NCBI RefSeq assembly: GCF_038751955.1
Contig: NZ_JBCEXH010000004.1
Span: forward strand, 1-64,000
DNA from: Methanocalculus natronophilus
GTDB taxonomy: Archaea > Halobacteriota > Methanomicrobia > Methanomicrobiales > Methanocorpusculaceae
DNA length: 64,000 nucleotides
Direction of reading: 5' to 3'
Numbering within the stretch: the stretch's first letter is position 1; the number at the start of each line of letters is the position of its first letter. Below, in pieces: positions 1 through 64,000 of this stretch. The notes under the pieces were generated by a model, which did not search any database, was not told where the DNA came from, and was given only the letters and a program-made list of their open reading frames with translations. The position numbers were made by a program, and so were the translations under genes.

Positions 1-459
1 TTGGGTTTTCAACTCTCAAGTGATCGTTGTTGGTTGGGTTAATCGAAAAGCTCTAGATTATAAAAATGACGACATATGTCAGTAGGCCCCCACCGCCCTC
101 TTCTCCGTCCGCACATGCTTCGCAGGAGAGGTTGAGCCAGGTGGCCGCAGATGCTGGCACGGAAGGGGCGGGAATGCTTCGGGGGCTGGCCAGAGCAGAT
201 AAACGCCCGATTCTTTCAGAATCGCCTTTCAGGTTGCTCTGATGAGCAAGGGTTTATCATCTCTGTCATCCTGTTCCCTTCGCTTGACCCCGCCCCCGAT
301 ATCCGCGCTGCAACTGCTTTTAGTCACTCCCAAATGTTCCCGGTTGTTGCATCGGGATCTCTTCCCCTGGATCATTTCCCACGTTCCGAAGAATTCAGGA
401 AAAACTTGGCGATCAGAACGCTGGAGAAGAGTCGGAATTGGGATGAGCTGCTCTCTCAC
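1..459. other. Gene-poor left edge
   Basis: I see no gene with family resemblance here. The first 60 bases are AT-rich. The stretch around 91-130 and the stretch 283-440 resemble decayed sequence found again downstream of aglB (about 23566-23757). The short reading frames crossing the region show no recognisable domain and I treat them as chance. Confidence 0.4.
283..440 (+). repeat. Diverged repeat, copy 1 (partner at 23566-23757)
   Basis: Blocks shared in the same order with 23566-23757 include CCGATAYCCGCG, GTTGCATYGGGATC and a GAATCAGGAAAA-like block followed by GGAGAAGAGTC. Overall identity looks moderate with small gaps, so both are probably relics of one older element or gene 5' region. 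In the second copy the shared block runs into the start of a Phd-like antitoxin remnant. I cannot say what the ancestral unit encoded. Confidence 0.4.
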
Positions 460-1344
460 TTATTGGGTCTTCTGTATCACGCTCTCCCGCTTCTTCTGCC
501 TGAAATACTCAATTGTGCCGATCAGTACCGCTCCGGCTATGCAGGCCAGGATAACGTCGGTTGTGAATCCGCCTGCGTCATTGATCCGCTCAATGAGTGT
601 TCTCGTTGATCCGAGCATCAGGCCGGTCAGGGTGGCGAGGACAGCAGCGGTATAGCGGTCAAGGAGGTATCGGAGAGCGCGGGAGAAGAGGAGTATTCCG
701 ATTGCGCCGCCTGCAATAAAGGCGGTGATCTCAGGGATGGATACATCGCGCAACGCCTCGAGCATATACTCATACTGGCCGAGGACGAGCGTCAGGTACG
801 CGCCTGAGATGCCTGGAAGGATCATTGCGCAGAGCGCTATCATGCCGGTTGCAAATATCACCGGGAGTGAGTGACCAAATGATCCAATTGGCAGGCTTCC
901 CACCAGGTAGCCTCCACAGAAGCCTGCTGCAATGAAGAGAAACGCATCCCGCTTTTCAGCTTCCACCTGGAGTGCGATGACAATGGACGAGGCAACGATG
1001 ATCCCAAAGAAGAGGCCGAATGCCTCGCCCGGATAGCTGTCGAGGATATGCAGGATTGCTCGTGACATGAGCAGCGCGGCAGTACCGATACCGGCAAGCA
1101 GGGTGATGAGAAAGAGGGGATCGGTTCTGAGAATCTCCTGCCTGAACCCCTGGATGTCTCCGCGCAGTAGCCTGATGGCAGTCTGTGGGCGCACAGCGGC
1201 TATCGCATTGATGAGCCGCCCGTAAATGCCGGTAATAAAGGCCATTGTGCCGCCGGATACGCCTGGTATGATGTCTGATCCTCCCATCAGGAGGCCTCGC
1301 AGAAAGATGCCGACTGCCTCCATGAATCTCATTGCAGGTTTCAC
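460..1344 (-). CDS. DUF368 family polytopic membrane protein (PopT-like)
   Basis: A 294-residue, highly hydrophobic protein with about eight predicted membrane segments. The N-terminal GLLMGGSDIIPGVSGGTMA region is the hallmark of DUF368, and a second internally related PGISGAYL motif follows in the middle, as expected from the inverted duplication in this family. Bacterial DUF368 proteins (PopT) are reported to recycle undecaprenyl phosphate across the membrane. In an archaeon a dolichyl-phosphate or other polyprenyl-phosphate substrate would be the analogous inference, and it would fit the glycan-rich context. The gene is divergent from apgM. Confidence 0.85.
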   Translation of the reverse strand: MKPAMRFMEAVGIFLRGLLMGGSDIIPGVSGGTMAFITGIYGRLINAIAAVRPQTAIRLLRGDIQGFRQEILRTDPLFLITLLAGIGTAALLMSRAILHILDSYPGEAFGLFFGIIVASSIVIALQVEAEKRDAFLFIAAGFCGGYLVGSLPIGSFGHSLPVIFATGMIALCAMILPGISGAYLTLVLGQYEYMLEALRDVSIPEITAFIAGGAIGILLFSRALRYLLDRYTAAVLATLTGLMLGSTRTLIERINDAGGFTTDVILACIAGAVLIGTIEYFRQKKRESVIQKTQ

Positions 1345-1390
1345 AGGGTAGTGTTGGTGCTATGGGGGCTTTTAATGATACGAAAGACGA

Positions 1391-2596
1391 ATGTTGATCC
1401 GGATGAACCCGGGTGTACTACAGACATCACAGCAAAAGTGCCTGCTCATCCTCGGAGATGGCATGGCTGATGAGCCGATTGCGGAACTTGGCGGCAGGAC
1501 TGTTCTTGAAGCGGCATCGACGCCGAATATGGATTATATCGCACGGCATGGACGTATGGGGATGCTTCAGACTATTCCGTCAGGATTTGAGCCAGGATCA
1601 GATATAGCAAACCTCTCGGTTCTTGGCTATGATCCGGCACGCTACTATACAGGCCGGGGGCCGCTTGAGGCGGCATCAATGGGCGTGGTACTTGCTCATG
1701 ATGATATCGCATACCGTTGCAACCTGGTGACGGTTCAGGACGGTGTGATGGCAGATTTTTCTGCCGGGCATATCTCAAGTGAAGAGGGCAGGGAGCTCTT
1801 TGCTTCACTGCAACCAGCGCTGGCTGGTACGTCTCTTTATTCCGGGATCAGCTACCGGAATCTCCTGCTCCTCCATCATGCACGCGGTGCAGAGACGACA
1901 CCGCCACACGATATCGTCGGCAAAGAGATAGACTCGTTCCTTCCTGAGGGTGAGGATAAAGAGATACTGCGCCATTGCATGAAGGTCTCAGCAGAGGTCT
2001 TTGCAGATCACCCGGTGAACCGGGCGCGTGCACGGGAAGGGAAATCTGAGGCGACCATGATATGGCCATGGAGCGGGGGGAAGACACCATCCCTTCCCTC
2101 GTTTCAGGAACAGTTCTCCCGGTCAGGCGGCATGATCTCAGGGGTTGATCTCCTCTTTGGGATCGCGCGGATTGCGAAGATGGAGGTGATCAGGGTGCCT
2201 GGTGCAACCGGATACCTGGATACCAATTACCGGGAAAAGATCCGGTATGCAGTTGATGCGGCAGCGAGGCTTGATTTTGTGTATGTGCATGTTGAAGCAC
2301 CTGACGAGGCAGGTCATCTTGGCAGCATTGAAGAGAAGATACGCGCAATTGAGCGGCTTGATGAGGCAATTGGGATTGCTTTGGAAGAATTTGACGGGAT
2401 GATTGTGCTCCTCCCCGATCATCCGACTCCAATACGCCTGAAGACGCATACGCGCGATCCCGTTCCGTTTGCGGTTCTTGGACTTGGTCGTGATGAGACT
2501 ACGCAGTACTCTGAGCGGGAAGGGGAGCGTGGATCCTATGGAATACTGCAGGGGCCGGAGCTCCTGCCGTTTCTCTTCTCTAGGACGAATGAGTGA
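1391..2596 (+). CDS. apgM: 2,3-bisphosphoglycerate-independent phosphoglycerate mutase (archaeal type)
   Basis: 401 residues, the usual length for archaeal ApgM. It interconverts 3- and 2-phosphoglycerate in cytosolic glycolysis/gluconeogenesis using two metal ions. The alkaline-phosphatase-superfamily metal site is visible: LILGDGMAD near the N-terminus, the nucleophile region GSDIANLSVLGYDP, the HVEAPDEAGH block and a C-terminal LLPDHPTP. ATG at 1391 gives the full domain; ATG at 1403 is an alternative and no clear ribosome site separates them. The gene is divergent from the DUF368 gene. Confidence 0.93.
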   Translation: MLIRMNPGVLQTSQQKCLLILGDGMADEPIAELGGRTVLEAASTPNMDYIARHGRMGMLQTIPSGFEPGSDIANLSVLGYDPARYYTGRGPLEAASMGVVLAHDDIAYRCNLVTVQDGVMADFSAGHISSEEGRELFASLQPALAGTSLYSGISYRNLLLLHHARGAETTPPHDIVGKEIDSFLPEGEDKEILRHCMKVSAEVFADHPVNRARAREGKSEATMIWPWSGGKTPSLPSFQEQFSRSGGMISGVDLLFGIARIAKMEVIRVPGATGYLDTNYREKIRYAVDAAARLDFVYVHVEAPDEAGHLGSIEEKIRAIERLDEAIGIALEEFDGMIVLLPDHPTPIRLKTHTRDPVPFAVLGLGRDETTQYSEREGERGSYGILQGPELLPFLFSRTNE

Positions 2597-2749
2597 AAAA
2601 GTGGAAGCGGTGGCATCAGACCCCTTGCATCATCATCCGTTTCGTCAGCGGGGGTAACTCTCATCATCTGCCACTCACTATTGTCAGGGTTGTCTGGCGG
2701 GAAGGTTTTTTCCGCAAACCATATTCACCCTTGAGAGGATAGTGATTGT

Positions 2750-3517
2750 ATGGGTACCCGCAAAGAGGTGACGATCGGCATTACGATCAATCTTGATAAC
2801 TTCGAGAACATCAGGTTTGATCTCAAAGGGGAGGCTGAATCAGAGGAGGATGTCTCTGAACTTGTCAGGTTTCTTGATGGTGTGCTCGACACAATCGGCC
2901 GTGATGATCAGGCGACACGGGAGCGGGTCGATCACTACAGAAACCGGGTTTTTGGATCATATTTCCAGAAAGAATCATTGGAAGGCGATTTTGGGATGCC
3001 AGAGAGCACCTTCACCTCGTGCCCGGTAACAGGTGACGAGGAGCGCATGGAGGATCCCGCGTACTATGACTCGTCTGGAAACGACACGCCGGATCCACTC
3101 GAACTATCTGGCGATCTTTTGCTTGCGTCAGATAATGCAGAACGTCCGGAAGAGGAGCGTGCAGCAGAGGGTGGAGATGTGCATGCAGGGGTTTTGGAAG
3201 AGCCTGCAGAAATGGGACAGGGGAGTGGCCCAGATACTCCTGGATCTCCTGAAAAATCTATGGAAACAGGTGATGGTACAGATAGTGGTTTTGGATCACC
3301 CGACGAACCAGCACCTGGTCCGGAGCCATCTTCAGGCAATGATGTTCTTCTGGCAGGTGACACATCTGCTGGAGCTGCTCCCTCCAAAATGCGCGAGCCT
3401 GCCGCATCTGCATTTGTCTGCGAGGCATGTGGTGTGGAGGTGAATAAGGTTCAGCATGATGTCAGCCACCTCTTTATGAACAAAACACTCTGCAAGGAAT
3501 GCATGAATAAATCCTGA
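2750..3517 (+). CDS. Uncharacterised acidic protein with C-terminal zinc-binding motif
   Basis: 255 residues. The first ~80 residues look folded (beta/alpha, starting TIGITINLDNFENIRFDL). Residues about 90-215 are acidic, Pro/Gly/Glu/Asp-rich and probably disordered. The last ~35 residues contain two CxxC pairs (FVCEACG and LCKEC) separated by a His-containing segment, a likely zinc knuckle. ATG at 2750 follows a GAGAGGAT ribosome site. It ends 20 bases before orc1/cdc6 in the same direction, so co-transcription is likely. I do not recognise a named family; a role near replication is only a neighbourhood guess. Confidence 0.7.
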   Translation: MGTRKEVTIGITINLDNFENIRFDLKGEAESEEDVSELVRFLDGVLDTIGRDDQATRERVDHYRNRVFGSYFQKESLEGDFGMPESTFTSCPVTGDEERMEDPAYYDSSGNDTPDPLELSGDLLLASDNAERPEEERAAEGGDVHAGVLEEPAEMGQGSGPDTPGSPEKSMETGDGTDSGFGSPDEPAPGPEPSSGNDVLLAGDTSAGAAPSKMREPAASAFVCEACGVEVNKVQHDVSHLFMNKTLCKECMNKS

Positions 3518-3537
3518 TTCAAACGAGGTTTAGGTTC

Positions 3538-4677
3538 TTGGCGAAGAAGCTGCTGATGTGGGATGAGACGCTCTTCCGCGACCCCCTGGTCTTTGAAATA
3601 GATCATGTTCCCGACGAGTTCCGGTTCCGTGATGCCCAGATGGCTGATCTCTCGTTTCAGGTTCAGCCAGCGCTCCGGGGTAGCCGGCCGCTCAACTCAC
3701 TCTGCCGCGGCCCGCCTGGTACCGGGAAGACGACGACTGTCCGGAAGCTCTTCGACGAGATAGAGGAGAATACGAAAAAGATTGCCTGCGTCCACGTGAA
3801 CTGCAAGATCGATAACACCCGATATGCGATTCTTGCAAGGGTCTACAAGCATCTGGCAGGCCATCTTCCAAAAACCAGCGGGACCAGTTTCAACCAGGTC
3901 TATGACGCAGTATGCCGGGTCCTCCAGAAGGAGGATCTTGTCCTGGTCATCTGCCTTGATGATGCAAATTATCTCCTCTATGAAAATGAGCTGAATAACG
4001 TCATCTACCCGCTCCTCCGTGCGCATGAAACCTATGAGATGGTGAAGGTGGGTGTAATCGTCATCTTCTCTGATATGGATGTTGATCCGGCGACTGCTTT
4101 TGATTCACGTGTTGCATCTGTCCTGAGGCCGACTGAGGTCTTCTTCCCCCCCTATACTGCAGCAGAGATGGAGGAGATCCTGAGAATGCGCATACAGCAG
4201 GGTTTCTATCCCGGGGTCATCTCAGAAGAGATGCTTCAGCAGGTGGTCGACAACACAATGAAGGCCGGGGATCTGCGTGTTGGGATCGATCTCCTGAAAC
4301 GTGCAGGCCTGCTCGCGGAACGGGATGCCCGGCGATCGATTGAGGAGGATGATATCCACCGCGCTTACGAGGTCTCACGGCGCTTCCATCTTGCGTCGCT
4401 TGTGAAGGCTCTCTCGCGTGACGAACAGTCGGTTCTCGGGGTGATTGCCAGGATGAGTACTGAAGAGGCGGGAATGGCAGCTGGAGACGTGTATGCCCGG
4501 GTAAAGGAGGAGATGACTCTTGGGTATACGAGGTACTATGAGATCATCCGGAAGCTGGATACCATCCGGCTGATAAACCTTGATTATAGAACCGGAAGGG
4601 GGAGAACGCGGGTGATAACGCCGCGTTACAGCCCGGATATGGTGCTCGCCGAGATGGGGGTACGTGAATCAATTTAG
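3538..4677 (+). CDS. cdc6: ORC1-type replication initiator (Cdc6/Orc1)
   Basis: 379 residues. An AAA+ ATPase domain comes first: Walker A GPPGTGKT at residues 58-65 and Walker B LVICLDDA with D141-D142. A sensor/lid region and a C-terminal winged-helix domain follow. Family members bind origin repeats and load MCM. Translation appears to start at TTG 3538, preceded by GAGGTTTAG; no better in-frame start gives the conserved N-terminus. Archaeal cdc6 genes often lie next to an origin, but I saw no convincing cluster of origin-recognition repeats in the flanks 2597-2749 or 4678-4727. Confidence 0.93.
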   Translation: MAKKLLMWDETLFRDPLVFEIDHVPDEFRFRDAQMADLSFQVQPALRGSRPLNSLCRGPPGTGKTTTVRKLFDEIEENTKKIACVHVNCKIDNTRYAILARVYKHLAGHLPKTSGTSFNQVYDAVCRVLQKEDLVLVICLDDANYLLYENELNNVIYPLLRAHETYEMVKVGVIVIFSDMDVDPATAFDSRVASVLRPTEVFFPPYTAAEMEEILRMRIQQGFYPGVISEEMLQQVVDNTMKAGDLRVGIDLLKRAGLLAERDARRSIEEDDIHRAYEVSRRFHLASLVKALSRDEQSVLGVIARMSTEEAGMAAGDVYARVKEEMTLGYTRYYEIIRKLDTIRLINLDYRTGRGRTRVITPRYSPDMVLAEMGVRESI

Positions 4678-4727
4678 CAACTCTTATCTGTTTTCCAAAA
4701 CCCTAGTACTGGTGACAGAGGGATTAT

Positions 4728-5672
4728 ATGGTCAGTGTAAATGAACTTGGATTGGATCTCTTCGAAGAGCTTGTGGAACTCTCAGATCTCTTCAATGTGG
4801 CGTATCATGAACTTGACAACGGCTCACGCATCGTCGACTGTGGCGTTGCTGTTCCCGGCGGGTATGGTGCGGGCGAGTTCTTCACCCGGATCTGCATGGG
4901 AGGCCTTGGAGAGGTTACCTACCGGATGGGCGAGATTGGCGGGATTCCCCAGCCGTTCATTGATATCAATACGGACTTCCCCGCGATCTCCTGTCTCGGC
5001 GCCCAGAAGGCCGGGTGGACAGTGAAGGCCGGGAACTATTTCGCAATGGGCAGCGGTCCTGCACGTGCGCTCTCCCTGAAGCCGAAACACACCTATGAAG
5101 TAATCGAGTACGAGGATGAATTCGATGCAACCGTGATCTGCCTTGAGTCTGATATTCTGCCCAATGGCGAGGTTATGGAGAAGATTGCAGAAGCCTGCAA
5201 GGTCGAGGTTGAGAATGTTGCGGCAGTTGTTGCACCGACATCATCACTTGTCGGGTCGATTCAGGTTGCCGGACGGTGTGTCGAGACTGCGGTCTATAAG
5301 CTCAACGAGCTTGGGTTTGACACAAAGAAGATCATCTCGGGTATTGGCACTGCACCGATTCCGCCGGTTCGCGGACCAAAACTTGCGATGGGTGTCACAA
5401 ATGACGCAACCATCTACCACGGGCAGATCTGCCTGACGATGGATGCGCCGGAGATTAAGGACTATCTCGACAAGATACCAAGCAACACCTCGAAGGGGTA
5501 TGGAAAGCCCTTCAACGACATCTTCAAAGAGGCCAACTATGACTTCTACCAGATCGATACGTCGCTCTTCTCCCCTGCAGAAGTGGTGATTAACGAGATC
5601 TCCGAGGGCGCGGTGTACCATGTGGGTGCTGTGAACTCAGAGGTTACGCTGAAGTCATTTGGGCTACTCTGA
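4728..5672 (+). CDS. mch: Methenyl-tetrahydromethanopterin cyclohydrolase
   Basis: 314 residues, full length for Mch. The enzyme interconverts 5-formyl- and 5,10-methenyl-tetrahydromethanopterin in the cytosolic C1 pathway of methanogenesis. The characteristic sequence is recognisable throughout: VNELGLDLFEELVE start, VPGGYGAGEFFTRICMGGLG, AGNYFAMGSGPARAL and SPAEVVINEISEGAVYHVGA at the end. It follows cdc6 by 50 bases in the same direction. This gene is the best marker in the window that the host is a methanogen or close relative. Confidence 0.97.
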   Translation: MVSVNELGLDLFEELVELSDLFNVAYHELDNGSRIVDCGVAVPGGYGAGEFFTRICMGGLGEVTYRMGEIGGIPQPFIDINTDFPAISCLGAQKAGWTVKAGNYFAMGSGPARALSLKPKHTYEVIEYEDEFDATVICLESDILPNGEVMEKIAEACKVEVENVAAVVAPTSSLVGSIQVAGRCVETAVYKLNELGFDTKKIISGIGTAPIPPVRGPKLAMGVTNDATIYHGQICLTMDAPEIKDYLDKIPSNTSKGYGKPFNDIFKEANYDFYQIDTSLFSPAEVVINEISEGAVYHVGAVNSEVTLKSFGLL

Positions 5673-5718
5673 AGTGGGTTTTGTCATTTCGAAGGTGACA
5701 TGGAGGACATGGAGGGGC

Positions 5719-5740
5719 TGATTTTCCCCCTTTTTGTTTC
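5719..5740 (+). terminator. Pyrimidine/T-rich putative terminator of mch
   Basis: A run ATTTTCCCCCTTTTTGTTTC lies about 50 bases after the mch stop. Archaeal transcription commonly ends at T-rich tracts, and the tRNA gene downstream has its own promoter-like TATTTAA at about 5811-5817. No strong hairpin is seen. Confidence 0.35.
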
Positions 5741-5852
5741 CACCCTGTTGGTTGAGGCAGGGGTATTGTGGAGTTTTGTTTAAAGTGCTGATCTGTTCCT
5801 GTGATCGGCAGTATTTAATTCGATAGAAGCCAATTCTATTGGAATCAGAGTC

Positions 5853-5926
5853 GGGCTTGTGGTCTAGCTGGTTATGACGTCGCCCTTACACGGCGAAGAT
5901 CTCCGGTTCGAATCCGGACAGGCCCA
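5853..5926 (+). tRNA. tRNA-Val (anticodon UAC)
   Basis: A complete cloverleaf can be drawn. The acceptor stem GGGCTTG pairs with CAGGCCC, with A as discriminator. The D arm is GTCTAGCTGG..GAC. The anticodon stem TCGCC/GGCGA encloses loop CTTACAC, giving anticodon TAC. The T arm TCCGG TTCGAAT CCGGA is perfect. No intron is present and CCA is not encoded (CATC follows). A TATA-like TATTTAA lies about 40 bases upstream. Confidence 0.95.
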
Positions 5927-5950
5927 TCTTCTTTTTCGATTCTGGTTGAT

Positions 5951-6208
5951 TTATGGGGTTTTTCCTCCCAGGTATTCTCCCGCATCGTGTGCAAAAATCT
6001 GGATATTTGCATGTGTCCCTTCTTCTGAGGCCAGAAAGTAGAAGCCCCTGGCCTTCTTCAGGAACTGTGCAAGGAGCGTGGTCTTTCCTACTCGCCGTCT
6101 GCCATGAATGATGATGCATTCGGGTTTCTGCGAGTGATATCGACCCATGAGGAAGCGGAGTTCATCATCGCGATCAACGAAGATTTGTTGAGATATAAGT
6201 AGACTACT
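5951..6208 (-). pseudogene. N-terminal remnant of an archaeal-type ATPase (ATPase_2/DUF234-like)
   Basis: The minus-strand frame reads FVDRDDELRFLM..., then IIIHGRRRVGKTTLLAQFLK with a complete Walker A, then a SEEGTHANIQIF.. block. This is the start of the large archaeal ATPase_2 family (normally about 400-470 residues), but the frame stops after roughly 85 residues. No ATG/GTG/TTG start precedes the conserved FVDRDDEL. The fragment ends about 25 bases from the tRNA-Val 3' end, a common site for insertion and loss events. Functional expression is unlikely. Confidence 0.7.
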
Positions 6209-6324
6209 TCATAGTCAACGAAAATGATACAGGTGATGGTCTGGATTGGATGTTTGGTAAACTGGGGGATGAGACATGAATCGTCTGATGGAAGGGTTAA
6301 TCGTGCGGCTGTCCGGTATGAATG

Positions 6325-7254
6325 TTACATCTGGTCCAAAAACCACGCAACCGTCTCTTGTAATCCTTCTTCAAGTGTATATCCGGGAGTGTAGCCAAAT
6401 GCTGCCGTTGCCCGTGAGATGTCGGCAAGCGAGTCCCTGATATCGCCTTCACGCGGTGCTTCGTAGATTACTTGTTGCCTGCTGCCTGTGATCTCCATCA
6501 GGGTTTCTGCGAGTTCATTGAGTGTGATCCGCCTTCCGCAGGCGATGTTGTAGACGCCGGTTGCATCGCTTTCCATTGCCTGCATGTTTGCCATGACGAC
6601 GTCTTTGATATACGTGAAGTCGCGTGTCTGGTTTCCATCACCGTAGATGATCGGGCTCTGGTTGTTCAGAAGGCGGGTGATGAACTTCGGGATGACCGCT
6701 GCATATTCTGATGCCGGATCCTGGCGGGGGCCGAAGACATTGAAGTACCTGAGGAAGACTGTCTGGATGCCATAGAGTTCGGTGAAGACCTTGCCGTAGT
6801 ATTCATCGGTAAGTTTTGTGACTGCATACGGGGAGAGGGGATTTGGCATCATCCCCTCCTCCTTTGGGAGGATGGGGGTGTCGCCATAGACTGATGAAGA
6901 TGAGGCGGCAACGACTTTCCGGACGCCGTTTTCTTTTGCTGCAACGAGGAGCCGGAGGGTGCCGGTGATGTTTGCTTCGTTTGTGGTGATTGGATCCTTG
7001 ACTGAGCGGGGTACAGAGGGGATTGCTGCCTGGTGGAAGATACCATCGATTCCGTCTGTGATCTCGACCATCAGGTCATAATCGGTGATGCTCCCATTGA
7101 TAATGGTGATATTCCTGTGATCTCTCTGATGCCTGATGTTCTCCTGCCTGCCGGTGGTGAGGTTATCAACAATTGTTATCTCGTGGTTTGCAGCGAGATG
7201 GTCAGCGAGGTTTGATCCGATGAAGCCGGCACCGCCGGTGATGAGGTAGTGCAT
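6325..7254 (-). CDS. NAD-dependent sugar epimerase (UDP-glucose 4-epimerase-like, extended SDR)
   Basis: About 309 residues from the ATG at 7254, where the Rossmann start MHYLITGGAGFIGSNLADHL begins; longer starts up to 7326 add only a non-conserved tail. Extended-SDR features are the GGAGFIG NAD motif, SSSSVYGD, the catalytic YAVTK (Tyr/Lys) and LRYFNVFGPRQDP. The family interconverts UDP-sugars at C4; the exact sugar cannot be read from sequence. It is divergent from the UDP-glucose dehydrogenase gene, so both probably feed the surface-glycan locus. Confidence 0.88.
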   Translation of the reverse strand: MHYLITGGAGFIGSNLADHLAANHEITIVDNLTTGRQENIRHQRDHRNITIINGSITDYDLMVEITDGIDGIFHQAAIPSVPRSVKDPITTNEANITGTLRLLVAAKENGVRKVVAASSSSVYGDTPILPKEEGMMPNPLSPYAVTKLTDEYYGKVFTELYGIQTVFLRYFNVFGPRQDPASEYAAVIPKFITRLLNNQSPIIYGDGNQTRDFTYIKDVVMANMQAMESDATGVYNIACGRRITLNELAETLMEITGSRQQVIYEAPREGDIRDSLADISRATAAFGYTPGYTLEEGLQETVAWFLDQM

Positions 7255-7475
7255 GGATAATCTGTTGATCGGGGGTGATAATGAGGGTTGCTTTTTGTGG
7301 GTCTCTTCTGTTTGGGACATGACCACAGGATTGCTGGTTCTGCCTCCTGGTCAGGCAGGTCCAAACTGAAGCTTCCTAGACTTCCTTCATCTGGGTAAAG
7401 ACGGTATCTACAAATAATAATCTCCCGGATATAATTGTAGTAACTCCTTTAGCGTTATTTGTTCGGTGATATATT

Positions 7476-8744
7476 GTGAACATATCAATACTTGGAACCG
7501 GTTATGTCGGTGCAGTAACAGGCGCCTGCTTTGCAGAGCTTGGGAATGACGTTGTCTTTGTGGATATCGATCCTGCCAGAACAGACTGTATCCGTACCGG
7601 CAGGTCTCCTATCTTCGAACCTGGCCTTGATGATCTGCTCACAAAGAATCTGGATCGGATCTCTGCGACAACGAATACCAGAGACGCGATCCGGGATACC
7701 GATGTAACCTTCATCTGTGTCGGGACTCCTTCGAATCCGGATGGTTCAATCGATCTTGGGTATGTCGAGGCTGCCTGCCGGGATATCGGGCAGGTGCTCA
7801 GGGAGAAGGATGGATGGCATACGGTTGTAATGAAGAGCACTGTTGTGTCTGGAACAACAACGGGAATTGTTCGGTCAACACTTGAAGACGCATCCGGGAA
7901 GGTTGCCTTCCGCGATTTCGGGCTCGCAGCAAACCCTGAATTCTTACGGGAAGGATCAGCACTCACGGACGTCTTCTCGCCGGATAGGATTGTGATTGGT
8001 GCTGAAGACTCAACATCACGCGAGATCCTTGAGAGCCTGTATGGGTCTTTTGACTGCCCGAAGATCGCCTGTGCAATCCCGGTTGCCGAGATGATCAAGT
8101 ACGTGAGCAATGCGTTTCTAGCCACCAAGATCAGCTTTGCAAACGAGATCGGCAACCTCTGTAAATCAATGGGCATCGATACAGCCGAGGTCTTTGAAGG
8201 TGTTGGCCTCGATGCCAGGATTAACCCGGCTTTCTTCAGATCAGGCATCGGGTTTGGCGGCTCCTGCTTCCCAAAGGATGTCCGTGCACTAATTGCACAG
8301 GCCAGGTCTCAGGGTGTCCCTCCGCAGATCCTAACAAGTGTGGTTGCGGTAAACGAAAACCAGCCCCTCCGGCTTGTTATATTACTGAAGAAGCATATCC
8401 CGGATCTCCGGGGCAGGAGAATCGGTGTCCTCGGACTAGCCTTCAAGCCGGATACCGATGATATCCGGGAGAGCCGGGCGATCCCGATCATCGAAGAACT
8501 CCAGAAAGAGGGGGCGGGCGTTATCGCTTATGATCCCCTGGCAATGGAATCATTTGGGAGACTCTTCCCTGATATCTCATATGCAGATTCCGCAGAGGAT
8601 CTGGTTTCAACTGCAGATGCAGTCCTTCTCACAACAGAATGGAAGGAGTTTGACGCACTCGATTACACCGGGAAGCTGGTGATTGATGGTCGGCGGGTTC
8701 CGAAGGCAGCGGTTGGATCCATCTATGAGGGGGTCTGCTGGTAA
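7476..8744 (+). CDS. UDP-glucose 6-dehydrogenase
   Basis: 422 residues, full length. It oxidises UDP-glucose to UDP-glucuronate with 2 NAD+. Visible features are the N-terminal GTGYVG nucleotide motif, FICVGTPSNPDGS, the NPEFLREGSA block, and the catalytic cysteine C264 in GFGGSCFPKD. The C-terminal UDP-binding domain has GLAFKPDTDDIRESRAI. Start is GTG at 7476 after GGTGAT. It is comparable to AglM of haloarchaeal N-glycosylation. GalU (9653) supplies its substrate; a TA pair lies between them. Confidence 0.93.
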   Translation: MNISILGTGYVGAVTGACFAELGNDVVFVDIDPARTDCIRTGRSPIFEPGLDDLLTKNLDRISATTNTRDAIRDTDVTFICVGTPSNPDGSIDLGYVEAACRDIGQVLREKDGWHTVVMKSTVVSGTTTGIVRSTLEDASGKVAFRDFGLAANPEFLREGSALTDVFSPDRIVIGAEDSTSREILESLYGSFDCPKIACAIPVAEMIKYVSNAFLATKISFANEIGNLCKSMGIDTAEVFEGVGLDARINPAFFRSGIGFGGSCFPKDVRALIAQARSQGVPPQILTSVVAVNENQPLRLVILLKKHIPDLRGRRIGVLGLAFKPDTDDIRESRAIPIIEELQKEGAGVIAYDPLAMESFGRLFPDISYADSAEDLVSTADAVLLTTEWKEFDALDYTGKLVIDGRRVPKAAVGSIYEGVCW

Positions 8745-8845
8745 TGTGTGATCCGATCGTGTACTGTACCAGGCTCTGCATTGGAACGAGGGCAAAGCGT
8801 ATGGATGGGTGATTTATCCAAAGGATTATCTGTTTTCTCAGGAAT

Positions 8846-9046
8846 ATGAATAATATGGAGCCGGAGATTATGAAGGAGAAGAAATTCAATCCCGAAGATG
8901 TCATCGGGAAACCTTACAGGAGAGGGATGTTACCCTACGGTGGATCAGTGACAAGGGGTCGGATATCCTATGCTGTCAGTGAGGAAGAGTACCTGGAAGA
9001 TATGAGGCGTCTCCGATCAGTTTTGAACAAGCCATCTGATCGCTAA
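8846..9046 (+). CDS. Small putative antitoxin partner of the PIN protein
   Basis: 66 residues (alternative start ATG 8855 has the better-spaced AGGA site). Charged, with a C-terminal helix EEEYLEDMRRLRSVL. It lies 21 bases upstream of a PIN-domain gene in the same direction, the arrangement of VapBC-type operons. I do not recognise the family, so antitoxin function rests on position, size and charge. Confidence 0.55.
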   Translation: MNNMEPEIMKEKKFNPEDVIGKPYRRGMLPYGGSVTRGRISYAVSEEEYLEDMRRLRSVLNKPSDR

Positions 9047-9067
9047 CACACGATTCTGCAGGAATTC

Positions 9068-9613
9068 ATGAACAATCCAACCATTTTTCTGGATACACCA
9101 ATCTTTTTCACCTGTGCTGAAGATACGCGATCAAGAACCACTCTTCAGCATGCCAGAAATGCAGGCTATTTAATTCAGACGTCCATATCGGTTCTAGGTG
9201 AAGCCTTCATCCAGATGCATGAGCACAAAAAAGCGCTTGATTATATCACCAGTATGAATCAGTTCCTCAATGACTGGAATGTCGCAGTCCACTTTCCAAA
9301 TGATTCTGTCCGGATACTCTGTTATACTATGGGAGAAGAAGAAGTTGACACCCGGATGATCCGTGAGCCGACCGATCGCACTCACCTCGCCTATTCGATG
9401 GCATATCATTCAGACTATTTTCTGACGTCCGACCGAAACCTGATCAGATACCGGATTCCATCCTCTCTCGAAGCAATCGGGTTTTCAAAACCCGCCTGCC
9501 TGCCACTTGAAGAATTCAAAAATGAGATGCTTATGAAGGTGCGTGACGTCTCATATGAATGGGATACAACAAGATACTCAAACCACGGAGAAGACGATAA
9601 GAATGACGCGTAA
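9068..9613 (+). CDS. PIN-domain ribonuclease (VapC-like toxin)
   Basis: 181 residues. The N-terminal FLDTPIFF contributes the first PIN aspartate (D9), SVLGEAF an acidic residue near position 46, and TDRTHLAYSMAYHSDYFLTSDRNL the remaining metal-binding aspartates. PIN toxins cleave RNA with Mg/Mn. An unusual C-terminal extension of about 35 residues follows the domain. The start is set by AGGAATTC just before ATG 9068. It sits between nucleotide-sugar genes, an insertion-like position. Confidence 0.75.
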   Translation: MNNPTIFLDTPIFFTCAEDTRSRTTLQHARNAGYLIQTSISVLGEAFIQMHEHKKALDYITSMNQFLNDWNVAVHFPNDSVRILCYTMGEEEVDTRMIREPTDRTHLAYSMAYHSDYFLTSDRNLIRYRIPSSLEAIGFSKPACLPLEEFKNEMLMKVRDVSYEWDTTRYSNHGEDDKNDA

Positions 9614-9652
9614 CAGTACTCTATCAGTCCCTGCACCGGGGGTTGTCTGCCC

Positions 9653-10528
9653 ATGACCATCACAAAAGCCGTCATCCCGGCAGCCGGCCTCGGCACCCGG
9701 TTCCTGCCGGTCACCAAATCAATGCCGAAAGAGATGCTCCCGATCATTGATGTTCCCGTGATCCATTATGTTGTCCAGGAGGCGCTTGCCTCAGGAATTG
9801 ACGATATCATCATCATCACCGGCCGGAGCAAGCGGGCGATAGAGGATTATTTTGATGATGCGCCGGAACTGGAGATGCATCTTGCAAAGAACCCAAAGAA
9901 TGCCAGCGTGCTGTCGATGGTTCGTGATATTTCAAAGCTTGCTGATATCCACTATGTCCGGCAGAAGGAGCCGCTTGGGCTTGGTGATGCGGTACTCAGG
10001 GCTGAGAAGCATATCAGCGGCGAGCCGTTTGCCGTTCTCCTTGGTGATGATATCATCAAGAACGATACCCCCTGTACGCAGCAGCTGATCGATACCTACA
10101 CCCGGTACCGCTGCTCGGTGCTGGCGGTTGAAGAGGTCTCTGATGCGATGGTCTCAAGTTATGGGATCATCAGGGGAAAGCCGCTTGAGGATTCGCTCTC
10201 GCTTCTGGAGGATATCATCGAGAAGCCGTCCCTTGCAGACGCCCCATCCCGGACGGGTGCGATCGGGCGGTACGTCTTCACGCCCGAGATCTTTGACTGC
10301 CTCCATGCAACCCGCCAGGGTGTGGGTGGGGAGATCCAGCTGACTGATGCGATCCGGCTTTTGAATGCCCGCCAGAATATCTATGCCTATGAGTTCTCGG
10401 GCAGGCGGTATGATACCGGGGATCGGATGGGCTACCTGGAGGCAATTCTTGATGTTGCACTTGAGCAGGACGATCTGCGGGGCGATCTGGTGGCATATAT
10501 GAAGGGGATTGTGGAGAGGTCGGAGTGA
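9653..10528 (+). CDS. galU: UTP-glucose-1-phosphate uridylyltransferase
   Basis: 291 residues, full length for GalU. It makes UDP-glucose from UTP and glucose-1-phosphate. The nucleotidyltransferase signature AVIPAAGLGTRFLPVTKSMPKEMLP is followed by the LLGDDII metal site and IEKP, and the GRYVFTPEIFDCL and GEIQLTDAI blocks match the GalU/RmlA superfamily. It provides the substrate for the UDP-glucose dehydrogenase encoded about 0.9 kb upstream on the same strand. Confidence 0.93.
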   Translation: MTITKAVIPAAGLGTRFLPVTKSMPKEMLPIIDVPVIHYVVQEALASGIDDIIIITGRSKRAIEDYFDDAPELEMHLAKNPKNASVLSMVRDISKLADIHYVRQKEPLGLGDAVLRAEKHISGEPFAVLLGDDIIKNDTPCTQQLIDTYTRYRCSVLAVEEVSDAMVSSYGIIRGKPLEDSLSLLEDIIEKPSLADAPSRTGAIGRYVFTPEIFDCLHATRQGVGGEIQLTDAIRLLNARQNIYAYEFSGRRYDTGDRMGYLEAILDVALEQDDLRGDLVAYMKGIVERSE

Positions 10529-10568
10529 GTCTCCGGGCTCCTGTTATCCAGGTGGTATGAATGCTTTA

Positions 10569-10859
10569 TTAAATATGCCCATTTCTTCGGTGTGCCTTTT
10601 CGATAGACATGATATGAGTGATATAGACGGTTTTCTCATCTGGATCGATGGTATAGATCACAGTGAACGAGCGTGCGATATGGAGACGGTATGATTCCCG
10701 TTTCTTATGTGTACGAAGCTTTTCTTTGTCTCCATCCTGACCCGGATATGGATTATTCTGTAAAATTTTCAGCTTGTCTTTGATAATCCGTTGATCTTTT
10801 ATATCAAGCGAATTGAGAAACTCAAGCCCTCGTTTGTCCACCATAAGGTGGAATGTCAA
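10569..10859 (-). CDS. RelE/ParE-family toxin
   Basis: 96 residues with the RelE/ParE fold pattern: an N-terminal strand, two helices with LDIKDQRIIKDKLKIL, then SYRLHIARSFTVIYTID and a VYITHI strand. The likely start is TTG 10859, which overlaps the stop of the upstream antitoxin frame (TTGA), typical translational coupling; an ATG five codons later is the alternative. Its antitoxin gene is frameshifted in this sequence. Confidence 0.75.
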   Translation of the reverse strand: MTFHLMVDKRGLEFLNSLDIKDQRIIKDKLKILQNNPYPGQDGDKEKLRTHKKRESYRLHIARSFTVIYTIDPDEKTVYITHIMSIEKAHRRNGHI

Positions 10860-11042
10860 AGCTCTAACTCCATGAATTCATTGCGAGCCATTACCTCTTC
10901 GATATCATCCGCGAGGCGCTCTTTTTTTTATTCTATCTACCAGTCGCGCAAGCGTCTCGTCGAGCGTCTCGTTCGTGAGTCTGAGATCCAGAATCTCGTT
11001 ATAGGTCTTTTTTGAGACGGGAATAATCTCCGTAGCCGACAT
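10856..11042 (-). pseudogene. Antitoxin of the RelE pair, frameshifted at an A8 run
   Basis: From ATG 11042 the minus strand encodes about 40 residues (MSATEIIPVSKKTYNEIL.., LTNETLDETLARLVDRIKK), typical of short archaeal antitoxins. It then hits an 8-A run (10922-10929) after which the frame stops within a few codons. Removing one A restores ..ERLADDIEEVMARNEFMELEL ending exactly at the toxin start. Either an inactivating indel, a homopolymer sequencing error, or a slippage site is possible. See findings. Confidence 0.7.
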
Positions 11043-11194
11043 TAATTTCTATTATATGCTGATCATAGATATAATTTCTTTCACCGGGATGAGAAGAAAC
11101 AAGACCCTATCGTCAACGCTTGTCTCCGCGGACCCGGATATAAGGGTGGAATTATCATCTGATTATGGGATCATGGTACATCCGCCCTTTCAGG

Positions 11195-11400
11195 GTGAGC
11201 ACCTCCGAACCCCCTTTCCGGTCTCCAGTAATGGCGATCCTCGTGGTCACCGAACGGGGCTAATAGCCCCGCCGAGAGGATTGCAGCGCTCCTGCGCTCA
11301 TGAGGTTGTACTGGGTCTCCATGAGATACAGAGGAAAGCTGGAGATACCTGATTTCTGTCCTTCCCTGCATAAAATGAATGGTTGACGCGCCCTGCCGCT
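11195..11400. repeat. Dispersed repeat A, copy 1
   Basis: Shares an extended core with 14376-14544 and 16155-16275. Common features are GGTCACCGAACGGGGC, a hairpin CGGGGCTNNNAGCCCCG, GCCGAGARGAT, CAGCGCT..GCGCTCAT and, in copies 1 and 2, AGGTTGNACTG..TCTCC and GTTGACGCGCCCTGCCG. No reading frame is conserved between copies. The element is about 120-200 bp, structured and non-coding, located between TA genes. Confidence 0.7.
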
Positions 11401-11499
11401 CCCTTATGAAAAGAAACCAGTAAGGAAACGACGAAGTCACTGCGTGAAACCTGGTATCTTCCTTCTGCAATTCAACCAGGTGGTGTTGTGGACGGTGGT

Positions 11500-11541
11500 G
11501 CAGGAAGCCCTGCCCTTTAGCCGTGGGGAGTTTACCCTGAC
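11500..11541 (+). other. Orphan IS605/IS1341-type right-end-like hairpin (possible omega-RNA 3' relic)
   Basis: The stretch AGGAAGCCC..CTTTAG..GTGGGGAG has the form of the hairpin that ends many archaeal TnpB (IS605/IS1341) elements, where it lies downstream of tnpB and forms the 3' part of the guide RNA scaffold. No tnpB lies immediately upstream here; a truncated tnpB is 13 kb away at 24748. The stem has mismatches, so it looks decayed. Recognition is by pattern memory, not alignment. Confidence 0.45.
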
Positions 11542-11570
11542 AACTCTCCTATTCCTTATGGTCTAGCGGA

Positions 11571-11603
11571 ATACCTATGTCTCTTCAGGTATACTTTAGT
11601 ATA
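11571..11603 (+). promoter_or_regulatory. Palindromic operator/promoter of TA pair 1
   Basis: ATACCT at 11571-11576 and AGGTAT at 11587-11592 form an inverted repeat with a 10-base spacer. It is followed at once by TATACTTTAGTATA, itself palindromic, which runs into the antitoxin ATG at 11603. The same arrangement is conserved at 23951-23983 before the paralogous pair although most flanking sequence differs. This suggests autoregulation by the antitoxin or complex and a very short or absent leader. Confidence 0.6.
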
Positions 11604-11839
11604 TGGCAGGAGAAGTAACCACCATCAAGATTACTCCAGGTGTGAAACAAAGACTTGATAGGTTGAGGCGATATCCCCGTGAGTCTTATAACGAGATAAT
11701 CTCACGGCTTACCACGGAAAAAGAAGAAGAGGGAATAACTGAAGAAGATATTTTGGATATTGAGGAAGCGCTTGAGGATATCAAGGCAGGCCGGGTCTAT
11801 TCGACTGCCCAGCTCAAACAGAAACTCGGTCTTGATTGA
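11603..11839 (+). CDS. Antitoxin of RelE-type pair 1
   Basis: 78 residues. The N-terminal TTIKITPGVKQRLDRL is a ribbon-helix-helix-like DNA-binding segment; the acidic helix EDILDIEEALEDIKAGRVYS and STAQLKQKLGL resemble toxin-wrapping tails of RelB/VapB-type antitoxins. The stop abuts the toxin ATG (11840) with no spacer. A close paralogue lies at 23983-24219, differing at only about ten positions. Confidence 0.8.
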   Translation: MAGEVTTIKITPGVKQRLDRLRRYPRESYNEIISRLTTEKEEEGITEEDILDIEEALEDIKAGRVYSTAQLKQKLGLD

Positions 11840-12100
11840 ATGGGATACACCATTATCTGGACTGATAAATCCAGGAAAAACCTTGAGAAATTACAAAAAG
11901 ATACCGCAGCCAGGATAATCGAGCGTGTCGACGCCATTGGTGACGATCCATTTCAGCACATTGACCGGTTGGCGGGTTCAGCCTGGTATACATATCGGGT
12001 GGGCAAATACCGGGTTATTCTTGATATAAAACGAAATACGTTGATAATATATGTAATCAAAGTCGGTCCAGGGAAAGTTGTCTACAGAAATCTGGAATAA
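11840..12100 (+). CDS. RelE-family toxin of pair 1
   Basis: 86 residues with the canonical RelE core: YTIIWTDKSRKNLEKL, helix AARIIERVDAI, DDPFQHIDRLAGS, then YRVGKYRVILDI and a final strand. RelE toxins act as ribosome-dependent mRNA endonucleases. Translation is probably coupled to the antitoxin gene, which ends directly before it. A paralogue sits at 24220-24480. Confidence 0.87.
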   Translation: MGYTIIWTDKSRKNLEKLQKDTAARIIERVDAIGDDPFQHIDRLAGSAWYTYRVGKYRVILDIKRNTLIIYVIKVGPGKVVYRNLE

Positions 12101-12221
12101 TGTGATTTGCCATTTGGAAGCCAAAGAGGGAATATAAAGAGAAGGCAACTCCGAGTCATCATAAATTCAATTCTATCTCCAAATCGTGTGATAACAATAT
12201 CGTTGACAGAAGATAACGACC

Positions 12222-12398
12222 ATGAAAGTGATCATCGATAAAGAGGCTGATGCCCCTATTAAGGATTCAGAAGAGATCAAGCCGGGTGTCATCCTCGATT
12301 ACGATGACGAGAATAACCTGGTTGGAATTGAGATCCTCAATATCTCCAGGCGTGTGCCTTCTACCGTATTGACTTCGGTTCAGCTGGAGACTGCATGA
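12222..12398 (+). CDS. DUF2283-family small protein
   Basis: 58 residues from ATG 12222. The segment SEEIKPGVILDYDDENNLVG followed by IEILN is diagnostic of DUF2283, a short protein commonly encoded beside HicB/RelE-type TA modules. Compared with typical members, about seven residues after EADA (normally LYIRLS-like) are missing, so it may be an internally deleted, non-functional copy. No partner gene is adjacent on this strand. Confidence 0.65.
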   Translation: MKVIIDKEADAPIKDSEEIKPGVILDYDDENNLVGIEILNISRRVPSTVLTSVQLETA

Positions 12399-12529
12399 TC
12401 TCATTTCGGGTTGGATCACTTAATACCAGGAACTCCAAAACGTAGAGACTAATTTCGGCCGGGAGAGGAACCCGGCATCTTATTCCGCAGTGGTGTAGGG
12501 ATTTGGGATCGAAAGACGAATTATCCAAA

Positions 12530-12979
12530 TCAATCTGCATTTGTGTTGAGGTATTCTATAATGGCCTGTTTGAAGAGAGCAAAGTCTCCAAGGTTTTCCT
12601 GCAGGATTGTAAATGCAATCTCATCGTTTATCCGGCCATATCTGTGAACCACCAGATTGCGAAAACCCTTCATTGTCCTGAGTTTTTCATACATTTCAGA
12701 CCTGATGATTCCATGTGTCACGAGGTGGATGATACTATCCTCATCCTCGCCTGGAATCCCAAGCTTCAGATCCGCATTCAGGATTGCGCAGATGTCGAAG
12801 ACATTTTCAATTGCATATTCGATTCGTTTGTAGATCCCATCCTTCAAGAGGCCCATATCAAGGAACTCTTCAAACGATTCCGGCAGATGTTTCTTCACCA
12901 GCAGGACGCTCTCCTCCATTTCGATAAGCTTTGTCCGGATCAGTGTGTCCCTGACTACACCACTCATGCCGCCCCTCAT
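12530..12979 (-). CDS. hepT: HepT-type toxin (DUF86/HEPN ribonuclease)
   Basis: 149 residues, mostly helical. The HEPN active-site motif Rx4HxY is present as RNLVVHRY near the C-terminus. HepT toxins cleave RNA and are controlled by the MntA nucleotidyltransferase, which adds AMP groups near the HxY tyrosine. The gene overlaps the upstream mntA by 4 bases (ATGA), so they form one operon. Length and motif are intact, so the module is probably functional. Confidence 0.85.
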   Translation of the reverse strand: MRGGMSGVVRDTLIRTKLIEMEESVLLVKKHLPESFEEFLDMGLLKDGIYKRIEYAIENVFDICAILNADLKLGIPGEDEDSIIHLVTHGIIRSEMYEKLRTMKGFRNLVVHRYGRINDEIAFTILQENLGDFALFKQAIIEYLNTNAD

Positions 12980-13410
12980 ACCATCGCCTCTTTTCCGATA
13001 TAGTCGTAGAAACGGTGTTTGAACCTATCAAATTCCCTGATCGTCCGGTATGCAACATCATACGCAAAACGCAAATCCTTTGCATAGAGCAGACGGCCCC
13101 GGATGACCTCAATTCTGATGTAGAGCGGGAGATGTGAAAAAATCTGGATATCAATACGGAAATCTGATAATTCTTTTATGCATGCAAACCGGAATCGTTC
13201 AGCCTCAGTTGTATCGCCATCATACCAGAGACAGAGATCGACATCCGAATTTGCCCGTGCCTGCCCCGCTGCAACAGATCCATAGAGGAAGATGAAACAG
13301 ACGCGATCAAAGCCATCGATAGCTTTGATACGCTTCAGGGCTTTGTCTGCAAGGTCTTCTGTGGGGGGCATGCAGGATCTCATATGTACGTAATGGGTGT
13401 TCATCATCAT
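12976..13410 (-). CDS. mntA: MntA-type nucleotidyltransferase antitoxin
   Basis: 144 residues. The minimal nucleotidyltransferase signature GS-x10-DxD is seen as GSVAAGQARANSDVDL, with a later DIQIFS strand supplying the third acidic residue. The family neutralises HepT by adenylylating it. Several Met codons lie in the first 14 residues and the exact start is uncertain; the conserved domain begins near residue 20. Translationally coupled to hepT by a 4-base overlap. Confidence 0.85.
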   Translation of the reverse strand: MMMNTHYVHMRSCMPPTEDLADKALKRIKAIDGFDRVCFIFLYGSVAAGQARANSDVDLCLWYDGDTTEAERFRFACIKELSDFRIDIQIFSHLPLYIRIEVIRGRLLYAKDLRFAYDVAYRTIREFDRFKHRFYDYIGKEAMV

Positions 13411-13453
13411 ATGTATTATGACAGGTCAGCACAATAAACCATAAAGCGATGAA

Positions 13454-13657
13454 ATGAAACAACCAGAGATAACTGATGTTTTGCCCCTCCAACACGAAAT
13501 TGAACGAATCATCGATTCCCTGCTCATTGGAGAAGTTGAGCTGGAGGATGATGAAATCCTCCTCATTTCAACGTATCAGGATCGGAAGAAGAACGGAGCT
13601 CTGATCCTCCATGAACTAGAGAGTATTTCCGTAGACGCCACCAACTGCACCTGGTAA
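13454..13657 (+). CDS. Small acidic protein of unknown function
   Basis: 67 residues, helical and acidic (EIERIIDSLLIGEVELEDDEI). It begins 44 bases from the divergent mntA and ends 77 bases before vapB. Size and position would suit an orphan antitoxin, but no toxin partner is adjacent and I do not recognise the family. Confidence 0.4.
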   Translation: MKQPEITDVLPLQHEIERIIDSLLIGEVELEDDEILLISTYQDRKKNGALILHELESISVDATNCTW

Positions 13658-13734
13658 CGATCGAAGATGCGGGTTAAATTTATACGTATATGAAACCACT
13701 TTTGTGTAACCAAATGTGTGGTGGTATGTGTACT

Positions 13735-13935
13735 ATGGGGACAAATCTTGCGCTCGATGATCATCTCATTGCTGAGGCCCAGGCAATCGGGGGAGCCCGC
13801 ACGAAGAAAGCCGCGGTTACTGAAGCTCTTGAGGAATATATTCGGAGAAGAAAACAGGTACGGATCACGGAACTCTTTGGAAAGATAGAGTATGATCCAG
13901 AGTATGACTATAAAAAACACCGTCTGCGAAGATGA
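13735..13935 (+). CDS. vapB: VapB-type antitoxin
   Basis: 66 residues from ATG 13735, preceded by GGTGG at suitable distance; the upstream in-frame ATGs add only a non-conserved Cys-rich tail. TNLALDDHLIAEAQAIGGARTKKAAVTEALEEYIRRR is the classic ribbon-helix-helix of VapB (Arc/MetJ fold). The C-terminal tail wraps the toxin. It overlaps vapC by 4 bases (ATGA). A TATACGTATA-like sequence about 50 bases upstream is a candidate promoter/operator. Confidence 0.85.
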   Translation: MGTNLALDDHLIAEAQAIGGARTKKAAVTEALEEYIRRRKQVRITELFGKIEYDPEYDYKKHRLRR

Positions 13936-14342
13936 AAGTCCTTGTTGATACCTCAATCTGGTCTCTTGCGCTCAGGAGAAGAGGTGTTCTGTCAGAGGAT
14001 GAAAAAGTACTGGTCAGTGTATTGATCGATCTGATCGATGATGCACGGGTTGTTATGATCGGTCCAATCAGGCAGGAATTACTCTCAGGGGTCTCATCAA
14101 TGTCACAGTTCAATGAACTCACAGAGCATCTGCAATCCTTTGAAGACCTGCCCCTTTACCGTGAGTACTATGAGAGGGCCGCTGACTTTTTTAACATCTG
14201 CAGACGATCCGGTGTTCAGGGTTCACATATTGACTTTTTAATCTGTGCAGTGGCAGTTGAAGCAGATCTGCAGATTTATACCTCAGATCGTGACTTTATT
14301 CTGTATGCAAAGCACCTGCCTATCCGTTTATATGGGACATAA
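13932..14342 (+). CDS. vapC: VapC-type PIN toxin
   Basis: 136 residues with all PIN acidic residues: VDTSIW (D6), the IRQELLSG glutamate, HIDFLICAVA and the YTSDRDF aspartates. The enzyme is an Mg-dependent RNase that usually targets tRNA or rRNA. Translationally coupled to vapB by the ATGA overlap. Length and motifs are intact. Confidence 0.9.
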   Translation: MKVLVDTSIWSLALRRRGVLSEDEKVLVSVLIDLIDDARVVMIGPIRQELLSGVSSMSQFNELTEHLQSFEDLPLYREYYERAADFFNICRRSGVQGSHIDFLICAVAVEADLQIYTSDRDFILYAKHLPIRLYGT

Positions 14343-14375
14343 CCGAATAACTCCTTATTCACTGCGGCCTTCAGG

Positions 14376-14544
14376 GGGGCACTGCTATCCTCCTTCTGGT
14401 CTCCGGTGAGGGCGGCCTTGCGGTCACCAAGCGGGGCTTTCCGCCCCGCCGGGAAGATATCTGCGCTCTTGCACTCATGAGGTTGCACTGTTTCTCCTTC
14501 AGATGCAGAATATCGATAGTTGACGCGCCCTGCCGATCCCATTT
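14376..14544. repeat. Dispersed repeat A, copy 2
   Basis: Same core as 11195-11400: GGTCACCAAGCGGGGC, GCGGGGC..GCCCCGC stem, GAAGATATCTGCGCT, CTCATGAGGTTG and GTTGACGCGCCCTGCCG. It joins directly to repeat B copy 1. No conserved frame. With B it fills the gap between vapC and the next PIN pair. Confidence 0.7.
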
Positions 14545-14785
14545 GAGAAGAGGAGCACCGCCTGCCTGCAATCGCTGGCGTACTACTCCATGCACTGCGA
14601 CTCCATGGGCTTACCCATTACCCGCATCAGGCGCCAGCGCTCCCCGCGATTGCCCTGACCCCCCTGCTATCCTTACTCCCCCCTTCAAGTGAAGGGGGGG
14701 CAGGGGGGATTGCCGGGGTGATGTCAATGGCACAGTCTGACAGATATCAAAGAGAGAGGGAGGCTGCCTGTAAGCGCTTGTCTAA
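14545..14785. repeat. Dispersed repeat B, copy 1
   Basis: About 240 bp also present at 15864-16105. A ~73-base central segment is almost identical between copies and contains the hairpin at 14678-14700 (CCCCCCTTC, AAGT loop, GAAGGGGGG), flanked by a second, nested pair GATTGCCC..CCCCCCTGC / GCAGGGGGGATTGCC. Both copies also share CTCCATGGGCTTACCCATT, CAGGCGCCAGCGCTCCCC and GCCTGTAAGCGCTTGTCT. Confidence 0.75.
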
Positions 14786-14851
14786 TGTGGTCTTTCGGGA
14801 AAAGAAAAGATCTGTCTTTAGAAGACAATATCTAACTGGTTTTTATACGCA

Positions 14852-15061
14852 TCAAGTTTTTTGACTTTTTGCACTATGGGCAATGACATCCGCTATATAT
14901 TTTTCCGGATCTGATTCCAGCCACCGTTTCCTATCTTTTGTGTAATCACCGGCACCAGGATCATATATCTGGAGGAAACGAACTGCATCAACCGGACCAA
15001 GAATTTGTACCAGTGCATCAATTCCCTGCTTATGAATTTCATTCAATGTTTTAGTCTGCAT
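14852..15061 (-). CDS. PIN-associated small protein (putative antitoxin)
   Basis: 69 residues. TLNEIHKQGIDALVQILGPVDAVRFLQIYDPGAGDYTKDR is a pattern I recognise from short proteins encoded next to PIN-domain genes. It overlaps the end of the PIN gene by 11 bases in another frame. It is intact although the toxin gene carries a nonsense codon. Confidence 0.65.
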   Translation of the reverse strand: MQTKTLNEIHKQGIDALVQILGPVDAVRFLQIYDPGAGDYTKDRKRWLESDPEKYIADVIAHSAKSQKT

Positions 15062-15500
15062 ATCTGCTCACCTCCATGAGCCATTCAACCGGATTTATAA
15101 CTTTAAGAGATATCTTATCCTTGTTGCTCTTAATAATTTTTATAAGTGCGTCATCTGTTGTAAGCATAATAGCACCAATGGATTCAGCACATGCAAGATG
15201 CAGAGCATCCGCAGAATCGACACCCAATCCTACAAACGAAAAGTATCGCTCTGAGATCGTTTTTGTGATGTGAACATGCTCGGTTGCTATAGCCGCAAGT
15301 TGCTCTACTTTTCTCTTTAATGTCATGTCAGGAATTCGTGAGATCTCATATCGAATCGCATCACTTGTTACCAAGGATTAGTCAGATGTTGTACATCGTA
15401 TCAGGATCTCTTTAATCGCCTCAGACTCAAGGTGAATACGATTCATTGCCTGGTTATCGAATGGTCGGCATAAGCAGCATACATCAAGATACATTTTCAC
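15051..15500 (-). pseudogene. PIN-domain toxin with in-frame TAA
   Basis: From GTG 15500 (GGAGGGG ribosome site; ATG at 15494 also possible) the frame encodes KMYLDVCCLCRPFDNQ, the normal PIN start with its first aspartate, then ..EAIKEILI and a TAA. It continues in the same frame with SLVTSDAIRYEISRIPD and the rest of the domain (DSADALHLACAESIGAIMLTTDDALI). A single nonsense codon therefore splits an otherwise complete ~148-residue protein. TAA is not the pyrrolysine codon, so readthrough is not expected. Re-initiation at TTG 15374 would give a protein lacking the first aspartate. Confidence 0.75.
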
Positions 15501-15575
15501 GATACCCCTCCAGATTCTCCATAAATAGCTATTGAGTGTAAGCTAGAAGTTCCTCGCTGGAATAATCCAATCATA

Positions 15576-15738
15576 CTACATATTCGGGATTGGATATAGA
15601 TTAATGGCTACATACGTCTCTCTCGCTCTTGGCTTCGGATCTAATGGGATACTATCACATGCAAACGCAATGAGCTGGAGTTCAATTGCTTTTGTGTTTT
15701 TCTTTTCCTCATCTTCAGTCTTACGATCATAGCAGCAG
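15576..15738 (-). pseudogene. C-terminal remnant of a HicB-like antitoxin
   Basis: The minus strand reads KTEDEEKKNTKAIELQLIAF..DSIPLDP..RETYVAINL then a stop. This matches the C-terminal half of HicB-type antitoxins (KTEEEA..NI.EAIELHL..., DGIPLP, ETYVAVNL). The N-terminal half cannot be followed in this frame, and no hicA is adjacent. Recognition is by motif only. Confidence 0.45.
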
Positions 15739-15863
15739 AAAGCCCACTACTATTGTCCTGGGAGTGTGTCAAGAGCCTATTGTGTTCCTTTATTGCCATT
15801 TCAATTGGTGTTGAAAAATGAATTGCACCTGAAACAAATTACCGCTCCCTACCGTGCCCCCAC
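15739..15863. other. Non-coding spacer in the TA island
   Basis: Between the HicB remnant and repeat B copy 2 I see no supported gene, RNA or repeat. Together with both repeats and the stretch to the epimerase start at 16421, this makes about 0.7 kb without protein-coding content. Confidence 0.4.
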
Positions 15864-16105
15864 GAAAAGGAGAACGCACCCCGGCCTGCAATCGCCATAG
15901 TACTAATTTCTGTACCGCGCCTCCATGGGCTTACCCATTGCCCGCACCAGGCGCCAGCGCTCCCCCCGATTGCCCGGACCCCCCTGCTATCCTTACTCCC
16001 CCCTTCAAGTGAAGGGGGGGCAGGGGGGATTGCCTAAGGGAGGAGTGTCACAGGACTGCAGATGCGAATTAGAGATGGAAGCTGCCTGTAAGCGCTTGTC
16101 TGATG
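15864..16105. repeat. Dispersed repeat B, copy 2
   Basis: Second copy of the 14545-14785 unit, with the same hairpin at 15998-16020 and only two mismatches over the central ~73 bases; the outer parts are more diverged. Here B precedes A, whereas at 14.4 kb A precedes B, so the two units are independently placed rather than one fixed composite. Confidence 0.75.
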
Positions 16106-16154
16106 GAAAGGTGATCTGCCGGGACTGGTGACTGAGTGAGGCTTGACTCCTCGC

Positions 16155-16275
16155 TCCTCCGGGGGGCACCGCCTACCCCCTCCGGTTCTTGGAGTGGGCG
16201 ACCTGTCGGTCACCGAACGGGGCTACCCGCCCCGCCGAGAAGATATCAGCGCTTCGCGCTCATAGCGGTTGATCG
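16155..16275. repeat. Dispersed repeat A, copy 3
   Basis: Core GGTCACCGAACGGGGCTA, stem CGGGGCTACCCGCCCCG, GCCGAGAAGATATCAGCGCTTCGCGCTCAT. It lacks the GTTGACGCGCCCTGCCG tail of copies 1 and 2. It lies about 145 bases before an epimerase gene. Confidence 0.65.
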
Positions 16276-16420
16276 GGTGTTTCAGTTCATGGGCTATGTT
16301 CTTGGTGCTTGAGGCTTCTGGCATGAGATTGACCTATGAAACCTCAGGAGAATCAGAAGAATAACCTGCGACGAAACTGAAAAGAAAGATATGGGGGCAG
16401 GGATATAGGTGCATATACGC

Positions 16421-17491
16421 ATGGGCTCATCAAAGAAGGAAATTGAAGCAGATCCGGATACCAGGCCAAAAGCCCTCGTCACCGGGTGTGCCGGGTTCAT
16501 CGGGAGCACCCTGACCGACCGGCTGCTCGCAGACGGGTTTGCGGTGATCGGGATCGACCGTTTCTCGGACTACTATGCACGTGATCTAAAAGAAGAGAAC
16601 CTTGCTGCTGCCATGCAGCACCCCCGGTTCACCCTCATTGAAGCGGATATCGTGGAGATGACCACGTTCCCCGCAGTCGATTATGTCTTTCACCTTGCCG
16701 CCCAGGCAGGTGTCCGGGCATCCTGGGGGAGGAGCTTTGATATCTACACCCGCGACAACATCCAGGCGACCCAGCGGCTGCTGGATTTCTATGCAACTGA
16801 AGCCAATGCACCTGATGCCAATGCAACGGATGCGGCCGCACCCGCCGCCGCAACCGAAACCGGTGGGCGCCCATCTGAGCGGCTGAAGCGCTTCGTCTAC
16901 TCCTCCTCTTCATCAGTCTATGGCGACATTGAGCTCCCGATGCGTGAAGACCGGATGCTGCAGCCCGTCTCCCCCTATGGCGTCTCGAAGCTCGCCGCCG
17001 AGCACCTCTGCTACCTGTACTGGAAGAATTATGGGGTGCCGACTGTATCGCTCCGCTACTTCACAGTCTACGGCCCCCGGCAGCGGCCCGACATGGGAAT
17101 CAACAAGTTTGTCAAGGCCATCCTGAAGGGTGATCCGATCACCATCTATGGCGACGGAACCCAGACCCGCGACTTCACCTATATTGATGATGCCGTCGAG
17201 GCGAATGTGGCGGCGGCTCTCTGTGACGCCAACAATAGTGCTGTCTGTGGTGAGACCTTCAATATCGGCGGCGGCAACCGGATCAGTGTCCGGGATCTGA
17301 TCGCCGCCATTGAGGGGGCAACAGGCAAAACGGCGAGGATCGAGTATGCCGACGAGCAGAAAGGCGATGTCCAGGATACCTGGGCAGATGCGCAGAAGGC
17401 GGAGAAGGGCCTTGGGTGGTCTGCGAAGGTGCGGATTCACGAGGGGCTGGAGAGGTATGTGGCGTGGATTGATGGCGGGGATAGCCATTAA
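16421..17491 (+). CDS. NAD-dependent nucleotide-sugar epimerase (UDP-glucuronate 4-epimerase-like)
   Basis: About 356 residues from ATG 16421, chosen because AGGTG lies nine bases upstream (GTG 16409 is possible). Extended SDR: VTGCAGFIGSTLTDRLL, FHLAAQAGVRASWG, the catalytic YGVSK and LRYFTVYGPRQRPDM typical of UDP-GlcA/GlcNAc 4-epimerases. GCAGFIG replaces the usual GGAGFIG. Unusual feature: an Ala/Thr/Asn-rich low-complexity insert of about 25 residues between LLDFY and the SSSSVYGD strand, likely a surface loop. GC-rich compared with the later glycan genes. Confidence 0.87.
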   Translation: MGSSKKEIEADPDTRPKALVTGCAGFIGSTLTDRLLADGFAVIGIDRFSDYYARDLKEENLAAAMQHPRFTLIEADIVEMTTFPAVDYVFHLAAQAGVRASWGRSFDIYTRDNIQATQRLLDFYATEANAPDANATDAAAPAAATETGGRPSERLKRFVYSSSSSVYGDIELPMREDRMLQPVSPYGVSKLAAEHLCYLYWKNYGVPTVSLRYFTVYGPRQRPDMGINKFVKAILKGDPITIYGDGTQTRDFTYIDDAVEANVAAALCDANNSAVCGETFNIGGGNRISVRDLIAAIEGATGKTARIEYADEQKGDVQDTWADAQKAEKGLGWSAKVRIHEGLERYVAWIDGGDSH

Positions 17492-17534
17492 TCTGACCTG
17501 ACATGGCCTCTTCTTTGTATTTTGTATTTTCCCG

Positions 17535-17745
17535 TTAGATAGGATTTGTGTTCAGATCAGGTTCTGTAACTCTTGCAGGTATATCTCTGGCAGGCATATC
17601 TTCCTGTCCGGGCGTATCGATACACTGCCTGAGCCAGAGCTCCGTGCAGATTATCCGCCAGATTTCGCCTGAATAGGAGCTCGCCTGAATAGGAGGAGCG
17701 GCCCTCGACGAAGTCACGGTAGGTTGCAAGCACCTCGTCTGCATT
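17535..17745 (-). pseudogene. Detached C-terminal coding tail of asnB
   Basis: Beyond the asnB TGA at 17746-17748 the same frame continues NADEVLATYRDFVEGRSSYSGE, the expected family C-terminus. It then meets a 16-bp tandem duplication (17664-17679 and 17680-17695). The duplication shifts the frame, after which SSYSGEIWRIICTELWLRQ reads on in the new frame. So the tail was once coding and has been cut off by a nonsense codon (TGA in the position of a Trp codon) plus a duplication. Confidence 0.75.
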
Positions 17746-19443
17746 TCAGTAGGGGCGTGATCTGAATGAGGGTAAGGTGAGGATCTTTACAATTTTGGGC
17801 TGCATTGCCTCCTTCATCCATACTTCCTCTGGTGTTGAGAAGCCGCGCTTATCCATCCGGCACCTGATTGTTTCCGGAAGGAGTCCTTTTGTTGCTTTTC
17901 TCAGGATATATTTTGTAATGCCTCCCCTGATCTTCTGATCTTCAGGAAGTGATGCGAGGTATTCAACCAGGCGGTAGTCGAGGAACGGAACACGCGACTC
18001 AATTGAGAAGGCCATTGATGTCCTGTCTTCCCAGTGGAGCATGTAGGGGAGGTTTGCACGGGTGAGATCGACTGCTAATGCTTCTCCAAGGGTACCCTGG
18101 TATCTGGGAAGGGGATCAGCCCCTACAATCCTGATCAATCCACGTCGCTTCCTCCGGGTGATGACCTGGTGTAGTGCAAACCAGAAGAAGCTCCGGTGAT
18201 GCCGGAGGATACCGATCACCTCCTTAATCGCAATGAGGGGATGACTGGCCCTGATCAGGCCCCGGAGATGTGGGATGTGGTAGGCGATATAACCTCCAAG
18301 CAGCTCATCTGCACCCTGACCGTCCAGAACAACCTTGACATGTCTGCTCGCTTTCCGCATCACACAGTACTGGGAATACATGGTGAGGCTTGCGAATGGC
18401 TCATCATTGCTGTAGAGGAGGTGATCGAGATCCTCCCATATTGTCTCTGGTCCTGGATAGGTTGGATGTGATCTGACGTGTGTATCGTCTGCAATGATGT
18501 CGATGTACTCACTCTCATCAAACTGCTTATCTGAGAAACATGCTGAGAAGGTATTCTGGAGTTCATTGCCATTGTTGGAATTATCGTGTCGAAGCACCCT
18601 GTTAATAAGTGCGGTGAGAGTTGAGGAGTCAAGTCCGCCTGAGAGGCAGGTTCCAACCGGCACGTCAGATCTGAGATGCAGCCTGACTGCATCTTTCATC
18701 AGGGCAAGAAAATCCTCAGCATACTCTTCATCGGTTGTCGAGGTTGTTCTGAGTGCCGGGTTCATGGAGATCTCCCAGTATGGGATCTGTTCTCCGACAC
18801 CTGCTTCTGTCACAGTCAGGGTATGGCCGGGAAGGATCTGGAAGATGCCGTCAAAGAGGGTTTCTTCTGTATGATCGGTTAACGCCCATCCAAGGAAGTC
18901 AGAGAGGCGTGCTTCGTTTACGGATCTTCCAATACATGGGTGTTCCCTTAGTGCCTTGATCTCGGATGCGAAGATGAATGAACCGTTCATTATTAAATAA
19001 TAGAACGGCTTAATCCCGAAACGATCACGTGCGCAGAAGAGCTCCTCTCTCATACTATCCCAGAGTGCAAATGCCCACATCCCATTGAAGCGTGACAGGC
19101 ATTCTGCACCCCACTCTTCATAGGCATGAATAATCACCTCGGTATCAGATTCGGAACTAAATGTATGGCCAAGATCCCGGAGTTCCTCTCGCAATTCCTT
19201 ATAATTGTAGATCTCACCGTTGTAGACGATCCAGATGGTCTCATCCTGATTTGACATCGGTTGGTTACCGGTTTCCGAGAGGTCGATGATCGCAAGGCGA
19301 CGGTGTGCAAGGCCGATCCGGTCGTCTACATAGACTCCATCGCCATCCGGTCCCCGGTGAGCAAGGGTTTGAGACATCCGGTGGAGAAGGTCAGGACTGA
19401 CCTGCCCGCCACCTATGATACACTGCCCTGCAATGCCGCACAT
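17746..19443 (-). CDS. asnB: Glutamine-dependent asparagine synthetase family, C-terminally truncated
   Basis: About 565 residues from ATG 19443, which puts the nucleophile Cys directly after Met (MCGIAG), as required for Ntn glutaminase maturation. Glutaminase features: AHRGPDGDGV, RLAIIDLS, YNGEIYNY. Synthetase features: the PP-loop GTCLSGGLDSSTLTAL and DGQGADELLGGY. In sugar loci this family often makes amides or modifies sugar acids rather than asparagine. It lacks about 50 C-terminal residues because of the TGA described in the next-door tail; activity is uncertain because the catalytic motifs remain. Confidence 0.85.
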   Translation of the reverse strand: MCGIAGQCIIGGGQVSPDLLHRMSQTLAHRGPDGDGVYVDDRIGLAHRRLAIIDLSETGNQPMSNQDETIWIVYNGEIYNYKELREELRDLGHTFSSESDTEVIIHAYEEWGAECLSRFNGMWAFALWDSMREELFCARDRFGIKPFYYLIMNGSFIFASEIKALREHPCIGRSVNEARLSDFLGWALTDHTEETLFDGIFQILPGHTLTVTEAGVGEQIPYWEISMNPALRTTSTTDEEYAEDFLALMKDAVRLHLRSDVPVGTCLSGGLDSSTLTALINRVLRHDNSNNGNELQNTFSACFSDKQFDESEYIDIIADDTHVRSHPTYPGPETIWEDLDHLLYSNDEPFASLTMYSQYCVMRKASRHVKVVLDGQGADELLGGYIAYHIPHLRGLIRASHPLIAIKEVIGILRHHRSFFWFALHQVITRRKRRGLIRIVGADPLPRYQGTLGEALAVDLTRANLPYMLHWEDRTSMAFSIESRVPFLDYRLVEYLASLPEDQKIRGGITKYILRKATKGLLPETIRCRMDKRGFSTPEEVWMKEAMQPKIVKILTLPSFRSRPY

Positions 19444-19542
19444 GGAATACATCTACGGCTTGAGAAGGTAAAAATTATACTCAGACAAGTGTATCTGGGC
19501 CAATTTGGGTGTGGTATTATACACGCCATCTTCGATTAAATG

Positions 19543-20667
19543 TTACTGCTTCTTTGAGGTACTCTCCCACACCCGCATGTCTTTTCCCAGGTTGAGGAGT
19601 CCTCTGAGGAGATATGCCTGGTTTGTTACAAAGGCTGTTATGATATTGCTCTTCGAGATGAGGCTGATTGCTAGAAATGCAGCAATTGCTCCAATGGGTA
19701 GGAGAAAATTGATGAGAAGAAGGCTGGTCAGCAGGAAGATACAACTGATGAAGAAGAGGAGAGGAGTTAGAAGGTACATCATTATTCTGAGCGGGTAGAA
19801 GAGTCGTGAAAATGGTCTCTTTTTCTTCAATAAGTCAAAATTTGCGACTGTTGCCTCAATCAGCCTGGTGGCTCTCCGGATCTTTTGTTTATATTGTCTT
19901 GAAAAGTTCTCTGGTATATCCTCGTAAACAACAGCATCAATTTCATAGACTGCCCTGTATCCGCGTCTGATAGCTTCAAAAGCGGTGTTTGCATCGTCTG
20001 CACCACGGCGATCATCGATCCGATGCACGCGATCTTTTTTAAATGCAACAAGCCCGCCATTAAAGTTATATGTTGAATCGACTGCGCTCTCCCATGCACA
20101 CATCCTCCCATAGTAGTCGCGATATGTGTTCTCTATTTGGGATGTGTGTGTCAATTCTTCAGGGAGTGGCCTGAGATCACCACAGACTGCAGCAATCCTA
20201 TCTTCGCTCATGAGCCTTGTGATCAGCTTTTTAAGAGCATTTTTCTCAAAGAAGACATCGGCATCTGTTGTAACCAGAATGGAATGGCTTGCAGCTTCGA
20301 TCGCTCTGTTAATGGATCTGTTTGTCCCCATACGTTCCTGGTTCTTCATTACCGTATTGTTGATGCCCGCCTCCCGACAAGCATCTTCTGCATCCCCAAG
20401 TGTATTATCTGATGAACAGTCATCAACAAGAATTATTTCATATTTATCGATTGGATACTCGGATTCTTTTATATTGAAGATCCTCTCCCTGATAACTGAT
20501 GCTTCGTTGTATGCTGCAATGATGATACTGATCTCCGGATAATCCTCTGGTTCCTGAGCAGGGACTTCTTTTTTTCCCAGATGAATTCCTGTAAAGAAAA
20601 CAAGGTAGGGAAAGATTGCGACGACGAGGATGAAGAATCCAATGAAGAGGGTTAAAGAAAGCAGCAT
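19543..20667 (-). CDS. Membrane-anchored family 2 glycosyltransferase
   Basis: About 374 residues from ATG 20667. One N-terminal membrane helix (LLSLTLFIGFFILVVAIFPYLVFF) comes first, then a GT-A domain with ISIIIAAYNEASVI, VDDCSSDNT, TTDADVFFEKN (DxD) and an RRGADDANTAFEAIRRGY acceptor region, then QYKQKIRRATR and two or three C-terminal helices. This is the layout of processive or lipid-linked-sugar GT2 enzymes. The longer frame to 20754 runs past a TATATAAA-like box, so ATG 20667 is preferred and the transcript may be nearly leaderless. Divergent from aglB. Confidence 0.85.
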   Translation of the reverse strand: MLLSLTLFIGFFILVVAIFPYLVFFTGIHLGKKEVPAQEPEDYPEISIIIAAYNEASVIRERIFNIKESEYPIDKYEIILVDDCSSDNTLGDAEDACREAGINNTVMKNQERMGTNRSINRAIEAASHSILVTTDADVFFEKNALKKLITRLMSEDRIAAVCGDLRPLPEELTHTSQIENTYRDYYGRMCAWESAVDSTYNFNGGLVAFKKDRVHRIDDRRGADDANTAFEAIRRGYRAVYEIDAVVYEDIPENFSRQYKQKIRRATRLIEATVANFDLLKKKRPFSRLFYPLRIMMYLLTPLLFFISCIFLLTSLLLINFLLPIGAIAAFLAISLISKSNIITAFVTNQAYLLRGLLNLGKDMRVWESTSKKQ

Positions 20668-20724
20668 TAGTACATTTTTATGGGAGGATATATAAATGAC
20701 TTCGGAAGGGTTTGAGGTTATGAG

Positions 20725-20788
20725 GCCATCAAAACAAATGACCCTGAATTTCATCCCATCAAATCAGGATGGGGTTTGTTTTGATGGC
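20725..20788. promoter_or_regulatory. Perfect 14-bp inverted repeat in the GT2/aglB divergent promoter region
   Basis: GCCATCAAAACAAA at 20725-20738 is repeated exactly inverted as TTTGTTTTGATGGC at 20775-20788, with a 36-base middle that itself contains CCCAT/ATGGG and CCTGA/TCAGG pairs. It lies between the candidate TATA boxes of the GT2 gene (about 20685-20698, minus strand) and aglB (about 20815-20825). It could be an operator shared by both genes or a small structured element. Confidence 0.5.
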
Positions 20789-20850
20789 TCCGATGGCTTC
20801 TGTGCTTTCATGATCCATTTTTATTATGATCAAATGCATAGAATGATCAC

Positions 20851-23511
20851 ATGCTTAAGGGGTCAGATATTCAAATACAAAAGCGGACGGTACGATATCT
20901 TTTCATCGCCGTCTGTCTCGTCGCGTTTGCCCTCCTCACATTCTGGTTTCGGACACTCCCGGTCTCCCAGATTGCTACCGAGCACTGGGCCAGCCTCATT
21001 GCTGTTGGCTGTCCGGATGTCTGGTTCAGTCTCCGGCAGATTGAACAGATCGTGACACATTTTCCATCATACTCGTGGTTTGACCCGATGACTGGTTTCC
21101 CGGATGGTCGGGTAGTTCATTGGGGCCCACTTTATCCATTAATGGCTTCGGTACTCGTTCTCCTGATGGGAGCATCAACACGGCCTGAGATGATGTATGT
21201 TGCTTCGTTTCTCTCTCCCCTGATGGCGGTTGCAATGGTCCCGGTGATGTATGGGCTCGGCGCAAAGCTTGTGGACTGGAAGACGGGGCTTGTGTCTGCC
21301 GGGTTTATCTCGATTGTTGCCGGGCAGTATGCGTATCGTTCGCTCTACTCGTTTATCGATCATCATATCACCGAGACGCTCTTCTCGGCACTCTTCTGTT
21401 TGTGTTTTATCATCGCGATGATGAAGCTGAAGGAGAGCGGGGTGCGCCTTACAGATCTGGAGAGCCTGAAAAATCCGGTACTGATCTATCCTGCGCTTGC
21501 GGGCTTTGCGTTTCTCCTTGGCATGTACAACATGGGGACAATGCTTGTCTTCCTCCTTCTTGTTGCCGTCTATACCCTTATCCAGATGATCGTGGATCAT
21601 ATCAGAAAGCAAGAGACGGATTATCTTGTCGTGACAAATGCGGTCACATTTTTCGTTGTGATAATCGGTCTTATCCCCTTTGGGCTGGTTCACACCGGGT
21701 TTGGGCTGGGCCGCTATAACGTTGGCAATCTTCTGCTCGCCTTATTTGTTATTATTGGATCCCTCCTTCTCTATGCTATCTCTCGGTATCTGGCAGATCG
21801 CCCCTGGTACTATTACCCTGCGTCCCTTGCGGGTTTGTGTGTGATCTCATGGATTGTTGGTAATCTTGCCCTTCCTACAGTATTTGGTGCCTGGTATGGG
21901 CGGTTTAGCAGTGTTGTCGGGATGGGTGCAACGACGCTGACTGTCCAGGAGGCGATGCCCTGGCAGTTTGCAAACGCGGTATCGGTATTTAACTGGGGCT
22001 GGATCCTCGTTGCCGGGGGGGTTTTGTATCTCCTGTACCTGATATGGAAGAGAAACGATGCACCTGCCCTCTTCACGCTCGTCTGGTTTGCGCTCATCCT
22101 CTTCATGACCATGCGGCAGGTCCGGTTTGAATACTACCTGGCCGCAAATATTGCCCTGATGGCGGCGATATGTGTTGGTGCTGTCATGCAGATCGGCGGC
22201 CGGGATCTGCTCCGGCTCACTGGCATTGCGAAATTCCTCAAGCCTAAGGATGACGCCGTGCCTCCGGAGGATCTTCCTGATATCCCGGAAAAGCCCGGAA
22301 AGAAGGGACAAAAACAGAAAAAGGATCAGCAGAAAAGAAAGGAGCGGAAAAAAGCCCCGGCAGAACCGCCTGCAAGCCCGCTCCGATCAGGCCTGCTCGT
22401 TGTGACAGTACTCATCGCCCTTCTCTTTGTACATTCCGGAGCCTCGGCGAATTATACGATCGGCACTAATGTCAGGGAGGGTATTAATTCAGACTGGCTG
22501 GTTGCACTCACATGGCTTGGAGAGAATTCGCCGGATCCTGGTGTGGACTATTATGAGATCTATGATTCACCACAAGCACGCGATGTCTTTGAGTATCCGC
22601 CAGAAGCATATGGGGTTCTCTCCTGGTGGGATTATGGCCACTGGATAACGTTTGTCTCAAAGAGAATACCGGTTGCAAATCCGTTCCAGCAAAATGCACG
22701 AACGTCTGCTCATTTCTTCATGGAGACAGATGTCGATGCTGCATCAGCAATGCTTGATGATCTTGGCGTCAGGTATATTATCACCGACATTGAGATGACA
22801 ACCGGCAAGTTCTGGGCAATGGCAACCTGGCACGATCCGGTGAATGCGACTGGCCACTTCCAGAAGCGGGTTCTCTACGAGGAGTCTGCGGGCTCATATT
22901 CACAGGTACAGCTCCAGCGCGAGAGTTATTTCCAGACGATGATCCAGCGGCTCCATGCGTTTGATGGATCTGCAGTAGTTCCAGAACAGATACTGGTTGT
23001 TCAGTCCGCGCCAGCAAATGAGCTTGGCATTGCCGATACCTCAACACCTGTGATCATTGGTGTTGGTGAGACAGAATCGGTTGATGAGGCGCGGGCATAT
23101 ATTGCTGAATTTGAGAAGACGGCACCTGCCGGCCAGACAGCCGAGATCCTCTCCCCCGAGATGTTTGTCTCTTCTACTGAGCTGGACGCACTCCCAAATA
23201 TCCGGCTTGTATATGAATCGCCGACAAATGTTCTCAGGGACGGCGGCGACATCAGGTACGTGAAGGTCTTTGAAGTTGTGCCTGGTGCTGTTCTCGAGGG
23301 TGAAGGGATGATTGAGGTGCCAGTTGAGACGAATACCGGCCGCACATTCACCTATCGGCAGGAGAGCCGGGATGGGGTATTTGTACTGCCGTATCCAACC
23401 GAGGCAGGGCCTGATGATGTGGTTGTGGCAACAGGACCGTACCGGATTGTTGAGACCGGGCAGGAGGTATCTGTTCCATACCAGGCGGTGATTGAGGGAT
23501 TGAGGATCTAA
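20851..23511 (+). CDS. aglB: Dolichyl-phosphooligosaccharide-protein glycotransferase (STT3 family)
   Basis: 886 residues. It transfers lipid-linked glycan to Asn in NxS/T sequons on the outer face of the membrane. The N-terminal half has many membrane helices. PDVWFSLRQIEQ with D56 matches the first catalytic acidic motif, and FIDHHITET the second. The signature WWDYG is at residues 592-596, just after the last helix, followed by a soluble C-terminal domain. A Lys/Glu-rich cytoplasmic-type loop (about residues 475-505) is notable. ATG 20851 lies about 28 bases from a T/A-rich box, suggesting a leaderless mRNA. Confidence 0.95.
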   Translation: MLKGSDIQIQKRTVRYLFIAVCLVAFALLTFWFRTLPVSQIATEHWASLIAVGCPDVWFSLRQIEQIVTHFPSYSWFDPMTGFPDGRVVHWGPLYPLMASVLVLLMGASTRPEMMYVASFLSPLMAVAMVPVMYGLGAKLVDWKTGLVSAGFISIVAGQYAYRSLYSFIDHHITETLFSALFCLCFIIAMMKLKESGVRLTDLESLKNPVLIYPALAGFAFLLGMYNMGTMLVFLLLVAVYTLIQMIVDHIRKQETDYLVVTNAVTFFVVIIGLIPFGLVHTGFGLGRYNVGNLLLALFVIIGSLLLYAISRYLADRPWYYYPASLAGLCVISWIVGNLALPTVFGAWYGRFSSVVGMGATTLTVQEAMPWQFANAVSVFNWGWILVAGGVLYLLYLIWKRNDAPALFTLVWFALILFMTMRQVRFEYYLAANIALMAAICVGAVMQIGGRDLLRLTGIAKFLKPKDDAVPPEDLPDIPEKPGKKGQKQKKDQQKRKERKKAPAEPPASPLRSGLLVVTVLIALLFVHSGASANYTIGTNVREGINSDWLVALTWLGENSPDPGVDYYEIYDSPQARDVFEYPPEAYGVLSWWDYGHWITFVSKRIPVANPFQQNARTSAHFFMETDVDAASAMLDDLGVRYIITDIEMTTGKFWAMATWHDPVNATGHFQKRVLYEESAGSYSQVQLQRESYFQTMIQRLHAFDGSAVVPEQILVVQSAPANELGIADTSTPVIIGVGETESVDEARAYIAEFEKTAPAGQTAEILSPEMFVSSTELDALPNIRLVYESPTNVLRDGGDIRYVKVFEVVPGAVLEGEGMIEVPVETNTGRTFTYRQESRDGVFVLPYPTEAGPDDVVVATGPYRIVETGQEVSVPYQAVIEGLRI

Positions 23512-23565
23512 AAAGAGGGTTTCCTCATATCTTTTTTGGGTTCTTCTCCATATTTCTGAACCTCC

Positions 23566-23757
23566 CCACCGCCTCCGATACCCGCGCCGCATGTGCTTCA
23601 ATCACTTTTCATGATCTCGGTGTTGCATTGGGATCGATTTTCCCGCGGGTAGGAGAGATATCTGTAGATCTGAAGTGAGGATGATACCTCGATACCTTCC
23701 AATAATTACTCATGAATCAGGAAAACCTGGGCGAATCAGAAATTTGGAGAAGAGTCT
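23566..23757 (+). repeat. Diverged repeat, copy 2 (partner at 283-440)
   Basis: Contains the same ordered blocks as copy 1 near the left edge of the window. It lies between the end of aglB and the Phd-like remnant. Apart from this I see nothing in 23512-23711. Confidence 0.4.
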
Positions 23758-24038
23758 TATTGATGAGCGGGGGGGAGCGTACTGCAGTCACCCAGCCTCT
23801 TGAAGCGTACGAGCAGTTGCAGGAAGATCTCCATGATCTGACCATGGTGGCAGAGCGAAGAACTGAATCGACAACCACACTTGAAGAGCAGAAAAAAGCG
23901 GCTCTGAATTTGTATTATCACGACAATTCTCCTCCTCAAGGCTCAGCGGAATACCTATATCCCTTCAGGTATACTTTAGTATATGGCAGGAGAAGTGACC
24001 ACCATCAAAATTACTCCCGGTGTGAAACAAAGACTTGA
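23712..24038 (+). pseudogene. Remnant of a Phd/RelB-like antitoxin
   Basis: Residues ~25-60 read VTQPLEAYEQLQEDLHDLTMVAERRTESTTTLEEQKK, resembling the C-terminal part of Phd-type antitoxins (LEDLHDLAVVAERR..). The normal N-terminal DNA-binding part is not recognisable. After the LEEQKK block the frame runs on through the promoter of the next TA pair and into its antitoxin gene in the wrong frame, so the true end has been lost. Probably a relic. Confidence 0.4.
23951..23983 (+). promoter_or_regulatory. Palindromic operator/promoter of TA pair 2
   Basis: ATACCT (23951-23956), ten bases, AGGTAT (23967-23972), then TATACTTTAGTATA leading into ATG 23983: the same layout as at 11571-11603. The shared block begins around GCGGAATACC and is conserved up to the start codon, which points to functional constraint or recent duplication. 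Confidence 0.6.
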
Positions 24039-24219
24039 TACGTTGAGACGATTTCCCCGCGAGTCTTATAACGAGATAATCTCACGGCTTGCAGCGGAAA
24101 ATGAGGAAGAAGGAATTACTGAAGAAGATATCTGTGATATTGAGGAAGCGCTTGAGGATATCAAGGCGGGCCGTGTATATTCGACTGCTCAGCTGAAAGA
24201 GAAACTCGGTCTTGATTGA
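23983..24219 (+). CDS. Antitoxin of RelE-type pair 2
   Basis: 78 residues, paralogous to 11603-11839. The N-terminal TTIKITPGVKQRLDTL and C-terminal KAGRVYSTAQLKEKLGLD are almost unchanged; most differences are conservative and lie in the middle (ENEEEGITEEDICDIEEA). The stop directly abuts the toxin ATG. Confidence 0.8.
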   Translation: MAGEVTTIKITPGVKQRLDTLRRFPRESYNEIISRLAAENEEEGITEEDICDIEEALEDIKAGRVYSTAQLKEKLGLD

Positions 24220-24480
24220 ATGGAATATGCAATTGTCTGGACCGACAAATCCCGAAAAAACCTTGAAAAAATACCAAAAAAAACCGCTGCAAGGATCATC
24301 GAGCGTGTCGACGATATTCGTGACGATCCCTTTCCGCACATTGACCGGTTGGCGGGATCACCCTGGTATAAATACCGGGTGGGCAAATACAGGGTTATTC
24401 TTGATATAAAACGAAATGCGTTGATCATATTTGTGATTAAGGTTGGTCCAAGAAGGGTCGTCTACAGAAACCTTGAGTGA
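24220..24480 (+). CDS. RelE-family toxin of pair 2
   Basis: 86 residues, paralogue of 11840-12100: IVWTDKSRKNLEKI, AARIIERVDDI, DDPFPHIDRLAGS, YRVGKYRVILDI. Both pairs look intact, so the host carries two similar modules; whether each antitoxin neutralises the other toxin is open. It lies between aglB and a truncated tnpB. Confidence 0.87.
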   Translation: MEYAIVWTDKSRKNLEKIPKKTAARIIERVDDIRDDPFPHIDRLAGSPWYKYRVGKYRVILDIKRNALIIFVIKVGPRRVVYRNLE

Positions 24481-24657
24481 TGGGATTTGCCGTTTGGAGG
24501 TGAGAGTTGGGAAACGATATAATGCAGATATCTTCTCATACAATCCGATCTATGCTTCTTTCCCCCCCCCCGTTTATCGGGCTTGTGAAGTCGTTTTACG
24601 TCTCTTTCGTTTTCGGAATGAATATGGCTCGCCAGATCATTTCAGAATCATCTAAAT

Positions 24658-24699
24658 GGGCGAGGAGACTCCGGCATTCATGCCGGGGAGAAATCGCCC
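24658..24699. other. Nested hairpin upstream of tnpB remnant
   Basis: GGGCGA (24658-24663) pairs with TCGCCC (24694-24699), and inside it CTCCGGCATTCATGCCGGGG forms a second strong stem. The structure sits about 50 bases before the truncated tnpB, in the place of an IS605-type left end, or it may be the scaffold-RNA end of a lost neighbouring element. Confidence 0.4.
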
Positions 24700-24747
24700 G
24701 AAATTGAAACATAACGTATAACGTGTGGTACAACCCAAATCGATATA

Positions 24748-25461
24748 ATGGCTATTCGAACAGTGTCAAATTATCTGCGACTGTCCCAACGACAGCATTA
24801 TATTATTGACACGCTCGCATACCATGCAAAGAATCTGTACAATGTTGCATTGTACAATACCCGGCAGCATTACTTTGAATATTGCGAAAACATTTCGGTT
24901 CTCCAGACGATTCGGCCGGATATTGCATCAAAGGTCACCACCTGTGTCGGTTCCTTTCTCCCCTATACCCGGAAGAAAGACTTTCCCTACAAAGATATCT
25001 CAAATTATGCCCGGTCCCGCCAGAATGAGAACTATCCGCTGCTCCATAGTGATGTTGCGCAGCAGACCATCAGAAGTGTTGAAGAAGCGTACAGCTCGTA
25101 TTTTGCACTCATGCGGATCTACCACTCCGGCGGACTCCCACACCGACCACGTCTTCCACGCTATCTGGAGAAGGATGGTCGGTACAAACTGGCTTTTCCT
25201 GCGTCACATATCACGATCCGAAACGGCAATGTCACCCTCGGCATGGCACGAATGTTTAAAAAACAGCATGGTTTAACCGGGAAAGAACTGACCTTCAAAA
25301 TTCCGCCACATATCCAGCCAAACCAGATCCGTGAAGTGACTATTGTTCCAGTCCATAACGGGAAGGTATACAAGATCGATTTTGCGTATACTGTTCCCGT
25401 ACAACCAACATTTTTACATCCTGACCATTATCCTCAGCGCTTTTACCACCTCCTTCCCTGA
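24748..25461 (+). pseudogene. tnpB: Truncated TnpB (IS605/IS1341 family RNA-guided nuclease), N-terminal half
   Basis: 237 residues remain of a family that is usually about 370-430. The N-terminal recognition half is clear: RLSQRQHYIIDTLAYHAKNLYNVALY, then LHSDVAQQTIRSVEEAYSSYFAL, GLPHRPRLPRYL and the KIDFAYTVP strand. The frame stops before the RuvC aspartate/glutamate motifs and the zinc finger, so no nuclease activity is possible. No tnpA is adjacent. The 3' end abuts a broken hicB gene. Confidence 0.85.
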
Positions 25462-25481
25462 AAGGACTGGCAGTTTAGATA

Positions 25482-25705
25482 TCATAGGTTGATGGCAACA
25501 AATGTCTCTTTTCGTCCTTCTTTCTGATAGAGTGGAACACCATCCTGTGCAAGCGAACGAAGATGAAGTTCGATTGCTTCGGCAATATTCTTCTTTGCCT
25601 CCTCCTCATTTTTTCCTTGAGAGATGCACCCCGGAAGTGCGGAACTGTAGCGATATACCATCCATCCTCATCCTGTTCAAGAAAAATTATAAAATTCAAA
25701 TCCAT
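25482..25705 (-). pseudogene. hicB: HicB-like antitoxin with single-base frameshift
   Basis: From ATG 25705 the minus strand gives MDLNFIIFLEQDEDGWYIATVPHF. The frame is lost near 25631-25637, and the +1 frame continues PGCISQGKNEEEAKKN then IAEAIELHLRSLAQDGVPL and ends FVAINL. Together this is a complete HicB N-terminal fold (about 75 residues) broken by a one-base deletion. No hicA toxin is adjacent on either side. Confidence 0.75.
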
Positions 25706-26101
25706 CCACTCCAACCCGTTCTCTCATTTTATCCATAATTCTACACCTGGGTTCTCTAGCATTTGGTGAATAAATAACCTTCTGATAGACTGGCAACCAT
25801 GGCGAGGGATTGCGTGAGTGATTGCGTGCATAATCTTTTGATAGCTACCCCACAAAAGCTCACAGCCAATTTCCTTTGCGTGTGTGAGATAGCTCCGTGG
25901 TAGTCTGTTAGACCCGGAACACACCAGAAGGGAATATGCGAATCACAGAAGCAGCGAGGTCTTTGAGATGGAAGCCATGGTTCTGTCAAAGGTTGTGCAC
26001 CATGCCCGGATCCGGATGATTGATCAGACCCCCTCCACCTTTATAATCGAATACTACATACGTCTGCCCATCAAACAATTCGGTAGCAACGAGGATCAAC
26101 C
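25706..26101. other. Intergenic region without recognisable gene
   Basis: About 400 bases between the hicB pseudogene and the ABC transporter. Short frames occur on both strands but show no family resemblance. The final bases, GAGGATCAACC, supply the ribosome site for the GTG start at 26102. An A/T-rich CCTTTATAATCG near 26038-26049 could be the TATA box. Confidence 0.35.
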
Positions 26102-27925
26102 GTGTCGACCATCAGAAACGCCAGCTCCATTCTCTACTATCTCTTTGGCCCCTTCAAGAAGCTGCTTGCTCTGTATCTTCTTGCGGTGATAGTACTTGCG
26201 GGGCTGGAAGTTTTCCGGGTGTCGCTTGTCTATCCGATCATTAATTTCGGGCTTGATGTTGATAACCAGCACCGGCTGCTTGACACATTTTTTGATCTGA
26301 TCCTCCCTGCATCAGTGCATCCGTTCCTCGCCTCGGCACTGCTGCTCCTTCTGACAACTGGTGTGATTGCCGGCTTTTATGCTGTGGTTGCATATGCCGG
26401 AGCATATGTCTTTGCAACAGTCCGTGATTCACTCGATCGGCGTATCTTTGCCCGCCTGATTGGAAATGATTACAGCTACTTTGCAGCAAAAAAGCAGGGG
26501 GATCTGCTGTATATCGGGCAGGGGGCAGTGACAGAAGGTGGACAGGCTATTAAAAGCTTCATGGAATGTATCAAGAACTCACTGATGGCCCTCCTCTACC
26601 TGCTGTTTATCTTGTATCTCTCGTTCTGGCTGACGGTAGCACTTCTCATCCTGGGTGCAGTGTATGCCATCCTTATCAGGCAGCAGCTCTTCACCCGTGT
26701 ATACAGAAACAGCTCGATTTTAAATGCAGCACTTATGGAGAAGTCGGTTGCCTACCAGGAGTTCATCTCAGGTATCAAGACGATCTTCATCACCGGCTCC
26801 CATTCCTTCTGGGCTGATAGGTATGATGCTGCGGTCCGCAAGCTCAAGAAGGCATATACCTTTGTTCAGGCACTCGGTAAACTCCCCTCCATCATCAATG
26901 ACTTTCTCATGTTCTCGATCATCGCGCTTGGTGCGGTTGTGCTGTATGTGTCGACAGGCGGGGATTTCCTCTCGTACATCGGACTTTTCGGGACATTCAT
27001 GCTTGCATTGTACCGTCTTGTTCCTGCAGCAACCCAGGCGCAGACCAATCTGACGTCAATGGTACAGTATCTCCCGGCGCTTGAACTCATCTATGCAGAA
27101 CTGAGCCGTGAGGACGGTGAGCGGGAGAAGCGGGCGAAAGAGGGGCAGGGCAAGCCGTTTGCATTCAGAGACTCAATCCGGTTTCAGAATGTTTATTTCC
27201 GCTATCCTGCTGCAACACGGGATACGATTCGTGATGTCTCCTTTGAGATACAAAAGAAGTCAACAGTTGCAATTGTCGGGGATTCCGGATCTGGGAAGAC
27301 GACGATTGCCAATCTCCTTGCCCTTCTGTATACGCCGGATAGGGGGGTGATCGCAGTCGATGGAACAGATGTACATGAATATGATCCCAGAGAGTACCTG
27401 CGAGCTCTTGGCTACATCGGCCAGGAGACGTTTATCTATCACGATACAATCGGAGAGAATATCCGGTTTGGGCTCCACTGCACCGATGAAGAGATTATCG
27501 CTGCCGCACAACGTGCGGATGCCCATTCATTCATCATGGCAACCGATCATGGCTATGATACCATCATTGGCGATCAGGGCATGAAGCTCTCAGGCGGCCA
27601 GCGGCAGCGGGTTGCGATCGCACGAATTATTCTTCGGAACCCGGAGATCCTGCTCCTGGATGAGGCAACAAGTTCGCTTGACAATATCTCTGAGAAGCGG
27701 ATTGTTGATGCAATCCAGCAGCTCTCAAAGAATATGACGGTGATCACAATTGCCCACCGGCTCTCAACAATTCAGAATGCGGATGTGATCTATGTGTTAA
27801 GTGAGGGGAGGATAGTGGAGAGCGGGAGCCATGAAGAGCTGCTGGGGCGGAGAGGAGAGTACTATCGGTTGTATCTTGGGCAGGAGAGGGAAGAGAAGAA
27901 CGAGAAGAACGAGCTATCTTCCTGA
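26102..27925 (+). CDS. ABC transporter, fused permease-ATPase (PglK/MsbA-type lipid-linked glycan flippase)
   Basis: 607 residues. An N-terminal six-helix membrane domain (about 1-330) is followed by an ATPase: Walker A GDSGSGKTT, Q-loop YIGQETF, signature LSGGQRQRVAIAR, Walker B EILLLDEATSSLD and H-loop IAHRLST. Half-transporters of this type dimerise and flip lipid-linked oligosaccharides (PglK) or lipids (MsbA). Placement between aglB and sugar-nucleotide genes favours a role in exporting the glycan-lipid used by AglB. Start GTG 26102 after GAGGATCA. Confidence 0.9.
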   Translation: MSTIRNASSILYYLFGPFKKLLALYLLAVIVLAGLEVFRVSLVYPIINFGLDVDNQHRLLDTFFDLILPASVHPFLASALLLLLTTGVIAGFYAVVAYAGAYVFATVRDSLDRRIFARLIGNDYSYFAAKKQGDLLYIGQGAVTEGGQAIKSFMECIKNSLMALLYLLFILYLSFWLTVALLILGAVYAILIRQQLFTRVYRNSSILNAALMEKSVAYQEFISGIKTIFITGSHSFWADRYDAAVRKLKKAYTFVQALGKLPSIINDFLMFSIIALGAVVLYVSTGGDFLSYIGLFGTFMLALYRLVPAATQAQTNLTSMVQYLPALELIYAELSREDGEREKRAKEGQGKPFAFRDSIRFQNVYFRYPAATRDTIRDVSFEIQKKSTVAIVGDSGSGKTTIANLLALLYTPDRGVIAVDGTDVHEYDPREYLRALGYIGQETFIYHDTIGENIRFGLHCTDEEIIAAAQRADAHSFIMATDHGYDTIIGDQGMKLSGGQRQRVAIARIILRNPEILLLDEATSSLDNISEKRIVDAIQQLSKNMTVITIAHRLSTIQNADVIYVLSEGRIVESGSHEELLGRRGEYYRLYLGQEREEKNEKNELSS

Positions 27926-28050
27926 AGTTTTCTGGTGGCTGAACTGGATTGGACTGTGGTGCTGTTCTCAGCCGCCCCTTACCAGAGCACTTATCAAAGC
28001 ACTTATCGCTTTCTGTACGAATAGTATGAAGAGAGGTGCATTGTCAGCAC

Positions 28051-29310
28051 ATGGTTTTAACAGAACATCCGGATCCCACAGTCTGCGTCGTCGGCCTCGG
28101 GTATGTCGGCTACCCGCTCGCATGTGCATTTGCTGAAAAGATCCAGACGATCGGCTATGACGTCGATGCGAAGAAGATCGCCGCGATCAACGCTACCCCC
28201 GGCAACCTAATCGAGGCGACGACTGATCCAACGCCGATAGGAACTGCAGATATTGTCATCGTTGCTGTCCCGACACCGGTCACAAAGGCCAAGGATCCTG
28301 ATATCTCGTATATCGTCTCTGCCGGGGAGACGGTGGGGAAGCAGATGAAAGCAGGTGCGATCGTTGTTCTTGAATCAACCGTCTACCCCGGCCTCACCGA
28401 GGAGGTCTTCGTCCCGGCGCTTGAGCGTGCATCAGGCCTTGTCTGCGGCCGCGACTTCTTCGTCGGCTACTCGCCTGAGCGGATCAACCCGGGCGACGAC
28501 GACCATACCCTCGAGAAGATCACAAAAGTCGTCGCCGGCATGGACGAGGCAACCGCGGCCCGGCTCGCCGCCCTGTATGGAATGATCACAACTGTCCATC
28601 TTGCGCCTGACATCCGGACAGCTGAGGCGGCAAAAGTGATCGAGAATGTCCAGCGGGACTTAAATATCGCTCTGATGAACGAGCTTGCGATCATCTTCGG
28701 CAGGATGGGTATCGACACCCGGGCAGTCCTTGAGGCGGCTGCCACCAAGTGGAACTTCCACCGCTACCGGCCGGGCCTCGTCGGCGGCCACTGCATCCCG
28801 GTTGACCCTTACTATCTGGTGATGAAGGCAGAAGAGCTCGGCTACCACCCGCAGGTGATCCTGGCCGGCCGGGCGATCAACGACGCGATGCCCCGGCATG
28901 TTGCCCAGCTGGCGATCAAGGAGCTGAACCGGGCAGGCAGGGTGATCAAAGGCTCCCGCCTCCTCATCATGGGCCTTACCTACAAGGAGAATGTCCCTGA
29001 CACTCGTGAGAGCCCGGTGGAGGAGATGATCCGGGAGTTAAAAGAGTTTGAGATCGAGGTCTATGGGTACGACCCCCTCCTCAGGGCAGAGGATATCGAG
29101 TATTTTGGGGCGCGACCTGTGACATCGCTTGGAGAGATTGGTGGCCCGGTTGACTGCATTGTGATCAATGCCCCACACGCGTCTTTCTCAGAACTGACGC
29201 TGGAGACGGTCTGCGGGATCTGCAATGGCAAACCGATCGTTGTTGATGTGACCGGTATGTTGCGGAATGATATAAAGGTCAGGGAAGAATGTGTTTACAG
29301 AACTTTGTAG
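28051..29310 (+). CDS. UDP-N-acetyl-hexosamine 6-dehydrogenase (WecC/WbpA/TviB family)
   Basis: About 419 residues from ATG 28051 (GTG 28036 possible). [20 protein letters not shown] is the NAD motif, followed by [21 protein letters not shown] and the catalytic cysteine in [14 protein letters not shown], then [16 protein letters not shown] in the C-terminal domain. [10 protein letters not shown] distinguishes the UDP-GlcNAc/ManNAc group from the UDP-glucose dehydrogenase at 7476. It forms UDP-HexNAc-uronic acids for the glycan. Its end runs into a fragment of an unrelated ABC transporter gene. Confidence 0.9.
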
Positions 29311-29720
29311 CTCCGGATGACCAGATTATCGCCGCTGCAGAGCGTGCCAACATCCACACCTTCATCGCCGCCCTCCCGGATGGCTATGACGCAATCGTCG
29401 GCGACCAGGGGCTGAAGCTCTCCGGCGGCGAGAAGCAGCGGATCGCGATCGCCCGCGCCCTCGTCCGCGAGCCCGAGATCTTGGTGCTGGACGAGGCGAC
29501 GAGCAACCTGGACAACGAGTCAGAGGCGATCGTCCAGGCATCCATCAACCAGATATCAGAGACGATCACCACCTTTATCATCGCCCACCGGCTCTCGACG
29601 ATCCGAAGGGCAGATACGATCTATGTGATGAGCAAGGGGAGGATCGTTGAGAGCGGGGGACATGAGGAGTTGCTGGAGAGGAAGGGGAAGTACTGGGAGT
29701 TGTATGAAAGTGGGGTGTGA
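29311..29720 (+). pseudogene. C-terminal fragment of a second flippase-type ABC transporter
   Basis: The frame entering from 29289 reads [53 protein letters not shown] and [12 protein letters not shown]: the last ~135 residues of an ATP-binding domain with signature, Walker B and H-loop but no Walker A, Q-loop or membrane domain. It closely parallels, but is not identical to, the end of the intact gene at 26102-27925 and is more GC-rich. It joins the dehydrogenase gene without a spacer, indicating a deletion or recombination junction at about 29310. Confidence 0.85.
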
Positions 29721-29762
29721 ATGAGATGATGATATTCATTATTGTGATTGAAGGAGATCTGA

Positions 29763-32180
29763 ATGATTTCTATTGATTCACAGAAAAAAATCAAATTCGG
29801 CTCGAAAGCCGAGACGCTTGCACAAATCAATAATTTATCATTATCATGTACGATACCGCCCTTCACATTCTTCTCTCGAAAAGACTGGAGAATTCAGTCA
29901 GCTTCTCTGCTGGAAAAGATATCAAAATCATTCCAACCTTATCTTGTTGCAGTACGCAGCTCGGCAGCCTGTGAAGACGGAATCGGTCTGTCAAATGCCG
30001 GGGCATTTGAATCTATCCTCAATATTAATCCAGACAATACAAAAGAACTTCGTGAAGCGATTGAAAAGGTATTCGCCTCTTATCCTGAACAGGATGAAGC
30101 AGATCAGGTTCTTGTTCAACAGATGGTTACAGGGATTGCCGTCAGTGGTGTCATCCTAACCCGCTTCGTTGATGATGGATCTCCCTATTATGTGCTCAAC
30201 TATGATGACGAGACCGGCCGAACCGATTCCATCACAGGCGGTACCGGCGTTCACAAGACGGTGATGGTGTACCGGAAATATAAGGAAGAATATTTCGATT
30301 CTCCCCGTGTCCGAAAGATGCTTGCTTTAGCTCAGGAAATTGAAGAGATCTGCGGGTGGGTCCCCCTTGATATTGAGTTTGCTATTGATCATGATGGCTC
30401 CGTGTATCTATTACAGGTTCGGAGGATCAGCACCGTTGGAGGCTGGCATCCGGATACAGAACACCGGGTATCTCGTGTAATCCCTCAGGTAGAACGTTTT
30501 ATTGAGCACCTCTCTGCACGAAGAAAAGGTCTTTTCGGGGCATCGTCAATATTTGGCAATATGCCGGATTGGAATCCGGCAGAACTGATCGGTCCAATCC
30601 CTTCTCCCCTCGCCGCATCACTCTTCCGAAAACTGATCTCTTCGAATGCCTGGAGTGTTGCACGGGCGCAGATTGGCTACCATAAGATACCCCGTACAGA
30701 GTTGATGGTGCTCATCGGCGGACGGGCATATATTGATGTCCGGGCCAGTTTCAACTCATTTCTCCCAAAAGGGATCCCTGAAGAGATTGGAGAGAAGCTG
30801 ATCAATGCATGGCTTGCCAGACTCTCGGCCAACCCAAGTCTCCATGATAAAGTCGAGTTTGAGGTCGCCCACACAGTGCTGGACTTCACATTTGATACCG
30901 TATTTGCTGAGCGATATGGTGACGTTCTAACTCCTGAGGAGACTTGTATCTTCAAAGCCTGCCTACAGGAATTTACGAACAATGCTCTTGATATGACCGC
31001 TGCTGGCAGCCTGCCAAAGGCACTCTCCAGAATTGATAGCCTGGCAGAGGAACAGAGCAATGGTGCCCTTGAAATCAAGACAGAGAGCCCTGTTGCTCTG
31101 GCAGCGTTTATTGCCGATCTTCTGGAAGACTGTATTCAGTATGGCACCATTCCGTTTACCATTATTGCCCGGCACGGGTTCATAGCTGAGACGCTGCTTC
31201 GCTCTGCCATACAACGTGGCGCGATCACCAGGGAAAGGGTCGCTGAGTTCAAATCATCATTCAATACTATTATGGGTGAACTTGCACGTGATACGCAGGC
31301 GGTTTGTGAAGGCCGCCTCGATGAAGCTGTATTTCACGAGCGCTACGGTCACCTGCGTCCCGGTACTTTTGATATTATGTCACCCTGCTATCGGGATCGA
31401 CCCGATCTCTTTGACAACTGCAACATAGCAGATAGAGCCGATCATCAGGGTCCATTCACTTTAACAGATGAGGAAGAGCAGGCAATCAATACTCTTTTGC
31501 AAAAGGCGGGCGTTGGCTCCATAGACGCAGAAGGACTCTTTGCATATGCTCAGGCAGCAATTTGCGGGAGGGAGTATGGGAAGTTTGTCTTCTCCCGCAA
31601 CCTTTCAGCAGCGCTTGAGGCGATTGCATCATGGGGTGAGTTCTATACCCTCGGGAGAGAGGATCTTTCTTATCTCACAATTGATGATATCATCGACAGC
31701 TGCTACACCTCAACGCGGGATGAAATGACATCTGTCCTGATGCAGAAAGTAGATCAGGCACGCATCGGACAATCTTTTGCCAAACTGTTGAAACTCAGCT
31801 ATCTGATTCGTGGTGTCCGGGACATTCATGTCGTACCTATCCACCGCTCTGAGCCGAACTTCATTACACAGAAGAAGATCGAGAGGCCTTGCAAGTTCCT
31901 TGATGCAACAACGCTCAATTCAGGCTCATTGAAAGATTATATCATCTGTATCGACAATGCGGACCCCGGTTTTGACTGGATCTTTTCAAAGGGTATTGCA
32001 GGATTAATTACTAAATATGGGGGGGCAAACTCTCATATGGCGATCCGTTGTGCCGAACTGCAGCTGCCTGCTGCCATCGGCTGTGGTGAGGATCTCTTTG
32101 AAAGGTTACGGAACTGCCGGAAGATTGTACTGAATTGTGAATCAAGGGTAATCAGACCTCTGGGGTATTATGAGGGGTAG
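29763..32180 (+). CDS. L-glutamine kinase-like enzyme (Cj1418 type, PEP-synthase fold)
   Basis: 805 residues. An N-terminal ATP-grasp/PEP-synthase-type domain contains VAVRSSAACEDG, VLVQQMV and DIEFAIDHDGSVYLLQVRR. A central region has NMPDWNPAELIG, typical of this subfamily. The C-terminal swivelling phosphohistidine domain has GGANSHMAIRCAELQLPAAIG with the catalytic His at residue 758. The Campylobacter jejuni homologue Cj1418 uses ATP to phosphorylate the side-chain amide nitrogen of glutamine. No pyruvate-binding barrel is present, so it is not PEP synthase. The stop overlaps the next gene by 11 bases; the three following genes are the cognate pathway partners. Confidence 0.83.
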   Translation: MISIDSQKKIKFGSKAETLAQINNLSLSCTIPPFTFFSRKDWRIQSASLLEKISKSFQPYLVAVRSSAACEDGIGLSNAGAFESILNINPDNTKELREAIEKVFASYPEQDEADQVLVQQMVTGIAVSGVILTRFVDDGSPYYVLNYDDETGRTDSITGGTGVHKTVMVYRKYKEEYFDSPRVRKMLALAQEIEEICGWVPLDIEFAIDHDGSVYLLQVRRISTVGGWHPDTEHRVSRVIPQVERFIEHLSARRKGLFGASSIFGNMPDWNPAELIGPIPSPLAASLFRKLISSNAWSVARAQIGYHKIPRTELMVLIGGRAYIDVRASFNSFLPKGIPEEIGEKLINAWLARLSANPSLHDKVEFEVAHTVLDFTFDTVFAERYGDVLTPEETCIFKACLQEFTNNALDMTAAGSLPKALSRIDSLAEEQSNGALEIKTESPVALAAFIADLLEDCIQYGTIPFTIIARHGFIAETLLRSAIQRGAITRERVAEFKSSFNTIMGELARDTQAVCEGRLDEAVFHERYGHLRPGTFDIMSPCYRDRPDLFDNCNIADRADHQGPFTLTDEEEQAINTLLQKAGVGSIDAEGLFAYAQAAICGREYGKFVFSRNLSAALEAIASWGEFYTLGREDLSYLTIDDIIDSCYTSTRDEMTSVLMQKVDQARIGQSFAKLLKLSYLIRGVRDIHVVPIHRSEPNFITQKKIERPCKFLDATTLNSGSLKDYIICIDNADPGFDWIFSKGIAGLITKYGGANSHMAIRCAELQLPAAIGCGEDLFERLRNCRKIVLNCESRVIRPLGYYEG

Positions 32181-32817
32181 TACGGATCTCCGTCTGGGTC
32201 TATCCATGCGGGTTGTGGAAGCGACCGGATATGTTGAGCCTCGTGATGCCCTGGCACAGGACTGGTCGGTCTTTTTAAAGCGTGTACTTCCGGACGCCCA
32301 CTGGATTCCTGTACCCAATATTGGGAAGGATGTTAGTGAATTAATTGAGTACTGGGGTTTGAATGGTTTCATCCTGACAGGTGGGAACAATATCCATGAT
32401 GCTCCAATACGTGATGAAACCGAATTGACTATGCTGGAGTATGCAACCCGGAATACATTGCCGGTCCTTGGGGTCTGCCGGGGGATGCAGATGATCTGCC
32501 ATTACTATAATCAGAGTCCTCTCCCCTGCCAGAATCCTCACAACCATGTTGCAACAATCCACAGGGTACATTTGACAGACAATTTTCTGCAATGGGATGA
32601 AGATGAATTGACGGTCAACTCATTCCATGAGCAGTGTGTGGGTACAGGCGATCATTTTAGAGGAGAGTTAAAGTCATTTGCCATTGCCGATGATGGACTT
32701 GTTGAGGGGGTCATAAATGCCGAAAAGACGTTGCTTGGTATCATGTGGCATCCCGAGAGAGAGAATCCGGCGTCAGACTTTGACGAATATCTAATTAGAA
32801 CTTTCTTTTCGAGATAA
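32170..32817 (+). CDS. Gamma-glutamyl-CDP-amidate hydrolase-like class I amidotransferase (Cj1417 type)
   Basis: 215 residues. Class I glutaminase fold with the nucleophile C103 in LGVCRGMQM and the H194/E196 pair in MWHPERE. The substrate-side FILTGGNNIHD matches the gamma-glutamyl hydrolase/GATase group. In C. jejuni Cj1417 removes glutamate from L-gamma-glutamyl-CDP-amidate, releasing cytidine diphosphoramidate. No synthase domain is attached. The start ATG lies inside the end of the glutamine-kinase gene, so translation is coupled. Confidence 0.82.
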   Translation: MRGSTDLRLGLSMRVVEATGYVEPRDALAQDWSVFLKRVLPDAHWIPVPNIGKDVSELIEYWGLNGFILTGGNNIHDAPIRDETELTMLEYATRNTLPVLGVCRGMQMICHYYNQSPLPCQNPHNHVATIHRVHLTDNFLQWDEDELTVNSFHEQCVGTGDHFRGELKSFAIADDGLVEGVINAEKTLLGIMWHPERENPASDFDEYLIRTFFSR

Positions 32818-32828
32818 GAGGAATAAAA

Positions 32829-33569
32829 ATGCGTGGAATCATACTTGCAGCAGGACGCGGTTCACGACTGGACCGAAGAACCGATGACAGGCCGAAATGC
32901 CTGGTGGAGCTATCCGGACATCCGCTATTAGAGTGGCAACTGGGAGCGATGCATAATGCAGGCATCGATGATATTCTTGTTGTCAGAGGATATCGCGGTG
33001 AGATGATAAAAGGAGCATTTGAGGTGCGTGATAACCCCGACTGGCCGCAGACACACATGGTAGCAAGCCTGATGTGTGCCCATGAATGGCTTGCTGAGGA
33101 TGAGTGTATTATATCATACTCTGATATCGTGTATGGTGCAGATGCCATTACTCAGTTGAGTAATGCGGATGGATCACTTGCCATCCTCTATGATACACGG
33201 TGGCGCGAACTCTGGCAGGAGCGGTTTGATGATCCGCTCTCTGATGCAGAGAGTTTCTCTGTTGATGAGAATGGAAATATTCTGGATATTGGGCGGAAAG
33301 GAGTTTCATTTGATGATATCCATGGACAATACATGGGTTTGTTGAAGTTCACTCCTGAATCATACCGGTGGATTGCTACACTGCTTGATAATCAGGTCGA
33401 GTTGAAGAACAAACTGGATATGACGTCTCTACTATCACGCCTTATTCAGGACGGACATTCTATTCAGGGAGTACCCTGGGATGGGGTATGGTGCGAGGTT
33501 GATGATGGATCTGATCTTGAAGTTGCTGAAGGAAAGGTTCGGGCAGGAGAGCTTGTTTTTCCCAAATAG
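32829..33569 (+). CDS. CTP:phosphoglutamine cytidylyltransferase-like enzyme (Cj1416 type)
   Basis: 246 residues, single GT-A-like nucleotidyltransferase domain: GIILAAGRGSRLDRRTDDRPKCL, the LSGHPLLEWQL acceptor strand, YSDIVYG as metal-binding DxV/D region and WCEVDDGSDLEVAE near the C-terminus, resembling phosphocholine cytidylyltransferase-type proteins. In the Campylobacter pathway Cj1416 joins CMP from CTP to the phosphoryl group of glutamine phosphate. Eleven bases separate it from the preceding gene. Confidence 0.82.
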   Translation: MRGIILAAGRGSRLDRRTDDRPKCLVELSGHPLLEWQLGAMHNAGIDDILVVRGYRGEMIKGAFEVRDNPDWPQTHMVASLMCAHEWLAEDECIISYSDIVYGADAITQLSNADGSLAILYDTRWRELWQERFDDPLSDAESFSVDENGNILDIGRKGVSFDDIHGQYMGLLKFTPESYRWIATLLDNQVELKNKLDMTSLLSRLIQDGHSIQGVPWDGVWCEVDDGSDLEVAEGKVRAGELVFPK

Positions 33570-33598
33570 TTCAAAACGATTTGTTGAGGTTCTCTGAT

Positions 33599-34117
33599 AT
33601 GATCATATGGCTGGTAGGGTTGTCCGGGTCAGGGAAGACAACCATTGGAAGAGAGATGTATAAGCTCTGGAAGCCTCATGCTCCAAATACCGTCATGGTT
33701 GATGGGGACGATGTCCGGAGGATACTTGGCTGTGATACCGAGCCCCGTGACTATACAATGGAGGGGCGAAGAAATCTGGCCATGCAATATGCTGAGATCT
33801 GTTTATGGCTGGATGAACAGGATATTAATGTGATCTGCTGTACCATCAGTAACTTTGAAGATATCTATATCAATAATCGGGAGCGGTTTTCTAAGTACTA
33901 TCAGGTCTTTATTGATGCACCAATTGAACTTCTGAAAAAGAGAGATCCGAAGGGTCTTTACAGCCGGGCAGCAGCGGGTACAGAAACAAATGTTGTTGGG
34001 ATCGATCTTCCCTTCACCCCTCCAAAAACTTCTGATTATACAATTTGTAATGATGAAACAGCACCCAGCCCTGAAGACATCGCTTATGGTATTTTAAAAG
34101 CAGCGGGGATTGTATGA
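33599..34117 (+). CDS. Cytidine diphosphoramidate 3'-kinase-like enzyme (Cj1415 type, APS-kinase fold)
   Basis: 172 residues from ATG 33599, preceded by TTGAGGT (the frame extends six codons further up without conservation). MIIWLVGLSGSGKTT has the P-loop with K13; VDGDDVRRILGCD matches the APS-kinase DGDxVR motif; GLYSRAAAG fits the substrate loop. True APS kinases phosphorylate the 3'-OH of adenylyl sulfate. The C. jejuni Cj1415 enzyme of this subfamily phosphorylates the 3'-OH of cytidine diphosphoramidate. No sulfurylase or PAPS gene is nearby, favouring the latter. Overlaps the next gene by 4 bases. Confidence 0.8.
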   Translation: MIIWLVGLSGSGKTTIGREMYKLWKPHAPNTVMVDGDDVRRILGCDTEPRDYTMEGRRNLAMQYAEICLWLDEQDINVICCTISNFEDIYINNRERFSKYYQVFIDAPIELLKKRDPKGLYSRAAAGTETNVVGIDLPFTPPKTSDYTICNDETAPSPEDIAYGILKAAGIV

Positions 34118-34986
34118 AAAATCGGCTGGATCGCTGGATATTTGGTAAAGAACAGGAGATCCTTGCTCTTGAAACAGATGGACCTCCTCCAAAATACGCC
34201 GATCTCCACCTCCACACCACCGCCTCCGACGGCACCCTCACCCCCCGTGAGCTAGTTATCGCGGCAAAAGATGCAGGGCTCTCCACCATTGCTATCACCG
34301 ATCATGATACGATCGATGGCATCGAAGAGGCATGCCGAGCTGGCCGCGAGTTTGATCTGGAGGTGATCCCTGGAATCGAACTCTCTACAATAGACGGCAA
34401 AAAGGAGATTCATATCCTGGGTTATTTCATTGATCCCACGAATTGCAGTTTAAATGCCATCATCCAAAAGATGATTGATGCCCGGGAGAATCGGGCTGTT
34501 CGTATGGTGGAGAAACTCAATGAGCTTGGGATCGAGATTACCGTTGAAAGGGTGCGTGAGATTTCAGGAACAACATTTATCGGCAGACCGCATATTGCGC
34601 GGGTAATGCAGGAGATGGGCTATATTGAAGAGCAGTCTGAAGCATTCACAACAGAGTACATCGGCAGCGGCGGAAGGGCATATATTGAGCGGTTTAAGAT
34701 AACGCCCGCGGATGCCATCTCACTGATTCATGAGGCTGGCGGTGTGGCTGTTCTTGCGCATCCAGGTTATCTTGGTGATCGGAGTACGCTTGGTGAAGAA
34801 GATATTGCGCGGTATGTCGGGTTAGGGTTGGATGGGGTGGAGGTGTATTATGCAAAGCATACAGAAGAGCAGGTTGAGTATTATAAGGGATTGGCACTTA
34901 CGTATGGGTTGATGATGACCGGAGGATCGGATTTTCATGGGGGTAAGGATTTATTATCATTTTTTATCATCAAGTCGGTAGTGTGA
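34114..34986 (+). CDS. PHP-family metal phosphoesterase (TrpH/YciV-like)
   Basis: 290 residues. PHP motifs in order: YADLHLHTTASDGT (H32, H34, D39), ITDHDTIDG, IPGIELST, HILGY, FIGRPHIARVM, VLAHPGY and GGSDFHGG. Members such as YciV/TrpH hydrolyse nucleoside 3',5'-bisphosphates to 5'-mononucleotides. The ATGA overlap with the CDPA-kinase-like gene ties it to the phosphoramidate operon, where the expected by-product of transfer from a 3'-phospho-CDP donor is cytidine 3',5'-bisphosphate. The last ~15 residues after SDFHGG are atypical, so the C-terminus may be altered. Confidence 0.8.
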   Translation: MKNRLDRWIFGKEQEILALETDGPPPKYADLHLHTTASDGTLTPRELVIAAKDAGLSTIAITDHDTIDGIEEACRAGREFDLEVIPGIELSTIDGKKEIHILGYFIDPTNCSLNAIIQKMIDARENRAVRMVEKLNELGIEITVERVREISGTTFIGRPHIARVMQEMGYIEEQSEAFTTEYIGSGGRAYIERFKITPADAISLIHEAGGVAVLAHPGYLGDRSTLGEEDIARYVGLGLDGVEVYYAKHTEEQVEYYKGLALTYGLMMTGGSDFHGGKDLLSFFIIKSVV

Positions 34987-35017
34987 GTAGTTCATATAAA
35001 AAATGAATGGTGCGTTA

Positions 35018-36214
35018 ATGAGTATTAATTATAATGATTTATTTCATCACCTTGAAAACCTGAAAATTGTTGTTCTTGGTATAGATTATACACGACCCGG
35101 ATCTGATTTTTTCCAGAGCTTAACTGATGGTCATCCGGAAATTATTCAGACAACTGGAACCTGCCTTTATAGATATCATGGGTTTTGGGGTTCTGCTGTA
35201 TCAAAAGATAATGTACAGGATCTAGTTGAAGAATTTATATATTTCCCATATCATATGCCCCTTTTTGATTCAAGATTCAGAGTTACAGAGAGATGGAATA
35301 AACTTGGTGTTAATAAAAATGAACATTTTGAAGTAGATATTCCGTTATTCCGCCAACATGCACTGGGTTTTATGGAAGGAAAAGAAGTAAACTTCCGTAA
35401 TTTCTTTTTAGCGGTTCATGGTGCATATGCTTTAACCTTGGGTCAGAATATTAAAAATGCGAAGATTATTTTTTATCATATTCATCATATTAAAAACTGG
35501 GAAAGATATATGCCTGATTTCCCAAATTTTAAAATTATAATAATGACAAGGGATCTCAGAGATGGATTAGTTTCATATATTGAACATAGAAAACCTGGAT
35601 CAGCTAGTTACTGTCGACCAGACTCTCATATTGCCCCATTGAGCACATATTCATCGATTTTTTATTATGTTAAGAAATATGATGATGTCATCTTCCTTTC
35701 TCTCAGGGATCTTCATCATGAGCCATCTAAGATACTTAGCTGCTTTTGTAAAGATGTAAATATACAATTTTTACCAGAAATATTATTGGAATCAAGTTAT
35801 CATGGAAAATTGTGGTGGGGAGATATTATGTCCCCTAAATTTATTAATGGTTTTAATCCGGAATTTGGGAAAATCAATAGATGGAAAGGTAAATTAAGTC
35901 AAATTGATAATCTTATAATCGAATTTTTATATCATAATCAATTCATGGCATTTAATCATCCTCGAAAGCATGGAAACTTATTATATTACGTAATGTACCT
36001 ATTGGCACCAATAGTTATTTTTAAGCCAATGAGGTACGAAATGAAATTTTTCTTTTATCAAGTTAGACGGAGAGATATGTCTCCTACCAGAAAAATTAAA
36101 TTTTGCCTATTTGCATTATTAAATTATTTAGTTAGGATTAAAATATACTTGGTAGTATATTTTAGAAAAATCACTCTCCAAAAAATCAAAATTACAAAGT
36201 ATGGTGATTGTTAG
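35018..36214 (+). CDS. Sulfotransferase-fold protein, candidate phosphoramidate transferase
   Basis: About 398 residues from ATG 35018 (GGTG upstream; ATG 35003 lacks a site). The sulfotransferase 5'-phosphate loop appears as DYTRPGSDFFQSLTDGHPEI and the 3'-phosphate-binding region as TRDLRDGLVSYIEH (R178, S186); LSLRDLHHEPSKILSCF matches the later yEDL..P block. The first loop lacks the usual SGT, having PGSDFF. Strongly AT-rich compared with the upstream operon, so it was probably acquired separately. With no PAPS synthesis gene in view but a 3'-phospho-CDP-amidate route directly upstream, transfer of phosphoramidate to a sugar hydroxyl is my inference. Confidence 0.6.
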   Translation: MSINYNDLFHHLENLKIVVLGIDYTRPGSDFFQSLTDGHPEIIQTTGTCLYRYHGFWGSAVSKDNVQDLVEEFIYFPYHMPLFDSRFRVTERWNKLGVNKNEHFEVDIPLFRQHALGFMEGKEVNFRNFFLAVHGAYALTLGQNIKNAKIIFYHIHHIKNWERYMPDFPNFKIIIMTRDLRDGLVSYIEHRKPGSASYCRPDSHIAPLSTYSSIFYYVKKYDDVIFLSLRDLHHEPSKILSCFCKDVNIQFLPEILLESSYHGKLWWGDIMSPKFINGFNPEFGKINRWKGKLSQIDNLIIEFLYHNQFMAFNHPRKHGNLLYYVMYLLAPIVIFKPMRYEMKFFFYQVRRRDMSPTRKIKFCLFALLNYLVRIKIYLVVYFRKITLQKIKITKYGDC

Positions 36215-36449
36215 GATGAAGTATATGATAAACACCCAACCGATCAATTGCCTTTCTAATGGTTATAATTGGATTGAATTTAACTGATTAGTAATCCGAT
36301 TTAGGATGGTTTCAATATTGATGTGTAGAGAAAAGAAGGTTGCAAATGTCGTTTAATTATCTAGATTGGAGTAGATGCAGCGTGATTCAAGAAAGACAAG
36401 AAAACAAACATTGGTTGAAACTCACTGGATGGTATTTGGGTGATCCCTC

Positions 36450-37232
36450 ATGAAAATCATCATCCTTGCCGGTGGATTTGGCACACGGCTTGCCGAAGAA
36501 ACACACACTATCCCAAAGCCGATGCTTGAGATCGGTGGGCGCCCGATACTCTGGCATATCATGAAGCTGTACTCACACTATGGTTTCAACGATTTTGTCA
36601 TACTCCTTGGCTATAAGGGATATATTATAAAAGAATATTTTGCAAACTATTTCCTCCACCAGAGTGATGTTACCATCGATATTGCCACAAACTCAATCAA
36701 AGTTCATACCAACCATTCAGAACCGTGGGTGGTAACCCTTCTTGACACCGGGTTAAACACAATGACGGGGGGGCGCATCCTGAGAGCACGGGATTATATA
36801 GGCGATGAGACTTTTATGCTGACATATGGTGATGGGGTTGCCAATGTGAATCTTCAAACACTTGTTGAGTTCCACCGTTCACATGGTCATCTGGCGACAT
36901 TAACCTCAGTGCAACCAGAAGGACGTTTTGGGTCGATCTCTTCTGATCAATCGGGAAAGGTAAAATCATTCATAGAAAAGCCTGTTGGCGATGGCAATTG
37001 GGTTAATAGTGGTTTTTTTGTCTGTGAACCCGGGGTTTTTGATTATATACAAAATGGAGATATGACTACCTTTGAACGTGAACCTCTTGAAGAATTAAGT
37101 CGAGATGGGCAGCTATTTACATACAAGCATACAGATTTTTGGCAGTGCATGGATACCCAAAGGGATATGCAGCAGTTGAATCAGTTATGGAATGAAGGGA
37201 AGGCCCGATGGAAAGTATGGGATAAGAGATAA
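36450..37232 (+). CDS. rfbF: Glucose-1-phosphate cytidylyltransferase
   Basis: 260 residues, full length. IILAGGFGTRLAEETHTIPKPM is the nucleotidyltransferase loop; FMLTYGDGVANV contains the metal-binding Asp; FIEKP and VNSGFFVCEPGVFDYI match RfbF. It makes CDP-glucose, the entry point of CDP-3,6-dideoxyhexose synthesis. One base separates its stop from the next start, so rfbFG are co-translated. Confidence 0.95.
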   Translation: MKIIILAGGFGTRLAEETHTIPKPMLEIGGRPILWHIMKLYSHYGFNDFVILLGYKGYIIKEYFANYFLHQSDVTIDIATNSIKVHTNHSEPWVVTLLDTGLNTMTGGRILRARDYIGDETFMLTYGDGVANVNLQTLVEFHRSHGHLATLTSVQPEGRFGSISSDQSGKVKSFIEKPVGDGNWVNSGFFVCEPGVFDYIQNGDMTTFEREPLEELSRDGQLFTYKHTDFWQCMDTQRDMQQLNQLWNEGKARWKVWDKR

Positions 37233-37233
37233 T

Positions 37234-38349
37234 ATGAAATCACCATTTTCACAGTACCGGAACTCGAGGGTGGTTGTTACCGGTCATACCGGCTTTAAGG
37301 GATCGTGGCTCTCTCTATGGCTTTCAAAGCTGGGTGCCGAGGTATATGGGTACTCGTTATCTCCGGATACCACTCCAAATAATTATTCGGTCTCTTCAGT
37401 AAGTGATCTTCTTTCCGGGGAAACAACCGCTGATATCTTAGATGTGAGTTCTTTGAAAACCGCTATCAGGCAGGCTGATCCTGATTTCGTCTTTCATCTT
37501 GCTGCCCAGCCCCTTGTGAGGTTGAGCTATGAGCATCCAATCAGTACGTTTCAGACAAATGTCATCGGATCGCTGAATGTTCTTGAAACTATCCACGAAC
37601 GTGAGCAGCCTTGCTCGGTTGTCATGGTAACTAGTGATAAGTGTTATGAGAATTCTGGCCAGACATGGGGGTATCGTGAGTGCGATCCTCTTGGAGGGCA
37701 TGATCCTTATAGTGCAAGCAAGGCCGCCGCGGAAATTGCCATCTCTTCATATCAGCGTTCTTTCTTCCCAAAAGACTGTATAGATGATCATGGGGTGTGT
37801 GTTGCCACCGTAAGGGCTGGCAATGTTATCGGTGGAGGTGACTGGGCAGCAGATAGGATCATCCCGGATGCGGTGCGGGCTTTATCTGAAGGAAAGGCAG
37901 TTCATGTTCGTAATCCTCATGCAGTCCGGCCCTGGCAGCATGTGCTCGAGCCATTATCCGGCTACCTGACACTAGCAGCCAGGATGGCTGAGACGAGGGA
38001 GCCGGGCCTGTCATCTGCATGGAATTTCGGCCCGCTCAGCTATGATGAATGTCCGGTCTCGGAACTGATGGATATCTTCTGTAAGGAATGGGGTTCTGGG
38101 GCATCATGGACGCATCTTCATCAGGATCACGCGCCCCATGAGGCTTCGGTGTTACGGTTAGCAATTGATAAGGCAATCCACCAGTTACAATGGAAGCCAA
38201 GGTGGAATCTCGATGAGGCTGTGAGGAGAACAGCTGGGTGGTATAAGGCGTATTATCAGGGAGATGTTGGGTCTATTCAGGCTGTCAGTTTGACTGATAT
38301 TGATGCATATGAACATAGTATGAGAGGTACCTCAGAGTATGATTCATGA
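37234..38349 (+). CDS. rfbG: CDP-glucose 4,6-dehydratase
   Basis: About 371 residues from ATG 37234, just after the rfbF stop. Extended SDR: VVVTGHTGFKGSWLSLWL, FHLAAQPLVRLSYEHP, VTSDKCYEN and the catalytic YSASK; RPWQHVLEPLSGYL is characteristic of RfbG. It forms CDP-4-keto-6-deoxyglucose using bound NAD+. Confidence 0.95.
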   Translation: MKSPFSQYRNSRVVVTGHTGFKGSWLSLWLSKLGAEVYGYSLSPDTTPNNYSVSSVSDLLSGETTADILDVSSLKTAIRQADPDFVFHLAAQPLVRLSYEHPISTFQTNVIGSLNVLETIHEREQPCSVVMVTSDKCYENSGQTWGYRECDPLGGHDPYSASKAAAEIAISSYQRSFFPKDCIDDHGVCVATVRAGNVIGGGDWAADRIIPDAVRALSEGKAVHVRNPHAVRPWQHVLEPLSGYLTLAARMAETREPGLSSAWNFGPLSYDECPVSELMDIFCKEWGSGASWTHLHQDHAPHEASVLRLAIDKAIHQLQWKPRWNLDEAVRRTAGWYKAYYQGDVGSIQAVSLTDIDAYEHSMRGTSEYDS

Positions 38350-38454
38350 GGTATCCAGTGTATTACCAGATCTTCCTGCTACCCAATTGCAACTATATTC
38401 TACACAAGACCCTGATAGAACCTATTATATAAATTTCAATTGGAGAAGAAACGA

Positions 38455-39771
38455 ATGAATCATACTTCAGAAGACAGGACAGAAATCTTTACCAAAGTAA
38501 AGGAACTATTTCTGCAAAAAAAAACCGATCCTTTCATTCCGGGAGAGACATATATACAATATGCTGGGCGAATCTACGATGAACGCGAAATAATTAGTCT
38601 CGTTGATGCCTCTCTTGATTTCTGGTTGACTCATGGACGGTACACTGAACAGTTCGAAAAAGAACTGGCAGCTTTTCTTGGTGCAAAACACTGTTTGCTG
38701 ACAAACTCTGGATCATCTGCAAACCTTCTAGCAGTGTCAGCTCTTACTTCTCCAAAACTTGGTGAAAAACGCTTAAGAACAGGCGATGAAGTTATCACAA
38801 CAGCCTGTGGTTTTCCCACGACATTGAATCCAATTCTACAAAATAACCTGATTCCTGTTTTTCTTGATGTGGAAAATGAAACCTATAATATTCAGGCAGA
38901 CCAGATTGAAGGGGCATTATCTAAAAAAACGAAGGCAATTGTGATCCCACATACACTGGGAAATCCTGCAGATCTTGGTAGAATCATGGAGATTGTACAA
39001 GATCATGATCTCTGGTTTGTTGAGGACAATTGTGATGCCCTTGGATCGCGTTATCAGGGTAAGTATACTGGTACTTTTGGTCATATCTCCACATGCAGTT
39101 TTTATCCTGCCCACCATATCACCATGGGTGAAGGGGGTGCAGTCCTTACCAGTGATCCACTGCTTAACAGGATACTTGGATCTTTCCGGGATTGGGGGCG
39201 GGATTGCTGGTGTGGTCCAGGGTGTGATAACTCCTGCAAAAAGAGATTTGATTGGAAAATGGGTGATCTTCCCTATGGGTATGATCACAAATACATCTAC
39301 TCGCATATTGGATATAATCTCAAAGTGACTGAAATGCAGGCTGCTATCGGAGTTGAACAGTTGAAGAAACTTCCTGGATTCATTCAAAAGCGGAAAGAAA
39401 ACTTTGCTACACTTCATCATGGATTAAAAGAATATGAGGATGAATTGGTTTTGCCCAGCGCCACGGAACAATCAGATCCCAGCTGGTTTGGTTTCCCCAT
39501 TATGGTGTACGATGATGCATCGTTTACGAGAGGAGATATTGTTACCTATCTTGAAAAACATAAAATTGCAACAAGGATGTTATTTGGGGGAAACCTACTC
39601 AAACAGCCAGCATACCTTGGTATACCGCATCGAGTGGCCAGTTCGCTTGAAAACACCGATCGCGTGATGAATAACCTCTTCTGGATCGGTGTTTACCCGG
39701 GTATTGATGAAGAACAGAATGCGTATATTCTGAATTCCTTTAATCAATTTTTCAATGATTTTGGAGCTTGA
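38455..39771 (+). CDS. rfbH: CDP-4-keto-6-deoxy-D-glucose 3-dehydrase (E1)
   Basis: 438 residues from ATG 38455 (GGAGAAG site). It has the aminotransferase fold with His in place of the PLP lysine (SFYPAHHITMGEGG), the hallmark of the PMP-dependent 3-dehydrase, and the cysteine cluster CWCGPGCDNSC for the [2Fe-2S] centre. It removes the C3 hydroxyl to begin 3-deoxygenation. The electron-donating reductase partner (AscD/RfbI type) is not in this window. Confidence 0.93.
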   Translation: MNHTSEDRTEIFTKVKELFLQKKTDPFIPGETYIQYAGRIYDEREIISLVDASLDFWLTHGRYTEQFEKELAAFLGAKHCLLTNSGSSANLLAVSALTSPKLGEKRLRTGDEVITTACGFPTTLNPILQNNLIPVFLDVENETYNIQADQIEGALSKKTKAIVIPHTLGNPADLGRIMEIVQDHDLWFVEDNCDALGSRYQGKYTGTFGHISTCSFYPAHHITMGEGGAVLTSDPLLNRILGSFRDWGRDCWCGPGCDNSCKKRFDWKMGDLPYGYDHKYIYSHIGYNLKVTEMQAAIGVEQLKKLPGFIQKRKENFATLHHGLKEYEDELVLPSATEQSDPSWFGFPIMVYDDASFTRGDIVTYLEKHKIATRMLFGGNLLKQPAYLGIPHRVASSLENTDRVMNNLFWIGVYPGIDEEQNAYILNSFNQFFNDFGA

Positions 39772-39850
39772 TTATGACCTGTTTTAAACTGTTATGCAAA
39801 CCATTTCACCTATTAATCTGGCCGGACAATCTCAAAAAGAAGGTGATTAC

Positions 39851-40300
39851 ATGATAGATGGTGTGATGATAACGCCCTTAAAAACAATCATGGATGAGCG
39901 GGGGATGGTACGACACATGATGCGGTCGTCTGATCCTCATTTTTCACAGTTTGGTGAAATATATTTCTCAATCATCTTTCCAGATGCTATAAAGGCATGG
40001 CATGTACACCGGAAGATGGAATTGAATTATGCAGTTATATCCGGGAATATTAAGCTTGTCCTCTATGATGCCAGGGAAGAATCAATAACACATGGGGAAT
40101 TACAGGAGATCTTCATAGGTGAAGATAACTATGTACTTGTCAAAGTACCACCGCATGTTGTAAATGGGTTTACCAGTATGGGTGGAGAGAAAGCAATTGT
40201 TGCAAATTGTGCATCTATACCACATGATCCAGATGAGATAGAGCGGTTTGATCCCTTTGATCCAACGATTGGGTATACTTGGGGTATTCGACATGGTTAA
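39851..40300 (+). CDS. RmlC-like sugar epimerase (cupin)
   Basis: 149 residues from ATG 39851, preceded by AGAAGGTGAT (upstream ATG 39794 has no site). MDERGMVRHMMR, KAWHVHRKMELNYAVISGNIK and VPPHVVNGFTSMG are the RmlC/WxcM-type cupin strands, with His in AWHVHR as catalytic candidate. In the ascarylose route AscE is such a C5-epimerase. Which CDP-hexose results cannot be decided here. Overlaps the next gene. Confidence 0.75.
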   Translation: MIDGVMITPLKTIMDERGMVRHMMRSSDPHFSQFGEIYFSIIFPDAIKAWHVHRKMELNYAVISGNIKLVLYDAREESITHGELQEIFIGEDNYVLVKVPPHVVNGFTSMGGEKAIVANCASIPHDPDEIERFDPFDPTIGYTWGIRHG

Positions 40301-41198
40301 GCAAAAAAAAATACTGATTACTGGAGTGAACGGTCTTGTTGGTTATCGATTGAGTGAATACCTTCGTGAAATGACATCTTGGAGTGTTATTGGAACAAGT
40401 CGGAAGAAAGGGCCTATGGTAGATTGTATTGCAGACCTCACAAAAAAAGTAGATGTGGAACGAATAAAAAAATCCATACAACCTGATGTTATAATTCACA
40501 CGGCTGCAATTGTCGGGGCTAATGAGTGTGATAAATATCCTGAGATCTGCTATACAACAAATGTTGATGCAACCGCTAATCTATGCGAAATATTTTCAAA
40601 TTCATATTTTATATATTTTTCAACATGCGCTGTTTATGATACACCTACAGGTCGATGCAATGAACTCTGTGAGACCAGTGCATCAAACTATTACGTTCAG
40701 ACAAAGTTAGAGGCAGAAGAATATGTTAAAAAAATGAATAACCATGTTATCCTTCGCCCCTCTGTAATTTTTGGATTTGTGGATCATCACAAAAATAATA
40801 ATTATTTTATGCAACTTCTTGAGATTATTCGTTCCAAAAGGGTAATGTATTCACCACGAGATCAGTTCTTCAATCCAATTTATGTAGATACTGTTGTCGA
40901 TATACTTGTAAAAATTATTGAAAGTGATGTTCAGGGTATCTATAATATTGGTTCAACTGAAGTTATTAGTAAATATGAATTTAATAGCTTGTTAATGGAG
41001 ATATTTGATTTAGATCGTAATTATATCGAAGGAGTTACTTCCGAGTTTTTTTCTGTAAAAAGACCTCAAATGGGAACTATCTCGTCAGAGAAGATTCAGA
41101 GAGATCTGCCTTATCACATTCCCACCCTTATTGAAATGTTTGAGAGGCTTCATTCAACATCAAAGGAAAAAATTGAGGCTTATCTTATATCTAGTTAG
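40293..41198 (+). CDS. SDR family nucleotide-sugar 4-ketoreductase (RmlD-like)
   Basis: 301 residues from ATG 40293, overlapping the preceding stop by 8 bases. ILITGVNGLVGYRLSEYL is the NADP motif; IIHTAAIVGANECDKYPE and the YVQTK Tyr/Lys pair match RmlD/AscF-like reductases. It would reduce the 4-keto group to finish the CDP-3,6-dideoxyhexose. AT-rich relative to rfbFGH. Confidence 0.75.
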   Translation: MVKQKKILITGVNGLVGYRLSEYLREMTSWSVIGTSRKKGPMVDCIADLTKKVDVERIKKSIQPDVIIHTAAIVGANECDKYPEICYTTNVDATANLCEIFSNSYFIYFSTCAVYDTPTGRCNELCETSASNYYVQTKLEAEEYVKKMNNHVILRPSVIFGFVDHHKNNNYFMQLLEIIRSKRVMYSPRDQFFNPIYVDTVVDILVKIIESDVQGIYNIGSTEVISKYEFNSLLMEIFDLDRNYIEGVTSEFFSVKRPQMGTISSEKIQRDLPYHIPTLIEMFERLHSTSKEKIEAYLISS

Positions 41199-41258
41199 AA
41201 TCGGTTTAAAGAAACCATTGAATATTAATTAATTTTTTAGTATGTGTGTATGTTTTTC

Positions 41259-42551
41259 ATGTCAATGAAAATAATTATTCTCGGTGCTGGAATATCAGGT
41301 ATCTCAGCTGCTTATCATCTTAAAGAAGCTGGTTTTGATTCAATTATTTATGAAAAAGCCAACTCCTGGGGGGGCCTTTGTGATAATTTTGTGATCGATG
41401 GGTTTAGATTTGATACATTTATTCATCTGTCATTTACGGAGGAGAGATATGTAAGAGATCTTTTTGCGGAAAGTGTACAGTCTCAGGTGCATATTCCTCA
41501 TCCATTGAATTATTACAAAGGGCATTGGCTCAAGCATCCTGTCCAAAATAACTTATTTCATCTGGATATTGAGGAAAAAATTAAGATCATTGTTGACTTC
41601 ATCAACAGGGTAGATACATCCTCTGAAGATATTATTGACAATTATGAAGAATGGTTACGGGTTCAATTTGGTAACTATTTTGCAGAAAATTTTCCTCTTG
41701 TCTATACAAGGAAATATTGGACCGTTGATGCAGATGAACTTGAAACGCGATGGATAGGTGGCAGGATGTATCTACCTACAATCGAAGAAGTACTTGAAGG
41801 GGCAATGACGTCTGATACTCCAAATACCTATTATGCAAAAGAGATGAGATATCCAATAAAAGGTGGGTATAAATCATTTATAAATAATATGGCATTAGAT
41901 GCTAATATCCACCTTAAATCTGAAATTACACGCATTAATCTGGAAACAAAGGAAATTGAGATAAATGGCAGGCAAATCGAAAAATTTGATTGGCTTATCT
42001 CTAGTCTTCCATTGCCCGAGATCGTTCGATTGATTGACAATGTCCCGGATATTGTTCGTGAGGCGAGCAAGAAATTAAAATGGACGTCTGGTGCAATTAT
42101 CTCATTAGGTTTTAACAAACCTGATATCCCGAGATGTCTCTGGTTCTATATTTATGATGAGGATATTTTGACTTCGCGAATATATTCTCCGAGCATAAAA
42201 TCTAGAGATAATGTACCTGATGGGTGCAGCTCAATTCAGGGGGAGATATATTTCTCTCAGGAAAAACCATTGGAAAAAGAGATCTCAACTTTATTGGAGG
42301 ACGAAATAGAGAATTATGTTCATATGGGTCTTTTCACAAAAGATGATTTAATCGTAAAAGATATTCGGATAGAGCAATATGCGAATGTAATTTTTAATCA
42401 TGAGATCTATGATAGTCGAAAGATCATCCGTGAATATCTAGAGCAGCAAGGAATAATAACGATCGGAAGGTTTGGTGAATGGGACTATTTCTGGAGCGAC
42501 CAGAGTTTGTTGAGTGGTAAGGAAGGTGCAGAGAAATGGTTGAAGAAGTAG
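41259..42551 (+). CDS. FAD-dependent oxidoreductase (amine oxidase / UDP-galactopyranose mutase-like)
   Basis: About 430 residues; ATG 41259 or 41265 directly precede MKIIILGAGISGISAAYHLKEAG, the FAD dinucleotide motif, followed by YEKANSWGGLCDNF. A C-terminal GRFGEWDYFWSDQSLLSG fits the second FAD contact. Such proteins in polysaccharide loci include UDP-galactopyranose mutases and protoporphyrinogen-oxidase-like enzymes of unknown substrate; the diagnostic mutase residues cannot be confirmed by eye. Overlaps the next gene by 16 bases. Confidence 0.75.
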   Translation: MSMKIIILGAGISGISAAYHLKEAGFDSIIYEKANSWGGLCDNFVIDGFRFDTFIHLSFTEERYVRDLFAESVQSQVHIPHPLNYYKGHWLKHPVQNNLFHLDIEEKIKIIVDFINRVDTSSEDIIDNYEEWLRVQFGNYFAENFPLVYTRKYWTVDADELETRWIGGRMYLPTIEEVLEGAMTSDTPNTYYAKEMRYPIKGGYKSFINNMALDANIHLKSEITRINLETKEIEINGRQIEKFDWLISSLPLPEIVRLIDNVPDIVREASKKLKWTSGAIISLGFNKPDIPRCLWFYIYDEDILTSRIYSPSIKSRDNVPDGCSSIQGEIYFSQEKPLEKEISTLLEDEIENYVHMGLFTKDDLIVKDIRIEQYANVIFNHEIYDSRKIIREYLEQQGIITIGRFGEWDYFWSDQSLLSGKEGAEKWLKK

Positions 42552-43528
42552 ATAAATATCATACTGAATCAAAAAAGGTGTTGATATTGGATACAAAGGA
42601 GAATTTAAAGTGTATTAAAGGATTAGTTGAAAATGGTACGTACAATATTATCAATGGTACTTATGGTGTTGAAAAAAAATCATTGGATTTAACCATAGTT
42701 ATTCCGAGTCATAATAGACATGATATGATAGAGCGTTCAATAAATTATTATAAAATATTTGGAATCAAATGTATTTATGTTGACTCAACTGATGTTCAGT
42801 ATACAATAAATGACTACTATGATAATATTCAATATCTCCACTTACCAGGTTATTCGTTTGTAGAAAAAATGATTTATGCTTTGGAAAAGATTAATACCAA
42901 ATTTGTTTGTACTTGTGCAGATGATGATTTCTTGATTATTCATGAATTAATAAATGGATATACATTTATGCAGAATAATCCCGATTATGTTTTGTATTAT
43001 GGAAATAGTTGTTCATTTCTTCAAGATAATGGATCTTTTATTCTACAAAAGAAAGCCAATGCTCAAGAAAAACGGATTGTTTGTGGGGATAAATGGAATA
43101 GGGCAAAATCTTTTTTTATAAACTATAAAAATGTGTTATGGAGTCTTTCGAAAAGAAATGTTCTATTAAAAGGATATAAAATGTTAAATTTGTATCATTA
43201 TAAGAATCATAATTTTTATGAGCTTGTATTAGGTACACATTTTTCATTTTGTGGGAATATCATCATATCAAAGGATTTTTGGTTGGTTCGAGAAAACATC
43301 AAAGAGTCTTGGGGGCGTCAACACCAAAGCTTAGTAAGTATCAAACAGAACAACTGCTTGAAAAAAGATTGTCAAAATTTTTTCAAAACTACTGATGAAG
43401 AGTTGTGTTATGGATATGGACGATATTGTTATAGAATTTACAGGGTTTTTGTTTATAAACGAAAAACTCTAGCGTATATGTTATTTCCCTTTAAGTTAAT
43501 AAAACAAATTACAAACAAGTTATTATGA
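42536..43528 (+). CDS. Family 2-like glycosyltransferase
   Basis: 330 residues. After a ~50-residue N-terminal extension, LTIVIPSHNRHDMIERSINYY is the GT-A start and FVCTCADDDFLI provides the DxD. The C-terminal half is Lys/Tyr/Phe/Asn-rich without clear membrane helices. Very AT-rich. It overlaps the following NeuB-like gene by 4 bases, so the acceptor sugar may be the product of that pathway. Confidence 0.75.
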   Translation: MVEEVDKYHTESKKVLILDTKENLKCIKGLVENGTYNIINGTYGVEKKSLDLTIVIPSHNRHDMIERSINYYKIFGIKCIYVDSTDVQYTINDYYDNIQYLHLPGYSFVEKMIYALEKINTKFVCTCADDDFLIIHELINGYTFMQNNPDYVLYYGNSCSFLQDNGSFILQKKANAQEKRIVCGDKWNRAKSFFINYKNVLWSLSKRNVLLKGYKMLNLYHYKNHNFYELVLGTHFSFCGNIIISKDFWLVRENIKESWGRQHQSLVSIKQNNCLKKDCQNFFKTTDEELCYGYGRYCYRIYRVFVYKRKTLAYMLFPFKLIKQITNKLL

Positions 43529-44595
43529 ATTCTAAGGTGTTAACTATGATCCCCTACATCATCGCAGAAACTGCATACAACCATGAAGGTAATTTCAATT
43601 ACCTTCTGAAGATGACAGAAGAGATCGGAGCACTCGGCGTCCAGGCAATCAAATATCACCTTCTTCTTGATACGTCATCCTATATGGTCGAAAACCATCC
43701 TCTTTCAAAAACAATTAAAAGCTGGATGTTTTCAAAAGAACAATGGATGGAGGCTTTCCGGATTGCTCATGCGCGAGGTCTGGATATCGTTGCTCTTTGC
43801 GATGATAGAGAGAGTCTTGAGTTTATTATTACAACATTTCCAGATATCTTCGCTGTCGAATTGCATGCTGTAAGTTTAAATGACTATCACATGCTCAAAG
43901 AAGCAGCACAGTTCCCCGGTAAGGTTATTCTTGGTATTGGCGGTTCAACATTAGATGAAATTCATTATGCTGTAGAATTTTTGAGAAATAAAGGAAAAGA
44001 GGATATTCTTCTGATGTATGGGTTTCAGAGTTATCCCACGAACTATGCCGAGATTAACCTGAAAAAGATGCTCAAAATAAAGGACTTCTTTAACCTACCG
44101 GTAGGATATGCCGATCACACAGCCTATGATGATTCAAATAATGTTCTCATCAGTTGCATGGGTGCCATGATGGGTATCCCAATCCTTGAAAAACATTATA
44201 CTCCGGATTATGGGGTGGAAAGAATTGATTATCATGCAGCTGTTGGAAAGGATCAGATGAAAGAGATAAAAGAGTTGATGGAACTCGCGCTACTAGTTGT
44301 TGGAGATGGATCCCCCGGAATGAGCTCTGCTGAGAAAAAGTATGGAAACACCGGTCCCATGAAAAAAGCAATCGTAGCAGCACATGATATCCAAAAAGGA
44401 ACAATCCTCGATGCAGACGATTTAATCTTCAAAAGGACAGAAACGGAAAGTCCAATAAAGCAATTGGACTTTTCAAAGTTTATTGGTCTGAAAGCAAGTC
44501 GAGCTTTGAAAAAAGATGATAGTATTACATTCAGTGATATTGAATATAATTTCAAAACAGGTAGTGCAGAGGATTATACAAATATTAAAAGGTAA
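43525..44595 (+). CDS. Divergent NeuB-family sialic-acid-type synthase with SAF domain
   Basis: 356 residues. TIM barrel: YIIAETAYNHEGNFNYLLKM, AIKYHLLLD, and VGYADHT/EKHYTPD blocks correspond to NeuB metal and PEP sites but are clearly diverged (canonical NeuB has AEAGVNHNG and VGYSDHT). The C-terminal antifreeze-like SAF domain is present (KKAIVAAHDIQKGTILDADDL). It condenses PEP with a sugar aldehyde; the substrate probably differs from that of the canonical NeuB at 45508. Paired with the cytidylyltransferase that follows. Confidence 0.75.
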   Translation: MNSKVLTMIPYIIAETAYNHEGNFNYLLKMTEEIGALGVQAIKYHLLLDTSSYMVENHPLSKTIKSWMFSKEQWMEAFRIAHARGLDIVALCDDRESLEFIITTFPDIFAVELHAVSLNDYHMLKEAAQFPGKVILGIGGSTLDEIHYAVEFLRNKGKEDILLMYGFQSYPTNYAEINLKKMLKIKDFFNLPVGYADHTAYDDSNNVLISCMGAMMGIPILEKHYTPDYGVERIDYHAAVGKDQMKEIKELMELALLVVGDGSPGMSSAEKKYGNTGPMKKAIVAAHDIQKGTILDADDLIFKRTETESPIKQLDFSKFIGLKASRALKKDDSITFSDIEYNFKTGSAEDYTNIKR

Positions 44596-44600
44596 TTGGA

Positions 44601-45407
44601 ATGAAAATTGGCTTTTTAATAACTGCCCGGCTTAAGTCATCCCGACTTCCACTCAAAGTGATTATGGATCTGAATGGTAAGACTGTGATCGAACGTCTCA
44701 TCGATAGAATCAAAGAGATTCAGGGAATTTCGGAAATTGTGCTCTGTACCTCAACTCATCCACAGGATAAAATTCTGGTGAATATCGCAAAAAAAAATGA
44801 TATCTACTATTTCTGCGGAGATGAAGTTGATGTCCTCAAGCGTCTTTATGATGCAGGCCGTTTTTTTGGGATTGATTATTTTCTTGGAATAACAGCAGAT
44901 AACCCTTTGATTTCAATATATTATTCCAACCTGATTGTTGATGAGATCCAGAAAGGCCACTATGATTTCATAGAGATTGATGGACTCCCCCTTGGGAGTG
45001 CAACATATGGGATGAAGATTCAGGCACTGGAAACAATGTGTGAGATTAAGCAGATTGTGGATACAGAAATTTGGGGGTATCTTATCAGACGTCCGGAAGT
45101 TTTTTCCATAAAAACAATTGGTGCAAAGGGGAAACTATGCCGTCCTGAATTGCGGTTTACGCTGGATTACCTGGAAGATTATGAGGTGATGAGAGCCATC
45201 CATACAAATGTACCGTTTAAAAATGTGTTAAATCTTGCAGATGTAATCGATTATCTGGATCTACACCAAAGCATTGTAGATATAAATAAAAACTGTGTAC
45301 AATTAGATGTAGAGGATGGTGTGAAAAAAAGCATTGATGAGTATTATACTAATAATCTTCAACAGATATTGGATATTAAGGAAAGAGTCTATAGATCATA
45401 TATCTGA
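44601..45407 (+). CDS. Cytidylyltransferase (SpsF/NeuA-like)
   Basis: 268 residues. IGFLITARLKSSRLPLKVI is the CMP-sugar synthetase-type nucleotide loop, followed by EIVLCTSTHPQD and FLGITADNPLIS containing the metal-binding Asp, and FTLDYLEDYE. SpsF-like members activate keto-sugar acids. It begins 5 bases after the divergent NeuB and is the only CMP-transferase candidate for both NeuB paralogues in the window. Confidence 0.8.
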   Translation: MKIGFLITARLKSSRLPLKVIMDLNGKTVIERLIDRIKEIQGISEIVLCTSTHPQDKILVNIAKKNDIYYFCGDEVDVLKRLYDAGRFFGIDYFLGITADNPLISIYYSNLIVDEIQKGHYDFIEIDGLPLGSATYGMKIQALETMCEIKQIVDTEIWGYLIRRPEVFSIKTIGAKGKLCRPELRFTLDYLEDYEVMRAIHTNVPFKNVLNLADVIDYLDLHQSIVDINKNCVQLDVEDGVKKSIDEYYTNNLQQILDIKERVYRSYI

Positions 45408-45507
45408 ATGAATTGATGTTCTTTGTTTAAGATACATTTCGACTCAGAATAAGTGCAATTCAGAGAGATATTGAAATGTCTAAAGCAGAATGAAAAGGCT
45501 GGATACA

Positions 45508-46560
45508 ATGATGCAACCAATCCACATCGCCCATAAAACCATAAGTGTAGATCACCCCTGCTTCATCATCGCCGAGGCCGGTGTCAACCACAACGGCGAT
45601 ATCAACCTCGCAAAACGGCTCATTGATGCAGCAGTGGATGCGGGAGCCGATGCTGTCAAGTTCCAGACATTCAGGGCAGATGCCATTGTCACCTTCACTG
45701 CCGAGAAGGCAGCATATCAGAAACAAACAACAGGATCTGAAGCATCACAGTATGAGATGATCAAGCAGCTTGAACTCACCTATCAAGAGTTTCAGGAGCT
45801 GTATGATTATGCCGGGAGCAAGGGCATCATCTTCCTCTCCACTCCGTTTGATGAAGAGAGTGTTGACTTCCTTGTTCGGCTTGGAATTCCGGCATTCAAA
45901 ATACCTTCAGGTGAGATCACCAATGTCCTCCTCCTGAAGAAGATTGCAGAAAAAAAGAAGCCTATTATCCTCTCCACAGGAATGGCAACCCTCGGCGAGG
46001 TGGAGGAGGCAGTTAACTATCTTCGGCAGCATGGTGCTCAGGAGCTTATGCTTCTTCACTGCACAACCAGCTATCCCGCTCCTATCCATTCGGTGAACTT
46101 GCGGGCAATGGAGACGATGGGCTGTGCATTCAAGGTGCCTGTTGGGTATTCGGATCATACGGAAGGAATCACCATCCCGATTGCTGCTGCCACCATGGGG
46201 GCAAAAGTAATTGAAAAACATTTTACATTGGATCGCTCGCTCCCAGGGCCGGATCACCGGGCATCTCTTGAGCCGGATGAACTGAAGGCAATGGTTCAGG
46301 CAATACGGGATGTGGAGCGTGCATTTGGGGATGGCGTGAAGTGTCCGTGTGAAGAGGAGATGGCAATAAAGAAGGTTGCCCGGCGTAGTATTGTGGCGAA
46401 AAGAGACATCGCTGTTGGGGCATTAATTCAATCTGAAGACCTGGCAATAAAACGACCTGGGACCGGAATAGAACCGAAATATATAGATCTATTGATTGGT
46501 AAAAAGGCAAAGATAGCGATTCCAAGAGATCATGTCATTACATGGGATATGGTGGAATGA
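45508..46560 (+). CDS. neuB: N-acetylneuraminate/legionaminate synthase
   Basis: 350 residues from ATG 45508 (AAAGG nearby; ATG 45490 possible). FIIAEAGVNHNGDINLAKRL, ADAVKFQTF, LSTGMATLGE, VGYSDHTEG and GAKVIEKHFTLDRSLPGPDH are canonical NeuB blocks, followed by a complete SAF domain. It condenses PEP with ManNAc-type sugars to a nonulosonic acid. The stop overlaps ATG 46557 of a neuC stub, so the ancestral order was neuB-neuC. Confidence 0.93.
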   Translation: MMQPIHIAHKTISVDHPCFIIAEAGVNHNGDINLAKRLIDAAVDAGADAVKFQTFRADAIVTFTAEKAAYQKQTTGSEASQYEMIKQLELTYQEFQELYDYAGSKGIIFLSTPFDEESVDFLVRLGIPAFKIPSGEITNVLLLKKIAEKKKPIILSTGMATLGEVEEAVNYLRQHGAQELMLLHCTTSYPAPIHSVNLRAMETMGCAFKVPVGYSDHTEGITIPIAAATMGAKVIEKHFTLDRSLPGPDHRASLEPDELKAMVQAIRDVERAFGDGVKCPCEEEMAIKKVARRSIVAKRDIAVGALIQSEDLAIKRPGTGIEPKYIDLLIGKKAKIAIPRDHVITWDMVE

Positions 46561-46622
46561 CCAGAAAAATACTCTACATAACCGGAACACGTGCAGACAA
46601 TGGGCTTGTTGGATTAACTTAA
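46557..46622 (+). pseudogene. neuC: 21-codon N-terminal stub of neuC
   Basis: ATG 46557 overlaps the neuB stop (ATGA) and encodes TRKILYITGTRADNGLV.. then stops. ILYITGTRADYGL-type starts are diagnostic of hydrolysing UDP-GlcNAc 2-epimerases (NeuC). A full but different and more AT-rich neuC is found 1.8 kb further on, after an acetyltransferase and an aminotransferase-like gene. The stub marks the upstream edge of a replaced segment. Confidence 0.75.
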
Positions 46623-46709
46623 CAACTCATGATGAGATCGTATGATGGTTTCTTGAAAAAAGGTATTATATCATTAAAATTTATAATCGTTTGGAGTCTC
46701 TGATGCTTT

Positions 46710-47297
46710 ATGCAACATGATGTTAAACAGATTTCTCTTAGAAAAGCAAAAATCGATGATTTTGATTTTTTCTATTCAATAAAGTCCGAAAAATCAAATA
46801 TATATTGGACAGGTCACGATAAAAAACCAGACGCCTTTTCTTTGAAAATATGGTTTGAAGGGCAAATAAATAGTGAAAAAAGATTAATATATATTATTTA
46901 TTTGAATGACGTGAAGGTAGGTTATTCATATTTAGATATCATAACAGATAGTATAATTGAAACGGAAGGATTGGAAAAAATTCTGGAATCACCAAAGACA
47001 TTAATTGATAATTCTTACATCAATAAAAAAGATAAGGTAATTATAGAGATATCTATTGGGATCAGTGAGGTTTATCAAAATCAGGGATTAGGTAATTTTG
47101 CAATTGAAACTTTGTTGAAATTGATAAAAAATGAATATAAATTTTTTAAAATAATTTGTTGGATTCTAGAAAATAATGTTACATCACAGAAAATATTTAA
47201 AAAAAACAGTTTTTATCCAACAATTGATGTAAGAAATCAATATATTCCGTGTGATGATAAAACTTACCAAATGAGAAAATATATTTACGATGTGTGA
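46710..47297 (+). CDS. GNAT-family N-acetyltransferase
   Basis: 195 residues, very AT-rich. ISLRKAKIDDFDFFYSIKS is the usual GNAT first strand; EISIGISEVYQNQGLGNFAIE carries the acetyl-CoA loop QxxGxG; the WILENNVTSQKIFKKNSF block is the typical C-terminal NxxSxxxFxKxGF-like motif. In nonulosonic acid loci such enzymes N-acylate the amino sugar. It directly abuts the next gene. Confidence 0.8.
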   Translation: MQHDVKQISLRKAKIDDFDFFYSIKSEKSNIYWTGHDKKPDAFSLKIWFEGQINSEKRLIYIIYLNDVKVGYSYLDIITDSIIETEGLEKILESPKTLIDNSYINKKDKVIIEISIGISEVYQNQGLGNFAIETLLKLIKNEYKFFKIICWILENNVTSQKIFKKNSFYPTIDVRNQYIPCDDKTYQMRKYIYDV

Positions 47298-48389
47298 TTG
47301 CATATGGAGATTGGAGGTTTTTTTCATTTTCCGGATATTGAGTATATAGACTCCAAAAATTCAGTCCTACATTATTTAAATAATTCTATCGGTGATAACA
47401 AGTGTCTTTTTATTCAGGATGGGCGCCAGGCAATAAAATTTGTCCTTCAGCAGATACAAGACGTTCAACAGAAAAATTGTTACCTCCCTACATATCTTTG
47501 TCATTCGATTATTCAGCCCTTCCAGGAAATGCGATTAAATATCTTTTTTTACGATCACATACATCCTTTGACACAGAATATTGATGAAAATGTATACAAC
47601 TCCATAATTCTAATTATAGATTATTTTGGAACAGAATTTTACTTATTAAATCAAATAAAGAAATTGCTTGAAAACGGCAATTCTATCATACTTGACGTAA
47701 CTCATTCTCTATTAGATAAGTCAAGGCTTCAATTAAGTCATAAGAATCTCTTTTATATTTCAAGTCTCAGAAAAACATTTCCAATTCCAGATGGTGGAGT
47801 GATTCTTCATTCTAATATTGAATTTGATATTAATATGGAGGGTTCAGAATCTTATGTACCCATGCTTGATGCGATGATTTTAAAAAGAACATACCTAAAT
47901 AAGAATTATAATCTTTCTAGAATTCATAATATGGATGTAAAAAATTTATTTATGGTGAAATATAAAAAATATGAAGAAGATAAAGATTGCCGATCTATTG
48001 CACTTCATCACATCCCCCAAATTTCATTATTAATTCTTTCAAGTCTCGATATTAACACAATTGTAGAGCGACGATGGCAAAATATTCATACACTTTATGA
48101 TTGTTGTAAAAAAAATGAATTATTTTTATATGGATTGAATGACATAAAAAGTCCATTTATGGTTCCATTGGTTTTACATAATAACCAAAAGAGGGAAGAT
48201 CTACAAAGTCTATTAATAAATAATGGTATTTATCCACCTATTCATTGGGATATCAAGGGTATAGTACCTGGGTCATTTCTCTATGAGCATCAGTTAAGTA
48301 AGAAGATTTTATCAGTTCCGATTGATCAACGATATGATTCAGACCAAATGACGGGCATTTGTAAAATTCTTAATCAGGTGAAAACATGA
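47298..48389 (+). CDS. Divergent aminotransferase-fold (DegT-like) PLP enzyme
   Basis: 363 residues. The PLP fold is suggested by an FIQDGRQAIKFVLQQI helix start, the cofactor-binding Asp in SIILDVTHSLL, and SSLRKTFPIPDGGVI with K159 as candidate Schiff-base lysine. The sequence is far from LegC/PseC (compare 50583-51707), so substrate specificity is unknown. AT-rich and co-transcribed with the GNAT before and neuC after (ATGA overlap with neuC). Confidence 0.65.
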   Translation: MHMEIGGFFHFPDIEYIDSKNSVLHYLNNSIGDNKCLFIQDGRQAIKFVLQQIQDVQQKNCYLPTYLCHSIIQPFQEMRLNIFFYDHIHPLTQNIDENVYNSIILIIDYFGTEFYLLNQIKKLLENGNSIILDVTHSLLDKSRLQLSHKNLFYISSLRKTFPIPDGGVILHSNIEFDINMEGSESYVPMLDAMILKRTYLNKNYNLSRIHNMDVKNLFMVKYKKYEEDKDCRSIALHHIPQISLLILSSLDINTIVERRWQNIHTLYDCCKKNELFLYGLNDIKSPFMVPLVLHNNQKREDLQSLLINNGIYPPIHWDIKGIVPGSFLYEHQLSKKILSVPIDQRYDSDQMTGICKILNQVKT

Positions 48390-49516
48390 AGAAAAAAATT
48401 GTTTATGTATCTGGTTCAAGATCAGATTATTCTCTCATCAAACGAACTCTGTTACATTTGAATCAATTAACAGAACTTACTATCGTGGCAACATGTATGC
48501 ACCTTAGTGATCAATTTGGTAATACGTTAAGAGAGATACAAACTGATGGATTTACTATTAGAAAAGTTGATATGTTATTTGACAATAACAGTCTTGGATC
48601 GATGGCTAAATCTCTTGGGATTGGACTGTATGGAATAACCCAAATTCTAGAGGAGATTAAACCAGATCTCGTTTTTATTGAAGGAGACAGAGGTGAAAGT
48701 CTTGCTGGTGCTATCTCTGCCACGCATTTAAATATACCTATTGTCCACCATGGGGGTGGCGATCTTTCAGGTTCCATAGATGACAAAATTCGATCTGCAA
48801 TAACCGTTTTATCTGATTTTCACCTGACTGGAAATCAGGAGAGTTATCTAAGACTCATTAATTCAGGAATTGTGGAAGAAACAATTGCTATGGTGGGGGA
48901 ACCGGGTCTTGACGATATTATATTACGAGAGTATACACCCGAAGATGAAATCGATGCAAAGTTTTGTCTTTTATCTGGACAACCATTAATATTGTTGATG
49001 CATCATCCAGACACTAAAGAAATTTTGGATGTTGAAACACAAATGAGAATAATTTTGGATGCAATTAATGAATTAGAAATATCTACTATTGCAGTTTATT
49101 CGAATGCTGATTCTGGAGGAAGAATAATTAATTCAGTCCTTGAAAAAAAAGCTAAAGAATTACCATTCTTTCAAGTCTTCCCACACCTTGAAAGGCGGGA
49201 TTTTCTTGGGTTATTAGATAAGTGCACTATAATGCTCGGAAATTCAAGTGCGGGAATTGTTGAATTACCAAGTTTTAAAAAACCCTTCGTATGCATCGGT
49301 TCAAGGCAGAATAACAGATTGAGAGCAGGTAACACACTGAATGTTAATTGTGATATAGATGAGATTATTGATGCCGTTCATTTTGCAATGCATGATAGTT
49401 CATTTATAGAGAAAATAAAACATATACAAAATCCATATGGTGATGGATGCGCATCTGAAAAGATAGTGAGTCATATAATGCGAACCCTGGAGTCTATTGA
49501 TGGAAATAATAACTGA
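48386..49516 (+). CDS. neuC: UDP-N-acetylglucosamine 2-epimerase (hydrolysing), NeuC/LegG type
   Basis: 376 residues, full length. IVYVSGSRSDYSLIK start, FIEGDRGESLAGA, HHGGGDLSGSIDDKIR, the MHHPDT loop and MLGNSSAGIVELPSF near the C-terminus are diagnostic. It releases UDP and epimerises C2 to give the ManNAc-type substrate of NeuB. AT-rich and clearly distinct from the stub at 46557. Overlaps the FemAB-like gene by 17 bases. Confidence 0.92.
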   Translation: MKKKIVYVSGSRSDYSLIKRTLLHLNQLTELTIVATCMHLSDQFGNTLREIQTDGFTIRKVDMLFDNNSLGSMAKSLGIGLYGITQILEEIKPDLVFIEGDRGESLAGAISATHLNIPIVHHGGGDLSGSIDDKIRSAITVLSDFHLTGNQESYLRLINSGIVEETIAMVGEPGLDDIILREYTPEDEIDAKFCLLSGQPLILLMHHPDTKEILDVETQMRIILDAINELEISTIAVYSNADSGGRIINSVLEKKAKELPFFQVFPHLERRDFLGLLDKCTIMLGNSSAGIVELPSFKKPFVCIGSRQNNRLRAGNTLNVNCDIDEIIDAVHFAMHDSSFIEKIKHIQNPYGDGCASEKIVSHIMRTLESIDGNNN

Positions 49517-50573
49517 GAAAGATGAATGGAATCGGGTGCTAACACGATTTTCAAATTTCAATGATGTTTATTTTCATTATGAGTATTTTAAATTATTCGC
49601 TAATCATTATAATGCAAAACCTGAAGGACTAGTATGGGAAGATCAGCACGTATGCATATTCTGGTCACATCTTATAAGAGGGATTCCGAACACATTAAAT
49701 GATACGCATAATTATTTTGATCTTATAACTCCTTATGGATACGGAGGTCCCCTAATCCATTATAAAAACGATGATATTTCAAAAAGAACGAAATCATTGC
49801 AATTATTTATGAGGGATTATTATCACTTCGCCAAAGAGAATAATTATATTTCTGAATTTATTCGTTTTCATCCGGTCTTAAAGAACTGGGAAACCTTTTC
49901 TGAGGGTTTCGAGAATCACATATCATTGCATTATAACAATGATACAGTACTTATTGACCTTAGAAACGATCTTGATAAAATTTGGCAGGGAATACGTAAA
50001 GGGCATAAGTACAACATAAAGAAAACGAAAAGAGAAAATTGTGAAGTGAAAATATCTGAAAATCCTCTAGAAAGCGATATTGATGAATTCATTTCTTTAT
50101 ATTATGATACAATGAAAAATAATTGTGCATCCGATAAATATTTTTTTGCTCCATCTTTCATTAAAGATCACTTTTCATCTCTCTTTTCAGTATTAGTTGA
50201 AGTAAATTGTTCTGAACAACTAATGGGTGCTAGTATGTTTATTGCTGGAAACTCCATTGTTAATTATCATCTTTCAGGATCGAAAAAAAATATAAAAGGT
50301 GTTTATCCTTCTGAAACAATCATATGGAATGCCATAAAGTGGGCAAAAAATAACGATTTTACATATTTACATCTAGGGGGTGGATTTGGAGAGAGTGACT
50401 CATTATTTAATTTTAAGAAAGGTTTTTCAAATACAATCACACCCTACTACACTGGTAGAATTATTTTCGACGATGCAAAATACCGGGAATTTTCACAGTT
50501 TTGCACTTTTAATAATGCTGAAAATACATTCTTTCCTGCTTACAGATATGGACAAAGTCATACAATTATTTAG
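49500..50573 (+). CDS. FemAB/GNAT-fold acyl- or aminoacyl-transferase-like protein
   Basis: 357 residues from ATG 49500. IWQGIRKGHKYNIKKTKRENCEV is the start of the second GNAT domain as in FemAB-like/BioF2 proteins, and YPSETIIWNAIKWAKNNDFTYLHLGGG the end. Such proteins in polysaccharide loci attach amino acids or acyl groups to sugar amines. AT-rich, within the same cassette as neuC. Confidence 0.75.
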   Translation: MEIITEKDEWNRVLTRFSNFNDVYFHYEYFKLFANHYNAKPEGLVWEDQHVCIFWSHLIRGIPNTLNDTHNYFDLITPYGYGGPLIHYKNDDISKRTKSLQLFMRDYYHFAKENNYISEFIRFHPVLKNWETFSEGFENHISLHYNNDTVLIDLRNDLDKIWQGIRKGHKYNIKKTKRENCEVKISENPLESDIDEFISLYYDTMKNNCASDKYFFAPSFIKDHFSSLFSVLVEVNCSEQLMGASMFIAGNSIVNYHLSGSKKNIKGVYPSETIIWNAIKWAKNNDFTYLHLGGGFGESDSLFNFKKGFSNTITPYYTGRIIFDDAKYREFSQFCTFNNAENTFFPAYRYGQSHTII

Positions 50574-50582
50574 GTGAATTTC

Positions 50583-51707
50583 ATGTGGAACATACCCCTC
50601 TTTAAAATGTACTACGATGAAGATGACATCGAATCAGTCTCCGCCGCTCTTCGCTCAGGCATGAACTGGGCCGTTGGATCTGACGTGACATCATTTGAAA
50701 ACGAGCTGGCAGAATACATCGGCACCAGATATTGCCTTACCTTCAACTCCGGTACATCAGCGTTGCACACAGCCTTGCTGGCGCACGGAATCGGCGCTGG
50801 GGATGAGGTCATTGTCCCGTCATTCACCTTCATTGCTACAGCGAACGCACCGCTTTTCGTTGGGGCACGCCCGGTCTTTGCCGATATCGAGGAGACGACA
50901 CTCGGCCTTGACCCGGATAGTGTTCTTGAGCAGATCACTCCACGAACCCGTGTACTCATGCCTGTTCACTATGGGGGGTGCCCCTGTATGATTCGGGAGC
51001 TCCGGGAGATTGCTGATGACCATAATCTCATCCTCATCGAAGATGCCGCAGAGGCGTTAGGTGCCTCTATTGAAGGCAAAAAGGTTGGATCGTATGGTGA
51101 CTCATCGATGCTCAGCTTCTGCCAGAACAAAGTGATTACGACCGGTGAGGGAGGGGCTCTTGTTACAGATGATCGTGATCTCTATGAGAGGTCAAAACTG
51201 ATCCGCTCACACGGCAGGCTGGAGACCGCAGATTATTTCTCTTCATGCGTAAGCATGGATTATATCACGCTGGGATATAACTTCAGGCTCTCCAATATTG
51301 CTGCTGCCCTGGGCCGGGCACAGCTTCGGAAGGTTGATCAAATCATCGCCATGCGAAAGGCTATTGCAGGATTGTATACAACACTGCTTCAGGAAAAAGT
51401 GCCTGAGATCTCGGTCATGAGTCCTCCGGATGGTTATATGCATGTGAATCAGTTATTTTCAGTACGTGTACCACAGAGGGATGGTCTCATGAAGTATCTG
51501 GCAGAACAGGGGATTATGAGCAAGATCTATTTTGATCCTGTGCATCTGACACAGCATTACCGTTCTCTGCCCGGATATGATGTCTCACTTCCTATTACTG
51601 AGACGGTGACTGGAGATATTCTGAGCCTGCCAATCTACCCGGGGATGCCAGAAGAGGAAGTGATCCGGGTGGTTGATACAATGGCAGAGTACTATGCGGT
51701 GAAGTAG
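50583..51707 (+). CDS. DegT/DnrJ/EryC1/StrS-family aminotransferase (LegC/PseC-like)
   Basis: 374 residues from ATG 50583, preceded by TAGGTGA. FNSGTSALHTALLAHGIG, IVPSFTFIATANAPLF, LIEDAAEALGAS and SFCQNKVITTGEGG with K183 as the PLP lysine are all canonical. It likely aminates C4 of the 4-keto sugar made by the CapD-like dehydratase encoded immediately after it. GC content returns to normal here, after the AT-rich cassette. Confidence 0.9.
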   Translation: MWNIPLFKMYYDEDDIESVSAALRSGMNWAVGSDVTSFENELAEYIGTRYCLTFNSGTSALHTALLAHGIGAGDEVIVPSFTFIATANAPLFVGARPVFADIEETTLGLDPDSVLEQITPRTRVLMPVHYGGCPCMIRELREIADDHNLILIEDAAEALGASIEGKKVGSYGDSSMLSFCQNKVITTGEGGALVTDDRDLYERSKLIRSHGRLETADYFSSCVSMDYITLGYNFRLSNIAAALGRAQLRKVDQIIAMRKAIAGLYTTLLQEKVPEISVMSPPDGYMHVNQLFSVRVPQRDGLMKYLAEQGIMSKIYFDPVHLTQHYRSLPGYDVSLPITETVTGDILSLPIYPGMPEEEVIRVVDTMAEYYAVK

Positions 51708-52748
51708 ATGGATATTGCAGATTTCTATAAGGGAAAGACGGTCCTTGTCACCGGCGGGGTTGGGTCGATTGGTAGTTATCTGGTTTGGGAACTCCTCAAG
51801 TACGAGCCTATGAGTGTCCGGGTCCTCGATAATAACGAGACCGGGCTTTTCGATCTTGAACAGGCTCTCCAATCAGATCGAATTCGCCTGCTTGTTGGGG
51901 ATATACGCGATAAAGAGCGGCTTACTGTCGCAATGGAAGGTGTTGATATCGTCTTCCATGCGGCAGCTCTCAAGCACGTTCCTCTCTGTGAGTTCAATCC
52001 GTATGATGCGGTGAAGACAAATGTCATTGGTACCCAGAATGTACTTGACGCTGCGTACGATCAGGGTGTTAAAAAAGTCATCACCATCAGCACTGATAAA
52101 GCAGTGAATCCTTCAAATGTGATGGGGGCGACAAAACTTCTTGCCGAGCGGCTTACCATCTCTGCAAATATGTACCGTGGGCATAAGCGATCGTCTTTTT
52201 CCTGTGTCCGTTTTGGCAACGTCCTCAATTCACGGGGATCGGTTATACCACTCTTTACACAGCAGATTCAAAAGGGAGGACCGATAACCGTCACTCATCC
52301 GGAGATGAGACGATTCTTCATGGATATTCCATCTGCCACAGGACTTATCCTCAAAGCGGGGATGCTGTCTACCGGAAATGAAATCTTCATCCTGAAAATG
52401 CCTGCAGCCCGTATTATGGATCTTGCAGAGGTTATGCGGGATCTCCTTGCTCCAGAATATGGCTTTAAGCCGGAAGAGATTGCTATCGAGATCATTGGTA
52501 TGAGGGTTGGTGAAAAGATCGATGAAGAACTCCTGATAAGTGATGAAACAAGTTGTGTATATGATAATGAGGATATGATTGTCGTGATCCCAAAACAGCA
52601 ACCCTTCGCTAGGGGGTATTCACCTCAGGACCATGTGCATGATGGCTTTCATCTTGTGACAATGGATTCGTATTCTTCAAAGGATGCGCAGTTGTTGACG
52701 AGAGAGGAGATCATTAATCTACTCAATAAGATTGGTATGGAGGCATGA
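51708..52748 (+). CDS. UDP-GlcNAc 4,6-dehydratase-like protein (CapD/LegB/PseB family)
   Basis: 346 residues starting at the base after the previous stop. VLVTGGVGSIGSYLVWELL, FHAAALKHVPLCEFNPYDA and STDKAVNPSNVMGATK (modified catalytic segment with Lys) define the soluble CapD/PseB/LegB group; RRFFMDIPSATGLIL follows. First step in UDP-linked legionaminic or pseudaminic acid synthesis. Its end overlaps the PseI fragment (ATGA). Confidence 0.9.
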   Translation: MDIADFYKGKTVLVTGGVGSIGSYLVWELLKYEPMSVRVLDNNETGLFDLEQALQSDRIRLLVGDIRDKERLTVAMEGVDIVFHAAALKHVPLCEFNPYDAVKTNVIGTQNVLDAAYDQGVKKVITISTDKAVNPSNVMGATKLLAERLTISANMYRGHKRSSFSCVRFGNVLNSRGSVIPLFTQQIQKGGPITVTHPEMRRFFMDIPSATGLILKAGMLSTGNEIFILKMPAARIMDLAEVMRDLLAPEYGFKPEEIAIEIIGMRVGEKIDEELLISDETSCVYDNEDMIVVIPKQQPFARGYSPQDHVHDGFHLVTMDSYSSKDAQLLTREEIINLLNKIGMEA

Positions 52749-53293
52749 TCCACACCGCTCGCGATGCCGGATGCCGGGATCTGATCCTTCTCAAGTGCAC
52801 AAGCACCTACCCGGCCACCCCTGAGAACAGCAACATCCTCACCATCCCGCATATGCGCGAGCTCTTCAACTGTGAGGTCGGCCTCTCGGATCACACGCTT
52901 GGGATCGGCGCAGCGGTGGCGGCGGTCGCCCACGGCGCAACGGTGATCGAGAAGCATTTCACGCTCAGCCGCGCTGACGGCGGGGTGGACAGCGCCTTCT
53001 CGATGGAGCCAGCTGAGCTGAAAATGCTGGTAGAGGAGACAGAGCGCGCCTGGCAGTCGCTTGGCGGGGTCGTGTACGGGCCGACTGAGGCAGAGAAGAA
53101 ATCCCTGATGTTCCGCCGGTCGCTGTATGTTGCCGAGGATATGAAGGCTGGGGATATCTTCACGCGGGAGAACCTGCGGTGCGTCCGGCCGGGGCTGGGG
53201 CTTGCGCCAAAGTATTATGAGGTTTTATTGGGGAAGCGGGCTAATAGGGATGTGAGGAAGGGTAAGGGTGTTGAGTGGGGGATGGTTGGATGA
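52745..53293 (+). pseudogene. pseI: C-terminal half of pseudaminic acid synthase
   Basis: 182 residues. LILLKCTSTYPATPENSNIL, VGLSDHTLGIGAA, HFTLSRADGGVDSAFSMEP, then the SAF domain FRRSLYVAEDMKAGDIFT and IRPG-like RCVRPGLGLAPKY are PseI. The first ~165 residues, including the EAGxNHNG metal/PEP site, are absent, so synthase activity is not expected. It is GC-rich and fused by an ATGA overlap to the dehydratase gene, so it may still be translated. Confidence 0.88.
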
Positions 53294-53389
53294 GGAAAAT
53301 CCAAAAGTAAGGGATATAAGAATGAATTATATTACATATATCTTACCAAAATATGAATGTATATCAATTATAACGGTGATAAAACATTG

Positions 53390-54298
53390 ATGAAGAAACT
53401 TTTGTCTCCACTCAAAAATAAAATAATGCAGTATCTCCCAAAAAATGATCTCCATGGATTTGAATACACTGTTACTGAATTAGTTGGAATGTATGAGAAT
53501 AGCACACTTGCATCAAAATGGCATGGTACAATTATTAGCGATGATATTATTCAATATAAGACGAGTGATACGATATTCATACTTGGAAGTGGACCAAGTA
53601 TTAATGAAATAACTTCTTCCGAATGGGAGCATATTCGGCAACATAACTCAATTGGTTTTAATTATTGGTTCGCTCATGAATTTGTTCCAACCTTCTATGC
53701 GTTTCAGGGTGGCAATGATGAAATGCTAAAAATCCTTCAGGATAAATACTCTGAATACCACAATATTCCTTTTATCATCAGAGGGAGTGCATTTGCAAAG
53801 GGTGAGTTCAATTTTGATGATGAGCGAATAAATCTCCTAAAGAATAATCCTGTTTTTTATATAAATGAATATCCTATTGCAGGAAGATGTTCAATTGATC
53901 CATATCTACTATTCAGATACATGGAGGCCCTTGGATTTATGACTTATAGTCATATATCAAAATTCATTCCAAAGTGGAGAGGAACATTGGGCTTATTGAT
54001 TATGTTGGCTTATCAGATGGGTTATAAAAGAATTGTACTATGTGGTATAGATATGCAAAAACCTGATCATTTTTGGGATTATGAACCATATCTTTCAGTG
54101 AAACAAAAGTATTCACTTCCTGATAAAGGAACGGCAAATTTAATGACTTTTACTGATGAGTCTGTATCAGCAAATACTGTCCCTCGGTATGTCTATTGTT
54201 TACGAGATTGGATGTATGAAAAGAATGGTGTAGAATTATTTATTATGAATACAAAAACTGTTCTTCACCCAGAATTAGATGTGTATAAGTATCGATAG
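53390..54298 (+). CDS. DUF115/GT42-like protein, candidate nonulosonate transferase
   Basis: About 302 residues from ATG 53390 (GGTGAT upstream; ATG 53357 possible). IFILGSGPSINEITSSEWEH matches the start shared by DUF115/MAF-type proteins and GT42 sialyltransferases; FNYWFAHEFVPTFYAFQ and RIVLCGIDMQKPDHFW continue this pattern. Such enzymes transfer nonulosonic acids to surface acceptors. Next to nonulosonate synthesis genes this is a plausible role, not proven. AT-rich. Confidence 0.6.
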   Translation: MKKLLSPLKNKIMQYLPKNDLHGFEYTVTELVGMYENSTLASKWHGTIISDDIIQYKTSDTIFILGSGPSINEITSSEWEHIRQHNSIGFNYWFAHEFVPTFYAFQGGNDEMLKILQDKYSEYHNIPFIIRGSAFAKGEFNFDDERINLLKNNPVFYINEYPIAGRCSIDPYLLFRYMEALGFMTYSHISKFIPKWRGTLGLLIMLAYQMGYKRIVLCGIDMQKPDHFWDYEPYLSVKQKYSLPDKGTANLMTFTDESVSANTVPRYVYCLRDWMYEKNGVELFIMNTKTVLHPELDVYKYR

Positions 54299-54300
54299 TC

Positions 54301-54492
54301 ATGAACCTCCTCATCATTAACCAGCACCCCTCCGACTCCCTCGGTGGGAGCGAAATGCAGTGCGACCTCATCGCACGCGGGCTCACGGAGCGCGGGCATC
54401 AGGTGGTCTATGCGTCCGTGGGGAGCATGCGAAAAGAGGAGTATCCGGGGCTGCCGTATCGTGTGGTGCCACTGGCTATTAATAGGAAGTAG
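54301..54492 (+). pseudogene. Duplicated 5' stub of the downstream GT4 gene
   Basis: 63 residues: LLIINQHPSDSLGGSEMQCD, then LIARGLTERGHQVVYASVG..KEEYPGLPYRVVPLAI and a stop. Nearly every position matches the first 60 residues of the next gene (54498). The remainder of the enzyme is missing. GC-rich here, whereas the body of the downstream gene is AT-rich, suggesting that the downstream gene is a recombinant. Confidence 0.85.
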
Positions 54493-54497
54493 ATTAA

Positions 54498-55604
54498 ATG
54501 AAAATTCTTATCATAAATTCCCATCCCTCCGATGCCCTCGGTGGCAGCGAAATGCAGTGCGACCTTATCGCACGCGGGCTTACAGAGCGGGGGAATGAAG
54601 TCATCTACGGGGCTGTGGGCCGCAAACGAAAGGAGAGTTATACAGGATTGCCGTATCGTGTGGTGTCACTTGCAATTGAGCGTCGTGGGGCGTTAACAAA
54701 GGTGTTGCAGGAGGAGAATCCGGATGTGATCTATTGGAGGTTTAATAAGCATTATCTTCTCCAGGCTGTGAAGGAGAGTAAACGGGCAGGCGTGTCGTTT
54801 GTCTTTGCAGTTTCACATGTGAATGATGTTACAAAGTATGCTTATAAACCAATAATGGTTCGTTCAAGAATGGATAAAGCATTATCTTACTTTCTTATCT
54901 TGGTGCAGATGATTCATTCTGGATGGAATTATAGGGCTTTTCAATATGTCACAGCAGTGACCACACTCAATAGCCAATATTTAGGAAGACTTCCGGTTAA
55001 AAAACAACGCGTCGTATGGAATAGTGTACCGCTAAGCGAAGATCCATTCAATTGGGAAAAAAAATATTGTGTGTGGATTGCAAATATCAAACCTAGTAAA
55101 CGACCAGAAGCATATATTAAACTCGCTTCGATCTTAAAGGAAAGGTGCCCTGAACTAGATTTCTTAATGATTGGTGCTATACAGAACAAATTCTATAATT
55201 CAATCATTCAGGAAGCTGAAGAACACAATAATTTTTACTATCTTGGTTTTCAATCACCTGAATTTGTTAATGGCGTTTTAGCCAAGGCAGAATGTATGCT
55301 ACATACATGTGAGCCCGAAGGTTTTGGGAATAATTTTATTCAAGCCTGGATACAGGGTTGCCCGACCATTACATTAGAATTTGATCCTGATGGTCTTATC
55401 CAAACTGAACATTTGGGTTTCGTATCCGGTACTATAGAACAGATGGCTAATGATGTTGAGACGTTATTGAAAGATGAAAAGCTAGGTGATGAGATCGGCA
55501 ATCGGGCACAAGCCTTTGCGCATGCCAACTTCACACCTGATAGAATGGTTGACGAAATTGAAGCTTTTCTGGAAGAGGTGGTGCATGAATACCGGCGCAG
55601 TTAA
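54498..55604 (+). CDS. Family 4 glycosyltransferase (GT-B fold)
   Basis: 368 residues. N-terminal ILIINSHPSDALGGSEMQCD with the GG loop, central CVWIANIKPSKRPEAYIKLA donor-domain start, and LHTCEPEGFGNNFIQAWIQG with the EPEGFG ExFG-type motif. The first ~60 codons are GC-rich and almost identical in protein to the stub upstream, the rest AT-rich: likely a fusion of two related genes. Confidence 0.88.
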   Translation: MKILIINSHPSDALGGSEMQCDLIARGLTERGNEVIYGAVGRKRKESYTGLPYRVVSLAIERRGALTKVLQEENPDVIYWRFNKHYLLQAVKESKRAGVSFVFAVSHVNDVTKYAYKPIMVRSRMDKALSYFLILVQMIHSGWNYRAFQYVTAVTTLNSQYLGRLPVKKQRVVWNSVPLSEDPFNWEKKYCVWIANIKPSKRPEAYIKLASILKERCPELDFLMIGAIQNKFYNSIIQEAEEHNNFYYLGFQSPEFVNGVLAKAECMLHTCEPEGFGNNFIQAWIQGCPTITLEFDPDGLIQTEHLGFVSGTIEQMANDVETLLKDEKLGDEIGNRAQAFAHANFTPDRMVDEIEAFLEEVVHEYRRS

Positions 55605-55789
55605 TTTCTATTGCAATTCCCTTAAATCTGAATATTTTTTATACAACATTTTATTGAATAATAGCTCTAAAGCATCCAGATACGATACCGTAACTAAGGA
55701 GCGAAAAACTCATCAAGACGCAACAATACTCAAGATACAAAGATTTGATTACCTCGCAATTTGCCTTCATTCAATCTCCTCGATAATTT

Positions 55790-56339
55790 ATCCCAGGCAC
55801 AACCATAAACGCTGGAACCCCTTCATCGGAAAAGATCAATCCGGCGCCCAGGTCATCGCTCCCTTCGCCGATCCCGCCTGGGCAGGCTACTGGCTCGCTG
55901 CCCCGCGAGAGATGCGCAAAGGCCAGAAGCTCTACCTGGAGATGCTCAACATGAAGTTTCCGGCGCTCTTTGCGCTGCCGGGGAAGGCGAACTTTGGCGT
56001 TCACCGGGGGCATCGTCTCCTCTCCCTGTTCAGGGGGGATCACATCTCCTCAAATCGCAGGTACAGCGGCGAGCCCCGTGGCTTGGTATCAGGTCGACGC
56101 TCACGGCAAACTACCTGGACTATGACGAGATGTTCCGCACCAGGGAGGATTACCAGGCGACGCTTGCGGCTGCCTTTTCTTATCTGAAGGATGAAGAGGT
56201 TGTGCCGTGGCTGGACCTGGATCTGCTCCGGGATGAGCATATGCGGCGGGATCATTGGGATGCGTTTTGTGTGCTGATTGGGCTTGCGGCGAACATGGTG
56301 GAGAAGCCGTTGGGTAGTGGAGTAGAGGTGTTAGTATGA
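55790..56339 (+). pseudogene. Frameshifted C-terminal remnant, asparagine-synthetase-like
   Basis: From about 55790 one frame reads HNHKRWNPFIGKDQSGAQVI, then APFADPAWAGYWLAAPREMR.. to LLSLFRG; the next frame continues from the G6 run at 56033-56038 as GSHLLKSQVQRRAPWLGIRS.. DYDEMFRTREDYQATL.. to the stop at 56339. The PFADPAWAGYWLAAPRE section resembles the C-terminal region of asparagine-synthetase-like proteins in surface-sugar loci, but I am not certain of the family. No proper start is present. GC-rich island between AT-rich genes. Confidence 0.55.
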
Positions 56340-57457
56340 GAATTGTTTATATTGCGACTTCGACCATCCCGTCACGGACGGCTAATAGTATTCATGTGAT
56401 GAAGATGTGCCAGGCGTTTGCGCAGAATGGGCATGAGGTGACGCTTATTGTACCGGACTGGAAAGAGGGGATTGAGTCGGGTGTGGAGGATGTGTATGAA
56501 TTTTATGGGGTGGAGAGGTGTTTTAGTATAAAATATTGTGGCACCCAACCTGGTAAGCTAAACAGAATTACTTATGGTCTGAAGGCAGTGAAACAGGCAA
56601 AAAAATTGTCACCTCATATTTTATACAGTCGAGATGTCGTCACCTCATATTTTGCAACACTTCAGTATATGCAAGTTATCTTTGAATCTCACGCTCCAAT
56701 CAAGGATTCTGGGATATTTTCGAATTGGATTTTCCAAAGGTTAATTAGCATGCCAACACTTAAAAAAATCATAGTGATCACTCAGGCCTTAAAAAAATAT
56801 TATCTAGATAATTATCCAATACCACCAGAGACAATTCTAGTAGCTCCTGATGGGGCGGATATGGTCCCAGAACAAACTATTCCATTTCAATTTCCAAATC
56901 AAGGTAGGAAGCTGCAAGTTGGTTATGTTGGCCATTTGTATAAGGGGCGTGGCATTGATATCATCTGTCAATTAGCAGATATTTGTTCATGGGCAGATTT
57001 TCACATAATTGGTGGAAGAGATACAGATATTCATTATTTACAAAATAATACTTCACACCTTTCTAATTTATATATACACGGCTTTAAAACACCACGTGAT
57101 GCTGAACGATATCGTCTTGGGTGTGACGTTCTTATTGCACCATATCAGCTTCGTGTATCCGTTTTTGGTAAAGGCGATACGACCACAGAGAACTGGATGT
57201 CTCCGATGAAAATCTTTGAGTATATGGCTGTAGGAAAAGCTATAGTTGCTTCTGATTTACCAGTTTTAAGGGAAGTTTTATATGACGAATATAATGCACT
57301 TCTCTGCGATCCCGAGGATATCGATACTTGGGTTATAGCAATGACCCGGCTACTTAATAATACTGAATTGCGCTTTAAATTAGGAGAAAACGCTAAATCA
57401 GAATTTTACAATAAATATACTTGGTATGTACGTTCAAGAAATATAATTATAAATTAA
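56336..57457 (+). CDS. Family 4 glycosyltransferase
   Basis: 373 residues. RIVYIATSTIPSRTANSIHV start, VGYVGHLYKGRGIDIICQLA donor-domain start, and WMSPMKIFEYMAVGKAIVASDLP, the usual GT4 SPxKxFEYMAxG motif contacting the nucleotide sugar. ATG overlaps the stop of the preceding remnant (ATGA). The first ~60 codons are GC-richer than the rest, as in the previous GT4. Confidence 0.9.
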   Translation: MRIVYIATSTIPSRTANSIHVMKMCQAFAQNGHEVTLIVPDWKEGIESGVEDVYEFYGVERCFSIKYCGTQPGKLNRITYGLKAVKQAKKLSPHILYSRDVVTSYFATLQYMQVIFESHAPIKDSGIFSNWIFQRLISMPTLKKIIVITQALKKYYLDNYPIPPETILVAPDGADMVPEQTIPFQFPNQGRKLQVGYVGHLYKGRGIDIICQLADICSWADFHIIGGRDTDIHYLQNNTSHLSNLYIHGFKTPRDAERYRLGCDVLIAPYQLRVSVFGKGDTTTENWMSPMKIFEYMAVGKAIVASDLPVLREVLYDEYNALLCDPEDIDTWVIAMTRLLNNTELRFKLGENAKSEFYNKYTWYVRSRNIIIN

Positions 57458-57600
57458 TATATTTATAAGTTATGATCTGTATGTAAATATTTAGTGTGTA
57501 TTTCCGCATTCTCAACATATTTATTGATAGTATCCGTAATTCCCTGTAAATTTAATTAAGGCTCTGTACCAAGTTAGAATTGCAAAAGAGGAACAGAGCC

Positions 57601-58002
57601 ATGGATATATACGATTTAGCAGAAGATTATCTTTCCGATCCACAGGGTGCAATGCAGACCCTGCTGACCACCTTTATGAACATGGTTATGCGCTGTGAGG
57701 CTGAGCAGCAAGCTGGAGCAGGGTATTATGAGCGTTCTGAACACCGGACCGCCACACGGAACGGGTATTCAGAACGAGGTTTAAAAACACGATACGGCGA
57801 CATACGGCTTCAAAAACCTGAGTTTCGTGAGAGGCCATTCCAGACAATTATCTTTGAGCGATACTCACGAGTTGAACGCGCTCTTATTCTTGCAATCACC
57901 GAGTCGTATATCAACGGTGTCTCGACCCGAAAGATCAATGAAACGATGAAACACTTCGGGATCACCAATATCTGTCCGGATACCGTCTCCAGGATGGCCA
58001 AG
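57601..58002 (+). pseudogene. IS256-family transposase, 5' part
   Basis: 134 codons from ATG 57601: DIYDLAEDYLSDPQGAMQTL, YYERSEHRTATRNGYSERGL and YINGVSTRKINETMKHFGI, the normal N-terminal half of IS256 mutator-type transposases. Cut after ..DTVSRMAK by the IS21-family insertion. Joining base 58002 to 60278 restores a continuous 392-residue protein. Confidence 0.9.
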
Positions 58003-58099
58003 TGTCAACGTCGGTCTAGAAATCCCCAAGTATGTCGGAATAATTCTCCCCACCTCACTTAAACCTATCGTCAATTCTCTATCAAACATTAGGAAACCT

Positions 58100-58879
58100 C
58101 TATTCTGCCGATTCATGCTTGTTCACCCATAATTTGTGGCTCTTTCTGTCTTTCATACGATAACTCTCTCCCCGGATATTCACCGTTCTACAGTGGTGCA
58201 GGATTCGATCCAGAAGTGCTGCGGCAATCACCTGATCCTGAAAGATCTCTCCCCAGTTACCAAACGATTTGTTCGAGGTGAAGATCGTTGATCCCTGCTC
58301 ATATCGCCGGGATATCAACTGGAAGAAGCAGTACGCTGCCTGAGCATCAAATGGAAGATACCCGATCTCATCGATGATCAGGAGACCTGGTCGGGTGAGT
58401 TTCTTCAGATACCGATCAAGCTGATCACTGTGATATGCTTCTTTGAGCTGTTCGATCAGGACAGACGCATTGATGAAGAGAACCGGGATCCCCTGTTCAA
58501 TTGCTGAAACACCCAGACCAATCGCCAGATGCGTTTTTCCAACGCCTGGTGGTCCAAGGAAGACCACATTTTCTGCAGTATCGATAAATCTCAGAGTGGC
58601 AAGATCTCTGATCACCGTCTGATCAATTGAGGGTTGAAACGTAAAATCAAACTCTTCAATTCGCTTCAGAAGAGGGAAACCAGCACTTTTTGTACGGGTT
58701 CTAATTCTCGTCGATGTCCTGTTGTTCCATTCCTGTTCAACCAGATACCCGATCGTCTCTATGGGACTGAGGTTCTCATTCATTGCACGTTCAAGCGTTG
58801 GTTCAAGCAGAGCATCCATTGCATCCAGTTTCATCATGGTAAGGCGGTGATGGATCTGCTCAAGAAGAAGAGTCGTCAT
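58100..58879 (-). CDS. istB: IS21-family transposition ATPase IstB
   Basis: 259 residues, AAA+/DnaA-like. Walker [15 protein letters not shown], Walker [12 protein letters not shown] and the preceding [12 protein letters not shown] strand are canonical. IstB assembles on DNA and stimulates the IstA transposase. Start ATG 58879 overlaps the istA stop. Confidence 0.95.
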
Positions 58880-60174
58880 ACCCGGCCCTCCTCTGCAAAA
58901 GCGTCATATTCGGCAAGGTCTCGTGTTTCAACAGAATGTTGATCAATGGCTGGCTTTTTTACCCGTTCTTTCTTTGCCGTATTGCTGGATAAACCCAGGA
59001 TTTCTTTGTAAAGCCCTTCAAAATGCTCTTTTTTCTTTGAACGCTCGTTTCTTCCATTCAGGAGAATATGGGTGCAGATCTCTGTGCCATCAGCTTGAAT
59101 TGACACGTGATTCTCGTGGACATATGCGTCAACACGTCTTCCTGCAAACTTCCAGGGAACTGAGTAGCTATTCCCGTATAACGAGATGTAGCAGTCTTTG
59201 GAAACTTTTCGGGATTCTTTCCTCTTGAGGAGATACGGTTTGTACGAGGAGAAAGGACGAAGGTTCTCCCGAACCAGGCGATCAAACGGAATCTCATTGG
59301 TGGTTCCATGAACTTTCCCATTGACGCAGTTGAGCCAGGTACGTGCCTGAAGATTCAGATCCTCAATAGAATGGAATGTTCGGCCGTACAAGAGGTTGTC
59401 TTTGATGTAGTGAATTGCACGCTCAACTTTACCTTTGGTTTTGGCCCGACCCAGCCGGCAGAGCCGTGATGTAAACCCGAAGTGGTCACGGAAGTCTGCA
59501 AAGAGGGGATGAAATTCTGAAGAGGTTGAGGGATATTTCCGGTTAAGAACGACACTCCGAAGGTTATCATAGAGGATCATCTCAGTAACTCCACCAAAAT
59601 ACTCAAAGGCGCCCAGGTGTCCTTTGAGAAGAGCAGGAAGACCCTGATGGGGGAAGAATTCTACATATCTCATTCGCGAATAGCCAAGAACCATTGAGAG
59701 GCCATAAACCTTCTTTTTGGATCCATTGGCCGTTTCATAGGGATACTCAAGCCAGTCACACTGCATCATCTCTCCTGGTTTGGTTTCATATCTGATTTCA
59801 GCAGGAATGGTGATGTTAGGACGAATCTGCCGGATATAATCGCCAAGTATTGTTGTTCCGCCATCATACCCGAGATCCTGGATCTCTTCCAGAAGTCGAA
59901 CACGGCTCAGACGAGGATAATTGTTCAGCCTCTCCTTGATGTATGGTTTGAAGGGATCCAGCTTGCTTGGCTTATTTCTGGTCTGAGGATGTTTTGATGG
60001 TTGATCCAAAGACAGGTGCCGAACTATGGTTTTTCTGTCATAACCGGTTTCTCGGGCCAGCAAGCTGATATTGACTTTCCCTGTTGCCAGTTCCTGTTCA
60101 CGAGCTAAATCCAGTAACATAAAATACTCCTCGTCCTTGAGCATGTGAATCCCAGATACTCTCTGGTTGCACAT
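58876..60174 (-). CDS. istA: IS21-family transposase IstA
   Basis: 432 residues. N-terminal helix-turn-helix ([19 protein letters not shown]), then an rve/DDE core: [12 protein letters not shown] (first Asp), LYDNLRSVV (second Asp) and [15 protein letters not shown] (Glu), and a C-terminal beta-barrel. Full length, so the element may be active. Confidence 0.95.
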
Positions 60175-60175
60175 T

Positions 60176-60272
60176 GGGGATTTTTATTCCGACACAACTG
60201 GGGAATTTTATCCCGACGTATTTGGGTATTTTTACGCCGACGAAACTGGGGAAAAGTAAACCGACATTGACA
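60176..60272. repeat. Multiple transposase-binding-type repeats at the IS21 right end
   Basis: Four direct repeats about 20-25 bases apart share a TNGGG(N)ATTTTTA..CCGAC-like pattern: ATTGGGGATTTTTATTCCGA, ACTGGGGAATTTTATCCCGA, TTTGGGTATTTTTACGCCGA and ACTGGGGAAAAGTAAACCGA. Two inverted, less perfect copies lie at the left end (58010-58060). Arrays like this are known in IS21-family ends. Confidence 0.75.
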
Positions 60273-60277
60273 CCAAG

Positions 60278-61054
60278 GAACTTGACGGTGTTGTACAAGA
60301 ATTCAGAAATCGTCCAATCGAGCATTCTTTCCCGTATTTAATCGTTGATGCAACGTATCTCAAGGTCCGTCGCGGTACCCGTGTTGTATCCCAGGCTCTT
60401 CTCATCACAGCCGGGATCCGGGAGGATGGGTTCCGTGAGATACTCAGTATCGACCTGATGGACAGCGAAGGTGAAGCCTTCTGGTACGAACATTTTGAGA
60501 TGCTCAAGGAGCGTGGTCTCCACGGAGTACAACTTCTCATCTCTGATGGACACACAGGGATTCAGAATGCAGTTCAACGAGCTTTTCTCGGTTCTAGCTG
60601 GCAGATGTGTCATGTCCATATGCACAGGATCATCAAATCCAAGGGGATCAGGAGGTCCGATATAAAAAACGTTGTTGAGATTGTCAGAAATGGAATTCAG
60701 GGAGATTTCCAGGCACTCCAGAACGCCATACAACAGTTGGAAGAGATGGGATACAAGAGTGCTGCGGCAAGTCTTGAACGGTTCTCTACGGACCTTCTCA
60801 ACTACCAGGCGTTTCCTGAAGAGCACTGGAAACGTCTCAGGACAACGAATATGCTGGAACGCGTGAATCTTGAGATTAAGAGGAGATCACGAAGTATTGG
60901 GGCGTTTCCGAACGGCGATTCAGCGATGCGTCTTATAGGGTCGATCCTGATCGATATCAATGAAGACTGGCTCTGTGGCAAACGATACCTGACGATATCG
61001 CCTCCTGTCGATGAGATGACCAGATCGCCGAGAGAGTGTCCTGCAGCTGTTTAA
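60278..61054 (+). pseudogene. IS256-family transposase, 3' part
   Basis: Continues in frame from base 58002 after one CCAAG copy: ELDGVVQEFRNRP, then LIVDATYLKVRRG (first catalytic Asp), LISDGHTGIQNAV (second Asp), CHVHMHRII and TTNMLERVNLEIKRRSRSIG near the C-terminal catalytic Glu. Contains the catalytic domain but lacks the N-terminal DNA-binding part. Confidence 0.9.
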
Positions 61055-61417
61055 TAGCTCTGTCTATGAACTGCCGTTGAATCCCCGTAGAAAAGGAATG
61101 ACGGGTGACTGGTGCCCTGTGGCTGCATGTGGTCGGGGGTGGGTGAGCCCACCCCCTTGTCGTGAGGATAGCCCGCTGTACTGGCAGAGAATTTGCGACA
61201 GCCAATTGTTGCACATAATGTTTAATATAGAAGAGATCGAATTGATGTTAGGTACAGGTCTTGCCTAATTTACAGGGAGATACTGACATAACCTATTTAT
61301 TGACAGGCGTCCAAAATAGATTGCCGTTAATGTGAGAGGAAACGACCAAAAGGAAAATTCAGTTATTTGGAGAATGTGTAAGTGTATACATATAATTTGT
61401 AATAAACAGGTCTGTTC
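61055..61417. other. IS256 right flank and promoter region of the following GT4
   Basis: No gene is seen. It holds the GGGGGTGGG..CCCACCCCC hairpin (about 61136-61158), the candidate IS256 right end (61248-61263) and, before the next gene, ACATATAATTTG at about 61388-61399, a plausible TATA box some 25 bases from ATG 61418. Confidence 0.4.
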
Positions 61418-62743
61418 ATGAAAAATGTCCTTGTTATCACGTTTGCATTTCCTCCCATGTCCGAAGTTGCATCAGTTCGGCCTCATGGACTTGCAAAATA
61501 TCTCCCACAGCATGGGTGGAATCCTATCTTTTTAACACCACAACTTCCAGGTGAGCCAGATGGGGCGTTCAATGTAGTTCAAACTGAATATGATGATATC
61601 ATCAGGTATTGGCTTAAAAAACTGCACATATCGATTCAAAAACAAGAGGGTGAGGGTGCAGATCCCTTTTCAAAAGATAAATTGATGAGGATATATAATA
61701 CACAAAAAGTTCCCCCCACATTTAAAAAAATTGCATTCCTTCCTGTTGAATTCCTGGTATACCCCGATTTAGATATCGGATGGTATACATATGCCGTCGA
61801 TGCCGGGAACAGGATCTGTGAACAGCATGCTATTGCCGCTATCATTAGCACATCTAAGCCAAATACAACTCATCTTATTGCTCACACCCTTGCTAAAACA
61901 TATAATATTCCTTGGATTGCTGATTTTCGAGATCTCTGGACACTCAATATTTTTTTAGATTACTCATTTATTCGAAAGTATTTCGAGAAAAAATTAGAAT
62001 TGCATACCATAGAGCGGGCATCTGCCCTGACAACACTATCACAGCCATGGGCTGATAAACTTAAGGAGTTTCATAAGAAGGAACATTCATATTCGGTCAC
62101 AAATGGGTTCGATCCTGAAATGATGAATCCAGGTATACCTCTGTCTAAGAAGTTTAGAATTGTATATACTGGTACACTATACTATGGATATCAGGACCCT
62201 GTGCAACTGTTCAGGGTGATGAGTGCATTAATCAGTTCAAATCAGATTGATCAGGAAGATATCTCTATTGAATTCTATGGTGGGGATAATGAATGGTTGG
62301 AGACGTATATTTCCAGATATCAACTTCATGATGTGGTTATTCTCCATGGACGGGTTCCAAGGGAAACTGCCATTGAAGAACAGAGACGATCACAACTCCT
62401 TCTTCTTCTGACATGGAATGAGCCGGGTGAAGATGGTGTAAGTACAGGAAAATTTTTTGATTATCTTGCAGCCAGACGTCCTATCTTATCAATCGGCTTT
62501 ACAAATGGAGGGGTCGAGAATACTCTTCTCAAACAGACTCGTGCAGGTAAACACTTTTCAGATGAAGATGAACTTGAACGGTATCTTATTCAGGTCTATC
62601 ATGAATTCAAACAAAAAGGGTTTGTTTCATATTATGGTATAAAGGAAGAGATCATGAAATTCAGCCATCTTGAGATGGCTAAAAAATTCTCACAGGTTTT
62701 AAACCAATCTCTGGAGTCTTTTCCTGATAAAAGAGAGGGATAA
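61418..62743 (+). CDS. Glycosyltransferase, GT-B fold (GT4-like)
   Basis: 441 residues, somewhat longer than usual. VLVITFAFPPMSEVASVRPHG is the N-terminal loop, PWIADFRDLWTLNIF the hinge-proximal segment of this subfamily, RIVYTGTLYYGYQDPVQLFR opens the donor domain, and STGKFFDYLAARRPILSIG replaces the usual KxFEYLAxGKP. ATG 61418 follows AACAGGT. Convergent with top6A, with a 61-base gap. Confidence 0.88.
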   Translation: MKNVLVITFAFPPMSEVASVRPHGLAKYLPQHGWNPIFLTPQLPGEPDGAFNVVQTEYDDIIRYWLKKLHISIQKQEGEGADPFSKDKLMRIYNTQKVPPTFKKIAFLPVEFLVYPDLDIGWYTYAVDAGNRICEQHAIAAIISTSKPNTTHLIAHTLAKTYNIPWIADFRDLWTLNIFLDYSFIRKYFEKKLELHTIERASALTTLSQPWADKLKEFHKKEHSYSVTNGFDPEMMNPGIPLSKKFRIVYTGTLYYGYQDPVQLFRVMSALISSNQIDQEDISIEFYGGDNEWLETYISRYQLHDVVILHGRVPRETAIEEQRRSQLLLLLTWNEPGEDGVSTGKFFDYLAARRPILSIGFTNGGVENTLLKQTRAGKHFSDEDELERYLIQVYHEFKQKGFVSYYGIKEEIMKFSHLEMAKKFSQVLNQSLESFPDKREG

Positions 62744-62804
62744 GCTATTCAATATCACAATCCATTACCCTGTAGTTAAACAATTCAGTGTATCTCCTTA
62801 CTCT

Positions 62805-63908
62805 TCACACAACCCCCATCTCTCTCAACCTCTTCGGCAGATACTCCCCCGTCACAAAGTCCAGCCCCCGTGCCGCAAACGCCTGCTGCTCCGACTTCAG
62901 CCCCATCGACAACTGAAGGTTAATCTGCTCGCGCCAGTAATCCGTTGCAAACCGGGGGTCGGTCAGCTCCGCCTTCAGGGCGGCGATGTCCTGCTCGCTT
63001 AAACTGTCGGCAGGGAGGTCATAGTCCCGGATGTCCGAGGGCTGGACGCCGATGAACCGGGCCGCCGGGGTGGCGAGGAGCTCGGACATATGCGCACTCT
63101 TGATGGAGCCATAGGCGATCGATGCATAGATCCGGTAACTCCAGGGATCGCCGTCGGTGAAGATGAGGATCGGGAGGCCGAGCTCCTCATTCAGCTTCTT
63201 CAGCATCCGCCGGGTGGACCGTGCCGGCTGCCCCTTCAGGTGGAGGAGGATTGCGCCAAATTCGTCATCAAAGCCATTCTCCTGGAGACGGGCATACATA
63301 CCGCCGGTCTCCATCGCAATGACGAACTTCGCGTCATGGTCGATCAGATCAACATTGCCGACATTATTTGGGATGGAATACCCGGCCTCCCCCACATCAT
63401 CCCGGCAGTGTATCTCACGGATCCCACGGCGGGTCGACTCCCGGAGTCTGAGAGGGCCAAAGATCGTTGCCCCATCCTCCTCAGGCCGGAGATGGAAGGC
63501 TTCGCGTTCAAGTGCGGTGACGATCTCAAGATCCTCAACTAAATAGTTGCTCTCATCCTGTGCCGTGAACTTCGCCTTCTTCCATGATTCAGAGATATAG
63601 TACATCTCCCTCAGCGTCGAGGAGCGGTTCTCTGTGAGCTGGCCCTTTAGAAACCCGATCACATACGCCATCTTCAGAAGATGGATCGCACTCCGGGCAG
63701 TCGATGCAGACCGGGTGCTCTCCTTCTCCCCGTACTTCCAGACGTCAGTTGCCTCATCATAGGCGATATTCTGTTTTGTCCGGGTCGGTAGCCGGATCGA
63801 GGGGATCTCGCCATCTGCGATCTGGTCATACCACGCACTCGCAATGCCGACGAGGCGGTTGATAGTGTGTGTGTTCTTCTGTTGATCGCTTTCTGATAGT
63901 TCTTTCAA
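62805..63908 (-). CDS. top6A: DNA topoisomerase VI subunit A
   Basis: 367 residues, full length. The catalytic tyrosine lies in the winged-helix motif [18 protein letters not shown], and the Toprim acidic residues are in [11 protein letters not shown] and [19 protein letters not shown]. It pairs with Top6B to relax and decatenate DNA. Start is TTG 63908 with GAGGAA upstream; the frame opens earlier but without ATG or GTG. Top6B is not within the window (it would lie beyond the right edge if adjacent). Confidence 0.95.
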
Positions 63909-64000
63909 TGTGGGTTCCTCTGTGACAATTCTTTCTCTAATCGAAATGTTCGGGAATATGGATTTTTTGGTAGATGATTGCTACTTTATAGTCTCATAAT

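Follow-up and report, generated by a model that had tools for sequence, protein, structure and literature searches.

Candidate genes for a phosphoramidate donor in a surface-sugar locus of the methanogen Methanocalculus natronophilus

The DNA analysed here, referred to as the window, comprises the first 64,000 nucleotides of contig NZ_JBCEXH010000004.1 in the assembly GCF_038751955.1 of Methanocalculus natronophilus. Its forward strand carries at 20851..23511 the gene for the AglB oligosaccharyltransferase (STT3 and AglB domains; TIGR04154, archaeo_STT3, 787 bits, cut-off 450), which precedes the cassette described below by about 6 kb and is the likely context of its glycan; genes for methenyl-H4MPT cyclohydrolase and for Cdc6-type, NeuB-type and sugar-nucleotide proteins are also present in the window. 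Four open reading frames on the same strand, 29763-32180, 32170-32817, 32829-33569 and 33581-34117, are intact, and neighbours either overlap or are 11 bases apart, as had been claimed for 29763-34117 in an earlier, sequence-only reading of this DNA. That reading closed the unit at 34117; this end does not hold, since the gene for a PHP-family phosphatase (34114-34986, forward strand), overlapping the fourth frame, belongs to the cassette too. The five genes are common to the window and to one further Methanocalculus species (G007, hereafter the congener), the shared stretch covering 29727..34943 of the forward strand. Nucleotide identity is 97.05% across 29727 to 33997, the flanking ABC exporter reaching 76%. 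From 33986 to 34943 the two sequences agree at 956 of 958 bases; similarity stops at 34943, within the last codons of the phosphatase gene, and the genes further downstream are unlike in the two species. The five-gene set in this methanogen surface-sugar locus is intact and has been exchanged recently. No methyltransferase is found within the five-gene cassette.

The first gene (29763..32180, forward strand) encodes an 805-residue protein of the Cj1418 type, a candidate L-glutamine kinase. It scores 879 bits against the NCBIfam model PRK05849 (cut-off 501) and at most 58 bits against PEP synthase models; the name of PRK05849, like that of PRK05541 used below, does not refer to phosphoramidate-pathway activity, a point against the phosphoramidate reading of the locus. 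Pfam recognizes only a PPDK_N and a mobile PEP-utilizers domain, the PEP/pyruvate barrel being absent, and the candidate phosphohistidine H758 sits in the motif GGANSHM, which bears out the earlier description of a barrel-less kinase with the PEP synthase fold. Judged from its sequence, this protein is a candidate for phosphorylating the amide nitrogen of glutamine. The second gene (32170..32817, forward strand) encodes a stand-alone class I glutaminase of 215 residues, a candidate gamma-glutamyl-CDP-amidate hydrolase of the Cj1417 type; its triad, C103, H194 and E196, had been pointed out before and is invariant in 11 kinase-linked homologues. The top NCBIfam model is NF045546, gamma-glutamyl-CDP-amidate hydrolase, with 103 bits, followed by a second family with 41 bits. 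The score is under the equivalog cut-off of 250, which counts against the phosphoramidate reading; kinase-linked bacterial homologues reach only 91-95 bits against the same cut-off, and other glutaminases in three genomes at most 33.

The product of the third gene (32829..33569, forward strand; 246 residues) is a candidate CTP:phosphoglutamine cytidylyltransferase of the Cj1416 type. It belongs to the Pfam family NTP_transf_3 and is 40-51% identical to kinase-linked homologues; among solved structures, LicC and MurU match it best and almost equally well. The fold family is clear. The protein's own sequence does not fix the substrate, a further point against the phosphoramidate reading; the use of CTP and phosphoglutamine is suggested by the linkage of the gene.

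The fourth gene (33581..34117, forward strand) encodes a protein with the APS-kinase fold, a candidate CDP-amidate 3'-kinase of the Cj1415 type, 178 residues long if translation begins at a TTG codon or else starting from the ATG at 33599. The fold proposed earlier is confirmed, and the P-loop lysine is K19 when counted from the TTG, becoming the K13 of that proposal if the ATG is the start. The protein obtains 157 bits with PRK05541, above the cut-off of 127, and 91 bits with apsK, below the cut-off of 138.7. Eight kinase-linked homologues are also above the PRK05541 cut-off; conversely, the control, a single APS kinase adjoining ATP sulfurylase in a related archaeon (G494), reaches 106 bits, under that cut-off, and scores higher with ordinary APS-kinase models. 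By its profile scores, the window protein belongs to the kinase-linked subfamily and is unlike the type found beside ATP sulfurylase. Comparison of active-site residues with solved structures gave no clear discriminating position. This protein is the sole full-length member of the APS-kinase family in the genome, which is 99.7% complete and in which PF01747 has no match and CysD none over the cut-off; with no ATP sulfurylase detected, a true APS kinase would be left without a substrate.

The top NCBIfam model of the PHP-family protein is NF041577, 3',5'-nucleoside bisphosphate phosphatase, with 194 bits; this is under the equivalog cut-off of 400, which again tells against the phosphoramidate reading. 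Given this score, the enzyme is only a candidate pCp phosphatase, and recycling of the by-product pCp is a role that we infer it could have. Window and congener proteins are 100% identical over 278 residues and differ in their last residues; no match at E 1e-30 was found in the 59 other relatives searched. A PHP gene overlapping the APS-kinase-fold gene also occurs in L070, alone among the other bacterial kinase loci.

Outside the shared cassette, a gene of 31% GC (35003..36214, forward strand) encodes a protein of 403 residues that has no Pfam match. Its AlphaFold2 model (pLDDT 71, pTM 0.72) finds sulfotransferases as top Foldseek matches (E 6e-6, probability 1.00, TM-scores about 0.4-0.5), and PF13469 is present in homologues encoded close to kinase loci of bacteria; as modelled, the protein has the fold of the sulfotransferase superfamily, and it is the first candidate for a phosphoramidate transferase in the window genome. 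The congener has instead a TagF-like protein following the cassette as its candidate transferase; in Pseudomonas and other loci, genes for relatives of this protein immediately precede the APS-kinase-fold gene. That the candidate differs between the two species is a point against the phosphoramidate reading. An association of TagF-like genes with loci devoid of the 3'-kinase (p 0.001, haloarchaeal seed) was abandoned, as it fails once the family is widened: of 25 loci with a TagF-like gene, 17 also possess that kinase. Sulfotransferase-like and TagF-like genes are never found in one locus (0/89, p 0.003), a lead only, which may reflect the relatedness of the loci.

In a profile scan with the kinase alignment, one genome per species, the best 80 of at least 550 relatives were kept, all with bacterial titles and none from Campylobacter. 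Linkage was counted over 89 kinase loci, window and congener included. Kinase, glutaminase and nucleotidyltransferase genes are consecutive in 55 loci, 65 loci include an APS-kinase-fold gene, and all four genes stand in the window's order in 14, window and congener counted; such an arrangement is not accidental. The kinase tree spans at least 13 phylum-level bacterial groups. Among archaea, a kinase over the cut-off is found in 2 of 232 genomes of the order and in 4 of 393 in a sample of the phylum; the two further genomes are haloarchaeal and encode a nucleotidyltransferase-kinase fusion, a glutaminase and a nucleotidyltransferase, with no full-length match to the APS-kinase family in either genome. 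The methanogen pair falls among anaerobic bacteria (15 rows, support 100), and the haloarchaeal pair in another group of bacteria (6 rows, support 100); a single archaeal clade is rejected (p-AU 6e-5, in a quick tree with the four rows picked for their archaeal hosts). According to this tree, the kinase reached archaea by at least two acquisitions, the methanogen and haloarchaeal copies nesting separately among bacteria.

Family models, linkage, catalytic residues and the lack of a detected ATP sulfurylase together support the assignment, already made in the sequence-only reading, of the four genes to a pathway of the glutamine kinase, gamma-glutamyl-CDP-amidate hydrolase, cytidylyltransferase and CDP-amidate kinase type. 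As to the ordinary enzymes that could have been found in their place, the first, second and fourth proteins are not best described as PEP synthase, ordinary GATase and true APS kinase, respectively; for the third, the family models do not decide whether it is a choline cytidylyltransferase. The product of the cassette is probably a phosphoramidate donor used for surface glycans, a reading to which we give a probability of about 0.7. As suggested by family and linkage, the kinase would use ATP to phosphorylate the amide nitrogen of glutamine, and the cytidylyltransferase would join CMP derived from CTP to the phosphorylated glutamine; removal of glutamate by the glutaminase would leave cytidine diphosphoramidate, CDP-NH2, on which the APS-kinase-fold enzyme would place a 3'-phosphate. 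A transferase would then attach the phosphoramidate to one of the glycan's sugars, and the PHP phosphatase would cleave the remaining 3',5'-cytidine bisphosphate, like pAp after sulfation. That the complete sulfation-like cycle operates, with the 3'-phosphorylated CDP-NH2 as donor, a sulfotransferase-fold transferase, a phosphatase recycling pCp and N-linked archaeal glycans as the decorated products, is a tentative and rather doubtful proposal.

A related pathway with another product, in which the kinase acts on a different amide or acid and the CDP-linked compound is not CDP-NH2, is fairly unlikely. It would suit the distance of the kinase from its bacterial homologues, which are about 50% identical at most among the best 80 of at least 550 relatives and are all uncharacterised proteins, and the resemblance of the nucleotidyltransferase to phosphocholine and sugar enzymes; however, with a gamma-glutamyl-CDP-amidate hydrolase-type glutaminase and an APS-kinase-fold enzyme at the side of the kinase, the whole known pathway is reproduced.

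It is distinctly improbable that the locus is a sulfation module, in which PAPS would be formed and consumed by the APS-kinase-fold, PHP and sulfotransferase-fold proteins, the kinase, glutaminase and nucleotidyltransferase having some other role. The archaeon G494 provides the argument for it: the nearest relatives, within the order, of the window's PHP protein (71% identical) and of its sulfotransferase-like protein are encoded there together, in the same gene order as in the window, beside ATP sulfurylase and APS kinase. The window kinase had no match in G494, in a search run without a positive control, so that this empty answer shows little; the position of these closest relatives in a sulfation-type locus with no kinase match nevertheless weighs against the phosphoramidate reading. 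Conversely, no ATP sulfurylase was found in the window genome, the APS-kinase-fold protein is in the kinase-linked subfamily and not of the type neighbouring ATP sulfurylase, and the sulfotransferase-like gene finds no match in the congener, which does keep the PHP gene. Given the G494 arrangement, the PHP and sulfotransferase-like pair may derive from a sulfation module, either re-used for phosphoramidate transfer or persisting as a remnant. A newly arrived cassette that is unexpressed or degenerating in M. natronophilus, as its restriction to 2 of 232 genomes of the order, the differing ends of the PHP proteins and the different neighbouring transferase genes of the two species might indicate, is very improbable, because every frame is open, the nucleotidyltransferase gene is identical in both species and the kinase gene, compared between the two, has dN 0.012, dS 0.143 and a dN/dS of about 0.08, and is therefore under purifying selection.

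The phosphoramidate pathway proposed for the window can be compared with systems that are already known. PAPS sulfation modules consist of ATP sulfurylase, APS kinase, sulfotransferase and pAp phosphatase; like them, the window would combine a 3'-phosphorylated nucleotide donor, a sulfotransferase-fold protein and a bisphosphatase, but it has no ATP sulfurylase and its donor would be built on cytidine rather than on adenosine. Bacterial kinase loci, such as those of Verrucomicrobia (L094), Rhodospirillaceae (L029) and Desulfovibrio (L028), contain the same genes as the window, often in the same order; differently from the archaeal cassette, they often have methyltransferases nearby.

P-N bonds are rare in biology. 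In Campylobacter jejuni, the Cj1418-Cj1415 pathway serves the O-methyl phosphoramidate of the capsule, and its genes follow the order Cj1418-Cj1417-Cj1416-Cj1415, the same as that of the four window genes. The protein types are also the same four, likened here through family models and linkage; the window differs in its archaeal genome, where the cassette stands beside AglB, in the PHP phosphatase as a fifth gene and in a cassette without a methyltransferase. Cj1415-Cj1418 convert glutamine, ATP and CTP to CDP-phosphoramidate 3'-phosphate (PMC11800397), Cj1418 being the glutamine kinase (PMC10971088), and cj1415 is located downstream of cj1416 (PMC3907429). In a 2022 review glutamine kinase was still called specific to C. 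jejuni (PMC9561416); loci of the glutamine-kinase type now extend over 13 or more phylum-level groups of bacteria and over two separate archaeal lineages.

The statement that phosphoramidate decoration is known only from bacteria is outdated, since a 2025 paper predicted an O-methyl phosphoramidate cluster in the archaeal Cobalt Borg (PMC12660748) and two further archaeal genomes carry the kinase. The archaeal setting is therefore not wholly new. The Borg cluster resembles the window in this setting, in the surface-glycan genes nearby and in being a prediction only (PMC12660748), but Cobalt Borg is an extrachromosomal element of Methanoperedens, whereas the window cassette is chromosomal. What is new, as far as the literature search shows, is the occurrence of such cassettes in archaeal chromosomes, the linkage of a PHP phosphatase gene and the candidates for the transferase. 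Should the cassette be functional, phosphoramidate would be present on archaeal surface glycans; the PHP gene and the transferase genes would then be testable candidates for the use of the 3'-phosphorylated donor and for the fate of its by-product; the phosphoramidate-donor chemistry of Campylobacter would thus extend, as predicted from the genes, to archaeal chromosomes.

The ABC exporter encoded at 26102-27925 is partly duplicated: window positions 29289-29720 hold an incomplete second copy of its C-terminal region, with 63% identical residues; a UDP-sugar dehydrogenase gene lies between the two, and the partial copy looks like a recombination scar. Further along, the genes at 36450-39771 code for a nucleotidyltransferase, a dehydratase and a DegT-family protein; judged from sequence, they look like a CDP-dideoxyhexose pathway, and Pfam assigns them to broad families only. 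A 313-aa protein inside the sugar locus (53357-54298) has no Pfam match. The edge of this locus, at 58100-61054, carries what appear to be an IS21-type gene pair and part of a transposase gene.

In two other archaeal loci, L116 (genome G401, 6401-10940) and L117 (genome G368, 6954-11526), a nucleotidyltransferase-kinase fusion is accompanied by a glutaminase and a second nucleotidyltransferase, without a 3'-kinase; two TagF-like genes are found upstream in L117. A 1011-aa kinase-glutaminase fusion is encoded at 652-3687 of MT837632.1 (L027), a record named 'Bacteriophage sp.' whose remaining genes look bacterial. In the related methanogen-order genome G494, genes for sulfotransferase-like, PHP and pyruvate-kinase-like proteins (the last, of 322 aa, being an odd member of the locus), APS kinase and ATP sulfurylase lie side by side at 9150-14407 of L130 (G494:C1:558000-577500), which is likely a sulfation locus.

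Follow-up and report, generated by a model that had tools for sequence, protein, structure and literature searches.

A PHP phosphatase gene joined to a glutamine-kinase cassette in an archaeal surface-glycan locus: a candidate for pCp recycling after phosphoramidate transfer

Introduction

Cells clear PAP after sulfation, and CysQ removes the 3'-phosphate of the spent carrier. The phosphoramidate pathway of Campylobacter jejuni has had its enzymes assigned step by step. A review names 3'-phospho-5'-cytidine diphosphoramidate as an intermediate of this biosynthesis (PMC6429109). In the literature examined, we found no description of phosphoramidate transfer from 3'-phospho-CDPA or of by-product clearance. 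RNase AM, which acts on 5'-phosphorylated RNA, coordinates its metals through His13, Asp20, His45, Glu72, His83, His198, Asp255 and His257, and its 5'-phosphate pocket consists of Arg107, Arg110 and Arg141, with a stacking Phe161 contacting the base; Arg201 forms a salt bridge to an active-site sulfate in its structure, and the 5'-phosphate is buried in the structures of both CV1693 and RNase AM (PMC9410882).

Here we analyse a window of 64,000 nucleotides from Methanocalculus natronophilus that places the phosphoramidate pathway in an archaeal surface-glycan locus and offers one candidate each for transfer (a sulfotransferase-fold protein) and for clean-up (a PHP phosphatase). An earlier note on this DNA had proposed the PHP protein as a dedicated recycler of pCp (cytidine 3',5'-bisphosphate) in an operon mirroring sulfation.

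Results

The cassette and the PHP gene

The genes in question form one run on the forward strand, with the PHP gene at its downstream end:

29763-32180, + strand: glutamine kinase-like protein (PPDK_N plus PEP-utilizers), 805 aa; NF004508 at 879 bits, cut-off 501
32170-32817, + strand: class I glutamine amidotransferase, probable gamma-glutamyl-CDP-amidate hydrolase; NF045546 at 103 bits, below the cut-off of 250
32829-33569, + strand: nucleotidyltransferase, probable CTP:phosphoglutamine cytidylyltransferase; conserved beside GlnK
33599-34117, + strand: APS-kinase-like protein, probable CDP-amidate (CDPA) 3'-kinase, 172 aa from the ATG; NF004041 at 157.5 bits, cut-off 127
34114-34117, + strand: ATGA overlap of 4 bases between kinase stop (TGA, 34115-34117) and PHP start (ATG, 34114-34116)
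34114-34986, + strand: PHP phosphoesterase of the TrpH/CV1693/RNase AM group, C-terminally short, 290 aa

Glutamine kinase, hydrolase, cytidylyltransferase and CDPA kinase thus stand in a single operon; this gene set is kept at many loci, and the CDPA-kinase-like family recurs in most of the 80 glutamine-kinase loci surveyed. Around the cassette is a surface-glycan locus, whose AglB-like gene (20851-23511) was identified by eye. Directly preceding it is an ABC-transporter ATPase-domain fragment (29289-29720), which nearly duplicates, in truncated form, the end of the gene type found at 26102-27925.

The PHP reading frame (34114-34986, + strand) runs from an ATG to a TGA, and its product scored 49.5 bits against Pfam PHP (cut-off 26.4). 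Its top NCBIfam match was NF041577 (3',5'-nucleoside bisphosphate phosphatase) at 193.7 bits, about half of the equivalog cut-off of 400; the score against NF047791 (RNase RNM), 182.6 bits, also lay below its cut-off of 375. Relatives in the PDB were 3e0f/3o0f, 9etk, 2yb1 (CV1693) and 7ug9, which is described as a 5'-3' exoribonuclease. All nine metal ligands, including the H-x-H motif, are kept (H32, H34, D39, H64, E89, H100, H216, D273, H275), and R124, R127, R158 and F178 align with Arg107, Arg110, Arg141 and Phe161 of RNase AM. These 13 metal and pocket residues were invariant across a 20-row homologue alignment. Going by the motif AHPG[R/Y], Tyr219 takes the position of RNase AM Arg201, and nearby homologues likewise have no Arg there. 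The complete PHP motifs and the 4-base overlap with the CDPA-kinase-like gene that had been described earlier were thus both confirmed. The residue pattern supports a TrpH-group PHP protein with a predicted intact nucleotide-5'-phosphate pocket. Such a pocket would suit a nucleotide with a free 5'-phosphate; since RNase AM belongs to this group and has 5'-phosphorylated RNA as its substrate, a preference for pCp over pAp or 5'-phosphorylated RNA is not readable from sequence.

A missing or replaced C-terminus

What the earlier note overlooked is that the protein is short at its C-terminus. Every full-length homologue examined carries 20-40 further residues after GGSDFHG, while the window protein ends after about 14 unrelated residues and that of the sister genome G007 after 8:

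34938-34986, + strand: PHP gene, replaced 3' end; no homology to G007 or the family past about 34943

In both genomes the segment following the last D-x-H ligand is missing or replaced past about residue 277, and the two tails are unrelated to each other; no frameshift or premature stop precedes codon 277. A structure model of the window protein from the single sequence was of low confidence and uninformative. Activity seems possible because the metal ligands precede the break, but it is not assured, given that the C-terminal end is absent from both genomes.

Linkage within the genus

Glutamine kinase above its cut-off and a PHP gene at E<=1e-20 were each found in two of 100 relatives, the same two in both cases (G000 and G007), and within the phylum sample a close kinase homologue was likewise confined to these genomes. 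The PHP gene belongs to a cassette block shared between the window and G007:

29756-34943, + strand: block common to the window and G007; starts shortly upstream of GlnK and reaches the end of PHP

Identity between the two was 95.8% for GlnK, 98.5% for the amidotransferase, 100% for both the nucleotidyltransferase and the CDPA kinase, and 99.8% for PHP (DNA, over 830 bp). To the left of the block the ABC-transporter gene is about 76% identical, and to its right the flanks are unrelated: a sulfotransferase-like gene of 31% GC follows PHP in the window, and a Glyphos_transf-family gene follows it in G007. With cassettes this similar in both carriers, the linkage probably reflects one acquisition event rather than two. 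The operon position claimed for the gene is thus supported, and in this lineage it occurs only with the cassette, as part of one conserved block.

The CDPA-kinase gene of G007 is split between the end of contig C18 and the start of C24 with a 4-bp repeat, ACAA (window equivalent 33986-33989), and one of the contig ends at the split aligns with window positions 3-54 (92%), a pattern that suggests a mobile element inserted into the kinase gene.

Glutamine-kinase loci outside the genus

Outside the genus, we surveyed the best 80 of 289 glutamine-kinase loci (35-59% identity, about 36 with full 10-kb flanks). None of the 80 had a PHP gene within the fetched flanks, and none was annotated at six plasmid glutamine-kinase loci. 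A PHP homologue was present elsewhere in 46 of 78 glutamine-kinase genomes, never inside the sampled neighbourhoods. It follows that PHP is not a regular component of the glutamine kinase/CDPA pathway; general co-occurrence with glutamine-kinase operons is not supported, and a conserved pairing across bacteria has to be rejected. At L036, which has the nearest glutamine-kinase relative (59%), the locus stops short of the kinase, and the PHP gene of that genome lies on a separate contig with no cassette genes alongside. The label "dedicated" fits within this genus, on what was probably a single acquisition, but not beyond it.

At one locus from Chlorobiaceae (L089), a CysQ-like gene lies between the amidotransferase and cytidylyltransferase genes of the glutamine-kinase operon with overlapping ends; it scored 212 bits against TIGR01331, below the cut-off of 228.8, and no further glutamine-kinase locus was found in Chlorobi-class genomes. 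In Planctomycetota (L082), a CysQ that passes its cut-off is found 6.4 kb upstream of glutamine kinase. The viral collections searched gave no matches. As a separate observation, many glutamine-kinase loci have two further genes beside the CDPA kinase, one for a family with no Pfam match (YPYA..GD...NTYFYT) and one for a formyltransferase-like protein, for example at L082:15149-15751 and L082:15751-16461.

PHP genes in archaeal sulfation loci

PHP genes of other archaeal families are common and mostly unlinked. Among 40 archaeal PHP neighbourhoods fetched, most of them 20 kb long, two (L216 and L217) had Sat and APS kinase genes no more than about 1.9 kb from PHP, with the TrpH PHP gene within about 120 bp of one or the other:

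L216: PHP 9456-10325, APS kinase 8806-9438, Sat 7665-8816
L217: PHP 9492-10352, Sat from 10447, APS kinase 11595-12212

Sulfotransferase-like genes (judged by eye) lie near PHP in both loci, and L216:6671-10325 and L217:7294-14201 are probable sulfation modules with PHP in place of CysQ. These loci tie the PHP group to 3'-phosphonucleotide donors independently of the cassette. A sister relationship between the window gene and the sulfation-linked genes was tested and rejected, as the tree places the window PHP on the bacterial side, away from those of L216 and L217, at a position it does not fix exactly. The pairings with phosphoramidate and with sulfation genes therefore most likely arose separately.

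The downstream gene and the host background

Directly after PHP lies the candidate for the transfer step:

35003-36214, + strand: diverged sulfotransferase-fold protein, candidate phosphoramidate transferase, 403 aa; 31% GC

No Pfam family, and hence no sulfotransferase domain, was matched above cut-off by this protein; its homologue L041:743-2101 matches PF13469 (Sulfotransfer_3) at 42.7 bits (cut-off 27). In a Foldseek search, its AlphaFold model (mean pLDDT 68.1, pTM 0.67) matched sulfotransferases with an E-value of 6e-5, and all 14 structural matches at E<=0.001 were sulfotransferases (TM-score to target 0.40-0.58). Judged by the model, the protein is thus predicted to have a sulfotransferase fold. 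Loose, iterated profiles detected sulfotransferase-like ORFs in 18 and Glyphos_transf-like ORFs in 13 of the 80 glutamine-kinase loci. Searches of the host genome found no Sat-type ATP sulfurylase, no CysD (its PAPS_reduct-family proteins are not CysD) and no CysQ, the only PF00459 protein being the archaeal FBPase/IMPase. Seven DHH matches were present, which could include another pNp phosphatase. With neither Sat nor CysD, this genome is unlikely to supply a PAPS-using sulfotransferase with its donor, making 3'-phospho-CDPA the favoured donor for the 35003-36214 protein.

Discussion

We lean, with slightly more confidence than doubt, towards reading the window PHP as a pCp-recycling TrpH-group phosphatase that entered the genus together with a bacterial-type glutamine-kinase cassette. 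By homology, the kinase would produce N-phosphoglutamine, which the cytidylyltransferase and then the amidotransferase would convert to CDP-amidate, and the APS-kinase homologue would add a 3'-phosphate. The sulfotransferase-fold protein (in G007, the Glyphos_transf-family protein at the corresponding place) may then move phosphoramidate onto the surface glycan of the AglB locus. On chemical grounds, transfer from 3'-phospho-CDPA should leave pCp, which PHP might grip by its 5'-phosphate (R124, R127, R158) and base (F178) while the 3'-phosphate is removed at the metal centre to give CMP. This archaeon would need the PHP step because it has neither CysQ nor a native TrpH-type enzyme; other lineages would rely on an unlinked TrpH enzyme or on CysQ.

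Speaking for pCp recycling are the best match to NF041577, the kept residues, the linkage in two of 100 relatives and the conserved block, the lack of Sat, CysD and CysQ in the host, the adjacent sulfotransferase-fold gene, the CysQ-like gene of L089 and the PHP genes of L216 and L217. Against it stand the 0/80 loci, the probable single event, the absent C-terminus, the score below cut-off, the RNA substrate of RNase AM and the DHH candidates. Of the original interpretation, operon position, pocket, genus-only linkage and the CysQ and sulfation parallels have stood, but not general co-occurrence. The reading is thus partly supported. What it describes is recruitment on a local scale, not a module kept across lineages, and the shortened C-terminus casts genuine doubt on it.

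That doubt is the starting point for regarding PHP as a damaged passenger at the edge of a transferred block, its 3' end lost in a swap of the downstream transferase genes and its product inactive or weak. The missing C-terminus in the two genomes, where codon 277 is followed by unrelated tails, fits such damage, as does a downstream gene that differs between the genomes and is AT-rich in the window. Yet every catalytic and pocket residue is retained in a reading frame unbroken before codon 277, and the 99.8% DNA identity over 830 bp also speaks against damage, though recent exchange alone could explain it; we consider this account unlikely, while giving it some weight. It is rather improbable that PHP is a general TrpH enzyme (a pAp/pNp phosphatase and 5'-3' exonuclease on short RNA, in the manner of RNase AM) that has no particular connection with phosphoramidate chemistry and an accidental place in the operon. 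The nearly equal score of NF047791 (182.6 bits), the homologues in 46 of 78 glutamine-kinase genomes outside the sampled kinase neighbourhoods and the mostly unlinked, common genes of other archaeal families would be expected of such an enzyme, whereas absence from 98 of 100 relatives and presence only with the cassette would not. Moreover, PHP overlaps the kinase gene and is therefore probably co-translated, and the CysQ and Sat/APS-kinase precedents point the same way.

The same overlap could also suggest that PHP dephosphorylates the donor 3'-phospho-CDPA, which bears a 3'-phosphate too, and so brakes the kinase instead of acting on spent pCp. However, the buried 5'-phosphate in the CV1693 and RNase AM structures (PMC9410882) disfavours a larger 5'-diphosphoramidate, and such a reaction would make a futile cycle, so that we hold this very improbable.

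Returning to pCp recycling, the wider parallel drawn with sulfation gains from the adjacent sulfotransferase-fold gene, the CysQ-like gene in the L089 operon and the TrpH PHP in two PAPS/sulfotransferase loci, but loses from PHP not being general. A self-contained archaeal phosphoramidate-transfer module may be envisaged in which the CDPA kinase corresponds to APS kinase, a sulfotransferase-fold enzyme uses 3'-phospho-CDPA in place of PAPS and PHP corresponds to CysQ, with unrelated clean-up families recruited per lineage (PHP here, CysQ in Chlorobiaceae); we put this forward tentatively, with somewhat more doubt than conviction.

Comparison with known systems

The window PHP shares with CV1693-type phosphatases (PDB 2YB1; NF041577) the fold family, metal ligands, 5'-phosphate arginines and base-stacking Phe, and differs in its lack of the C-terminal segment, its score of about half the cut-off and its position beside phosphoramidate cassette genes. 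E. coli RNase AM (YciV/TrpH; NF047791 RNase RNM) has the same metal-site and 5'-phosphate-site residues, but the window protein has Tyr219 for Arg201 and is not a housekeeping enzyme in this archaeal order. As in the O-methyl phosphoramidate pathway of Campylobacter jejuni, the four activation enzymes (glutamine kinase, cytidylyltransferase, hydrolase and CDPA kinase) are encoded in one operon; in the window, genes for a PHP phosphatase and a sulfotransferase-fold protein come in addition, and the setting is an archaeal AglB locus. With CysQ of sulfation and PAPS metabolism, finally, PHP would share its proposed job, the removal of the 3'-phosphate from a spent carrier, while belonging to an unrelated family (CysQ being PF00459) and acting on pCp as its proposed substrate rather than on PAP.

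Follow-up and report, generated by a model that had tools for sequence, protein, structure and literature searches.

The closest described route to a phosphoramidate donor is the O-methyl phosphoramidate pathway of Campylobacter jejuni, in which four enzyme families make the donor (Cj1415-Cj1418; PMC3907429, PMC11800397). The donor steps and the 3'-phosphorylation by the CDP-amidate (CDPA) kinase go back to work of the Raushel group, according to the passages of PMC12409886 and PMC11800397 that cite it, and one paper describes the glutamine kinase as specific to C. jejuni (PMC9561416). The archaeal cassette described here contains the same four donor-making families, but lacks a recognised adjoining methyltransferase gene, has an extra PHP phosphatase and is followed by a sulfotransferase-fold candidate where C. 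jejuni relies on the transferases Cj1421/Cj1422. A first-pass annotation had called this protein the missing phosphoramidate transferase. The word "missing" goes too far, as deletion of Cj1421 and Cj1422 abolishes phosphoramidate modification, which assigns these transferases genetically in Campylobacter (PMC3907429, PMC11800397). In the literature searched, we found no paper linking a sulfotransferase with phosphoramidate transfer.

With respect to the fold, the known relatives are TPST1, TPST2 and the sulfotransferase domain of CurM (Sulfotransfer_3), which have in common with the window protein the fold (Z 13-14), the arginine of the 5' loop, an LDxHP motif past this loop and the R-x7-S site. 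In contrast, identity is 11-14%, the window protein has SD instead of TT in the loop and ~80 extra C-terminal residues, its host has no detected PAPS synthesis and its gene adjoins a CDPA cassette. Loci for PAPS-dependent sulfation (ATP sulfurylase, APS kinase and sulfotransferase, as in the archaeal genomes G132 and G134) follow the same kinase-plus-sulfotransferase logic, whereas the window has no ATP sulfurylase and a kinase of predicted CDPA type. Members of PF04464, which act on CDP-linked phosphoryl donors, occupy the same operon slot in other glutamine-kinase loci, but they are a GT-B family without detectable similarity to the window protein.

The donor cassette and its breakpoint

The window, i.e. 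the whole stretch of DNA that was analysed (64,000 nucleotides; contig 4, 1-64000), comes from a 2.0 Mb archaeal genome with a completeness of 99.7%. Among glycan genes, which include one for an AglB-type oligosaccharyltransferase (20851-23511), lies a five-gene cassette at 29763-34986, which is predicted to make the phosphoramidate donor 3'-phospho-CDP-amidate and is located directly upstream of the sulfotransferase-fold gene. The features are as follows.

29763..32180, + strand: glutamine kinase (PPDK_N plus PEP-utilizers; relative of Cj1418); NCBIfam NF004508, 879 bits, cut-off 501; Pfam
32170..32817, + strand: gamma-glutamyl-CDP-amidate hydrolase-like; NCBIfam NF045546, E 1.7e-29, 103 bits, under the cut-off of 250
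32829..33569, + strand: CTP:phosphoglutamine cytidylyltransferase-like (NTP_transf_3); Pfam; falls into one cluster with the nucleotidyltransferases from 65 glutamine-kinase loci
33599..34117, + strand: predicted CDP-amidate 3'-kinase (APS-kinase family, CDPA type); PF01583, 90 bits; NF004041, 156 bits, cut-off 127; clade; motif
34114..34986, + strand: PHP phosphoesterase, candidate 3'-phospho-CMP phosphatase; NF041577 (3',5'-nucleoside bisphosphate phosphatase), 194 bits, under the cut-off of 400
34943..34944, no strand: right end of the cassette common with sister genome G042 (blastn; left edge 29756)
35003..36214, + strand: sulfotransferase-fold protein, candidate phosphoramidate transferase; 403 aa; family profile, predicted structure, conserved sites
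35090..35113, + strand: 5'-phosphate loop TRPGSDFF, residues 30-37; all family members have R31 and G33
35549..35575, + strand: 3'-phosphate site R183..S191 (R-x7-S); S191 invariant, R183 near-invariant

For the hydrolase-like gene, NF045546 is the best family, although below cut-off, and the operon position is right. The PHP phosphoesterase is closest to 3',5'-nucleoside bisphosphate phosphatases; its match stops ~23 residues before the end of the profile, which leaves its activity uncertain. Other matches to the cytidylyltransferase in the phylum (L039-L041, besides the sister genome) adjoin a transporter-like gene, not a glutamine kinase, and were discarded.

The sister genome G042 carries the five-gene cassette at 97-99.8% identity, split over two contigs, and the shared stretch ends within the 3' end of the PHP gene, which is altered by the breakpoint: compared with its counterpart in the sister, the PHP gene of the window ends differently (34943-34986), right past a GGSDFHGG motif. 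The sulfotransferase-fold gene is situated beyond this recombination breakpoint. Its GC content of 31% resembles the AT-rich downstream genes, as opposed to 45-49% in the cassette. In G042, the next gene past the cassette encodes a CDP-glycerol glycerophosphotransferase-like protein (PF04464) and there is no sulfotransferase, which excludes that the sulfotransferase is part of the conserved cassette and speaks against the interpretation given in the first-pass annotation. The window also contains the C-terminal fragment of an ABC transporter ATPase (29289-29720), immediately to the left of the cassette boundary (29756), and at 52745-53293 a NeuB-family gene without its N-terminal part (the profile begins at position 132), beside two longer genes (43525 and 45490) that resemble sialic-acid synthases.

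The sulfotransferase-fold protein and its donor supply

The ATG of the sulfotransferase-fold gene follows the stop codon of the PHP gene by 16 bp, so that its placement after the phosphoramidate operon, as first annotated, is correct. The gene itself also stands; its start does not, since 35018 is the second in-frame ATG (398 aa), while the open reading frame starts at 35003. For this reason, the 3'-phosphate site formerly numbered R178..S186 is now R183..S191. The frame and the predicted binding sites are intact.

Taken alone, the window protein has no noteworthy match in Pfam, NCBIfam or the PDB sequences (a YgdR lipoprotein match, E 0.014, was discarded as chance), and it retrieves no relatives in the phylum, in genome contigs (exact peptide patterns) or in plasmids. 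The sulfotransferase claim was therefore tested via relatives, which surfaced only through glutamine-kinase neighbourhoods. All-against-all comparison of 92 such loci (including the window, two pieces of the sister genome and plasmid loci) yielded L110 (E 1.5e-20), L059 (1.7e-15) and L076 (3.5e-11), and via these L062, L087 (two copies), L105, L108 and L113. Across the window protein and its nine relatives from glutamine-kinase loci, R31, G33, D42, H44, F116 and S191 are invariant and R183 is near-invariant. Relatives L059, L113 and L062 exceed the Sulfotransfer_3 cut-off of 27 bits (42.7, 48.4 and 37.0 bits, respectively), and the family profile finds TPST1 (E 9.4e-20) and the CurM sulfotransferase (3.4e-13). 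An AlphaFold model built with the relatives in the alignment reached a pLDDT of 71.9 and a pTM of 0.75, whereas the model without alignment was unusable (pLDDT 41.7). In a structure search with the former, all 50 PDB entries among the matches listed were sulfotransferases, with a best Z of 14.4 over 242 residues. Family profile, model and conserved residues thus bear out the initial description of a sulfotransferase-like protein with a 5' loop and a 3' site: it belongs to the sulfotransferase superfamily as a divergent member on the Sulfotransfer_3/tyrosylprotein-sulfotransferase side, with the predicted fold being the firm part of this assignment. The 5' loop does deviate from (R/K)SGTT, retaining R and G, with TT replaced by SD in the window protein and by SGS or SGG in relatives; furthermore, inspection by eye shows no obvious glutamate where TPST has its catalytic base.

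The absence of a PAPS-synthesis gene, first noted for the window, holds genome-wide for ATP sulfurylase, CysD and a second full-length APS kinase. In the 99.7%-complete host genome, ATP sulfurylase was not found and there is no CysD (best CysD-like score 30.7, cut-off 396.6); CysN acts jointly with CysD. The cassette kinase is the only full-length member of the APS-kinase family in this genome. In a phylogenetic tree, kinases of glutamine-kinase operons form a clade separated from 29 archaeal APS kinases by a split with support 100/97, except for three long-branched rows from such operons that group with the APS kinases. The window kinase falls into this CDPA clade, which is marked by [AC]x[ILM]S[MLIVN]F..NR as opposed to xISPYxxxRxxAR in APS kinases, and itself reads CTISNF, not SxISPY. 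By clade and motif, the cassette kinase is predicted to be a CDPA-type 3'-kinase rather than an APS kinase. Elsewhere in the phylum, four archaea were found in which a sulfotransferase lies close to an APS kinase, two of them (G132, G134) with ATP sulfurylase also close by; this combination of all three is the ordinary sulfation arrangement and differs from that of the window.

Linkage and fusion across glutamine-kinase loci

A sulfotransferase-like gene occurs in 19 of the 92 glutamine-kinase loci, often less than 100 bp away and on the same strand. Genes within 100 bp of a core gene are found in L062 (two), L113, L114, L125, L134 and L049, and, on the opposite strand, in L060. Across 40 genomes, Sulfotransfer_3 genes are ~22 times commoner near the glutamine kinase than in the remainder of those genomes (6 observed against 0.27 expected), a figure that is an upper estimate of the specific link because the loci are glycan clusters, which are generally enriched in sulfotransferases. 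Moreover, kinase and sulfotransferase occur in one polypeptide. In L109 (Verrucomicrobia), kinase residues 9-156 precede a Sulfotransfer_1 domain at 223-410 (92 bits); in L048/L056, from two Azospirillum plasmids, an N-terminal sulfotransferase-like domain, with a weak sulfotransferase score (E 0.08), precedes the kinase. The kinase domains of both fall into the CDPA clade, at separate places, and two fusions are therefore likely. This linkage to glutamine-kinase operons in many phyla, together with the two separate fusions to CDPA-type kinases, backs the interpretation of the protein as a phosphoramidate transferase. The bacteria in which such linkage occurs may well be PAPS producers.

At the level of genomes, the expected co-occurrence of close homologues with the glutamine kinase fails. 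We sampled 337 genomes, the class-mates of the genome of L059 (G296, the chosen centre), and the association between relative and glutamine kinase was not significant: besides G296, 12 genomes have a relative and 14 a glutamine kinase, with a single genome (G561) having both, 2.2 kb apart. Strong relatives are present in the centre and in G424, G549, G560 and G675, the latter four all without glutamine kinase, and G346 has several paralogues located away from it. Since most strong relatives in this class come from genomes that lack the glutamine kinase, the subfamily is not specific to phosphoramidate; assigning function from homology alone would be wrong, and context decides.

A second gene type is found in the same setting. 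PF04464-like genes are present in 18 of the 92 loci, often overlapping the CDPA kinase gene, and concentrate in Pseudomonadota. They never share a locus with a sulfotransferase: 3.7 shared loci would be expected among the 92, and there is none (P 0.009, not adjusted for kinship). A GT-B member of the CDP-glycerol glycerophosphotransferase family probably takes the slot of the window protein in the sister species and at other glutamine-kinase loci. We infer that the donor cassette is stable and that the transferases, each specific for its acceptor, can be exchanged, by analogy with Cj1421/Cj1422, which are separate from Cj1415-Cj1418.

The loci contain further variants. A Formyl_trans_N gene (~245 aa) and a ~190-aa companion without Pfam match (clusters c5 and c6) are present at L128:8656-9971 and in ~24-30 other glutamine-kinase loci, repeatedly between the CDPA kinase and the glutamine kinase. 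Cluster c35 (L102, L106, L112, L117, L121; ~416 aa) is GDSL-like, always adjoins the CDPA kinase, usually together with a methyltransferase, and is perhaps a third transferase or an esterase type. The operon of Agrobacterium vitis (L053:11908-16997) has no recognised CDPA kinase and contains a CDP-alcohol phosphatidyltransferase, which suggests another use of CDP-amidate. On a Vibrio alfacsensis plasmid (L050:8475-10880), cysD/cysN lie divergently beside a glutamine-kinase operon whose last gene is CDP-glycerol glycerophosphotransferase-like. L055 (MT837632.1), labelled a bacteriophage yet resembling a bacterial contig, encodes a glutamine kinase fused to a glutamine-amidotransferase-like domain. 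Overall, among the matches listed, the glutamine kinase is matched by more than 550 stretches of bacterial genomes.

Candidate function and competing explanations

With CDPA genes adjoining, no detected sulfate-donor route and related enzymes linked or fused to the pathway in unrelated bacteria, the window protein may attach phosphoramidate, rather than sulfate, to surface sugars. As the best single explanation, which we hold with slightly better than even confidence, it would be one of two alternative phosphoramidate-transferase types, the one with a sulfotransferase fold. By homology to the Campylobacter enzymes, the cassette would make the donor by phosphorylating glutamine on its amide nitrogen, adding CMP, removing glutamate and phosphorylating the 3'-OH. 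The transferase would grip the 3'-phosphate via R183/S191 and the 5' side via the TRPGS loop, and would most likely move the phosphoramidate of 3'-phospho-CDP-amidate onto a hydroxyl group on a surface glycan. The released 3'-phospho-CMP could then be recycled by the putative PHP phosphatase, as PAP phosphatases do after sulfation. The fold, the sites, the absent PAPS route, the locus linkage, the fusions, the PHP gene and the lack of a PF04464-like gene in the window count for this explanation; against it count the sister cassette without the gene, the low GC content, the position beyond the breakpoint, the relatives without glutamine kinase and the deviant 5' loop (S-D instead of T-T).

Several of these points bear on other explanations. 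The true transferase could be of the GT-B type, from the CDP-glycerol glycerophosphotransferase family as in the sister species, encoded elsewhere or lost, with the sulfotransferase as unrelated cargo of the downstream glycan cluster. This would agree with the PF04464-like gene directly past the sister's cassette, with the recurrence of such genes next to CDPA kinases, with the known use of CDP donors by this family and with the AT-rich composition that the sulfotransferase-fold gene shares with the downstream cluster. However, a profile of operon-linked PF04464 members matches no open reading frame of the 64 kb window, and the kinase-sulfotransferase fusions and 19 linked loci would be left unexplained; we regard it as rather unlikely. 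The protein could, instead, be an ordinary PAPS-dependent sulfotransferase, acquired with the glycan cluster and either idle or fed with PAPS by an unrecognised route. Its fold and sites are like those of PAPS enzymes, its relatives occur in genomes without glutamine kinase and PAPS-type sulfation loci are present in other archaea of its phylum, but the near-complete genome without ATP sulfurylase, CysD or a second full-length APS kinase and the intact frame and binding sites make this still less probable. Use of another 3'-phosphonucleotide donor, or a non-catalytic binding role, e.g. as a donor relay, would fit the altered loop TRPGSDFF and the TPST catalytic-base glutamate that is not obvious by eye; conservation of the R-x7-S site and of the long C-terminal region speaks against it, and we consider it highly improbable.

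Returning to the phosphoramidate transferase of sulfotransferase fold, the first-pass annotation had also proposed that this protein explains why the donor is 3'-phosphorylated. The fold alone is insufficient for this, because PF04464-like loci carry the same kinase. Whether there is a class of sulfotransferase-fold enzymes, spanning lineages, that uses 3'-phospho-CDP-amidate to transfer phosphoramidate, as a second donor chemistry parallel to PAPS, appears to us evenly balanced; such a class may comprise a parallel set of an APS-kinase-like enzyme, a 3'-phosphonucleotide donor, a sulfotransferase and a 3'-phosphonucleotide phosphatase.

In summary, the glutamine kinase, described as C. jejuni-specific (PMC9561416), is now found in an archaeal glycan cluster, and the kinase-sulfotransferase fusions are compact enzymes for a direct test of the idea. 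If true, the logic of PAPS-dependent sulfation would have been reused for P-N chemistry. This would shed some light on the purpose of 3'-phosphorylation by the CDP-amidate kinase, and the transferases behind phosphoramidate-modified glycans would be named, both for archaea and for many bacteria.
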